A stretch of DNA of 64,000 bases from the NCBI GenBank assembly GCA_963995525.1, contig OZ023206.1:66434323-66498322 (forward strand), in the 5' to 3' direction. The translations under genes were made by a program, and so were the position numbers. Below the pieces are notes generated by a model. The model was not told where the DNA came from. It did no database searches and saw only the letters and a program-made list of their open reading frames with translations. The DNA comes from Escarpia spicata (taxonomy: Eukaryota; Annelida; Polychaeta; Sabellida; Siboglinidae). How positions within the stretch are numbered: the first letter of the stretch is position 1; each line of letters opens with the position of its first letter. This document shows positions 1 to 64,000 of this stretch, piece by piece.

Positions 1-365
1 ACCCTCGTTTAATGGCGCCATCTGGAGAAGTTGACTAATTTGTCATCACAGGAGGAGAAAGGCACTCAGGGGAAAACTGAGCATGTCAAAAACCTGTAAG
101 AAACTCTAAAGAATTATCATTGTGTTTTAAATACACTGCTAATTGGTAGATCAGGGGACCGTTTAACTAACGTATTAAGCTCTTAAGGAAAATCGATCCT
201 AGAATAGAATCTGACGGAAAAATCAAGGAGTGTTTTCAAAATGTGTTTCACTAACGTGATCGTTAAATTATTCTTAAAGCTAAGAGCGATATTTCCATCA
301 TGCTAAACGATAATCTATACATTGAAACACACTTGGTTGGTCGCTAGGTGGCGAAAGGTGGTACT
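1..365. other. no gene seen
   Basis: No open frame, RNA gene or clear repeat is recognisable here. It is AT-rich flank beyond the 3' end of the LINE that follows. Confidence 0.4.
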
Positions 366-441
366 TGTTCTAATTCTAATTATTTACGTCGCAAGGAGCC
401 ACTGTTGGCTATGGTTTACGACGGGGTGGGTGCGTATGGTG

Positions 442-744
442 TTATTGAGTGTTTGAGCCGCAGGATAGGCGACTGAAATCGTTTATGGTCTCAGCCTGGA
501 CCTGCGACTCGTTTAGTTTATTCCAGTTTATTGTCTTTACAAAGTAGGAGTTTTTGAATTGGTCAGTGTGGGATGCACGTACTGTATAGCACTTGACGTT
601 ATTGGTTGTTAGGTGTTGTACAAAGTTTGAGGATACGTGATCTGGGAAATGTTTGGGTTGGATGCGTCTTTTATTTATTCTTTGGGGCCGAAAATATGTT
701 TCTGCGGGGATGGCTGGGGTAGATCCCTCAGCTATTTTGTACAT
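442..744 (-). pseudogene. LINE RT C-terminal tail
   Basis: Open frame downstream of the RT, with the pattern of CR1 C-terminal tails (NSYFVKTINWNKL, ending DFSRLSCGSNTQ). It ends with a stop at 442. It belongs to the decayed LINE and is not an independent gene. Confidence 0.6.
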
Positions 745-819
745 GAATTTAAGTCGTAGGTCCCGACGTCTGCTTCGTAGGGTATTGAGTTTTAGGTCTA
801 CTAATATGTTTGCGATCGA

Positions 820-2127
820 TCATTCAAGTCTGGAGTGGTAGTCGCCGGTAATGAAACGAGCTGCACGGTGTTGGATACGCTCTAGTTTATCTATGTCCCC
901 CTGATGGCATGGGTCCCACACTATGGCTCCGTACTCTAAGGCAGCGTGCACAAGGACAATATGTGCGGTCCGTTTGCTGCTTATAGGACTGTGTCGTATG
1001 TTACGCCTTAACGAAACCAAGTGTGGAGTTTGCTTTTTTAGTTACTGTTGCGACGTGAAAGTGCCATTTAAGGTCATCAGAGACAGAGATACCAAGATAG
1101 GGGTTGCAGTTCACACGTTCTAGGGTGGCGTTATTTAGGGTGTATAAATAGTCAGTTTTATGTTTTACACTGAGGATGTAGCATTTGTTTGTATTTAAGT
1201 TCATACCCCAGTCCTTTGCCCATTTTTTGAGTTGATTTAGGTCGTGTTGTAGTGCAATGTGATCGTTGAATGTTTTGATTTCTCTGTATAGTAGGCAGTC
1301 ATCTGCAAATAGGCGGACTTTAGATTTTACTGATGCTGGTAGGTCGTTTATATGACAGAGGAATAGTAGGGGCCAAGTACGCCGGATTTGACGGGTACTT
1401 CTCTCGAAGTTTCGCCGTCTAGTACAACTTTCATAGATCTGTCAGTGAGGAAATGTTCTAGCCACTTGAGCGTGGTTCCGGTTATGCCATAGTGGGATAG
1501 TTTATGGAGGAGTTTTGTGTGGGGGACTGTGTCGAAAGCCTTGCTAAAGTCTAATATTGCTATGTCTACTTGAGTTCCAGAGTCGAAAGAAGAGAATAGG
1601 TCATGCGTGGTGGTTAGGAGTTGTGTTTCGCGGGAGAAGCCTGCTCTGAAGCCATGGTTGAGGTATGTTAGGATGTTGTGCTCTTCTAGGTAGGTCATGA
1701 TGTGGCGGTAGATTATGTGTTCGAGAATTATTTTGCATGGGACCGATGTCAGGGAGACTGGGAGGTAGTTTTCTGGTAGGTGCTTATCTCCTTTTTTAAA
1801 GATAGCCGATACCTTTGCTGTGCGCCAGTCTGACAGTAGGTTGCCTGTGTCCATGGATCTCTGGAAGATGTCTCGGAGTGCAGGGGTTAGAGTGTCGGCA
1901 TAGTTCTTAAGGATCTGGTCAGAGCCATATGCTTTATGCGGTTTGATGGACTTGAGTAATTTACATAATCCGGTGGTGTCAATTTTAATGTTACATACAG
2001 GTGTATGTTGGGGTGTTGTGGGGGGATCAAGGTGTGGGGGGCGGATCTGTCTTCTTTCGTAAGACACTCTGGAACTGGTCCAAGAGGATCTCAGCCTTCT
2101 CATTACTGTTACACACCAGTGGTCCAT
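820..2127 (-). pseudogene. Reverse transcriptase of CR1-type LINE
   Basis: RT motifs in order: ILDFSKAFDTVPH (first catalytic Asp, about 1,540), then a damaged SGV..LGP region near 1,370 where the expected PQG segment is missing and one further base is lost, then VRLFADDCLLY (catalytic FADD) near 1,310, and the downstream thumb region to about 820 with AALEYGAIVWDP. The frame changes at about 2,060, 1,370 and 1,010. It would copy its own RNA at the nicked target. It is clearly dead in this copy. Confidence 0.8.
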
Positions 2128-2158
2128 TCTTTTTTAGGGGGGCTACTCCGATGTTGTC

Positions 2159-3240
2159 TTATTTTCTACTTTTGATATAGCGCCATAATGGCTTTGAGTT
2201 TTTTGTTTGGAGACCTGTGGTGGTAGTGTTATTAATAAAGTCCCATTCTCCTTTACGCAAACTTCGTCTACATGTTTTCTGTATGAATTTGTAATTTTCC
2301 CAGTTGTTTGTTTTCTTAGCTTTATTGTACAGTCTTCTCTTTCGCTTTAGTAGTCTTTGTAGCTTTCTGTTTAGCCATGGGAGATTGCACCGACTGTAGC
2401 TGTGCTTTGATGGGATATGTTTGTTGATATATTTCACTAGTGCGTTTTTGAAGATTGTCCAAAGGGTTTCTGTGCACGCACCTAATGTGTATTGAGTCTT
2501 TATTTCATTAGACAGGGTGATGAAATCGGCATTTACATTTTCCCAGTCAGCGCGAGCAAATTGGTAAATTTTCCTGCGTTGTTTGTTTTGGTGTTGGACT
2601 CTTATATCAAAATCTGTGACGATGATGTCATGGTCTGATATCCCTGGCACAGAAGCAGAGTTTGTCACTACAGCGGGATTTGTTGTAAAGGTTAGGTTTA
2701 GTAGCTTGCCCTCTCTAATGGAGCTAGTGTGGATTTGTGTAAGCTGCGCACTTTCTGTTGTGTCAATGAGGGCTTGTTGAACGGATCGCTCTGGGGCGCA
2801 CGTTTTCACAGTGCTTCTGTCTCATAGTACATCGGGACAGTTGAAGTCTCCACAGAGGATTATTTGTTTTTGCTTCGAGTTTGTTGTGATGTTTGTCAGG
2901 GATTTATTTAGTTCTCGTATGGTTTTGTCGCAGCGTTGCGGCATGTAGAATGAGCCTATTAGTAGGTTCTTTTTGTTTTGTAGTTGTACTTTGACCCACA
3001 TGATTTCGCAGTCTCTATTCAGGTCTAGTTCAGCAGAAGTTATGAGGTCGTACCGTACTAGCACAAAGACACCGCCTCCTACGGCGTTGCGGTCTTTCCT
3101 GTAGGTGGTGTAGTTATCTGGGAACACTCCATTGGACTTTATGCTGTTACTAAGCCAGGACTCACAGCCACAGATAACGTCTGGTTTTATACTGATGAAC
3201 TTTCTCTGTAATTTGTCGATTTTGCTTTCTTTGAGGAGTG
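2159..3240 (-). pseudogene. APE-type endonuclease of LINE
   Basis: The frame opens near 3,240 with KPDVICGCESWLS, the E-containing active-site motif of APE endonucleases. It continues through CGDFNCPD (the GDFN motif) near 2,830 and GISDHDIIVTD (the SDH motif) near 2,620. A single in-frame TGA follows CPDVL at about 2,824; the same frame resumes directly, so this is one nonsense change. After the SDH motif the linker towards the RT is basic. A second in-frame stop (TAA) follows at 2,159. The enzyme would nick target DNA to start reverse transcription. Confidence 0.75.
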
Positions 3241-3247
3241 TGAGGAG

Positions 3248-3670
3248 CTATTGGGTCTTCTTGCTGGGTTGTCTAATATTTGTGAAGAGAGGGTTGACGG
3301 TTGGGGAGAGCGATTCATGGGTAATATTCTCATTTGCAATGGGTTCATAGAAACTTGGGGAAATTTCGAAGCTTCTGAAGGTGAAGCTTGATACATTAAG
3401 TGTTTGACACTTACAGCACAACCACTGTACGTTTGAGCGTTGCAACAGGCTATAGTCTTTAGTGCACATTTCTAAGCATGACCGGTGGTACCATAGGCTG
3501 CATTCAATCAAGCATACGGCTTCTTCATTGAGTGACCACGACACAGCAAGCTCACAGAAGCCGCAGGGATATATGGGGAGTTGTCTTGGGCCTGGGTTTG
3601 TTTGTATGTCGCCTGAGAGGAAGAGGGCGAGTACTGCCAGCGTCCTGTTACTTTTTCGTTTGGGCCACAT
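3248..3670 (-). pseudogene. LINE ORF start: 2A-like peptide plus PHD finger
   Basis: 140 codons. Residues about 14-28 are a hydrophobic run ending in GDIQTNPGP, the form of a 2A ribosome-skipping peptide, although the usual Glu is Gln here. Residues about 36-88 hold Cys pairs and a WYHRSC core ending WLCCKC, typical of the PHD-type zinc finger seen in CR1 ORFs. In the family the 2A is thought to release the N-terminal peptide from the downstream product. The frame ends before the endonuclease, which lies in a different register just downstream, so the polyprotein is broken. Confidence 0.7.
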
Positions 3671-3699
3671 CAGATGGGATGAGTTGAAGGAATGGCGTG

Positions 3700-4738
3700 A
3701 GAACGCATATATTCCGTTTATTGAGTCAGTTTCAGAAGCATTATTGTGTAAGGAATCGATTTGTGGCTAATATGAATAAGAGCACGAATAGGCGTGACTT
3801 GCAGCATATCGATATTACATGACGTATGTGATACTATGATTTGACCAACAGAAGATATGTGCTAGGAAACCCAAACTGTTCACGGAGACGTTATGAATGG
3901 ACTATTGCATACCATGTCATTGTAACTTTCCGATGAAGTGAATTTACCCGATTCGGAACAACTGGATCTAGACATAAGACGGTTATTCGTTAGCTTATTA
4001 TTTAATGTTTGCCTTTTAAGAAGATTTACGAGCGCTTGTTTTAAAATCCTTTCAGAAACCGCAACAAAAGGGTCACAATACCAGAGCAGCAGTAACATTA
4101 CAATAGGACGTATGAGTTGATTAATACAATGTTTTAATAGACGTGTTCGAAACATGTCCAGATCTAACGATTCCTAAGGATTTATTTAGGATAATACGAA
4201 TGTTGCTAGTGATGTCAGATCCATTTTCCAAAAGTACTGGTTCACGAATGACGAAACGCGATCCAAAAAATGTGAAAACAAGTTGGACAATTTATCAAGT
4301 AATGACATTAATGGTGTGAAGAATGGCCAAAGGAAGCATCGTATGGGAAGAACACAGCAAATCATACTAAACCTATTAATACTTAAACAGGAGCGCACCA
4401 AGAGTGCTTCCTGCGTTGTAAGACCTGCTTTTTTGTGGAGTTGAGTGGCCCTTCAATACACCGGAAGACGAACGCGCCGGCGCAGCATTACACACATGAG
4501 TGTGAACCAGAGCATCCTTGTTGCCGGTGGACAGACAGAACAACGAGTGCAATAAACCAATCGTAATTTAACACCAATTAGCACGCGTGTCTGATGCAGA
4601 AATATTATTTTATATTGAGTACAATTACAGTTTATTCTTCCTGTGGTATGATTATGCAATTGTGTGTGTGTGTGTGTGCGTGGATGCGTGCGTGTGCGTG
4701 TATGATAAAATGAGAGTGTCCCATTGGAATATCCAAAT
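3700..4738. other. no gene seen
   Basis: Short overlapping frames on both strands without recognisable motifs. No repeat structure seen apart from a short TG/GC-rich run at 4,660-4,705 that introduces the following microsatellite. Confidence 0.35.
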
Positions 4739-4747
4739 ATCAAAGGA

Positions 4748-4994
<247 letters not shown>

Positions 4995-5289
4995 ATTTGT
5001 GTAGGCCTACGAACTAACTATGGTTTACGTACATTTAATGATAAGTGTAGTAACGGTTATGTTGGTAGATGTTAGATATTTCCAATTCGCTCCAGTTGGT
5101 TATAATTCCCTTGTGAATCGGAGAATAATGCGGCCTCGTTATGATCGTAATCATAACCATGACGTCATCCGTGTGGCTACGTCACCTCTGACGAGGTAGC
5201 GACGTCGCGATGTAGTTTACGTTTTCAGCATTGTGACAAATATGTGTTACATGTGTGGGCGCGTTTGTGAAAGTGTAAACAATACGTTC

Positions 5290-5435
5290 TTTGTTTGGTA
5301 ACCAAAGTAATTTGTTACCGGCTACCCATCACATTGGTTACCAGCAACCCATCACATTGGTTACCAGTAACCAATCGGATAGATTAGCCGAAGACTGATT
5401 ATTATAACCAATATATTGGTCAACTGGTAACCAAT
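5290..5435 (+). repeat. Short tandem GGTTACC-containing repeat
   Basis: About 25-bp units containing CATCACATTGGTTACCAG recur three times, followed by diverged TAACCAAT pieces. No gene is seen around it; a TG-rich tract follows at 5,450-5,560. Confidence 0.6.
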
Positions 5436-6060
5436 TTGTTTTTAAAGTCTATGTGTGTGTTTGCGTGCGAGCGTGTGTATGTGTGTGTGCGCGCGTCTGT
5501 GCGTGCGTGTATATGCGTACATGTGCGTACATGTGCGCGTTGTATGTCTCAAGACAGACCTTCAAATGACTCGTACTTGAAACAGAGATAATCCGCTTCA
5601 GTGGATGGTCCTGCAAGTGCGGATACGAGCTCTTCACACAAGAACGAGTCCACACGGCTACTGCACAGCTAAACAACTGTCGGTAAGCCTGGTGTGCGCC
5701 ACAAAAACCTGATGAAATTGACTTGAAGATATATTTGACACAGAGTCGACTTAGTGGGAATCTTTATCCGAAAACTGCACGACATGATGACCGGTCTGCT
5801 ATAGCGGTGTTGCACGTTTTGAAGAGACCAGCGTTCGCCGTCAAAACGGAGGTGTCTTCGAAACACCGAGTTCTGGTTGGAACTAATATATGGCGATTAA
5901 TTCAGTTTTTGAACACACGCGGACTGCGATTGTCCTTGTGCCTCAAAATTAGGATTGTTTAGGTACCTATCTGACATCTACATCCTGACTTTGAACACCA
6001 TCTTCGACCTCTAGCGATGAGCAAGAGTGTATGTATAGATACGCACATATCTGCATGCAT

Positions 6061-6278
<218 letters not shown>

Positions 6279-6353
6279 GCACACATGAATGCATGCATAC
6301 ATACATACAACCATGCATGTATTCATACACACATATGCACATTTATAATTTTA

Positions 6354-6355
<2 letters not shown>

Positions 6356-6433
<78 letters not shown>
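6356..6433. repeat. (TG)n microsatellite, about 78 bp
   Basis: Perfect TG repeat 80 bp after the CA tract. The two tracts are complementary and can pair as an inverted repeat. Confidence 0.97.
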
Positions 6434-6437
<4 letters not shown>

Positions 6438-6609
6438 CTATCAAAAAGAAATATGTTTACATACTTGCATACATGCGTACATATATACTTACATACATGC
6501 GTACATACATTCGTACACTCACCCACGCACACACACGCATGCACGCACTAGTAATTTGGAAACGGCAGCACATACAATGTAGTAGAACCTCTATGCTATA
6601 AAATTATAT

Positions 6610-8460
6610 TATAAAAATCAGGAATCTTAATGGCGACACTATTAGGCGAGCGGTTGAACCACCTATAGGACTGATATAAATGCACCACCCTATATTCACC
6701 CACATTTTATATCATTTTAAAGCTCTACATCTCCCCTCCAAAGGAGGCCTGTCGTAGAGCTGCTAAGTGGTGCATTAAGCGTTCAAGGTCAAACAAGGTC
6801 ACCGTCAAATGATGAATTTTCGAAATTATGCGCTTTCCCAATCGTCATAATATTACAATGGTCGCATATCTACTTTACTTAATTAGAAGATGGCCAAGTC
6901 ATATCTTTTTGGAAAGCTTATTGTCTCCCCGTTAAAATGAGGTACGATACTGAGGTGTCACCTGATATGGTACAATAACATGGAGGTGTCAGTTAACGGC
7001 GCACGTGTGGAGCGGCGATCAAACAGAGTCACCGTCAAGTGATAAAATGTTCGAAATTGTGTCATCCTGTAAACGTCATACGATATAAATGGTTGCGTAT
7101 ATCTGCGTTACCTATCTATTCATGGCAAAGTCGTATACCGTTGGAAAGCCAACTGTCTCCCCGTAAATATTGGATACGGCAGGGTGCTATCAAGTGGTTC
7201 AGTAGGTGTGCAGTGAAGGTTAAACAAAATCACCATAAAACGCCGAATGAAGTCGCTACTCCCCAAAGGTTCTACCCTTACAATTGTTGCGTAGCAACTT
7301 TGTCAACATACACTAGGCCATGTTACATACCATTATGTGGTATGTCATGGAGTTGTAAAGTGGTGCTCTAACTGTGGAGAGAAGGTTAAACAAGGTCACC
7401 GTCAAAAGACTTTCCGCATGTGATGTCATATTTTTATTTGCATTTTTATGTTAATGGCAGGAATTCATGCTAGATCCATCGCACAAGGGATAAGAAGATA
7501 GGTGCATGTGGATGCCACCCTCGATTTTGATGGTTATCTGAATTTCACAACCTCAAACTTGTGTCAAAATAGTTTTTATTAATTAATTGACATCGTCTTG
7601 TTCATACCGTTGCATTAAACCAAATATGTTATGATTTGTACATGTATTGTCTGTGTTATCAGGTGTTTAACTTTGAATTTACTCATAAATATATGAGATA
7701 ATCTAACATAAAAACGTGATCTTCTCAAATGCATTGATCGCATACACCAAAGTTGTTTACACACCCAATTATTCTTTATAAGCCTGCTTGTATATATTCC
7801 TGTTGATATAATATGCATATATATTGTTTATGTCAACACATGCATTTGAGTATTAACATGACGTGAAAGTCAAAGAACTTGCCTAAGATATAATTAGGAT
7901 GTTAAAAAAGAGAGGTGGCAATCGCAGATTAGAACTCTACTCGCAACACAGTCAACCAACTGTCAGATGTTTCGAGGAACGAGACAATTTAATACATCAA
8001 GAAGGAATCCAAATTTCAGGATCTTGTTGACATACGCGGAAACTATAGAAATTATGCTGGACATCTTTCAGGGCTGAGACGATTGGCAGCTACGTAGAAT
8101 CTTTCGCTGCAATTATACATTGGTTGATCATCTACGATCATACAAACTATATCTTCCCGATGAAGAACAATCTCTCTGGCAGATGTGATACACCCCGAGA
8201 AGACAGCAGCAGGTGTTCGTACAGTATTCATTAAAGGAAATTGTGTTTTGAAGAAAACCAAAAGGCCATTCAACCAAATTCCAGCTGATCAGCCAACTGA
8301 ATTGATGTATAGATTATACAAGATGCATAGTGGCATCACCGGCCTTACAAGGAACGATCAAGCCAGGGATACGTTTTGCGTCACATGGTCAGGATGATTA
8401 CGAATGTCACAGTACTCAAGATCCCCCTCTGTAATATGGAAGACTACGAGGAAGAGACCA
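6610..8460 (+). repeat. Left arm of large foldback repeat
   Basis: The first 800 bp hold roughly 200-bp subrepeats, each with an AAACAAGGTCACCGTCAAATG-like core, a TTGGAAAGC box and a CCCCGTAAA box. The rest (7,430-8,400) matches, in reverse complement at about 85% by eye, the stretch 9,400-10,600. Together with the right arm this forms a multi-kilobase inverted repeat around a 0.9-kb spacer. A related copy of the subrepeats lies at 14,590-15,560. It is most likely a DNA transposon family with complex ends; no transposase is assigned. Confidence 0.65.
7900..8400 (+). pseudogene. Broken transposon-type gene fragment
   Basis: Short open pieces, for example at 8,185-8,397 (HPEKTAAGVRTVFIKGN and GITGLTRNDQARD), correspond in protein sequence to an inverted copy on the minus strand at 9,374-9,842 (HPEKTAPEARAVFINGY). 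GLTRN-type wording also recurs in the larger broken gene at 15.6-17.9 kb. Function unknown. Stops and frameshifts make it non-coding. Confidence 0.5.
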
Positions 8461-9375
8461 CGTTCAACTGCTCTAATGGTATCCGCCACTGATGACGCAT
8501 GGACGGGTGACGCTGATGACCCAAGGAGGCTTGTCACAATGTTCTTGGTGTGTTCAGAGGAACTGACGGTGAATATAGAAACACTGACTTACAGGTGGGA
8601 GCGATGCTCACAGAGGCAAGAGTGATGGCATTTTAACCACTAGTTTTGTTCCCCGTCGACGAGTTGCTTTCCTGTCAAGCGTGTGTATGCCAGCAATGTC
8701 GTCGCTGACTCCGCACAGGAGCCTACAGATAACACCTGATTGATCCACAGAATAACGACATGCCTTTATTACTTTAGTATGACAACGAAATACTCTGCTC
8801 CGAGTGACGTAGTCAATAGTCAACTTATCTAACAGCTAAAGACCAATAAACGTAGTAGGTTATCATTACCGTGAAGCAACGAAAAGGTATAGTTGCCCAG
8901 TGTCTTGGTACGGCTGGATTTCGTATACCCTTGGAACTTCCAGAAACATCTGAAAGACTTACACAACCTGCGAATGATAACCTGCTCAGCTTCATCGCAC
9001 TAACAGACATTCAGCATCAGCCTTTTGTTTGCATGCAGAGACATCGAACTTGCAAAATTTACAGAACCAACCAGCTCCTTGTCAAGGGAATTGGTTATGA
9101 TAGGGAACTTGCACGGGCTGGATACGTTGCGTGTCACCTATCATATGGCACTCGCTCATGAGTAGCAAACCGTCGATCCTGTCAGGATCCAACTCTTTGG
9201 TTCTGACGATGCTACCCCATCCTCGACCCTACAACTTCATATTGCACACGCCAATCACCACGCAAACATTTGGTTACAGGCAGATTGTGAATATATCTAT
9301 AGCTATAGTATCTCATATCGACACATATACCAGGAAGAAGGTATCAGAATGCCTGTGTGAACGCGGCTATCCCCT
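8461..9375. other. Spacer between foldback arms
   Basis: No supported gene. Several 60-100 codon frames overlap without recognisable motifs. Confidence 0.35.
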
Positions 9376-9842
9376 ATTGTACATGTCTGTTGATGCCACT
9401 AAAATATAGGACGGCTCGGTGAACTACGTCGATCGTTTTTTGTAATGCCAATGGTACCATTATGCATCCTGCACTTGTTAGTAACTGATTTGGAACCGCT
9501 GTGCTAGTAACTGTTTCAGTTGTCTGTTCAGCAGGCACTTGGTTGAAGTTCATTTTGGTTTTCTTCACAACAAAGTATCCATTAATGAATACTGCACGAG
9601 CCTCTGGTGCTGTCTTCTCGGGGTGTTTCACATCTGCCAAAGAAACTGTTCTCCATCGGGAGGGCATAGCTTGTATGATCATAGATTGTTAGCCATTGTA
9701 CAATTGCAGCGAAAGATTCTACATAGTTACCAATCTTCTCAGCCTGATGATGTCCAGCATGATCTTCATAGTTTCCGCGTGTGTCAATCAGATCCTGCAA
9801 GTTGGATTCCTCAATGATATATTGAATCGTCTTTTTCCTCAA
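9374..9842 (-). pseudogene. Inverted copy of broken transposon-type gene
   Basis: Two overlapping minus-strand frames (9,582-9,842 and 9,374-9,682) together resemble the fragment at 7,900-8,400. The upstream frame contains IDTRGNYEDHAGHH and VESFAAIVQWLTIYDH. The order suggests one ancestral gene with a frameshift near 9,620. No function can be given. Confidence 0.5.
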
Positions 9843-11012
9843 AACATCTGACAGTTGGTCGAATGTGTTGCGAGTAGAGTTCTAATCTGCGATTACCACC
9901 TTTCGTTTTCAACATCCTAACTACATTTTGGGTAAGTTCTTTGACTTTCACAACATGTTAATAACCAAATGCATGTGTAGTAATAAATATTATGTACATT
10001 ATATCAATAGGAATATATACAGGCAGGCTTACAAAAAATAATTGGGTGTGTAAACAACTTTGGTGTACGCGATAAACACACCTGAGAAAATCACGTTTAT
10101 ATATTGGATTATCCTATATAGTCATGAGAAAATTCAAAGTTCAACACCTGATAACACAGAAATTAGACGTACAAACCATAATATATTTAGCGACATACAC
10201 AGTACGTCGCAGTTGCGGCATCTGTGGATCAAGGCTTTGTATAATTTGTTATTATCTGTTTTATTAACATTTATTTATTTTTTATTTATTTATTTATGTT
10301 TCTATTTTATATGGATGTTTTATAGATGTACTTTTTTTCTCCAATATTGACATAATGCTAGTCTGAAATTAAAACGTTATTATTATTATTATTTGGTTTT
10401 ATGCAACGGTGTGTACAAGAAGATGTTAATTAATTAATTAAACTATTTTGACACAAATTTTAGTTTGTGACCCTCAAATAACCTTCAAAATCGAGGGTGG
10501 CATCAACATATGTATATTTTCTTATCCCTTATGTGATGGATTTACCCTGAATTCCTGCTATTAAAAATGCAGTTAAAATATAACATCACATGTTGGCTAA
10601 TGTACTATACGAAGAAAGGCATAATTTCTAAAATTCTTCTTTTGACGTTGACCTTGTTTAATCCTCATTCCACAGTTAGAGCCCCACTTTACAATGCCAT
10701 GTCTTACCTCATTTTGACGGGGGTATAATACGCTTTCAAAAGCAATCTAGCCTAGTGCATGTAGACATAGCAGCTACGGAACAATTGTAAGTGTAGAACT
10801 TTTACGGAGTGGGGTAGTTTTGAACATTCGTCGTTTGATGGTGACCTTGTTTAACCTTCACTCCACACCTACTGCACCACTTGATGGCTACCCGTCGTAT
10901 CCCATATTTACGGAGAGACAGTTGGCTTTTTAACGGTATACGATATTGCCATTGATATATAGGTAGATAGACGTAAGTAGATATACGCAACTATTTATAT
11001 TGTATGACGTTT
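9376..11012 (-). repeat. Right arm of large foldback repeat, part 1
   Basis: Reverse-complement partner of 7,040-8,400, with the same order of blocks: gene fragment, AT-rich TTAATTAATT block, then the subrepeats with AAACAAGGTCACC-type cores. The arm stops abruptly at about 11,012 where a LINE fragment is inserted, and resumes at about 12,409. Confidence 0.65.
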
Positions 11013-11083
11013 AACAAGATTTAACAAGATTGCCACCCAGAGAATTAACACTAGGTGGCAGGTGGATAAGGAAGCCCTTTGGC

Positions 11084-11338
11084 TTATCGAGAGTCCAACC
11101 CTTTTATCTGTGTGTATCTCGCCCTTCTGAGGTATGTGTCGATTTTATTTTTAAACACATTCACGCTATTAGCACCCACACAATCAGCAGATAATATGTT
11201 CCATTCATTTACAGTCCTTTGTGAAAATGTGAACTTTCGTATATCTAATCTACACTGCTCCTTTGCTAATGTAACTTCATGTCCTCGAGTCCTTCTATCT
11301 TTCTCAACTGAGAAAAACATGTCTATCAATATTTTCAT
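11084..11338 (-). pseudogene. LINE C-terminal tail
   Basis: 84 codons with RTRGHEVTLAKEQCRLDIRK and FSQRTVNEWNILSADCV, the usual C-terminal tail of this LINE group. It lies downstream of, and out of frame with, the RT frame. Confidence 0.7.
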
Positions 11339-11447
11339 AACCGTTCATTATTGTAAACACTTCTATATGATCTCAATCTCTAGTGTTGTTAAACCACATT
11401 CTTTTAGGCGAATTTTATAACTAAGATCCCTCAGTTTTGGTATCATT

Positions 11448-12281
11448 TTAGTCGCTCTCCTCTGTATTCTTTCTAGCATATATGTCCTTCTTGCGGTATG
11501 GCCTCCACGCTTGTATATAATATTCTAAATGAGGCCTCACTATTGTCTTGTACAGCGGTATTATTAGTTCTTTTTCCTTATACGTTATATTTCGCCTAAT
11601 TAATCCAAGGATTTGATTTCCCTTTGTAGCTGCAATTCCACACTGCTCTGAAACCTTCATATCAGCACTAATGGTTAATCCTAAGTCCTTTTCTTTTACA
11701 GTAGTACTTAGTACAGTACCCCCCATTGTATATTCTACATCTTCGTTCCCATGTCCTATGTGGAGGCATTTACATTTCCCAAAATTGAACAGCATTTGCC
11801 ACTTTTCAGACCATTTGATCAACCTGTCAAGATCATCTGGTAAATTATGTCTATCTCCACCATTTTTAATCCTTCTAAACACTTTTGTATCATCCGAAAA
11901 TGTCAACACCTTGTTTGTTATATCATCATCGAAATCGTTGATACATGTTAAGAATAATATAGGTCCTAGTACTGATCCCTGTAGTACCCCACTCAATACC
12001 AATTTCCAGTTTGAAGCCTCCCTACCAACTACTACACGTTGTCTTCTGTCAATCAACCATTTTTCTATCCGGTTTATTATACCATTTCCTATGCCATGGG
12101 CCTTTAGTTTAAGCAGTAATCTTTGATGTGGTACTTTGTCGAAAGCTTTTTGAAAATCTAAGTAGACGATATCTACTGGTGATCCCTCATCTACCCACTT
12201 ATTGATGTCTTCCAAAAAACATAACATGTTTGTTAAATATGACCTCGCTTTTAAAAACCCATGTTGAGATGGGGTTATCAA
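11448..12281 (-). pseudogene. Reverse transcriptase of LINE fragment
   Basis: 277-codon frame. Motifs: YLDFQKAFDKVPHQRLL (first catalytic Asp), SGVLQGSVLGPILFL (the usual PQG is LQG), and LTFSDDTKVF where the canonical FADD box reads FSDD. Thumb motifs KCKCLHIGHG and RPHLEYYIQAW follow. It resembles widespread CR1-group polymerases. The altered catalytic boxes, an early stop after KDIYARK and the truncation make it inactive. The tail continues in another frame at 11,084-11,338. Confidence 0.8.
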
Positions 12282-12408
12282 GTTATGTTTAACAAGAAAA
12301 TCACTTAATTTAACTCTTTAAGATATTCCAGCATTCTATTGCTGTCTTATTTTTTAGTTTGTTATTCCAGTCTATCTTTGCTAAATATTTCCTTATACCT
12401 TCCTTTGC

Positions 12409-12700
12409 AGGATGACACAATTTCGAACATTGATCACTTGACAGTGACTCTGTTTGATCGCCGCTCCACGTGTACGCCGTCAACTGACACCTCCATGTCA
12501 TATCTCATTTTGACGGGGAGAAATGGTTCTTTCACAGTCTATGGGTCGTACATATAAATGAAGTAGGTACAGGGTCATTGTAACTTTGTATTTCGCGGTA
12601 TTCCAAAAAATCGAATGTTCATCATTTCACGGTGACCTTGTTTGACCTTACCTCCACTCGTATCAGATAACACCTCCATGGCGCACCACATTTCAGATAG
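12409..12700 (-). repeat. Right arm of large foldback repeat, part 2
   Basis: Reverse-complement match to about 6,960-7,065 and neighbouring subrepeats: GATGACACAATTTCGAAC followed by the GATCGCCGCTCCACG block. It resumes immediately after the LINE fragment, dating the LINE insertion after the repeat. Confidence 0.6.
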
Positions 12701-12896
12701 TCAGTTTTTGTGTGTTGAGTTGTAATTTTTTTTTATAGATGTGTGTGAATTGGTGGGGGATTTGTTTAATCTGTGAATGGTTAACCTGCTGTTGTCTGGA
12801 ATTAACACGTGTGTGGGATGGTACATAATTAAGTGAATATGATATTATTTAAGAAAGCATTATTTTTTAAATAGGGTTACTTTACGTAAAGTATAA

Positions 12897-12935
<39 letters not shown>

Positions 12936-13732
12936 TATACATATATTAAATATACATATTATATATATATCTATATATGTATATGTATATATATATATAC
13001 AAATATTTTAGTTAGCCCACCTTGGCAGATGATGTTACAAACTGCATAATAGTGAAATATACCTTTTAGTAGTGTACTTCAGTACCAGGTGATGAGAACA
13101 CACTAGATTTGATTCAAAATGAGAACACTATTGGCATGTTAACCAGTGTAAAAACAAGATATGCATTTTATATGGATTTGTACAGAATTTGAAGTCAAAT
13201 ATATGGACAATTTGGAATATCTGCAATATCCCATGCTTGCTGCTACTAGATAAATTTACACAGTGACAACCTGGTATACGCAGCCAATACCCACAACTAC
13301 AGTAAGGCCAATAGAGACACACATACACTGTATGTTAATATAAAATGACTGCCGTAAAAAGGAATGTAAAATCACACCGTTGGACACAAAAAGTATAATA
13401 AATCCAAATACTGTGCTCTGTATGCATAGATATAAAAATTGGCTTTAAAACAATCTACAGGAAACATTTAAATACAATTAAGATATTCTACCCAGTTTTT
13501 AGATAATATACTAAATGTTTGGTCTAGATATTTCTTTCACACAGATTAACTGTTGATCATCTGTTGAAATGCCAGCGAACTGAACAAAGAAATTACTACA
13601 AGATGTACGAAATAAGATTTGTATGTGAATTCATTATTATATTGTCATTACCTGCATATCTGCTGTATGTGTTTGCGCAAAGGTGTGGACAATATCGCAA
13701 CAATGTTTTATTGAGTTGGTATTTGGTTCCAG
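12701..13732. other. AT-rich, no gene seen
   Basis: Includes an (AT/TATA)n tract at about 12,895-13,005. No supported coding region. Probably intron or intergenic sequence upstream of the PH-domain exon. Confidence 0.35.
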
Positions 13733-13869
13733 ACAATGAAAAAGGAATTGTGTATCCTTCGCGAGGCAACAACTAAAACTATGGCCCGACTGGAGTATTA
13801 TGACAACGAGAAGAAATTATACTTGGGTGCGCCGCCGAAACGGGTGATCCAGATCAAGTCATGCTTCAG
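13733..13869 (+). CDS. PH domain exon, IRS/DOK-like docking protein (partial)
   Basis: 45 codons and 2 nt between an AG acceptor (TTGGTTCCAG) and a GT donor after TGCTTCAG. The peptide contains LREATTKTMARLEYYDNEKK and PPKRVIQIKSCF, which I recognise as the first beta strands of the PH domain of insulin-receptor-substrate proteins. Such proteins bind membrane phosphoinositides and relay receptor tyrosine kinase signals. The exon ends in phase 2, and the exon at 14,395 begins in the matching phase with C ATC AAC. No further exons of the gene were found, so it is partial or a remnant. Confidence 0.6.
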
Positions 13870-14394
13870 GTGTACGAGATACTGCCCTCCACGGTCTGTT
13901 AAACACAGCATTTATATGTACATATATACAATTGTTTGTTGTAGTTTTAATGTAAATATTTATTTTATTCAGTATCCATACGTAGTCTTAATACGTAATC
14001 AGTATAGATCTGGTAAATATTTAGATTTTACAAAAACTATTAATTATAACGTTTATTACAAAATATGTACGTATGTATTTTATGAGACCATTTTTATTGT
14101 ATCCAATGTATTTGTATTCAGTCCTGTTGACTTCCAACACAAATACATTATTATTAATTCTGTAAATAGTGTAATCATTAAAATCACTCTCTAAACTCTT
14201 GAAATCTTCGTTTCAAGACTTGAAAATCACGTCTTTGGTCATAAGAAGTAAGATGGCATAGAAGTAAAGATTTGACTGACAAATGGGGATTACATGTTTG
14301 GCTCGTGTGCAGAATAAGCTTGCGCAACTTAATACTCGGATCGATGTAGCAGGTCACAAATGATAACAACGTGTCTCTGTTTGTCTCACTGTAG
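13870..14394 (+). other. Intron between PH-domain exons
   Basis: 525 bp starting GTGTACG and ending TTTGTCTCACTGTAG, a good acceptor. AT-rich, no coding signal. Confidence 0.5.
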
Positions 14395-14562
14395 CATCAA
14401 CGCCAAGTCGGACAAGAAGAACAAGTACGTCATTGCGTTGCGTTCATGAAGAATGATTGTTTCTCCGTCGTGTGTGACTCGGAGAAGGAGCGCTCCGAGT
14501 GGCTCGGGGCGATGCAGGAGTTCCAGGCGGAGAAGGACGATTCCGTCTGGGAGATAATAAGT
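14395..14562 (+). pseudogene. PH domain second exon with 5-bp duplication
   Basis: Continues the PH domain: INAKSDKKNKYVIAL, then a stop, then in another frame KNDCFSVVCDSEKERSEWLGAMQEF, which matches the C-terminal PH strands and helix (the Trp-containing helix). The break coincides with a tandem duplication GCGTT/GCGTT at 14,435-14,444; one copy too many shifts the frame by two. Either the gene copy is dead or the duplication is an assembly error. The 3' end of the exon is unclear: no strong donor is seen before the repeats that begin at about 14,590. Confidence 0.55.
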
Positions 14563-14589
14563 TTTCCAAAAAATGTATGACATGGCCAT

Positions 14590-15565
14590 CTCGTAGTTAA
14601 GTAAAGTAGATATGCAACCTTTTAGGCGAGCGATAGAACTACCTAACATATCGATTTAAATGCCCCCCCCCCCCCCTACACACACCCAAATGTTATATCA
14701 TTGGAAAGCCCTGCATCATAACTAGGCCTGTCGTATAGTTGCCAAGTGGTGCAGTAAGCGTGAATCCAAGGTCAAACAAGGTCACTTTACTTTATTTAAC
14801 TAAAAAACCAAGTCATATACTGTTGGAAAGCGTATTGTCGCACCTTCAAGTCAGTGTACGATATGATGCTATATCCAGTACTGATAAGAGTGACGACAAG
14901 GTCAAACAAGATCACCCATCAAATGACGAATATTCGAAAGTTTACAATGCCGCGAACGTCATAAAGTTACACCGACTCTGTTTCTACTTCACGACTACGG
15001 ACAAATCATACACTGTATGAAAGGACAATTAATCCCCGTCAAAATGCTGTGTGATATGGTGCTGTGAGATGAAGCTAGCAGTTTCTGTGGAGCGGCGTTC
15101 AAACAGGGTCACCGACAATTGATGAATGTTAGAAATGGTGCCATCCCTCAAGCTTTACAAAATCTTAATGGTTGTGGAGCTACGTTACCTAATTACTGAC
15201 GACCATTTCAAATACCGTTGGGAAGCTTACTGTCTTCCCGTTACAATGAGGTATAACGTGTAGCTATTAAATGGAACATTATATGTGTAGTGAATGTCAA
15301 ACAAAGTCACTATCAAATGATGACTGTTCAAAATTGCACCATTCCACAATCGTTGTAGGCCTAGGTTTATAATGGTTGCGTATCTATTTGCCTACGTGCA
15401 TAATGCCTCTTCATATACCGCTGTAAACCTTATTGTATCTTCGCTAAAATGAGGTATGACACGGAGCTATTAACTGATGCTGTAAGTGTGGAGCGAAGGT
15501 TGAACAAGGTCACCGTCAAATGATGGTTTTTCGAAATTGTGCTATTCTGGAAATGTTAAGATAAA
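14590..15565 (+). repeat. Third copy of the foldback subrepeats
   Basis: Four to five diverged units of about 200 bp with AAGGTCAAACAAGGTCAC cores and TTGGAAAGC boxes, direct orientation relative to 6,610-7,430. It abuts the PH-domain exon on one side and the broken transposon-type gene on the other. Confidence 0.65.
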
Positions 15566-15644
15566 TTGTTCTAACAGTTGTTTTGAAATCAAACGATGAA
15601 AAGTATAATTATTTTAGTTTTAGAATATAAATATATATATATAT

Positions 15645-17900
15645 ATGTTTTTCAAAGTTGCACATTCTACGAAGCATAATAAATACGAGCTGATCCACAC
15701 AAACCAGAAACACCAAATGACACTGATTCTCAACAATCAGTATCACGTATACTTAGTATGGCAACGAGAAAGAGCACTGGTTCGACAGATTGGTCTGTCT
15801 GTATTGTGTGTTCGAAGAAATCACAAAGGAAAGACAAAACATTGCATAAAATTTAAACGTTTGAACGGGCAACCAACCTGAAGAAGGCTGCATGTCAAAG
15901 AGGATAAGAATAAATGATACGCACAATATTGGAGGAGGACTTGATAGCTAAGGATGCCGTGTACCACTCAAAATGTCTTTCATCCTACCTGAGTAAAACA
16001 AATCTTAAAGCAAAGGCACCGTCGTCAACAGTTACAACACAATGTCCTTAAAACACTGCATTCTACAGTTTAATTCAAGAGATAGTTTCAATGGGATCTG
16101 GAGCGACATGGGCATAGGGAAAACAGTCATCAGAGATGCAAAGGGATGCAGTGGTATAGTCGGACTGACTAGAAAGAAGCCAGCACTCGTCAGGTGGACA
16201 TTGGCGAGGCACATCATGAGTGAATATGCTAACGCAATGCGAGAAAGGAGTGGTTTGTTCACAAGTACTGAAGATAAGGATCACAAAGAAGTACTGGCAT
16301 CCACACTGAAGAGGGATGAAGAGCATGTGAGACCTCTGACCAAGCATGCTGTTAACAACATGACCAGTCCGTTCGAGCCTGAATTTCACCCAGATGCATT
16401 CATCAACTTACTTATCTACGGGGCTGCATGCAACACTGGATGTGCAAAATTTGATCCTCAACATCGTAGGTGCTGGGGAGAAGAAGCTGGAGAGATTTGT
16501 GCATGGCGCACTTGAATCAGGTGAAATGTGCAGCTTCTACAGCCCGTCATTCAAATGATGGCGAGGGACCAATTCAATTCATTTGATGCATTAGCGGTAG
16601 GATACTTCAGGCAACTTCTGATAGGATTTCAGACAGCTGACACAGTTGTGGAAGCGTTTGATAGATATGATGACGTTAACTCTGGGAAAACTGCTGAAAA
16701 GGACCGCCGCGCAGGATCAACATCTGCTTGCAAGCAGTACCAGGTGATTGGTGGACGCTCAGTACCCCCGTGGAGAAGGTTTCTCAATGTTCCGCCCAAC
16801 AAACAATCACTAGTGAACTTTCTTTGTGAATATGTGGTCTGCCATACGTCATCCCAGTGGCTGGAAGCACACACAACGTGTACACTCCTGGTTGTTGGAG
16901 GCTTCGCAGATGGTAAGGTAGTGAAATCTATCAGTAGTCGAGGTGTAGAAGAAGACAGACATTTTGCCAGTACACAAGAAGAAGCTGACACCAGGATGCT
17001 TCTGCATGCTGGTTTTGCTGATGCAGACTTCAGAGCACGTGGTGTTCTAGGAACGGTAATAATTAAGTCACCAGACACATATGTCTTAGAGCTTGCTGCA
17101 TACTACTTTCCTAAAATGGCGAATATAGGCAACATGTGGATTGAAACTGGCACCATCACCAGCACCACAGACAAGCGCTGATTTGTTCCTGTGCATTTGA
17201 TTTGTACTGCACTCGGTCCGCAGTTATGCAACATACTTCCCGCCATGCATTCACTGACAGGGTGTGACTCGGTTTCCTTCCTGTTTGGAATTGGAAAAAA
17301 ACTGTTTTCAACGTTGTTATGCAGAAGGGGGCAGCCAACTCATGAATCTTGCCGACGTAGGAAACAGCGATAAAGAGGCTGCACTATCAGCAGCGCTGGC
17401 ATTCACAGCAGCGTTGTACAACCTAAGGGACACAGAAGAGTGCACGTTTGCGGCTAAGGCTTATCAACATGAAGGACAATTAGTTGGCGAAGCTTCCCCC
17501 GTGTGAAGCAAGTTTCGAGGAACATGCAAGGCGGGCACAGTGGCAAACGAAGACTTGGGTGTCTTCACATGTCGCCAAGCCAAATACTGGATCCCCACTG
17601 CAGCATGAATGGGTGAGAATGACAACTGGAATGGCAAATGTGTACCTGTCTTCTTCAAAGGTCCAATGGCGTCAGAGCTCCTGGAAGAACTCATCTGTTC
17701 CTGCTCAAGTAGAAGTCGCTGCACAATCAATTGTTCATGCAGTCAGAACAGTTTGTGTTGCACGAGCTGTGCACATGTCATGGGAATGAAAACTGTGGAA
17801 ACCCACGTTCGACTGGCGACCAAGAACAGATTTCGCTGCCGCTTCGGCGTAACCTCACCTTATTGCAACCTGAACAGGGGCACATTTCAAACGGTCTAGA
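15645..17900 (+). pseudogene. Broken transposon-associated gene (ADTR / SPDT / LTGCD family)
   Basis: A run of open pieces in changing frames. 16,042-16,515 contains GIVGLTRKKPALVRWTLARH and NLLIYGAACNTGC. 16,528-17,181 contains STQEEADTRMLLHAGFAD, VIIKSPDTYVLELAAYYFP and NMWIETGT. 17,191-17,373 contains LCNILPAMHSLTGCDSVSF. These phrases form a family I have seen repeated in marine invertebrate genomes, likely mobile-element encoded. Its biochemical activity is not known to me. The second Asp of the usual SPDTDV is Tyr here. At least three frame changes make it a pseudogene. Confidence 0.55.
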
Positions 17901-18943
17901 GGGGACACGGTCAAGTAGGCCCATTCAAAAAAGTGTTCGGGCACGCAAAATTACAAAGGGCACGTGTCCCCAGGCCCCCCTCGACCCGTTTATGGATGCA
18001 CCGCCTTAGTGACTGACGTCATTATCATTGTTTCAATGACGCATACATGATCAAATAATTATAATATTGCAACCTTCCCCCACTACGCATTCCCCGTCCA
18101 CCCTTGCGGGGTGCGATCCACGTCACTCAGTTGCTTCTTCTGCAGTTGTTCTTGTTATTCCCCCCCCCCCCCCCCATCTCCGTCTGTTGTCTGCAATGAC
18201 CTTCCATTCTTGGCTGTTCACACCTGCTCTTTAAGGTCTCTTTTCATGCTATCGTTCCGTCTCAGCTTTGGTCTTCCTCTTCGTTGTTCGCCGCCCTTTT
18301 CTGCTTCCCATGCTCTGTCTGTCTTTGCTTGTTCTTTGCACGTGTCCTGTTCATGTCATTCTGTTTCCCGCAATTTTTTTCTTTTAGTGTTTTTTCATGC
18401 CAATCTCGTCTCTCGGTTCCGTCATCTTCCTTCTACCTTCTCGCGTTACTTTACATATTCTCCGGACCCAGCTGTTCTCTGCCTCTCCGTCAGTGCCAGT
18501 GTTCCCAGTCCATATAAACTTAACGTGCTAAGACGTAGCTAATGTTGTGTAGACCGCAGCCAATAACCAATATCAAGTGAAGTGTAATTAGTGAAAATAT
18601 TGTGATGATAATTAATTAAGGTTATATGCGAATGACGTGGTTGCTTCAAGAGCAAGGAATCTGGACACAGTGTGGCGTATGTGTACCGGAACTATGTCCT
18701 AGTGAATACAATTAATACACGCAAAGGCAGTACACCGTTTGTTTACTTAATTGTGTTATGTACAACCTTTCAGTACAGTTATAGTGTGAATTAACTTTGA
18801 ATTACCATAATGAAGTATATGAGCATTTATGTAGAAACCGTGATTACTCGCCAGCATTTATATATGACTGTATTACGCCACACCACACCACATCTCGAAT
18901 GTATATTAGCTTACAAAGAATCGCTTTAATCTTACAATAAGGT
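17901..18943. other. no gene seen
   Basis: Starts with a GGGGACACG...CCCAGGCCC-type repeat like those at 32.4 and 35.5 kb. A pyrimidine-rich stretch with a C15-type run (18,159-18,173) gives open frames of Ser/Cys/Leu without any domain. Nothing further is supported. Confidence 0.35.
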
Positions 18944-19022
<79 letters not shown>

Positions 19023-19120
19023 TGTGCGCATGTGCGTGTGTATGTGTGCGCGTGCGTGTGTGTTCACAAGTGCGTGCTTGCTTGTGTGTGTGTGTGTGTG
19101 TGTGCGTGCGTGCGTGCGAG
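18944..19120. repeat. (TG)n microsatellite and degenerate TGCG repeat
   Basis: Perfect TG from 18,944 to 19,017, then TGTGCG variants to about 19,120. No gene. Confidence 0.95.
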
Positions 19121-19429
19121 CGTGCATGCTTGCCTGCTTCGACGTGTCTACATTATTTGCACTTACGAAGAGCAATATTCTACTAGGATAACGGTATGTT
19201 ATAAAATCTATCTACACACATATAATTATCACGCATAGTTAATCAATCGACATCTAGATAGCCTTGTACAGACATAGTAATACAATTCTACAAGACACCG
19301 TTGTTCCAAAATACAATGAAATAGTTCCAGTAACACGCTATAGAACTCGTGAGTGGTATTGTCGTTTAGCATTACCGGCAATTCACACAACAATGTTCCA
19401 TTGTTCATGATTAATTAAAAACATTATCT

Positions 19430-20075
19430 TATTTTTTGACGAAAGCTAAGTTTACACATTCGGCTGGTCTTCGTGCGTTTATCTGGCATAGATTCCACAT
19501 GGCGGTGACTCAACATAAGTCAGCCGGGCTTCACGGTAGCACGTCGGCAGCCAAGTCCAATTCAGTCGTCTTGATGATCGCTAGACGAGAACCAATACGA
19601 ATTCAATCACTTTTTATGATCATAAGGCGAGAACCATGTCCAGTTCAATCGCCTTTATGATCGTACGAGACAGCCCAGTCCAACTCATTCTTTTTTATGA
19701 TAGCGCGGTGACATCGAGGTCCATTTTAAGCTTCTCTGTGATCGCCCTACGTTACCAGAGTCCACTTAGCTTTACGTCACAATCACACGAAGACGGCCAA
19801 GTCGAATGAATTCTTCTTTGTGTTTGTACGACGCAACGAAGTCGAATTAATTCTTCATGATCAAGCAACCAAGTCGAATACATTCTTCACGACTGCACGA
19901 CAACAATCGAGTCGAACGAATTCTTCACGATTCCACGACAGCAACCAACTCGAATGAATTCTTCAAACAGCACGACAGCAACCGAGTCGAATGAATTCTT
20001 CATGATTGCACGACCGCAGCCAAATCTAATAAATTATTCACGATTGCATGATGGCAACCAAGTCGAACGTATTCT

Positions 20076-20090
<15 letters not shown>
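19430..20090 (+). repeat. Degenerate roughly 40-bp tandem repeat
   Basis: Units built on AACCAAGTCGAATGAATTC followed by TTCATGATTGCACGACAGC are clear from 19,800 to 20,075 and increasingly diverged back to about 19,430. The array runs into the 3' coding end of the potassium channel gene. Confidence 0.7.
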
Positions 20091-35034
<14,944 letters not shown>

Positions 35035-35515
35035 GTTCCAGCGTCTTCGGCTTCAGCGAGTTATGCCTCTTTCTCGATAACGTCCGTCACGGGATAATTT
35101 TCTAGAACTTGAGTTTACGTAGGTTTCAATGCGTCTATTCGCACGTTACAAACCGTCCATCGTACACTGCATGCCAGTGAACAGAAGCCGATTTTATTGT
35201 TATGTCGTTCTATATACGGCTACGCTAAGTACTTGAACCGGTTCGCAGTACGCTATTTGCCTGACGTGAGCGCGTACGTTTTACTTTAGAAAACGCGAAA
35301 CGCGTGACGATATAATTTATTACGTATGTCTGTTTGTCACCATGGCAACGAATCGATCAAATTTTAGCGACGTGTTACTCACTCCTGTTTATTTCCTTTT
35401 CTACGGATTATATGTTTCTATATGCTTCGTTCTGCTTGCCGTCTTCGCCAGTCTTCCGGGAAGAGCAATTTTAATAGGAGAAAGTACCCAACGCGCATCA
35501 ATTCCGTCAAGTGCC

Positions 35516-35742
35516 CATGGGCGGATCAAGAAAGGATAGTCTGGGGGAGCCAACAACCTCCAATTGCAACCCCTCGAGTCTCGCCAAAATACAAACTTCG
35601 AGGCTCACAAAAAACTTTAATTGTTCCCCCGCGAGGCTCGCAAAACGGGGGCTCATTCCAAATGTCTAGGAGGGCACGTCTAGCGCGGACACATTCCAAA
35701 AGTCTATGGTAGCATGCGCCCCCCCCCCCCGAGTCCGCCTAT
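35516..35742. mobile_element. Short MITE-like repeat, copy B
   Basis: Copy of 32,372-32,605 inside duplication copy B. Confidence 0.5.
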
Positions 35743-36062
35743 GGTGCCCTACCAACCGTAGTAACATTTTGATCTAGTAATGTTCCATTCTTTAAACGGC
35801 ACTGTAAAAATCACACGCTAAACGAAATGAGTTTTGGGGGACCTCAGTTCATATGCTGATCCAGCGGGCAGAGGGGCCCGTGCCCCCATGACCTTCGAAT
35901 TCGGATGGTAGCTCGGTGGTCTGATGTGTCCCCAAATGCAGTCAGCCTCTACAAGTCATCGCAGTCTGACTAGGTGTCCTACCTACTTCGTTCAGGATTC
36001 TCCCTAGACAGGACTAGCGAAGACTCACATTAAACATCGCAGAAGTTGGAACGTTACCAATA

Positions 36063-36290
36063 CTCTTTTCATTCAAATTAATCATTAATCGTTAACTCTA
36101 CTCTATGCATACAAATGAAACATTAATCGTTAACTCTACTCTATGCATACAAATGAAACATTAATCGTTAACTCTACTCTATGCATACAAATGAAACATT
36201 AATCGTTACCTCTACTCTATGCATACAAATGAAACATTAATCGTTAACTCTACTCTATGCATACAAATGTAACATTAATAATTAACTCTA
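36063..36290 (+). repeat. 38-bp tandem array, about 6 copies
   Basis: Same unit as the array at 33,186-33,570; the copy number differs between the two duplicates, as expected for slippage or unequal exchange. Confidence 0.93.
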
Positions 36291-36587
36291 CGCTTCTCTA
36301 CTGACAGTAATTGTTCAAATCGGCTATCCCGATAATCGTTATGGGAGCAGGCTATTCCCTATTCTCCCATTACGTCCAGCTCAGCAATTAGTCATTATAC
36401 AGCTGACCGCTCAATGTTTCGACTTCTAGCCACGTACAATATTCTATGATTAAGTTTCTACCAACTATTCCAACTATAACGACGTTACCATTCGGTCTAA
36501 ACATGGTCGACCTTTACATCCCGACTATGGAGACGATACCCGGAGAACGGGCAGTACACCAGGAGTCAAGGTCAAGGTCGTTCGCGA

Positions 36588-37379
36588 ATGACAACCGCTA
36601 GACAAAACCGTTATCTCGTAATTTTTTCTCGTCGCAATCGCACGAATACAACTCGATCCATGGAAATTGACTTCCGCCGTGCTACTGAAGTTCACTTATC
36701 CAACCGAACTGTTAGGAATCGACTCCATGCTGATGGCATTAGAGCCAGACGACCTGTCACTGGCCCTATTCTCACTGCAGAATACCGTAAGGCACGATTG
36801 GACTTTGCAAGTGAGCACCAGAACTGGCAGTCACTGGAGGCCGGTACTCTTCACAAATGAGAGCAGGTTCTCTGTGTCAACTAATGATAGGTGTGTTAGG
36901 GTGCGTGCGGAGACGCCAGGGAGAGCGTTATGCTGACTGTAACATTGTGGAAGTTGACCGGCACGGTGGAGGCTTGGTCATGGTTTGGACCCGGATTGTC
37001 TTTGGATGGTCGCACAAACATGTACGTGATTTCCAGATGTAGTATAACGGCTGTAAGATATCGCAATGACACCATGGTGCCTATTGTCAAACCGTATGCA
37101 GGCGCTGTTAGGGATGATTTCATCTTAGTGCAAGATAATGCACGGACCCACACAGCTCGGGTGTCATTGACCTTCCTTGAGGACGAACGTATCACTATGA
37201 TGGACTGGCCGGCTAGGTCTCCTGACCTGAACCCAATAGAACATCTCTGGGATATGCTTTTCAGACGTGTTACACGAAGGCCACATCCTTCAAGGAATAT
37301 ACAGAACCTGACCAATACCCTAGTTCGGGAATGGCAGGTCTCACCAGGAGTACGCCATGTCATTGCCAGGACTGTGTGA
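36588..37379 (+). pseudogene. Tc1-type transposase, inactivated
   Basis: Pieces in three frames make a Tc1/mariner transposase. The N-terminal DNA-binding part (SNRTVRNRLHADGIRARRP) is at 36,588-36,860; the first catalytic box reads FTNESRF, where Tc1 enzymes have FTDESRF, so the catalytic Asp is Asn; the second box is ILVQDNARTHTA and the third PDLNPIEHLWD at 37,130-37,260. It would cut and paste its element at TA sites. Frameshifts at about 36,850 and 36,950 and the Asp-to-Asn change make it dead. Terminal repeats not identified. Confidence 0.8.
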
Positions 37380-37790
37380 CCGATAGAGGGGGGATACAAG
37401 TTACTGAAAAACAAAACATTTGTGGACAATATTTGTAAGTTTGTAAATAAATCTGTAAAACACCGAATGAAAATACGACAAAGTGCATTCATCATATAGA
37501 GGTGTGGACACGTAGCGACACCTAGAGGCATTGTCGTCACGCTCGAGTTCATCAAAACATGAGCTGTTTTTATAGCTAAGACAATCCCATACACATAGAG
37601 TACACGAAGAGTAATTTTTCTGGTAGGCCAAGTGTGCCATTCCCAATATTTTTTCCTTTAATTATTTCGAGTAGTTATGTTTGCAACCGTTGCCGCCTCG
37701 CAGAATTTGTTTGGGCGCAGCGACTACTAACAATGTTCCGTCCCCAATGACTCCCCATGGTATACTGTAATGTATCACGACCGTTGTTAC
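37380..37790. other. no gene seen
   Basis: Tc1 3' flank and unassigned sequence. No domain recognised. Confidence 0.3.
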
Positions 37791-37796
37791 AAGTGT

Positions 37797-38765
37797 GACT
37801 CGGTACCATAGGGAATAAGAACAATCAACACGAGTTGGTAGGCCCTATATTCATATACACATAGGGAATAAGAACAATTAACACGAGTTGGTAGGCCCTA
37901 TATTCATATACACATAGGGAATAAGAACAATCAACACGAGTTGGTAGGCCCTATATTCATATACACATAGGGAATAAGAACAATCAACACGAGTTGGTAG
38001 GCCCTATATTCATATACACATAGGGAATAAGAACAATCAACAGAGTTGGTAGGGTCTATATTCATATACACACAGCTAGGGAATAAGAACAATCAACACG
38101 AGTTGGTAGGCCCTATATTCATATATACATAGGGAATACGAACAATCAACACGAGTTGGTAGGCCCTATATTCATATACACATAGGGAATAAGAATAATC
38201 AACGCGAGTTGGTAGGCCCTATATTCATATACACACAGGGAATAAGAACAACCAACGCTAGTTGGTAGGCCCTATATTCATATACACACAGGGAATAAGA
38301 ACAATCAACACGAGTTGGTAGGCCCTATATTCATATACACATAGGGAATAAGAACAACCAACGCTAGTTGGTAGGCCCTATATTCATATACACACAGGGA
38401 ATAAAAACAATCAACACGAGTTGGTAGGCCCTATATTTATATACACACAGGGAATAAGAACAACCAATGCTAGTTGGTAGGCCCTATATTCATATACACA
38501 TAGGGAATAAGAATAATCAACGCGAGTTGGTAGGCCCTATATTAATATACACATAGGGAATAAGAATAATCAACGCGAGTTGGTAGGCCCTATATTAATA
38601 TACACATAGGGAATAAAAACAATCAACACGAGTTGGTAGGCCCTATATTCATATACACACAGGGAATAAGAACAACCAACGCTAGTTGGTAGGCCCTATA
38701 TCCATATATACATAGGGAATACGAACAATCAACGCGAGTTGGTAGGCCCTATATTCTTATACACG
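37797..38765 (+). repeat. 53-bp minisatellite, about 18 copies
   Basis: Unit begins CATAGGGAATAAGAACAATC, then AACACGAGTTGGTAGGCCCT and ATATTCATATACA. Some units read AACCAACGCTAGTTGG, which makes a short hairpin. Confidence 0.97.
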
Positions 38766-39828
38766 TGTCGAGGAAACAGCGCCATGGTCAAAGAAGCTCA
38801 ATGCGTTTTGGTCAAGCATTTGGGGGAGTGTCTCAGTGTGTCAACTGCCGGAAACTTAGATTTCACTAGAATCTCCCACTTTTAAAATAAATTCTGAGTA
38901 AATCACAGGCGTGGTATTGTTGATTGTAGTTGCAAATAGTTGGATTGTATTAAAGGGACAGTCGCACTTCGTGGCTTTTCGTTTTTATTGCAAAATCGTG
39001 TTATACGGTATAAATTATATCTATTATAGCGTACTGGCTGCCCAAAGATGCTTTTAACGAAGCAGAAATCAACTTTTGGATTGAACCGTTAAATGTTTAC
39101 AAGAATCAACGCGCTGTCACTCAAATCCCCGAATTGCGAGTTCGGAAAATTCCGCGAAACGTCTTGACCCGACGTGGGCCGAGCTTCAGATGTCAATAGT
39201 ACGCTGTCATCATGGGTTCCATGGCGCAGAACGACGATTCATCGACTGATGTAAGTTGAACAATGAAATGTCATAAGTCAGTGTTTCCCCTGGTATATAA
39301 CAAGCGAGGCGGGCCGCCTCGCCGTTTTTCTATGCCGCCTCGCCCAAAATATGCCGAAATTGCCGCCTCGTAGCGACGTCATACGCCCATTTTTTTGGCG
39401 TTCTTTCGCGATATATTCAGCGTCAGCGAGCGGGCGAAATTATATCACAAAGTCACTTATATTCCTGCATAATCACAGATTTGTAGCAACGTCGCTCAGA
39501 GCAGTTAGGATTTAACTCCATTGGACAACGTGAAAGATGTCAGTTGACCAATCACTGAATATTCCTGCGGGATCCCCGGTGTCTCCAATGGTGACACCTT
39601 GCGGAATTTCGACATACTAGAAATCTAGACATTCATGTAAAATGGCGCCCAAACGTAACTTGCGTTTTGGTTTATGACGGTGGTGGGAGTGAAAACTTTG
39701 CAGGCAGATGGCACTACGTCACTTGTGTCGAATCCGGACTCTTTTGGAGCTTAAATAAAGACCGTGCATCCTATTCACTAATCGGCACTTGTATCGAATC
39801 TGGACCCTGTTGAAGCTCAAATAGCGAC

Positions 39829-40062
39829 AGTAGTATATGGGTGGTTAACAATACGTAATCAGGGAGGGGTATGTGCTCCCATGGTCATTTTCTGATGACC
39901 TAAGGCTATTTTCTATGACTTCCGGTTCCGTTACTCCATAGCGCCATCTAGCGAATGTCATCGTTACTCCATAGCGCCATCTAGCGAATGTAATCCGTAA
40001 TCAGAGGAGGGGTATGTGCTCCCATGGTCATTTTCTGCTGACCTAAGGCTATTTTCTATGAC
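39829..40062 (+). repeat. Left terminal inverted repeat of the Polinton
   Basis: 234 bp identical to the complement of 57,134-57,367. Inside it a block of about 120 bp (CTCCCATGGTCATTTTCTG...ATCTAGCGAATG) is repeated twice. Similarity resumes weakly beyond the end for about 20 bp (CCGTTACTCCATAGCGCC). TIR ends are where protein-primed replication and integrase act. Confidence 0.97.
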
Positions 40063-40109
40063 TTCCTGTTCCGTTACTCCATAGCGCCTCTAGTGATGAG
40101 AAGTGTCTC

Positions 40110-40290
40110 TAATCGTCTCAATAACTCAACAAACAACATATAATCAAAGTAGAAACTGTTTATTTATTGTTACATATTCCAAATCGATAGGAAAAGATCG
40201 TCTCAATAACTCAACAAACAACATATAATCAAAGTAGAAACTGTTTATTTATTTATTTATTGTTACATATTCCAAATCGATAGGAAAAGT
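40110..40290. repeat. 85-bp tandem duplication carrying minus-strand poly(A) signals
   Basis: A block from TCGTCTCAATAACTCAACAA to AAATCGATAGGAAAAG is present twice. On the minus strand each copy has AATAAA hexamers (complement of TTTATT at 40,159-40,168 and 40,244-40,257), just downstream of the stop of the spliced LxCxE gene, so they probably end its transcript. Confidence 0.7.
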
Positions 40291-40312
40291 GTTTGATTGT
40301 TTGTTTGTTTGT

Positions 40313-41070
40313 TTACATATCCATATGACAACAGCCTTCATCTTCGCTGTCAGTATGACAACAAAATACCTGTCTATCACCGGTATCTACGGGAGATGGA
40401 GTCGGTTCATACCATGGAGATACCGGTTCAATGAGAGGTCTTTTCTTTATCTCACGGAGACTCGCATAGAAATGACAATGATGCTCATCCTGGATCTGTT
40501 CTTCTCTGTAAGGTAAGTATAAAAAAAACTTTGAAAACTATAGCAGCACGTTAAATCTTACATAACCACAGCGTTGCTATAACCAGACAGAGCGTTGCTA
40601 GGCAACCACAAGTTATTTTTGTGTGTGTGGACGGATGAAGGGAAGTCCCCCAGATCAGAACTGGTTAGAACTAGTTTGTGTATGAATAGGAATAAAAATT
40701 GTACACATAAACAAAATCTTGAAAACACTCATCTATTTTTTCACTATGTAACATTAATGAAGTGTCTTGTGTCTCCATACTTCCCGTCCTACACTGTTAA
40801 TGAAGTGTCTTGTGTCTGCATACATCCTGTCTCGCGACTATATTTACTATGTAAAATCCTGTCATTAACGAGCGTCTTGTTTCATGTAAGAGGAAGTTGC
40901 CAAGAACCACTATGAATAGACAGCGAAACCATCTTGAATTTGTCAAAGAATAAGGTCATTATGAATAATGTATACACGGTGCTTCTCTATCTGAGGAAAT
41001 ATAAAAGTACACAGTCCTAACCAACCAACCAACCAACCAACCAACCAACCAACCAACCTAGAGTGAGACA

Positions 41071-41109
<39 letters not shown>

Positions 41110-41547
41110 TTGAACACTTACGTGCACTCTAAGTCCGATTCTTTTGTTGATTCTTTATAATCCTCTGTGTCTTCTTCTTTTTCCTCCTCTTCCTCGTATT
41201 CTTCATCATCTGTAGCTCCTTCTCGAGCAGCGCTTAAAAAAAGATGATAGACAACTGTTAAATATGATAAATGAATAATGATAGGTTATCGTCTTGTACA
41301 GTGTCATCTTGGTCAGCATCTATAACCTATCCGTTGGACACGAGAACCCGGGTAACTATATACTTTTCATATATGTGTCAGAACTAGCGGTTAAATATAA
41401 ACAACTTCTAAGAACACTGTGTAATTACTTGACATCAAAGTAAATAATAATAATAATAGATACTCACATCTTCCTTTCTATTTCTCTCTGTTTCTCTTTC
41501 CATTCCTCTCGTATTTTAATCCAGGGTATAACTCCACGTTCAGCCAT
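40313..41547 (-). CDS. Spliced acidic early protein with LxCxE motif (oncoprotein-like), three exons
   Basis: Exons on the minus strand: 41547-41468, 41232-41122, 40505-40313; 384 nt, 127 aa plus TAA. Donors GTGAGT and GTAAGT, acceptors CTTTTTTTAAG and CTTACCTTACAG, all phases consistent. N-terminus MAERGVIPWIKIREEWKEKQ, then a Glu/Asp-rich middle, then DLECTEE, in which L-E-C-T-E is an LxCxE motif formed only by joining exons 2 and 3. The C-terminus has Cys-Cys pairs around TDSEDE (a CK2-type site) and ends CCHMDM. LxCxE next to acidic/CK2 sequence is the retinoblastoma-protein binding arrangement of E7, E1A and large T, and LxCxE proteins have been described in adintoviruses. Role inferred: push the host cell into S phase. 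It is divergent from the plus-strand genes. No homology search could be run. Confidence 0.8.
41284..41349 (+). repeat. 66-bp copy of the downstream membrane-protein gene
   Basis: Identical except one base to 53,290-53,355 in the coding region of the 99-aa membrane protein (starts GGTTATCGTCTTGTACAGTG). It sits in intron 1 of the minus-strand LxCxE gene, in the same plus orientation as its source. Confidence 0.95.
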
Positions 41548-42195
41548 CTTGTTTTGATGTTGTTGTGTTATGAAATGATTTGAAAACTTAACACACGAAC
41601 TTTCAAGATAGCCAGTCAACATCCTGTGTCATAACGAGACACCTAATTAGTTCCCTCGGTGTAACAGTAACTACGTTAGTTTTTATCAGGGCGTCTTGTG
41701 ACGTTCCGTCTCGGATTAGTCTTCCTCTTTTTAACGAACCAGTTAAAGGATGTATATCCTGTCTTTCTTTGTCCTCACTAAACTAGTCCGTAAAAATAGA
41801 TGCAACATCCCGGCCATCTTATTAAAGACAGGAAAATGCTCCGTAAGAAAAGATGGCTACATCCTGCACCTGCCTTATCGTCTATCTAACATCCTCTCAC
41901 AGTCACAAGAATGATGACTGGTTACTTTCTTTGTTTGCTCCCGTTACATCCACCACCACCACCCCCATCCGTCTACAACCACAAGACCAATCGCTGGTCT
42001 CTTTCTTTGTTTGTTCCGGTGATTGACAGCTGACTAACAGTCACAAGATTGACAGCTGACTAACAGTCACAAGTTTGATGACTGAGCACTTTGTGTGTAT
42101 ATAAACCCCGGGTAAATCGTTTAGAAAGCATAACAACTGTCGCTCTCAACTATTCGTATATTTTCAAGCATTCATCGTGAATCAAGGACAACAAG
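41548..42195. promoter_or_regulatory. Divergent early promoter region
   Basis: Lies between the minus-strand LxCxE gene and the plus-strand SSB gene. A TATATAAA box is at 42,098-42,105, about 90 bp before the SSB start codon. Upstream are two perfect 26-bp direct repeats (42,021-42,046 and 42,047-42,072, GATTGACAGCTGACTAACAG...) containing an E-box-like CAGCTG, plus looser AGTCACAAG and CTTTCTTTGTTTG repeats at 41,900-42,015. This looks like an enhancer with a TATA promoter. No TATA box was seen for the minus-strand gene. Confidence 0.6.
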
Positions 42196-42684
42196 ATGGC
42201 GTCTGCTTCTTCTGACAACACTATCAACCTGAAAGATCTAGAAACTGTAAGTGATGGCTCTTATGCTTTTGACAGACCACTAAATATTGTAACATGTGCT
42301 CTCAATCAGAAATATGTATGCTATGCATCATGTCATACCTGTAACCGCAAAGTCATTCTGATTGAGACAAAAGGTCACCATGGTACCCTCGCATGTCCGG
42401 TCCACGGCAAACAGAAGGGCACGCCTGTTTATAAATATTGTATGGGTATTTTGTTGAGTGACCGGAAAGGCACTGAACTATGGGTCACTGCATTTGACGC
42501 CATAACCCAGCGGGTTGTAGGTGGTGTATCGGCCAACGACTATATGTCACTGAAAACAGACGAAGACCGTTATCGACTACTGACCACCCTGCATGGCAAA
42601 CAGGCTATGGTGACCATCAAAAAGACATCAAAGGGAATATTCGTGACCTATTCCGTGACAGTACTTGAAGTCTTGCGACAGTAA
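42196..42684 (+). CDS. RPA-like single-strand DNA-binding protein (OB fold with zinc ribbon)
   Basis: 162 aa. Residues 40-140 resemble the C-terminal DNA-binding domain of RPA70: a zinc ribbon with C46-x2-C49 and C67-x2-H70, then YKYCMGILLSDRKG and ELWVTAFDAITQRVVG, which matches the beta strands of that OB fold. It would coat displaced strands during protein-primed replication. Preceded by a TATA box. A perfect GTAAGT donor sits in its frame after codon 17 (42,247), so the ORF may be the unspliced product of a transcript whose spliced forms encode other proteins. Confidence 0.7.
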   Translation: MASASSDNTINLKDLETVSDGSYAFDRPLNIVTCALNQKYVCYASCHTCNRKVILIETKGHHGTLACPVHGKQKGTPVYKYCMGILLSDRKGTELWVTAFDAITQRVVGGVSANDYMSLKTDEDRYRLLTTLHGKQAMVTIKKTSKGIFVTYSVTVLEVLRQ

Positions 42685-42738
42685 TTGCAGCAAGTCACCA
42701 CCGAGAAATGACCATTCTGTAATTTCCTATGTTGTAGT

Positions 42739-42971
42739 TTGAACACCTCAGCGAGTGCATGGACGATGATAGTCGCCATTTCAATTCACCTGTGGGATCT
42801 AAAACTGTGAAAAGGAGTCATCCGGATGACAGCGATGATCAGGCAAGTGTCATTTTATGTGGCTCGTGTAAATGGAGTAGTGATGATGATGACGACGATG
42901 ATGTTCTTCACACTAGTAGTGATTTACGGGAGAGTGTAGAGAAGATAATAATAATAATAATAATAAGATAA
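42739..42971 (+). pseudogene. Acidic early protein, 5' part, interrupted by LINE
   Basis: An acceptor (CCTATGTTGTAG) precedes an open frame in the phase left by the donor at 42,246/42,247, giving FEHLSECMDDDSRHF, a KRSHPDDSDDQ block and a CGSC pair followed by SS and an Asp run (WSSDDDDDDD). The frame enters LINE sequence at about 42,945 and ends in its TAA-rich tail. A GC-AG-type donor (CAG/GCAAGT) lies at 42,842 in phase 0. The frame at 43,281-43,892 is in the same register, so the LINE probably split one gene. If spliced it would share the first 17 codons of the SSB. Confidence 0.45.
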
Positions 42972-43263
42972 CTTCTATTGCGCCTAAATCCTTGGAAACC
43001 AAGCTCAGAGGCGCATCAAAACAAAAGGGTTGGTCAATCTCAAAGTCCATAAGTAGTTTTCCAGTTGTCAACAGATGGGTCAAGGCGCTAGGGAGCTAAG
43101 GTGGATAAGCAAGGTTGTAAAGATACGTTTTTAAATGACGACGGAATTTTGTAATATTTTCAACTGATCTAACACTAAGAGGAAGCATATTCCAAAGAGT
43201 TGGTGCAGCAACAGAAAAAGCCCTAGTTCCAATGTTAGTGTTGGCTCTAGACCAATGCCATTC
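42950..43263 (-). mobile_element. CR1/L2-type LINE 3' end inserted in the Polinton
   Basis: Read on the minus strand it codes NIGTRAFSVAAPTLWNMLPL, then SVRSVENITKFRRHLKTYLY, the standard C-terminal end of CR1/L2-like polymerases, followed by a 3' tail of TTATTATTATT at the left edge. It is strongly 5'-truncated (about 315 bp). No clear target duplication. Confidence 0.85.
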
Positions 43264-43280
43264 AACGACGCACGGAGGAG

Positions 43281-43892
43281 ATGATAGACGAGGATGTATT
43301 TATGTGCACTATGTCCAGCGCCTGTGTGATGTACGCATCCAAGATACTATGTCATGAGTACAAAACCATTAACAAGTCACTGTACAGCGTGGATCAGTCC
43401 AAGATGTGGCATGCATTGAATGTGGCAGTGGACCAAATCGGCTATGCATCGCATACACCGGAGTGGGGTGACTATACCATCCCACGTGTGAAAGAGTCTC
43501 TGTATGCGCGAGGTATATCCTTACTGGATGAAGGTAAGAGGAATGCGGCGGCGACATCTACTCCTCACCGAAATGAAGAAGACCTGATCGCAACGGAGGA
43601 AATGAAGGACTTGCATCAGTTGACCACAACTGCAGCCAACGCCTGTATTCGTCGTGTAGCCAACAGACTGGAACGCTCCTTCGAATATCAAGAAAGTGAC
43701 ATGTACAAAGTGAGCACTGATATCATCTACGACACTTTGAAGTGGACAGTGAGACACATGAGATGGAAAGCGGACTTTCCAGAGTGGTTACGTGATAATA
43801 CTGTACCACGTCTCGAAGCCATGCTGCGTACTCACGACGTAAGATTGGCGTGTGACGAGAGGCACCATGTCTTTGACGACCCTTTCTATTAA
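43281..43892 (+). CDS. Unknown early protein with a duplicated domain
   Basis: 203 aa. Two halves look alike: residues about 15-90 (..ACVMYASKILCHEY.., HTPEWGDYTIPRVKESL) and about 115-200 (..ACIRRVANRLERSF.., DFPEWLRDNTVPRLEAML). Each is a mostly helical block ending in PEW-x5-7-PR-x3-L. I do not recognise the family. It contains ILCHE, an IxCxE variant of the Rb-binding motif, though this lies in a probable helix. The first Met is 18 nt after the LINE fragment, so the original start was probably upstream and this is the 3' part of a larger gene. Confidence 0.55.
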   Translation: MIDEDVFMCTMSSACVMYASKILCHEYKTINKSLYSVDQSKMWHALNVAVDQIGYASHTPEWGDYTIPRVKESLYARGISLLDEGKRNAAATSTPHRNEEDLIATEEMKDLHQLTTTAANACIRRVANRLERSFEYQESDMYKVSTDIIYDTLKWTVRHMRWKADFPEWLRDNTVPRLEAMLRTHDVRLACDERHHVFDDPFY

Positions 43893-44060
43893 TTGGTGTC
43901 TGACGAGAGATACCCTGTGTGTTAATTAACACTGGTGTCCGACGAGTGATCACCTGTGTTAATTATTATTATTATTATTAACACTGGTGTCTGATGAGAG
44001 AACACCTGTGTGTGTGTGTGTGTGTTAATTAACAATGGTATCTAACGAGATATATATTTA
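43893..44060 (+). repeat. Three to four copies of a GGTGTC(T/C)GACGAG hairpin repeat
   Basis: Copies of about 50 bp each contain GGTGTCTGACGAGAGATACC or variants, whose ends pair as short stems, followed by CTGTGTGTTAATTAAC. They immediately follow the stop codon at 43,892. A possible 3' UTR or regulatory structure. Confidence 0.6.
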
Positions 44061-44134
44061 AAAAAGAAAAGAAAAGAAGAGTCACGTATACTTATCATGA
44101 TATAATCTTGTTCTTTTTTTATTTTGTTTTATAG

Positions 44135-44803
44135 GAACATGATTATGGTGTCGGATTAGCGTCTATACATCGCGCATATATGAATAACGATGATGATGAT
44201 GATTATGACACGCCGCCGCCACTAAAGAAAATCCCGCGTCGATTACGTGTTGAAGTATCGTTACATCAACGTCTCCTTGAGCTGTTACATAACGAGCGTC
44301 ATCAACAACAGCAGCACCCTCACACACCAACGTTGGACATGTCGTGTGATGACGCCACCGCGTCAACATCATCTCCTGATGACATCATCCAGCTAGACAT
44401 GACCTGTGATGATGATGACATCATCCAGCTAGACATGACCTGTGATGATGATGATGATGACGACGACGACGACGCAACAACAACAACAGAATACGAAGAA
44501 CTGAAGGGGGATAGATCGATATTCGCTTTATCCCCCAATGGCCATGTAATATGGGCGACATTTTTAGACTGTATGTCTCTGGGGTACAGAGAACCTTTTG
44601 CAGCTATAGCTTCTCTAGAAAGAGACATTATGCGTCTATCGAACGCCCTCTATTCATCGACACCACGCACTCTTAAACGATCAGTGCAGGACTGTTGTCT
44701 TTCGATTGCGACAAATATTATAAAAGATGAATATATTGACGCAATGATGTCAATCATCCGCAAAGAACTATATAGTCATGTAGATTTTGTTGACACAAAT
44801 TAG
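44135..44803 (+). CDS. Acidic early protein exon, DM(S/T)CDD repeats
   Basis: A strong acceptor (TTTTTTTATTTTGTTTTATAG) precedes an open frame in phase 0 that continues through the Met at 44,180 to the stop at 44,803; 222 codons if spliced, 207 aa from the internal Met. It begins EHDYGVGLASIHRAYM, then a PPPLKKIPRRLRVEV basic patch, three copies of LDM(S/T)CDD each next to acidic runs, then a folded-looking C-terminal domain (FALSPNGHVIWATFLDCMSL). Phase fits the SSB leader donor at 42,246 and the GC donor at 42,841. MTCDD and MSCDD are distant LxCxE look-alikes. Family not recognised. Confidence 0.6.
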   Translation, partial: EHDYGVGLASIHRAYMNNDDDDDYDTPPPLKKIPRRLRVEVSLHQRLLELLHNERHQQQQHPHTPTLDMSCDDATASTSSPDDIIQLDMTCDDDDIIQLDMTCDDDDDDDDDDATTTTEYEELKGDRSIFALSPNGHVIWATFLDCMSLGYREPFAAIASLERDIMRLSNALYSSTPRTLKRSVQDCCLSIATNIIKDEYIDAMMSIIRKELYSHVDFVDTN

Positions 44804-44828
44804 TTGTGTGTGTGTGTGTGTGTGTGTA
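44804..44828. repeat. Short (TG)n tract
   Basis: Directly after the stop codon of the acidic early protein. Confidence 0.9.
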
Positions 44829-44840
44829 CTATAACAAGGA

Positions 44841-44879
44841 GGAAATGCGCCCCTACGATAGTTGGGGTAAGAGGCGCCT
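44841..44879 (+). promoter_or_regulatory. Conserved intergenic motif, copy 1
   Basis: GGAAATGCGCCCCTACG, then one variable base and TAGTTGGGGT; it recurs at 49,745-49,783, each about 40-50 bp after a stop codon. CCCC/GGGG and GCGCC/GGCGC can pair into a stem. Probably a 3'-end or transcription signal of the element. Confidence 0.6.
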
Positions 44880-44970
44880 CGTTGTAGTATACTTAACATA
44901 ATCATAGTAGTAGTAGTAGTAGTAGTAGGTTTTTCGATTTTTTGAATATTGTAATTGATAGTATAATAGA

Positions 44971-44976
44971 AATAAA
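44971..44976 (+). terminator. Poly(A) signal AATAAA
   Basis: AATAAA 168 bp after the stop of the acidic early gene; plausible end of the early plus-strand transcripts. Confidence 0.5.
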
Positions 44977-45038
44977 GGTACATGTAACAGCCTTCTTGCT
45001 TGTCCGTTGTTCTTTCGTTTCAAAGAGTGACTTTGCGG

Positions 45039-45040
<2 letters not shown>

Positions 45041-45125
<85 letters not shown>
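45041..45125. repeat. (CA)n microsatellite, 85 bp
   Basis: Perfect CA repeat inside the Polinton between the early genes and the polymerase. Confidence 0.97.
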
Positions 45126-45127
<2 letters not shown>

Positions 45128-45229
45128 TCGTTTTTTATACGTAGCCACGTCATCACATAGTGTCCCTGTTTACATATATAGATAGACAAGGATCCTTCGT
45201 CCTTCAGTTGTAGATGGAGACGCGGCGTC

Positions 45230-45487
45230 ATGAAGAAGCACGTTTGTCGTCACTGTGGTATCGTCAGCGATACATACGAGGATTTGCAACGTCACATCCA
45301 TCTAAGTCATTTATCGGTACCACCACCACGAGTTATCGAAGACGATCATGCCTACTACAACAAAGGACCGTCGCGAGTGGCGCCATCTTCTGAATCCAAA
45401 ATGAACCACCCATCGATGTCAGGTATGTTCAAAAGAGTTCGCGAGACGATACACCTTGTTACGTCACACGAAGACGTCATGTGGTAA
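45230..45487 (+). CDS. C2H2 zinc-finger ORF overlapping polymerase start
   Basis: 85 aa. A C2H2 finger lies at the N-terminus (CRHCGIVSDTYEDLQRHIHL plus SH). Overlaps the polymerase frame by 32 nt in another register. Polymerases of this family often carry N-terminal zinc fingers, so this may be the true polymerase N-terminus separated by a frameshift or a small intron (a CAG/GTATGT donor is at 45,422, but no acceptor restores phase), or a separate small protein. Confidence 0.5.
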   Translation: MKKHVCRHCGIVSDTYEDLQRHIHLSHLSVPPPRVIEDDHAYYNKGPSRVAPSSESKMNHPSMSGMFKRVRETIHLVTSHEDVMW

Positions 45488-48400
45488 GGTACCTGTGGAG
45501 AAAAACGATATCCACCGCTGCGAGATTTGCGCACGTGAATTCACAAGACGTGACAACTTGTTACGTCATATCAAGGTATGTAGAAGACGAGAAGAAGTCA
45601 TGAGGAACAAGAGGAAGTCAACCAAGCGAACGAGACGCGAAGAGCCACCACCAAGTGACGACGACAACAACATCGATCCCATACAACCTCCCCTCTTGGA
45701 CAACGATCATCTGCAAGATGTCGTTCGAAACCACTGGTCAACCATCAGAAGTCACGTGAACAGAGGACCCATTCAATCCACTTTCAATTACAGGGTGACG
45801 ACACCGGACACGACTCATCTAGAACCATCCTTGAAGATCATGTTTCGTCAACAGAAACACGCCTTTAAGATTAATCTTAGTTACGGATTTGTGCTGAGGA
45901 ACAAGATCACCAATAGGTATAGATATTATCATTCATCAAGTAACTGTTGTGGACGTTACCTCGATGAACCGTGTCTGATTACCAACACCGAAGACTTTGA
46001 TGTATTTCTGGAGCGTATCCGAGAAACAGACGTGTTGCAGTGGGCTATCAATCAACGTCCGAACAGTCAATGGGTATGCGAGAGGGTCACGAACGTCACC
46101 TTCTTCGTCAACCACATCGTAGACCATCCTATAGGATGCGTGGACATCACCGTTTCCAGGTACATCAAGAATAACTTTGCTGTCATCAGTCTAGAAAGAG
46201 AAGTCAACAACAACAAGAAGTACACCGACAATCTGTGCTTCTTCCGTTGTCTGGCTCTGCATCATGGATGTGACCCACGTTACCTGGAACCCACTGTGAA
46301 GGTACTCTACGAGAAGTACGAGCAGCAAGACGAAGGAGGAGGAGTGTCTATGAAAGAGTTTGAGGGAGTGACAATGGACGACCTCTATCGTATCGAGACC
46401 ACCTTTGAGATCAATGTGTGCGTCTACACCCTCATCGAACCAACGGAAGTAGAAGGTGGAAAGGTGACCGCCGAACTCGTACGTCGTTCATTGTGTCACT
46501 ATTCCGACACCTTGTACATCAATATGTACGAGACACACTTTTCCTATATACAAGACATCAACATGTACTGTCACTCATATCGTTGTAGGAAATGTGGTGA
46601 CTCGTTGTGGAAAGACGCGTATCAACTAGAGAGACACGAGCGTAGGTGTAAGGGTGGCGTGCGAAAAATCTATCCCCGTGGTGTCTACCATCCGACGCCG
46701 ACAGTCTTCCAGCGTTTGGACGACGAAAACATTCATGTCCCCGACTCCTTACGGTATTACCCCTATCGTGCTACCTTCGACTTCGAGTCCTGGTTCGATA
46801 CGTCACACCTTCCATCGGACAGCAACAAGGTTCATTGGGTGTCTCGTCACGTGCCGTTGAGTGTGTCACTGGCGAGTAACGTGCCTGGATTCGAAGAAGC
46901 GCGATGTCTTATCACTGATGGTGATAGCAACAAGTTGGTGTCCGACATGATGTCCATGCTTCAGTCTATGAGCAATGCTGCCTACGAAATCATGATAGAC
47001 GATTACGAGAGCGTCCTTCAAGAACTCGCGTTAGAAATCGCGACCTGGGACGAGAACGAGGCGGCAGCGGTGAAGGAGGACAAGGAGTCTAAGCGAAAAC
47101 CAACCAATCCCTACAAGACACTCATGGGTCAATTGTACGGTTGGCTTCATCAGTTACCCGTCATCGGATTCAACTCGAGCAGGTACGATCTGAACGTCAT
47201 CAAACAGTTCCTGATATCCTACTTCCTATCCACACCAAAAGAAAGAGAAGAAGAGAACGAGGAGATACAGGAGGAGGAGGAGGAGGAGGAGGAGGAGGAG
47301 GAGGAAGAGAACGAGGATCCTGGAGACTTTCACGTCATCAAACGTGGCAACACGTTTATGTGTCTATCGACGGATAACCTGAAATTCCTTGATATGACTC
47401 ATTATATCGCCCCAGGATTCTCGTACGATAAGTACCTGAAAGCGTACGGTTGCGAGGTTACGAAAGGTCACTTCCCATACGAATACATGGACAGGTTGGA
47501 GAGACTCGACGACACCGCTCTACCTCCCATAGAGGCCTTTTTCAGTAGACTGAAGAACGAAGGTATTTCCGATGAGGACTATACCCGATGTCAAGAGGCG
47601 TGGCGAGACAACAACATGAAGACGTTGCGAGATTTTCTCGTCTGGTACAACAACAGAGATGTTGTACCGTTCTTAGAGGCCATCGACAAACAGTTTGCCT
47701 TCTACCAACAACGTGGTCTCGACATGTTCAAACAAGCCATCAGTATACCCGGTTTGACCTTGAGCCACCTGTTCAACTATGTACCGGAGAAGACCTTCTT
47801 CACCCTCTTCAATGAGACGAACAAGGATGTCCATCAACTGATCAGAGATAACATCGTTGGAGGACCTTCGCTCATCTTCACCAGACATCACGAGAAAGGG
47901 GTCACGAAGATACGTCGGAAGGATTACGGTGATGCAGCTCGAACGTGTCAGTCCATTGTCGGCTATGATGCGAATGCATTGTATCTGTGGTCTCTATCAC
48001 AGGACATGCCAACAGGATGGTATACACGACGACGAGAAGAGAAGGACTTCCGACCGGAAGCAGCACAGCCCACCGGACAGATGGCCTCCGAATGGTTGTC
48101 GTGGGAGTCCGAAAGCACGGGACGCGTCATACGTCACCAGTCCAACGGACGAGAGAAGCGCATCGGTAAACTCCTGGTGGACGGTTGGTGCAGCGAAACA
48201 AACACAGCCTATCAGTTTCACGGATGCTTCTATCACGGATGTCCGTGCACCGGTCTTGACGTCAACAAGGTCAACGGGAAACCCATGGCTCATCTCCTCG
48301 ACGAAACACGAAAGAACACGAGCTACCTTCGTCACTTTGTCGAGGTCATCGAGATGTGGGAATGCGAGTGGAAGGTCACGAAACGCGATCCGTGTGTGAA

Positions 48401-49697
48401 ACTGTTTCTGAACGCCGCCTTTCGTCGTCGTCGACGCGACGTGCCATGGAAGATGACATCACAAGAGATCCTGACAGGGGTACGTAATGGCAGGGTTTTC
48501 GGAATGATTCAGTGCGACATTCACGTACCGGAGGAATTGCACGCGCACTTTGCCGAGATGCAGCCCATCTTCAAGAACATTCACATGACCCGCGATGACC
48601 TCGGACCGTATATGCGTCGATACGCCGAAGAACACGATATCATGAAAACCCCGCGTCGCATGCTCATCGGAAGTTATCGTGGAGATAAGATCTTGCTCGC
48701 AACACCTCTCTTGCGATGGTATCTGGAACTCGGACTGGAGGTGACCCACATCTATCAGGTCATCGAGTACACACCGATCGCCTGCTTCCGACGATTCGGT
48801 GAGGCGGTGTCCACTGCGCGTCGCGAAGGAGACGTCCACCCCGACAAGGCCATGATCGCGGACACCAACAAACTGATGGGCAATTCTTCCTATGGGAAAT
48901 TTATCACCAACGTCGATAGGCACCGCGAAGTCAGCTATTGTACAGAGAAGAGGGCATCGATGGTCATCAACAATCGTCGCTTCCGGCAACTCGACGTCGT
49001 GACCAACGATGCGTACGAGATAGAGATGCACAAGCACACCATCAAATACACCCTGCCCACATACGTGGGATTCTTCGTGTTGCAGTGGGCCAAACTGCGC
49101 ATGTTGGAGTTCTACTACGACTTCATGGTCAGGTACGTGGAACGTCCTCTGTTCGAGTACTGCGAAACCGATACGGACAGCGCCTATTTGGCTCTAGCAG
49201 GTGAGTCCGTCGACGACCTCGTGACCCCGACACTACGCGAAGACTACTTTCGTAACCGTTCCGAATGGCTACCGTCCGAATGTTGCGATGATCATCGATT
49301 CGAGTACGTACGCTGTCGACTGGCTGGACGTGTGTGGGACGGTACCGAGACGTGTTGCGAGACGCGCAGGGCGTACGACAAGAGAACACCGGGACTCTTC
49401 AAGGTCGAATGGTCAGGCGACTGTTTCCTGGGTCTGTGCAGCAAGACCTACTATTGTTCGGGTACGGTCGATAAATACAGCACCAAGGGTCTAAACAAGC
49501 GACTCAACACCATCAACAAGCAGGTGTTCCTGGACGTGCTCACCAATCGACGGAGCGGAAGCGGAAACAACCGTGGCTTCCAGGTGAATCACTCGTCTGT
49601 GTTGACGTACATGCAGGAACGCGCAGCCTTGACCTACTTCTATGCCAAGCGCGTGGTCCACGAAGACGGAGTCACAACGGGACCTGTGGATGTGTGA
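45456..49697 (+). CDS. polB: Protein-primed family B DNA polymerase
   Basis: 1,413 aa. In order: C2H2-type finger about 22-42 (CEICAREFTRRDNLLRHIKV then C), a conserved NLCFFRCLALHHG region about 260, a second finger about 377-395 (CRKCGDSLWKDAYQLERH), exonuclease motifs FDFESWFD (about 441), GFNSSRYDLN (about 570) and YNNRDVVPF (about 731), a poly-Glu run at about 606-620, and polymerase motifs YDANALYLWS (A, about 835), LMGNSSYGKF (B, about 1,140) and ETDTDSAYLA (C, about 1,237). It replicates the linear genome from a protein primer at the TIRs. All catalytic motifs look intact. The longest gene of the element; a copy of the conserved 3' motif follows. Confidence 0.97.
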   Translation: MLRHTKTSCGKVPVEKNDIHRCEICAREFTRRDNLLRHIKVCRRREEVMRNKRKSTKRTRREEPPPSDDDNNIDPIQPPLLDNDHLQDVVRNHWSTIRSHVNRGPIQSTFNYRVTTPDTTHLEPSLKIMFRQQKHAFKINLSYGFVLRNKITNRYRYYHSSSNCCGRYLDEPCLITNTEDFDVFLERIRETDVLQWAINQRPNSQWVCERVTNVTFFVNHIVDHPIGCVDITVSRYIKNNFAVISLEREVNNNKKYTDNLCFFRCLALHHGCDPRYLEPTVKVLYEKYEQQDEGGGVSMKEFEGVTMDDLYRIETTFEINVCVYTLIEPTEVEGGKVTAELVRRSLCHYSDTLYINMYETHFSYIQDINMYCHSYRCRKCGDSLWKDAYQLERHERRCKGGVRKIYPRGVYHPTPTVFQRLDDENIHVPDSLRYYPYRATFDFESWFDTSHLPSDSNKVHWVSRHVPLSVSLASNVPGFEEARCLITDGDSNKLVSDMMSMLQSMSNAAYEIMIDDYESVLQELALEIATWDENEAAAVKEDKESKRKPTNPYKTLMGQLYGWLHQLPVIGFNSSRYDLNVIKQFLISYFLSTPKEREEENEEIQEEEEEEEEEEEEENEDPGDFHVIKRGNTFMCLSTDNLKFLDMTHYIAPGFSYDKYLKAYGCEVTKGHFPYEYMDRLERLDDTALPPIEAFFSRLKNEGISDEDYTRCQEAWRDNNMKTLRDFLVWYNNRDVVPFLEAIDKQFAFYQQRGLDMFKQAISIPGLTLSHLFNYVPEKTFFTLFNETNKDVHQLIRDNIVGGPSLIFTRHHEKGVTKIRRKDYGDAARTCQSIVGYDANALYLWSLSQDMPTGWYTRRREEKDFRPEAAQPTGQMASEWLSWESESTGRVIRHQSNGREKRIGKLLVDGWCSETNTAYQFHGCFYHGCPCTGLDVNKVNGKPMAHLLDETRKNTSYLRHFVEVIEMWECEWKVTKRDPCVKLFLNAAFRRRRRDVPWKMTSQEILTGVRNGRVFGMIQCDIHVPEELHAHFAEMQPIFKNIHMTRDDLGPYMRRYAEEHDIMKTPRRMLIGSYRGDKILLATPLLRWYLELGLEVTHIYQVIEYTPIACFRRFGEAVSTARREGDVHPDKAMIADTNKLMGNSSYGKFITNVDRHREVSYCTEKRASMVINNRRFRQLDVVTNDAYEIEMHKHTIKYTLPTYVGFFVLQWAKLRMLEFYYDFMVRYVERPLFEYCETDTDSAYLALAGESVDDLVTPTLREDYFRNRSEWLPSECCDDHRFEYVRCRLAGRVWDGTETCCETRRAYDKRTPGLFKVEWSGDCFLGLCSKTYYCSGTVDKYSTKGLNKRLNTINKQVFLDVLTNRRSGSGNNRGFQVNHSSVLTYMQERAALTYFYAKRVVHEDGVTTGPVDV

Positions 49698-49744
49698 TGG
49701 TGACGATTGCTGTGGTCTACGCCGAAACACTACTGACACAAAGC

Positions 49745-49783
49745 GGAAATGCGCCCCTACGTTAGTTGGGGTTATAGGCACCA
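49745..49783 (+). promoter_or_regulatory. Conserved intergenic motif, copy 2
   Basis: Second copy of GGAAATGCGCCCCTACG-N-TAGTTGGGGT, 48 bp after the polymerase stop. The core differs from copy 1 by one base, while the flanks differ, which points to selection or a recent copy. Confidence 0.6.
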
Positions 49784-49840
49784 CTTTGCTGTCACGTGGT
49801 TAGTAGGCAGACAGTAGACAAAAAAAAGTTACTTAGATAG

Positions 49841-50035
49841 ATGTCACGCAATCCATCGTCACAGAACATCATGTCACGGACGCGAGTGGTCGTAGGAACA
49901 TTGACACTAGGAACGATCGGAGTGCTGCTGCTGTACATCCTATACGAGTTGTTCTACGTTCCCCTTCGCTCTCCATGTGGTGGAGGTATTGTCGTATTAT
50001 CATCTAACGTAACAGAGAACGCAACCGTCTACTAG
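49841..50035 (+). CDS. Small membrane protein
   Basis: 64 aa with one transmembrane segment about residues 15-40 (VVVGTLTLGTIGVLLLYILY) and a tail with two N-x-T glycosylation-type sites (NVT, NAT). Fifteen bases before the ATPase start. Family not recognised; small membrane proteins are common in this position in Polintons. Could be a virion or entry accessory protein; that is inference. Confidence 0.6.
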   Translation: MSRNPSSQNIMSRTRVVVGTLTLGTIGVLLLYILYELFYVPLRSPCGGGIVVLSSNVTENATVY

Positions 50036-50049
50036 ATACTAGAACGATC

Positions 50050-50673
50050 ATGGATACGCGATGGAAACATCCCTTCACCTGTATAATCGCGGGACCAACA
50101 GGATGTGGTAAGAGTACCTTCGTGACGCGTATTCTACGTCACGCTGCAACGATGATAGATCCACCTCCGGAGAAGATCACGTGGTGTTACGGAGAGTGGC
50201 AGAACGCCTACGCATCCATAGATAACGACTTGATACGATTCGAGGAAGGTTTGCCGAAGGGTGATTTCGATGCATCGACGCGAAACTTCGTGGTCATAGA
50301 CGATCTGATGGCGGAAACGGATGAAAGGGTCACGACCTTGTTCACGAAAAAGAGTCATCATCAGAACACCTCCGTTCTCTATCTCGTGCAGAACCTGTTT
50401 CCAAAAAATAAGGAGAGTCGCACGATCAGTCTGAACGCGCAATACATGGTGCTCTTCAAGAATCCACGCGACGCGTCGCAGATAGGTCACTTGGCACGAC
50501 AGATGTATCCGAGACAGCTGAAGTTTGTACAGGAATCGTTCAAAGACGCCACGTCATTACCATACGGTTATCTCCTGATTGATCTGAAACAGGACACACC
50601 TGAAGACATGCGTCTGCGCACGACCATCTTTCCGGACGACGGTGTTCAGTACGTGTACCAACCCAAGCTATAA
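50050..50673 (+). CDS. Genome-packaging ATPase (FtsK/HerA type, A32-like)
   Basis: 207 aa. Walker A GPTGCGKST at residues 15-23, Walker B FVVIDDLM at 80-87, a sensor region HHQNTSVLYLVQNLFP, then ARQMYPRQLKFVQESFKDAT. Typical length and layout for the Polinton ATPase, which pumps DNA into the capsid. All key residues are present. Confidence 0.95.
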   Translation: MDTRWKHPFTCIIAGPTGCGKSTFVTRILRHAATMIDPPPEKITWCYGEWQNAYASIDNDLIRFEEGLPKGDFDASTRNFVVIDDLMAETDERVTTLFTKKSHHQNTSVLYLVQNLFPKNKESRTISLNAQYMVLFKNPRDASQIGHLARQMYPRQLKFVQESFKDATSLPYGYLLIDLKQDTPEDMRLRTTIFPDDGVQYVYQPKL

Positions 50674-50710
50674 GACGACTGCGCATGGACATCGTCTGTT
50701 CAGTTGCAGG

Positions 50711-51136
50711 ATGTCCGAGCTCGTGAAGAGACATATCCTATGCATACAGGCTCTCAACAGATACAAGAGCACGAAATTGAGACGAGCCATCATCAACAAC
50801 GCTGACGCTGATCTCTTGTGTGCATTGGCTGAGTGTGCCTACAACATATTGAAGAAGAACATTCCCTTGACTCCCGTACAGAGACAACGTTTGAATAAAT
50901 ACAAAACAAAACTGCGCGAGTTGTCAGAGAGAGGTCAGACAGCAGATAGGAGACGTCGTATTCTGCTGCAGGACTTGGGACGAAGAAACGTACCGGTCAG
51001 GAGACGTCGTCGACGAGGTAATAATAATAATAACCAGAACGAAGAGAACCAGACCGGTGGTTTCCTGGGTGCTTTGCTAGCACCGTTGGCTACTTCGATC
51101 ATTCTACCCTTGCTCAAAGAGGTGTTACTCAAGTAG
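50711..51136 (+). CDS. Conserved Polinton protein with C-terminal hydrophobic helix
   Basis: 141 aa from MSELVKRH at 50,711. The frame is open further upstream to 50,642, but that part overlaps the ATPase and has no family look. Helical N-terminal half (RRAIINNADADLLCALAECA, PLTPVQRQRLNKYK), then a very basic stretch and GGFLGALLAPLATSIILPLL at the C-terminus. I recognise this plan from many Polintons. Role unproven; the C-terminal hydrophobic helix suggests membrane or capsid-interior activity. Confidence 0.7.
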   Translation: MSELVKRHILCIQALNRYKSTKLRRAIINNADADLLCALAECAYNILKKNIPLTPVQRQRLNKYKTKLRELSERGQTADRRRRILLQDLGRRNVPVRRRRRRGNNNNNQNEENQTGGFLGALLAPLATSIILPLLKEVLLK

Positions 51137-51141
51137 ACGAC

Positions 51142-51930
51142 ATGGAGCACACACGGAAGATGGCCTTGGTAGATCCACGACTTTTGGACAGTCTTCGCGC
51201 GCCACCAACGAATACCCTAGAGCGGAAGGTACACGACCTCGATAACGAGATGAAAGGTATACTCGATAGACAGGATATCAGCGACGGAGACAAGGTCATC
51301 ATGTATAATCAAGTGTTGCAACGCTACAACGCGTTGTCCGATCGTCGCATGCGAGAACCGGTGCGCGTGATGAACGTGGTGGACACGCCACAACCATCAT
51401 TGCCCACTGCTGCGGCGGCGGCGGCGGCAATTGTCCCGGCGCCCCCGCCTGCGGCGGGGGCGGGCGGTATAGAAACGGAAGTCGTCAACAGCGTTCCAAA
51501 GGCCCTTCGAAGCAAAGCTACGCAACTGATGGAACGTCTCAAAGGAGGAGACGTCAAGTGGAACGCACGAGGAGAGATCATGCACAGAGGAGTAGCGGTA
51601 GGCGGAAGTAACGTGGTTGATCTCGTAAACGATGTTCTACGCAAGCGCAAGACCACCGGTAATCCGACGGGATGGCAGGTGTTTGCGCGTCAACTCGGTG
51701 ACGCGAACGTACCCATGGAGTTGGTGGGTAACCAGGACAGGAAAAGACACATTCAGCAGTCGCAAAAGAAGAGTGCGGTAGCGGCAGCGGCCACACGATC
51801 GCTCGGTAGAGCGCGACGAACCCTGCAGTGGACACCCCTCACGCGTCGTAAACGGATGGACTCGACGTCTACCCCTTTCCCTACACCACCGACGGAAGCA
51901 CGTAAGACACAGTATTGGGAGAATCTTTAA
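51142..51930 (+). CDS. Conserved Polinton protein of unknown function
   Basis: 262 aa. Helical N-terminus (KVHDLDNEMKGILDRQDISD), an Ala/Pro-rich linker (residues about 88-108, an Ala run), then a domain with VKWNARGEIMHRGVAVGGSN, VVDLVNDVLRKRK and NPTGWQVFARQLGDANVP, a pattern recurring in Polintons next to the ATPase. The C-terminus is basic. Starts 6 bp after the previous stop. Function unknown. Confidence 0.7.
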   Translation: MEHTRKMALVDPRLLDSLRAPPTNTLERKVHDLDNEMKGILDRQDISDGDKVIMYNQVLQRYNALSDRRMREPVRVMNVVDTPQPSLPTAAAAAAAIVPAPPPAAGAGGIETEVVNSVPKALRSKATQLMERLKGGDVKWNARGEIMHRGVAVGGSNVVDLVNDVLRKRKTTGNPTGWQVFARQLGDANVPMELVGNQDRKRHIQQSQKKSAVAAAATRSLGRARRTLQWTPLTRRKRMDSTSTPFPTPPTEARKTQYWENL

Positions 51931-51942
51931 AGACGACGACGC

Positions 51943-52089
51943 ATGATGACGTGGAGCATTCGTCTGTTTAGCGGTATCGTTTACGCCACGCTTCGCATCG
52001 TGACCGGAATCACCGTCGACTATCTTATACGACTATGGCATCTCAGAGGAAAAAGCTCCAGGAAGTCTACTTCGATCCTACTAAGGTAG
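51943..52089 (+). CDS. Small membrane-type ORF overlapping integrase start
   Basis: 48 aa. ATG ATG start 13 bp after the previous stop; sequence MTWSIRLFSGIVYATLRIVT then GITVDYLIRLW gives an amphipathic or membrane helix, followed by a basic tail. Overlaps the integrase start by 55 nt in another frame. The position in a gap between tightly packed genes supports it, but it may be chance. Confidence 0.45.
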   Translation: MMTWSIRLFSGIVYATLRIVTGITVDYLIRLWHLRGKSSRKSTSILLR

Positions 52090-52763
52090 GGAGTTACGGG
52101 GGTCTCGCGTCTTTGCGACGAGTCGACTTCCGACCTATACAACGTGTACCGAGAAAGATCGTCGAACAATGGCTATCGGAACAGAACGCCTATACTCTAC
52201 ACAAACCGGTCAGAGTTCATTTCAAGAGGCGACGCGTGGTCGTCGGAGGTCGGAATCAACAGTGGCAAGCCGATCTCGTCGACGTGGCCAGTCTGAAAAA
52301 AGAAAACGACGGTACGACCTTCCTACTCACGGTGATCGATGTCTTCTCGAAAGTCGCCCGATGCGTTCCCCTGAAGAACAAGTCTGCGACGTCCGTGTCG
52401 AAGGCGCTGGAAGGACTCTTCACCAACGACGGTGTTCGACCGCTGTTGTTGCAGACCGATAGAGGTCTGGAATTCTTTAACCGTAGCGTTCGAGATGTAT
52501 TGGAAAAGTACGGTATCCAACACTTCTCCACCTACAACGAGGAGACCAAGGCGAGCGTCGTGGAACGCTTCAATCGCACCCTAAAGACGCGGATGTGGCG
52601 ATACCTGACACACAAAGAAACGTGGCGATACATCGATATCCTTCCGGATCTGGTGCGGACGTACAACGACACACCCCACCGTAGCATCGAGATGGCTCCG
52701 TCGCAGGTGGATGACACTAATCAGGAAGGTGTGGCAGACCTTGTACGGTGGTCATCACGGTAA
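52035..52763 (+). CDS. Retroviral-type integrase, catalytic part
   Basis: 242 aa. N-terminal part with GSYGGLASLRR, typical of Polinton integrases, then the rve fold: D80 in WQADLVDV, D142 in LLQTDRGLEF, E177 in SVVERFNRTLK (34 residues between the last two, as in DD35E enzymes). It inserts the linear genome with 6-bp target duplication, matching AGCGAC at the element ends. After VDDTNQE the frame runs into a stop while the C-terminal domain continues in another frame from about 52,725, so the gene is broken by a one-base-type shift. Confidence 0.92.
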   Translation: MASQRKKLQEVYFDPTKVGSYGGLASLRRVDFRPIQRVPRKIVEQWLSEQNAYTLHKPVRVHFKRRRVVVGGRNQQWQADLVDVASLKKENDGTTFLLTVIDVFSKVARCVPLKNKSATSVSKALEGLFTNDGVRPLLLQTDRGLEFFNRSVRDVLEKYGIQHFSTYNEETKASVVERFNRTLKTRMWRYLTHKETWRYIDILPDLVRTYNDTPHRSIEMAPSQVDDTNQEGVADLVRWSSR

Positions 52764-53115
52764 GGGCGTACCCAAGTACCACGTGGGGGATCGCGTACGC
52801 ATCAGCAAGGTCAAGAGACGGTTCGACAAAGGTTACATGGCGAATTGGACAGAGGAAATATTCACGATACGCGAGGTGCATCCATCCGATCCACCCGTCT
52901 ATCGTCTAACGGACGATCTCGGAGAGACACTGGACGGTACCTTCTACGAGCCGGAGTTGCAGAAGGTGACGGTTCCGATCGATAAACTGTACCGCGTGGA
53001 ATCGATAGTGCAGAGACGCAAGGTAGGAAGGCGAAGGGAGGTGTTGGTGAAATGGTTTGGATACCCTTCGAAATTCAACAGTTGGATTGATGCCAAGGGT
53101 CTCGTTGGACTATAA
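52711..53115 (+). pseudogene. Integrase C-terminal domain and chromodomain (frameshifted)
   Basis: The open frame contains PKYHVGDRVRISKVKRRFDK and WTEEIFTIREVHPSDPPVYR (SH3-like integrase C-terminal domain), then YRVESIVQRRKVGRRREVLV and KWFGYPSKFNSWIDAKGLV (chromodomain). It is the direct continuation of the integrase but in a different frame. The Met at its start is inside integrase sequence and is unlikely to be a real start. The chromodomain would steer integration to chromatin marks. Confidence 0.85.
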
Positions 53116-53155
53116 AGACTAGTCACCTGTCCGACGAGATGTCATTCATCCACTC

Positions 53156-53455
53156 ATGACGAACGAGACGACAACAGTTGTCGAAGAAGAAGAAGTAGAA
53201 GAAGTCGACGCACCACCACAAAAAGAGAGGACTCCGTGGCACATCTTCGGTACTGCGTGTCCCAAAGAGGAGATCGTTTTTGTGTGTCAGGTTATCGTCT
53301 TGTACAGTGTCATCTTGGTCAGCATCTATAACCTATCCGTCGGACACGAGAACCCAACTCTGTGGACGGCCCTGTTGAGTAGTTCGTTGGGTTACCTGCT
53401 ACCCAATCCGACGCTGCGACAAGAACAACAACAACAGGATGACCACCAGCAGTGA
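53156..53455 (+). CDS. Polinton membrane protein
   Basis: 99 aa. Acidic N-terminus, then two hydrophobic segments (IVFVCQVIVLYSVILVSIYN and WTALLSSSLGYLLPNPTL). The pattern NLS-G-...-TLWTALLSSSLGYLLPNP recurs in Polintons between integrase and capsid genes. Overlaps the next gene by 17 nt. A 66-bp piece of this gene is duplicated at 41,284-41,349. Role in the virion is unknown. Confidence 0.7.
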   Translation: MTNETTTVVEEEEVEEVDAPPQKERTPWHIFGTACPKEEIVFVCQVIVLYSVILVSIYNLSVGHENPTLWTALLSSSLGYLLPNPTLRQEQQQQDDHQQ

Positions 53456-54245
53456 TTTCTACCTGACGCTACCTAGCAACGCTTCCATGAATACGTATCC
53501 CGACAACACGTTGACCAACTACATCACGACGCTACCGCAACGTATCAACTTGGTGGGGGGTGAGTGGGAGTGTGGTCTGGCGGAGATAATCTATCCTCAT
53601 AGTTGGTACAATGTGAGAGAGAGTGACACGTGGTTCGGTATAGCGCTACGAAATATAGATGACGAGATCGAGATGACTACGATGAAAACCAAGATCGCAG
53701 GCGGATATTATCAGGGACCACAGTATCTCGTCAAAGCAATAAACAAAGCTATAACAAAAGTGCTACCGAATAATGTCGTGCGCCTATACTACAGCTCCAT
53801 CACGCACAAGGTTTTTGTGGTGTTGCTATCGAATGCCATAGTGAGCGGAGAAATATTTAAGAACATTCTAGGATTCCGTCACACCATACTATACGGAGAT
53901 ATGAGGAGGATGAAGACGATGAAGGAAACGGTGATCGATGCCGACTCCGTGGTGGACATGACGCGAGGTTTCGAATCACTCTACATCTACACGGGCGTCA
54001 TCGAACCTCGAATCGTTGGCGACAGCCACGTTCCACTGCTACGTATAGTTCCGGTGAGGGGTAAACAAAGCGACACCGTGTCGATGACCTTCGACAAGAT
54101 CCAGTACCTACCCGTTCTGATCAAAGACTTTGGTACGATAGAGATAGATATAAGAGACGATGCCGGTCGACACGTGCCATTCGAACGTGGAAAACTGACG
54201 ACGACACTTCATTTCCGACGACGACGGACGCCACTGTCTCAGTGA
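53439..54245 (+). CDS. Putative penton-like minor capsid protein
   Basis: 268 aa. Starts FYLTLPSNASMNTYPDNTLT, with NLVGGEWECGLAEIIYPHSW, then beta-rich segments and FKNILGFRHTIL. This is the recurrent Polinton protein placed before the major capsid protein and thought to be the single jelly-roll minor capsid (vertex) protein. I recognise the family by wording, and the assignment to penton is from the literature, not from a fold check. Confidence 0.7.
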   Translation: MTTSSDFYLTLPSNASMNTYPDNTLTNYITTLPQRINLVGGEWECGLAEIIYPHSWYNVRESDTWFGIALRNIDDEIEMTTMKTKIAGGYYQGPQYLVKAINKAITKVLPNNVVRLYYSSITHKVFVVLLSNAIVSGEIFKNILGFRHTILYGDMRRMKTMKETVIDADSVVDMTRGFESLYIYTGVIEPRIVGDSHVPLLRIVPVRGKQSDTVSMTFDKIQYLPVLIKDFGTIEIDIRDDAGRHVPFERGKLTTTLHFRRRRTPLSQ

Positions 54246-54246
54246 G

Positions 54247-54687
54247 ATGAATTACAACGACTACTACGCACGACAAGCGGGAGGTGCGCTTCCCTATTTT
54301 GTAGGTGCCCGCTACCAACGAGGACACGGTCTAGGAAGTCTATTCGGAGGTCTACTACGTACCATCATGCCACTCGTCAAGAGAGGCGCCGTGGCTCTTG
54401 GAAAGAGAGCGGTGTCGACCGGTGCACGTATAGCCGACGACGTCCTGTCGGGGGAGAACATCAAAACGTCTGCCAAACGTCGCGTTACGGCCGCCGGTAG
54501 GGACATGTTGAGTCAAATCATGAGCCCTGCCGGTGTACAAGCACGTAAGTCGAGGAATATAAGACACTCCTTCCCTAGGAATCGAGTCAGTACAGTCAGG
54601 AGACGGACGACTAACAAGACACGCCGCCGCCGCCGCTTACAAAAGACACGCGAAGCCGACATATTCGACGATGGCGTTCGTTCATAA
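54247..54687 (+). CDS. Basic virion core protein (adenovirus pX/pVI-like)
   Basis: 146 aa. Gly-rich start YARQAGGALPYFVGARYQRG, then HGLGSLFGGLLRTIMPLVKR, an amphipathic helix, KRAVSTGARIADDVLSGENI, and an Arg-rich tail (RRRTTNKTRRRRRLQK). This layout is common in adintoviruses, where it is compared with adenovirus core/pVI proteins: possible membrane-active helix and DNA condensation. Begins directly after the previous stop and overlaps the capsid gene by 17 nt. Confidence 0.7.
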   Translation: MNYNDYYARQAGGALPYFVGARYQRGHGLGSLFGGLLRTIMPLVKRGAVALGKRAVSTGARIADDVLSGENIKTSAKRRVTAAGRDMLSQIMSPAGVQARKSRNIRHSFPRNRVSTVRRRTTNKTRRRRRLQKTREADIFDDGVRS

Positions 54688-55987
54688 ACAATCGTGTGAG
54701 GGACTCAAGAGCGAACTAGATATCTTCACCGTGCCTCCGACTCAGACCAGTATCATCGACAGTCATGAGGTGCAACATCAACCCATGTCGTCACTCGAGT
54801 CGGGTGGACCGATAGAATTCGTGATACCCGGTTCCGGAGACGATTACATGGATCTCGCCAGCACGAGGCTACACGTTCAAGCGAAAATAACCAATGCCGA
54901 CGGAAGCGACCTCGCTGCCGACGCTCCCGTCGGTCCAGTGAATAACTGGCTCCATTCCCTTTTCAGTCAGGTCGACGTCTATCTGAACGGAACACTCGTC
55001 ACCCAGTCGAGCAACACGTACCCGTACCGCGCCTACATAGAGACGCTGCTGAGTTACGGGACCGACGCCAAGGAGACGCAACTGACGAGTCAGCTGTGGT
55101 ACAAGGATACGAGTGATTGTATGGAATCCGTCGAAATAGTCGACGGAATTGCAGCCAACAAGGGGTTCATGACCAGACGCAACTTTACGACTACGAGTCA
55201 CGTGGTCGATATGATTGGTCGTCTCCACGTGGACCTCTTCCTCCAAGATAAATTCCTCATCAACAACGTAGAGGTCAAGATACGTCTGGTACGCAGCAAG
55301 GACACCTTCGCACTCATGGCTGATGGAGACGACGCCGGCTACACGATAAAGATCATCAATGCCACGCTGTTCGTCAAGAAGACCACGCTCAATCCTGCTG
55401 TGCATATAGCTCACATCAGGACCCTCGAAAAAACCACAGCCAAGTACCCAATACGACCCGTCAACTGCAAAGTCTACTCCATTCCCACAGGCACCCGCTC
55501 GCACACGCACGAGAATCTCTTTCTTGGTACTCTTCCAAAACGTCTCGTGCTGTGCTGCATCGACAACGACTCCTTCAACGGAAGTTACACTAAAAACCCG
55601 TTCAACGCAAAAAACAACAAAATCAACTTCCTGGCCGTGTACGTGGACGGACGACAGATACCCTCCAAACCTTTCCAGCCCAAATTCGACACCGACCTCT
55701 TCGTCAGGTCCTATCACAACATGTTCACCTCGACAGGTAAGCTGTGGCAGGACGAAGGAAACGATTTGACACGCAACGACTTCCGCCACGGCTACACCTT
55801 CTTCGGCTTGGATCTCACTCCTGACGCGTGCGACGACTGCTCCTTCCATCTGGTACAAAAGGGCAACCTGCGCATGGAGATTCATTTCTCCGAAGCACTG
55901 ACCACCACTGTGAACGTCATCGTCTACGCCGAGTTCGAGGCTGTCCTGGAGATCGACAAGAATCGTAACATCATCCTCGATCATTGA
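54671..55987 (+). CDS. Major capsid protein (double jelly-roll)
   Basis: 438 aa. Contains KSELDIFTVPPTQTSI, GPIEFVIPGSGDDYMDL, NNWLHSLFSQVDVYLNGTLV and, near the end, FHLVQKGNLRMEIHFSEALT. It has the wording of the Polinton protein family that includes nematode F54H12.2, established as the double jelly-roll hexon-like capsid protein. The stop overlaps the protease start (ATGA). The full length looks intact. Confidence 0.93.
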   Translation: MAFVHKQSCEGLKSELDIFTVPPTQTSIIDSHEVQHQPMSSLESGGPIEFVIPGSGDDYMDLASTRLHVQAKITNADGSDLAADAPVGPVNNWLHSLFSQVDVYLNGTLVTQSSNTYPYRAYIETLLSYGTDAKETQLTSQLWYKDTSDCMESVEIVDGIAANKGFMTRRNFTTTSHVVDMIGRLHVDLFLQDKFLINNVEVKIRLVRSKDTFALMADGDDAGYTIKIINATLFVKKTTLNPAVHIAHIRTLEKTTAKYPIRPVNCKVYSIPTGTRSHTHENLFLGTLPKRLVLCCIDNDSFNGSYTKNPFNAKNNKINFLAVYVDGRQIPSKPFQPKFDTDLFVRSYHNMFTSTGKLWQDEGNDLTRNDFRHGYTFFGLDLTPDACDDCSFHLVQKGNLRMEIHFSEALTTTVNVIVYAEFEAVLEIDKNRNIILDH

Positions 55988-56439
55988 TGGAAACCCTGCA
56001 CATCACCCGTCTACTCTTCCGGGATACGTACGCCAAGGACATCGTTCGTAGGGTCGTACCCAAAGACGTACTCCTCACCGAAACGATAGACACTTACCCG
56101 GTTGCCTTCGTCTGCAACACGCACAACAGAACGAAACCGGGAGAACATTGGATAGCACTGTACGTGGACGATAATAGGCAAGGTGAATACTTCTGCTCGT
56201 ACGGCTTGCCGCCACAACACGTCGAATTCCGACGATTCATGAATAAACATTGCGTACAATGGACTCATAATTCAAAGAGACTTCAGAGTCTCGTATCTAA
56301 TGTTTGCGGACAATACTGTGTTGCTTATCTCATGTTTCGTTGTCGTGGACTTCCTATGAAGGAATTCGTGAAAGGTTTCGGCACTGATCTGGTAGCAAAC
56401 GATTGTCGTGTGTTCGACTGGCTTAAACTATTGAACTAA
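55984..56439 (+). CDS. Adenain-like maturation cysteine protease
   Basis: 151 aa. H54 in GEHWIALYVDD, Q100 and C107 in LQSLVSNVCGQYC are the catalytic His, oxyanion Gln and nucleophile Cys of the adenovirus protease/Ulp1 group. At the acidic position, where related proteases read YFDSYG or LEPFG, this one reads YFCSYG (C70); E67 is close by. Shorter than adenain (about 200 aa), as usual in Polintons. It would cleave capsid and core precursors. The last gene of the late cluster. Confidence 0.9.
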   Translation: MMETLHITRLLFRDTYAKDIVRRVVPKDVLLTETIDTYPVAFVCNTHNRTKPGEHWIALYVDDNRQGEYFCSYGLPPQHVEFRRFMNKHCVQWTHNSKRLQSLVSNVCGQYCVAYLMFRCRGLPMKEFVKGFGTDLVANDCRVFDWLKLLN

Positions 56440-57133
56440 GATGTTTCAACATACCGTGTTTCATTAACGGACAACAGGTATCGTCATCATCGTCATCATA
56501 TGATTCGAGCCTATGACGCGGTGGTCACACACCCGTAAGCTCACGACCTCTGTCGCGGTGTTCAGTCACCCATAAGTCGTAATATCATCATCATATTACT
56601 ACGAACCGCTGGCGTGGTGTTCACTCACCCGTAAGTCGTGTCATCACACCTGTGGTTACTAAAACACGGTTTCATATACTCATTACGCTTGTATCTTTAG
56701 TCAATAAAATTCGTGTGCACACGTATACTTTGGTGTTTCGTTCGTTATTTCATACACGTGCATTCATACACGCACACACACACAATACCCGCCCCCGTCC
56801 ACCCTGGAGGAACAACCTTCATTACCCGTTTTACCCACCACAGTCGCTAGATAGCGCTAGTGTTTTGTCCGCCCGTTCTACCCGCCTGCCCGCCCGTTTT
56901 ACCCGCCACATTCGCTAGATGGCGCTAGTGTTTTGCCCGCCCGTTCTACCCGCCTGCCCGCCCGTTTTACCCGCCACATTCGCTAGATGGCGCTATGGAG
57001 TAACGGATGTCACGTCATAGAAAACAGCCTTAGGTCAGCAGAAAATGACCATGGGAGCACATACCCCTCCTCTGATTACATTCGCTAGATGGCGCTCATT
57101 CGCTAGATGGCGCTATGGAGTAACGGATGTCAC
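56440..57133. other. Right subterminal region with repeats and poly(A) signal
   Basis: Three diverged repeats of GTGTTCACTCACCCGTAAGTCG type (56,519-56,640), AATAAA at 56,703-56,708 (likely end of late transcripts), and several copies of ATTCGCTAGATGGCGCTA (56,840-57,115) that continue into the TIR. No gene. Confidence 0.6.
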
Positions 57134-57367
57134 GTCATAGAAAATAGCCTTAGGTCAGCAGAAAATGACCATGGGAGCACATACCCCTCCTCTGATTACG
57201 GATTACATTCGCTAGATGGCGCTATGGAGTAACGATGACATTCGCTAGATGGCGCTATGGAGTAACGGAACCGGAAGTCATAGAAAATAGCCTTAGGTCA
57301 TCAGAAAATGACCATGGGAGCACATACCCCTCCCTGATTACGTATTGTTAACCACCCATATACTACT
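57134..57367 (-). repeat. Right terminal inverted repeat of the Polinton
   Basis: Complement of 39,829-40,062. The inner side extends into further copies of the same subrepeat at 56,980-57,130, so the right end has more units than the left. Confidence 0.97.
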
Positions 57368-57373
57368 AGCGAC

Positions 57374-58671
57374 CCGGTTTGCGTTAATCTGTGCCGCTGA
57401 GCTTGTGGCCGTGCGTTACCGCACAGCGCGCGTAAAATGAGAGATACAGTATACAACAGCGTATGTTGATACAAACCGGGGCGCTATTTACGCCTCAAAT
57501 GGACGTAAGACACAATGTACTTAAAGGTAAATATGCCTAGGATAATGCTATATGATGGAAGTACAGTGCATCTCACTGATGTATCAAAGTTAAGCAAAAC
57601 TCAAGTTATAACAGCGAAATCAAAGGTCCGGATTCGACGCAAATGCCCACAACTAAAAAAGGCACAAGTCTATTCAACTAATAACATGTTCTATGGCTAT
57701 GCGGTTTTGTTTGAGCAAAATAAGGAATGTGATTCGTAAAATGTCTTTGTGCTAAATAGCTAAATATATGATACATATTCCGACAAAGTTGTGCAAACAA
57801 ACTTTTGGGAAAGTTGATTTGAGTGATATACTTACGAACATCAACCACCGAAGTTCACATCTCATAAAAAATGCCTACTACCCAAAACCGTGCATACTAA
57901 CGGGTTATCAATAACTTGGGTTAGACAATGTCAATGATATGTTTGCACAGTAATTGGATATACTAAACAACTTATACTGTTTTATAAAAAGGACACAATT
58001 TGAGAAACGTTCTTGCGATTAATATAATAGAAATATACTTTTGTGGCATTCCAGAAATCACTGTTTAATTAATTGTATAGCATTCTAACAACAAATACAA
58101 TATCTTTTGAACATAAACCACCAATTTACCATATTATTATTATATTAAAATTATTTAAAGGTGATGATGAAAGAGTCTTCAGATGATACCACTGGATGCT
58201 TCCCAGAGAAGTCGAGATGGTGTTCGACTGAACAGGTCTGCCAGGGAGTAAAGTGTAAAGCGCTTTCAGCAGTCCAGCGCTATATAAGAACTTAACCTTT
58301 TACTTTTTTACTGACTCTGTCAGCGAGGTAACAAGGCCTAGGGTTAGTGCAAGAAAAACATAACCATAACCAAGTACCAGTGGTCAAGTGGAAACCACAC
58401 TTCAACACGATGAAACAGTCATGATTACTGACTTTTATCACTCATGATTACTACATTACTACACAAGTAGTGTCTTGTTGTTTTATATCTTCCCCTCTAT
58501 ATTCAATAGTAAAGGTTAAAACGTACATCAGAATGCACCATTTTAAAGCTAGTATTAAAAAATCTCAGGGGGAGCATGCCCCCGGACCCCCCTAGCAATG
58601 ATTCGTGCCTGCGGCGCTCGCATACCCTACCCCTACCACCTCACCCATAATTTTACCCAGAGAAAACACTG
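57374..58671. other. Right part of the hAT-like element
   Basis: No gene supported; a 74-codon plus-strand frame at 57,515-57,739 has no recognisable motif. 58,530-58,671 is a G/C-rich repeat end (GGGGGAGCATGCCCCCGGAC). Confidence 0.4.
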
Positions 58672-59365
58672 CATAAGTATTCCGTTTGTCACTGTATTTG
58701 TGAAATGATCTTTGTTTGAGATCGTGTTACTGCTACGACTGTTATTAAGCAAACGCGTGTCCGTCAACGAAAGTCTATTATTAGCACTTTAGTTTTGTCC
58801 GACAATATCGAGAATACCGCCCGATCAACAAGTCACTGGTGATGCGAATTCAAGTCGAAAAACTTACGAGTTACGTGTCAAGCAGAACTTCCGCCAGTTT
58901 ATGATCAGATTTCGGATTTACGTCAGCCTTCAGCCTCAGGCGATCCCATCGAACCTTCTGGTCTTCCTAAATTACCCGTGTAGTAGACCGGAATTTGTCA
59001 CGTTCTTTTTGTTTTTTCTTCGCAGCTGAACATAGTACTGCACGACGCAACATTTTCTTACCCGCCATTATGATCGAATGACAACAACTATGCAACTTGC
59101 GTTCACGTGATCACGTACCACGTGAGCACGCATTTCCGTCTCATTAGTAGTCGGATTTTAGCCACGCCTACAACGGCTTTCGAAAGCGACTCGCAGTCGA
59201 TGTTTACAAAGTGATATGTGCACTTATCATAAACATTTCATAAAACAAAATGGTTCATTAAAACATCTTTGGGCAGTCAGTACGACATAATAGATATAAT
59301 TTATACTGTATAACATGATTTTGCAATAAAAATTAAAGAGCCACGAAGTGCGACTGTCCCTTTAA

Positions 59366-59984
59366 CTCTTTAGGTATACGTTCACACCATTGCCTTTCAC
59401 CATGAAAACATTCTATACTGGCGACACCTGTCAAGTGGAACAGGTATTAATTAATACCATGTCACGTCAAATAATGATTTGTTTTTAGTATACATATAGG
59501 AATTCGAAACGATAGGAATTCGAAACGCACATCGACATTTCGAATTCTTATAGTTGTGTACTAAGAAAACTCGTTATAAATTATTCTTCCAACTTGATGA
59601 ATATTTGCATGAGCCTGTGCCGTTAATGAGTCCGGTAGGTGCTGGCTGCACAGCTAGGGGCAAAGTCATTTCGGATCGTTCCAAATCTTTGGTGGTTTTA
59701 ACCAATCTACATGTGTTCAGGAAATGACGCTGTCCGACCAGTGGTATCAGGCAGTGGCAGGTTAACCAATAACCACTGTAGGCTCGTTCCAATGGACCAC
59801 CTAGGCCAGGGGCCCACGAAAATACCCGAGCAGATTTTTTGGTAGACTGAATATTCCCGAAACCCAACTAGCAAGACGTGATTTGGCCAATGATAGCTAC
59901 GTACTGCATAATTTTCATTAGTACTTCATTGGCCCAATGAGTGTTGCAAACTGGGAATTATCCTGATGTAGGCCCTATATAACA
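59366..59984. other. no gene seen
   Basis: Flank between the nested elements and the LINE. Contains GGAATTCGAAACG twice and its complement (59,499-59,560), a small palindromic cluster. Confidence 0.35.
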
Positions 59985-61960
59985 ATAATACATTTATTCG
60001 TACTAAAATTGTACAATTCAACTAAATCAATGTATATAAGTTACTGTGTACATAAAACAGTAAGCAATGAGCGCAGCTCGTCAATGGCTAAAAAGGAAGA
60101 GCTACCCACATTATTTATATTATGTAATACATCTTTTGCAAATGAGACCCTACATACTAGTTCATCATCCAGCCCCTCCTGGTAGTGGTCTTGAATCATA
60201 CCATAAAACTGATTAGACTTCATTCGAAAGAATGTCATGGCATCAAGTTTGAATTTGGACATGATATAGTTAAAACTTTTAGACATATATGACCCACTAC
60301 CTTGAAAGGCTAGATGAGAGAGCATTTTCAAACTGGAGTTACTGCATTTCAAGCAACTCTGCATAAATCGTACCATTCGATTCATAATTTGAATTTGAAT
60401 CGGTAAACAGTCTGCTAAAAGTGGCACCATATTACAATGCGTGCAAACTGGTAGATTAAACAGTTTTCTGATACCTTTGCGCCACGTAGTATAAAACATA
60501 TCAAGATGTTTGTTTTGCAAGTTCCACAGACATACACCATAGAAAGATGTACAATACGACATATATAATTGACGTTTTATGTTTATATTACAAAACCCAA
60601 AATTAGCAGATAATGCATTTACACGCCATATAAAATCATGACACATATCTTTTACCATAGCCTGGTGAGCGTCAGGACCAATAACGTGGCCTAAATGCAA
60701 CCCTTTTTTACTATGTTTCACTTTTAAACCATCAAAGTAAAATGGGCAGTCGGTACCACTGCCATATTTAATAAGTTGACATTTTGCCGGGTTGAATTGT
60801 AAATCATATTCATATGCAAATTTTAGACATATATCACACATTTTGTTCAATGCATATATCGATGGAGCTACCAAAGATATATCATCAGCATAGCCAACAG
60901 CACCATAGTACTTATGACCAATCATACAGCCGAAACCAAACATGCAGAGTCTTGTTAACATTTCATCAATGTAGATAGAAAATAAAATGGGGGACAACAC
61001 CCCACCCTGCTTCACACCATTGGCAGTGGAGAAATGCAATGACATGGAATTGTTCCATGATACATTTAAATGTTGATTAGTGTACATATAAAGTAAACAT
61101 CTGATTAAAAGGGGATTCATTCATCTATCCATCAGTAAGTTAAAAAGTTTAACATAATTTACTTTATCGAATGCTTTAGTCGCATCTAGTAATAACACGT
61201 AAACATCCGATTTATTCTGCTGGAAATAGTTCACAGTCTCCATTAACGCAAATGTACATTTAGCTGTATAGCTTTGAGGTTTGAAACCAAACTGTAGATC
61301 ACTTGTTTTAAGAGCATCAGAACTTTTTATCATTATAACCCAATCAAATATTTTCGACAGAGGGCTACTAAGAGCAATGGCTCGATAGTTGTCAGAATTA
61401 TTTGCTGATTTCCTCTTGTTTTTTACAAGAGGTTGAATTGTTGATATATTAAAACCATCCGGGGTATATCCGTGATATACCATTGCTGTGAATAGCAAAG
61501 AAAGAAAAACATGTAATTTGGTAGGTGCATGAATAAAGTGGTCGGTATATATAACGCCGTATCCATCACATTTGTTAATCTTAACATGATTAATGCCATT
61601 CAAAACATCATGCACCGTAATAGTATTTTCACCTTCGTTACAATGTGCATCTACTTTACTATGTATGTTTTGTAGCAATGACGTCATGTCTGCATCATTA
61701 TAGGCTACTGAATTATATAAGTCCTCATACTTTGTAGCAAAGTGTTTAGAAATATTTTCGTCTCCTGTCACTTCATCAACCATGTTGGGTAGCATATTAT
61801 TGTTCTTTGTAACTTTACCTACTTCTTTCCAGAAGTCCCTACTTTTATTTCCAAGTAACGCTGTCGCCATACTTTCTTTTTTAACATTATTTTGATTACG
61901 TTTAACAAAACGAACTGCTCTGTGATATTGAGAGCGTGATCTACGCATCTATATGTTTGA
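59985..61960 (-). mobile_element. 5'-truncated non-LTR retrotransposon
   Basis: Minus-strand LINE with one long polymerase frame and a 3' end with AATAAATG near 59,995. No endonuclease is present, so it is 5'-truncated. The clade is uncertain. It is well preserved. Confidence 0.8.
60041..61948 (-). pseudogene. LINE reverse transcriptase with one in-frame stop
   Basis: Two frames of 275 and 359 codons in the same register, separated by a single TGA at 61,121-61,123. RT motifs: VLLLDATKAFDKVNYVKLF (first Asp), GVKQGGVLSPILFSIYIDEM, GAVGYADDISLVAPS (YADD box), KCQLIKYGSG. The C-terminal part has CTHCNMVPLLADCLPIQIQI. No other break was seen, so a single nonsense change accounts for inactivation of this piece. 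Confidence 0.85.
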
Positions 61961-62271
61961 ATGTTTAACATACATTATAGATGAGTTATTACATAACTTA
62001 TTATAAAGGAGAACAAATGTATTCAACAGCACTCCCCTTCCTTCGTCTTCAGATGCCAGAAGCAACATGCCGACAGCGCGACAACGGGCGGAGTGGTGCT
62101 AGTTCCGACAAAAATCTTCAACAGAACCCCCCCCCCCCCCCTATAACTGTCTCCGATGTCAAGATCCGACAACCAAGTCGTGCTGAAGGTCCGGCGCAGC
62201 CCACCCAATAGTGATTTCGTTCCGGCTCCAGTGGAATTTGTTGGCATGCCCCATGTGTCGTGTAGCTGAAC

Positions 62272-62344
62272 TGGTGTGTACAGATGATCGAGTACTCTGC
62301 TCTGTACGGTGTGTACAGATGATCGAGTACTCTGCTCTGTACGG
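62272..62344 (+). repeat. 35-bp tandem duplication
   Basis: The block GTGTACAGATGATCGAGTAC followed by TCTGCTCTGTACG occurs twice in a row. Confidence 0.9.
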
Positions 62345-62469
62345 CAAGGGAACCTGTAACGGAACCGGGAATATTCTGGGAATGGAATAAAATGGATGAC
62401 ATTGAAATATTAAATTTGGAAGTTGAATCTTTGTCCATCTGAGTAAATCTGATCGAACTGAAGGACATA

Positions 62470-62590
62470 ACACCAAGGGGGGGGGGGGGGGGGTGCAATT
62501 GGAGGTTTGGGGCTCCTCTAGATTACCCTCTAGAGCCCACGAAAGTGTCGTATGCCTGGGGCTCACGAATGTCTTAATCCGCCACTGGTG
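62470..62590 (-). mobile_element. MITE-like repeat fragment (inverted)
   Basis: Starts with a G-run at about 62,476 and ends TTAATCCGCCACTGG; the complement CAGTGGCGGATTAAG resembles the start of the repeats at 32,372 and 35,516. Confidence 0.45.
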
Positions 62591-62739
62591 TAGCCTGTAC
62601 CTGTAGGTAGATGGGACGAATATGTTTACGGCAGCAGGCGGCTCTGAAGGGAGATGCCTTTTGAGTGTTTACCCACAAAACCACAGCTTCCGTTCCTTCC
62701 ACCTGGTGTTCTCGCAGGAGGAAGATATCAAGGGTTAAC

Positions 62740-62975
62740 CCCTTAGCAAAAAATATATAGAATTCTATATAATATAAGCTATAGGAAATATGACAGGATT
62801 TTTGCACAAAATTCTATGGTCTACAGGTTTTCTGTACAATTCTATAACTTTTTCTGTAGAATTCTACAGAATAATGACCAAAAATCTTGTAATATTTCCT
62901 ATAGGATATATTCTATAGAATATTATAGAATTCTATAGAAAAATGTGTAGATTTCTATATATTTTTTGCTAAGGG
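62740..62975. mobile_element. Hairpin MITE, about 236 bp
   Basis: Inverted ends CCCTTAGCAAAAAATATATA and complement; the interior is rich in ATTCTATAGAAT palindromes, so the whole unit can fold back. No coding capacity. Confidence 0.7.
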
Positions 62976-63520
62976 ACCATGTAGCATGTTACACAGCTAG
63001 GTGTCATTCTCAATGGTAGATCTATATTTACCTAGAGCGTATACTTCACAGGTCCCCCTTCCTCACCAGAATTAGTATGTTGATATTTTTTCAGATTGAA
63101 AACCATACGTAAGTATACTGTAACACTTTTAAGACACGGTACATACAAAGGACATATAACAACCAGTCCAATATGTTTACACAATTTATTTTCAATTACT
63201 ATGGGTGCATGTCATTCACGTGAGACCAATATGTTGATAGTTAGTACGCAGGCATATATTTTTTGTATACTCTAGACAATTAGATCAATGTCGACAAATG
63301 TGATCGACGTCACCCCTTACTTGGCCTATAGCAAAACTATACTTCCTGATTTTGCTTACCGAGTTCATTTGATAACAAAAACATACATGTAATTGCTGCT
63401 GATCTCGTCAAAGGGTGTCTTCATACACAAATATTGCACTAGGCAAATGCAATATAACGATATAGCGTACTTGTAAATGAATGCATGTTTAATATAACAC
63501 AAGCTCAACCAACTGCAGAA
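62976..63520. other. no gene seen
   Basis: AT-rich sequence without recognised features; part of it may belong to the LTR that follows. Confidence 0.3.
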
Positions 63521-63805
63521 AACAAATATTTATTGATCTACGAAATATTTTTTTCACAAAAAGGCGGCAGTTATTATAACGATAACTGTTTATATATATG
63601 TATATAAATAAGTCGATGTATATAACAATACTTTATTGCCGACTTTGTTTCGTTTACACCTTGCGACAACACACATCATGGCGACAACACACACAAAACC
63701 ACGTTGGCTTTTGTGTAGCCACTGGCACGCTGATATACACCTTATTCGCCAGGTGGCGTTTCAGTTTATCACTTTAATTGTGATATCGTCACATCCCCCT
63801 CTTTT
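63521..63805 (-). mobile_element. Gypsy-type LTR (minus), with polypurine tract
   Basis: On the minus strand a polypurine tract (AAAAAGAGGGGGA, 63,793-63,805) is followed directly by TGTGACGATATCACA, a TG-starting LTR end. AATAAA lies about 150 bp inside (complement of TTTATT near 63,630). The far LTR end was not located, so the left boundary is approximate. Confidence 0.55.
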
Positions 63806-63826
63806 TACAGTCAGATGTTTAATTTT

Positions 63827-64000
63827 TCATTTCATTTCAAAGTCTTTGAACTTTGCTGGAAGTTTCAATGGGCGCCTTGGTCGTGCAACAGTCGCCGACA
63901 CACTGCATGGTGAACTTATAACCCTCGGCGGCGTATTGCGTGGTGAATGTACCACCGTGGATGGTACATTAAGTTGTGGAGACGTTTCGACTGAAGGTTC
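63827..64000 (-). CDS. Gypsy-type retrotransposon Pol C-terminus (partial)
   Basis: 58 open codons running off the window edge and ending in TGA at 63,827. Ends VARPRRPLKLPAKFKDFEMK, the R-P-x-R-x-x-K-x-P-x-x-x-x-D-F type tail of Gypsy Pol proteins; a polypurine tract and an LTR follow. The main enzyme domains lie outside the window. Confidence 0.6.
   Translation of the reverse strand, partial: EPSVETSPQLNVPSTVVHSPRNTPPRVISSPCSVSATVARPRRPLKLPAKFKDFEMK

Follow-up and report, generated by a model that had tools for sequence, protein, structure and literature searches.

The window is the whole stretch of Escarpia spicata DNA that we analysed, 64,000 nucleotides long. It contains a Polinton of 17.5 kb (39829-57367), with a small three-exon gene on the minus strand near its left end. 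The features are, in window positions:

39823-39828 and 57368-57373: target duplication AGCGAC, 6 bp
39829..40062, plus strand: left terminal inverted repeat, 234 nt, 100% alike
40256..40261, minus strand: polyadenylation-type signal AATAAA, about 50 nt beyond the stop, read directly
40313..40505, minus strand: exon 3, 193 nt including the stop, with the EIKKRPLIEPVSPWY module and C-terminal CCHTDSEDEGCCH
40502..40505, minus strand: exon-3 share of LECTE (A GAA)
40506..41121, minus strand: intron 2, 616 nt, GT-AG
41122..41132, minus strand: exon-2 share of LECTE (TTA GAG TGC AC)
41122..41232, minus strand: exon 2, 111 nt, acidic, ending SDLEC-T; donor AC/GTAAGT
41233..41467, minus strand: intron 1, 235 nt, GT-AG
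41468..41547, minus strand: exon 1, 80 nt, MAERGVIPWIKIREEWKEKQREIERK; donor AT/GTGAGT; kept in copies
42196..42684, plus strand: replication protein A (RPA) C-terminal-like protein, the divergent neighbour (PF08646, E 5.8e-12)
43281..43892, plus strand: orf203, with a second LxCxE (LACDE, residue 189)
45456..49697, plus strand: DNA polymerase B (PolB), organellar and viral type (PF03175, E 7.8e-10)
50050..50673, plus strand: ATPase, putatively of packaging type (PF02456 Adeno_IVa2, E 8.4e-6)
52035..53115, plus strand: rve integrase and chromodomain in two overlapping frames (PF00665, PF00385)
54671..55987, plus strand: putative major capsid protein (MCP), no Pfam match
55984..56439, plus strand: adenain-like protease (PF00770, E 0.0024, under the gathering score)
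57134..57367, minus strand: right terminal inverted repeat, 234 nt, 100% alike

The element has several features of Polintons and adintoviruses: a viral-type PolB, an rve integrase with a C-terminal chromodomain, and terminal inverted repeats with a 6-bp duplication. (Polintons make 6-bp target duplications.) We take 54671..55987 to be the major capsid protein from the usual Polinton gene order and its wide homologues. It has 3962 homologues, and those named among the 120 listed come from Lamellibrachia satsuma, from Ridgeia piscesae, and from a bin with the name "endosymbiont of Escarpia laminata". From these names the host would probably be a siboglinid tubeworm. PolB has 1704 homologues among 7997 scored. 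We also looked for an OTU-like N-terminal domain on PolB, which is the adintovirus criterion in PMC11071296. At E ≤ 0.01, Pfam gave DNA_pol_B_2 and two zinc-finger matches only.

A scan of genome contigs gave two Polinton loci, both of them PolB contigs from bins labelled bacterial: L001 (QGON01000029.1, from a tubeworm endosymbiont bin) and L002 (NZ_JASJAV010000039.1, from a Breoghania bin). These are probably animal sequence in public bins. L001 starts at PolB, so the left end is absent, and a search of the genome behind it (run without a positive control) gave no match to the product of the spliced gene. Scans of viral contigs with PolB, the PolB alignment, and the MCP alignment gave no Polinton loci. 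The integrase of the window copy is probably broken, because it occupies two frames here and one 360-aa frame in L001 (matched by position and length).

Two neighbouring frames have short acidic motifs of their own. The LACDE of orf203 lies near the C-terminus; it is kept in the related copies L045 and L035 and was not seen in L037 or in the distant L018 relative. (The AlphaFold model of orf203 has a mean pLDDT of 41, which is too poor for use.) orf207 (44180-44803) has repeated LDMTCDD-type acidic stretches (MSCDD, MTCDD, and MTCDD), with the variants MTCFDD, MTCLDD, and VTCDD in its relatives. Reverse transcriptase matches lie at 60041-61948, in two adjoining minus-strand frames.

An earlier note on this DNA had described three minus-strand exons with GT-AG sites, consistent phases, and 127 uninterrupted codons, and its coordinates, sites, and frame all hold. 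The spliced exons (80 + 111 + 193 = 384 nt) give 127 codons and a stop. The gene is transcribed toward the left terminal repeat and away from the RPA-like gene. The note was also right that LECTE (L61-E62-C63-T64-E65) is coded partly by exon 2 and partly by exon 3: the second splice junction falls inside the Thr codon and splits the motif into 11 nt (41132-41122) and 4 nt (40505-40502). The motif is flanked by acidic residues, with a CK2-like S-D-L-E directly upstream. The CK2-type DSEDE between cysteine pairs does exist (residues 116-120, flanked by CC112-113 and CC122-123), but it is 51 residues downstream of LECTE. Intron 2 also contains a plus-strand ORF, in translation, at 40595-40915.

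The idea that splicing acts as a switch for the motif is overstated. The motif does form only across the junction, and when the exon-2 frame is read into intron 2 it ends SDLECT-stop, which cuts the motif to LECT. But without any splicing the frame stops directly after exon 1 and gives a 27-aa peptide, as in any such gene. Loss of the motif itself is limited to retention of intron 2 once intron 1 has been removed.

By itself, the exon chain is not beyond chance. We took 200 random 1.5-kb host stretches (from the window outside the element, and partly overlapping) and scored them with approximate splice matrices. A chain of at least 127 amino acids, with at most two introns and sites no weaker than the weakest here, was possible in 37 of the 200, and a chain of at least 120 amino acids carrying LxCxE in 5 of the 200. 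The gene's own stretch permits another chain, of 152 amino acids. Because equally long chains are found in 37/200 host stretches, the chain proves little alone, and it is the sister copies that show the gene to be real. LxCxE turns up in 3.1-3.5% of composition shuffles of the spliced product. The product matches an ELM-like pattern, and so do 7.0% of its shuffles. Across 14 proteins of the element, LxCxE is expected by chance in 0.45 and observed in two; 5.7% of shuffled sets reach two.

A DNA search of the animal's own genome (assembly of 1.06 Gb) gave at least 73 matches, with 40 of 424 candidates scored. We number the loci of the related copies with an L. Sixteen copies, including the one in the window, are full-length and 96-100% identical. 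The earlier note had proposed sister copies as a check on the splice sites, and the check came out in favour of the gene: each of the other 15 full-length close copies has LECTE, unchanged exon lengths, and intact sites at all four inner splice positions. Two of these have a broken frame (L012 and L011, which also lacks the start codon). Among the 16 copies, no column is gapped in 384 exon bases, versus 59 over 851 intron bases (where simple repeats occur). Exons have substitutions no less often than introns do (16/384 versus 21/851), and the pooled dN/dS within the close copies is 0.86. Because of these two results, we attribute the identity of LECTE in the 16 copies to their youth and not to selection. 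The close copies drift after insertion.

Selection can be seen in the diverged copies. We computed dN/dS (NG86) for 29 mostly diverged pairs, which share sequences and are not independent. In 26 of them dN/dS is 0.14-0.36 and the upper bound of the bootstrap is below 1. For the window copy, dN/dS is 0.29 with L045 (bootstrap 0.11-0.76), 0.26 with L035 (0.13-0.51), 0.20 with L034 (0.10-0.35), 0.18 with L056 (0.08-0.32), and 0.20 with L057 (0.10-0.38). We make no selection call for two close pairs, L044-L045 at 0.67 (0.00-1.33) and L034-L036 at 1.37 (0.37-5.71). The third pair not counted as selected is L034c with the window copy, for which dS is not computable. Several diverged copies are broken: exon 2 has a stop in L045 and in L057, and exon 3 has a stop in L056 and a frameshift in L037. 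Part of dN is therefore post-insertion noise.

Some copies are incomplete. Exon 1 was not found in L033, L034, L036, L040, L044, or L058, and exon 3 was not found in L043 or L059; L041 and L042 are exon 3 only. Where the donors and acceptors are present they are kept, even when exon 1 is only 39-70% alike. (The exceptions are L037, whose second donor has TT for GT; L044, which keeps GT in a weaker donor; and L058, which is without a recognisable exon-2 acceptor.) Because the close copies keep the sites, the lengths, and LECTE, and because the diverged copies show purifying selection, we judge that the gene is almost certainly real and spliced.

The gene also occurs in unusual arrangements. At three places (L020/L048/L019 on C9, L033/L050/L040 on C6, and L036/L049/L034 on C10), exons 2 and 3 and the terminal inverted repeat occur twice, inverted, about 9-12 kb apart. 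In their middle stretches nothing matches the Polinton proteins of the window at E ≤ 1e-6, and these places are probably non-autonomous forms. A region of C3 (G000:C3:60103502-60158538, with L038 and L039) has eighteen exon-2 sites at intervals of mostly 2.9 kb; the portion of it that we read contains units of exons 1-3, the terminal inverted repeat, and pieces of the genes for MCP and RPA. Elsewhere on C3 (G000:C3:52173828-52225467), four exon-2 sites are spaced 17.2 kb apart, which is about the length of the whole element. This could possibly be a head-to-tail Polinton array.

Searches with the spliced product gave no relative. Pfam gave three weak matches (E 0.46-0.87, far from the cut-off) and no T-antigen domain, the best match among PDB sequences had E 1.6, and among about 5.8 billion proteins there were 28 candidates and none at E ≤ 10.

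What might this gene do? The product would be a small acidic adaptor, probably disordered, with a probably helical segment from exon 1, then ESDLE-[C/Y]-T completed across the second junction, then an exon-3 module (EIKKRP ... PPSPWY). In forms with Cys, including the window copy, LECTE may dock on the B pocket of a host retinoblastoma-family (Rb) protein. Docking would drive the cell into S phase, so that viral DNA can be replicated, and the gene would presumably act early. By analogy with viral LxCxE proteins, an acidic and probably disordered stretch with LECTE and S-D-L-E could dock on a pocket protein. We hold this explanation as a whole tentatively, at a little short of an even chance. 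A tumour-virus-like Rb role is plausible, and Rb binding in particular is only partly supported. The S-D-L-E that abuts the motif fits the +1/+3 acidic rule for CK2, as given in PMC12197514, which also covers viral LxCxE proteins docking on the pocket protein and a zinc CR3.

The relatives complicate this explanation. Exon 2 is a variable acidic run that ends ESDLE-[C/Y]-T. This ending is unchanged in the exon-2 copies that similarity search read as far as the key codon, where only Cys or Tyr was seen. After it comes EE in 12 of 13 copies of exon 3 and DE in the other. The copies with Cys are the window family, L044, L045, the upstream one of the two exon-2 copies in the C6 element, and L056-L059 (which are damaged or incomplete and were found by a pattern that allowed only Cys or Tyr). 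Those with Tyr are L034-L039, L060, L061, and the other exon-2 copy in C6, the second one. A pattern search of the genome gave 67 places, 32 with Cys and 35 with Tyr (19 of the Tyr places are within 80 kb of C3); this pattern allowed only these two residues and so cannot show that others are absent, and the script that read part of the exon-2 copies was limited in the same way. On C6, in L033 and L040, the two candidate copies of exon 2 (LECT and LEYT) lie upstream of one exon 3 and are possible alternative exons.

The earlier note had held that sister copies without LxCxE would count against it. For part of the family this is the case: all 15 close copies have LECTE, but several diverged families have LEYTE. 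One of the latter, L035, has no interruption that we could see in its three exons, and therefore a working gene need not have LxCxE. S-D-L-E is present in the LEYTE forms as well. In a tree of exons 1 and 2 from ten copies (with a midpoint root and no outgroup), the window copy and L045, both with Cys, nest inside the Tyr lineages with good support. The midpoint root splits the window copy, L045, and the Tyr lineages from a Cys clade of L056, L057, and L059. This arrangement implies at least two changes of state on the tree. Either Cys changed to Tyr and then back to Cys, or Cys may have been gained twice. (We considered LEYTE as the ancestral state and dropped it, because the clade on the far side of the midpoint root has LECTE too, as L056-L059 show.)

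These data bear on the main alternative, which is that this is a real spliced Polinton gene in which LxCxE is incidental. The selected unit would then be ESDLExT together with EIKKRP/PPSPWY, it would bind some other host factor, and Cys and Tyr would be nearly equivalent. The change between Cys and Tyr in several families, with L035 uninterrupted and the flanks unchanged, speaks for this alternative and against docking, and so does the motif's chance of about 3% per product. Also, 11 columns are invariant among 13 copies of exon 3 (E2, H8, F12, L16, E18, K20, P23, S29, W31, D55, and G57), and none of them belongs to the motif; the Glu of the motif itself (column 1) is replaced by Asp in one copy of the 13. 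But LECTE occurs on both sides of the midpoint root, in the clade of the window copy and in the opposite one, so Cys was kept or regained, and among the exon-2 copies that similarity search turned up, Cys and Tyr are the only residues at this position. We think that an incidental motif could well be the right answer, although the balance tips somewhat against it.

Exon 3 seems to have a history of its own. Between the window copy and L035, identity is 94% in the 400 bp upstream, 91% in exon 1, 85% in intron 1, 81% in exon 2, 83% in intron 2, 68% in exon 3, and 60% downstream. The dip in exon 3 is also seen against L034, L036, L037, and L038 and is absent against L044 and L045. Between L035 and L037, exon 3 (75%) is just under intron 2 (80%). 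For the window copy and L060, dS is 0.08 in exon 1 and is saturated and uncomputable in exon 3. The exon-3 tree differs from the tree of exons 1 and 2: it groups the window copy with L034, L056, and the long-branched L057. The simplest reading is that exon 3 may have been exchanged between lineages. The A-type of exon 3 has a CCHTDSEDEGCC-like end; the B-type is without it, and has lost the CC/CC pairs. Against more diverged copies, the 3' half of intron 2 (within 40506-41121) and the 400 bp that precede exon 1 (41548-41947) are better conserved than exon 3, which suggests that they may contain cis-acting signals.

Could the whole region be cis-acting DNA by the terminal repeat (promoter, packaging, or replication signals), with a long spliced frame by accident? 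The order of conservation fits, with the upstream 400 bp and intron 2 above exon 3 for L035 and, where compared, for L034, L036, L037, and L038, and chains of this length are common by chance. However, dN/dS is low with upper bounds below 1 in 26/29 pairs, the exons of the 16 copies have no gapped columns while their introns have many, and the splice dinucleotides are kept across families, and we consider this very unlikely. Nor is it credible that this is a captured or flanking host gene outside the element: it is spliced, whereas the other named frames of the element read as single frames, but it lies inside the terminal repeats, at the element's end, and copies of it turn up next to the repeat, and next to the RPA-like gene, at many genomic sites, which bears out the earlier note's claim that the gene belongs to this Polinton.

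The docking explanation can be extended to the family. This would be a family of Polinton early genes with an Rb-docking motif built by splicing, toggling between LECTE (docking) and LEYTE (non-docking), with exon 3 exchanged between copies; that is, a modular adaptor diversifying against the host. As a whole, this extension is unlikely. If a spliced gene under selection in an invertebrate element does have an Rb-type motif, this would suggest that capture of the cell cycle by LxCxE is not confined to the tumour viruses of vertebrates. LECTE and LEYTE occur naturally side by side in one genome and offer a ready-made test of the motif.

How does this gene compare with known systems? In the literature that we sampled, which was a part of the whole, we found no published case in which an LxCxE is put together across a splice junction. 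A literature search also gave no paper on LxCxE in adintoviruses or Polintons, or on a Polinton in a tubeworm. Oncoid genes are reportedly described in the original adintovirus paper, by Starrett et al. in 2021. Like those oncoids, ours is a small gene of a Polinton-type element with integrase and PolB, and it is recognised by a short motif. It differs in being multi-exon, in building its motif at a junction, in its Cys/Tyr family, and in its invertebrate host. In PMC11071296, the oncoid class is defined by short linear motifs alone; LECTE is such a motif in the window copy, but it is not in the LEYTE relatives. PMC10812802 says that adintovirus oncoid genes resemble Rb-interacting proteins, citing the original adintovirus paper.

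The likeness to papillomavirus E7 that the earlier note had drawn is loose. Both are small acidic proteins with LxCxE, but our product lacks the CxxC zinc-binding CR3 (it has only CC/CC pairs) and has no Pfam family near the cut-off. Nor does its LxCxE have CK2 serines right behind it: DSEDE comes 51 residues later, and S-D-L-E lies directly upstream. (E7 has a CxxC-type zinc domain.) In polyomavirus large T and superT, as here, LxCxE depends on splicing, which in superT sets the number of copies: superT carries a duplicated LxCxE via an extra splice, according to PMC9007360. In large T, however, the motif lies within the second exon, whereas here the junction splits the motif's Thr codon, and there is no Pfam T-antigen domain in our product.

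The last comparison is with adenoviruses. Polintons are often placed near the origin of this group and of other DNA viruses. Adenovirus E1A is a spliced gene near the left terminal repeat, and its LxCxE has acidic neighbours; all of this is shared with the gene in the window. But E1A has its motif inside a single exon and is directed away from the repeat, whereas here the motif straddles a splice junction and the gene is directed toward the repeat.
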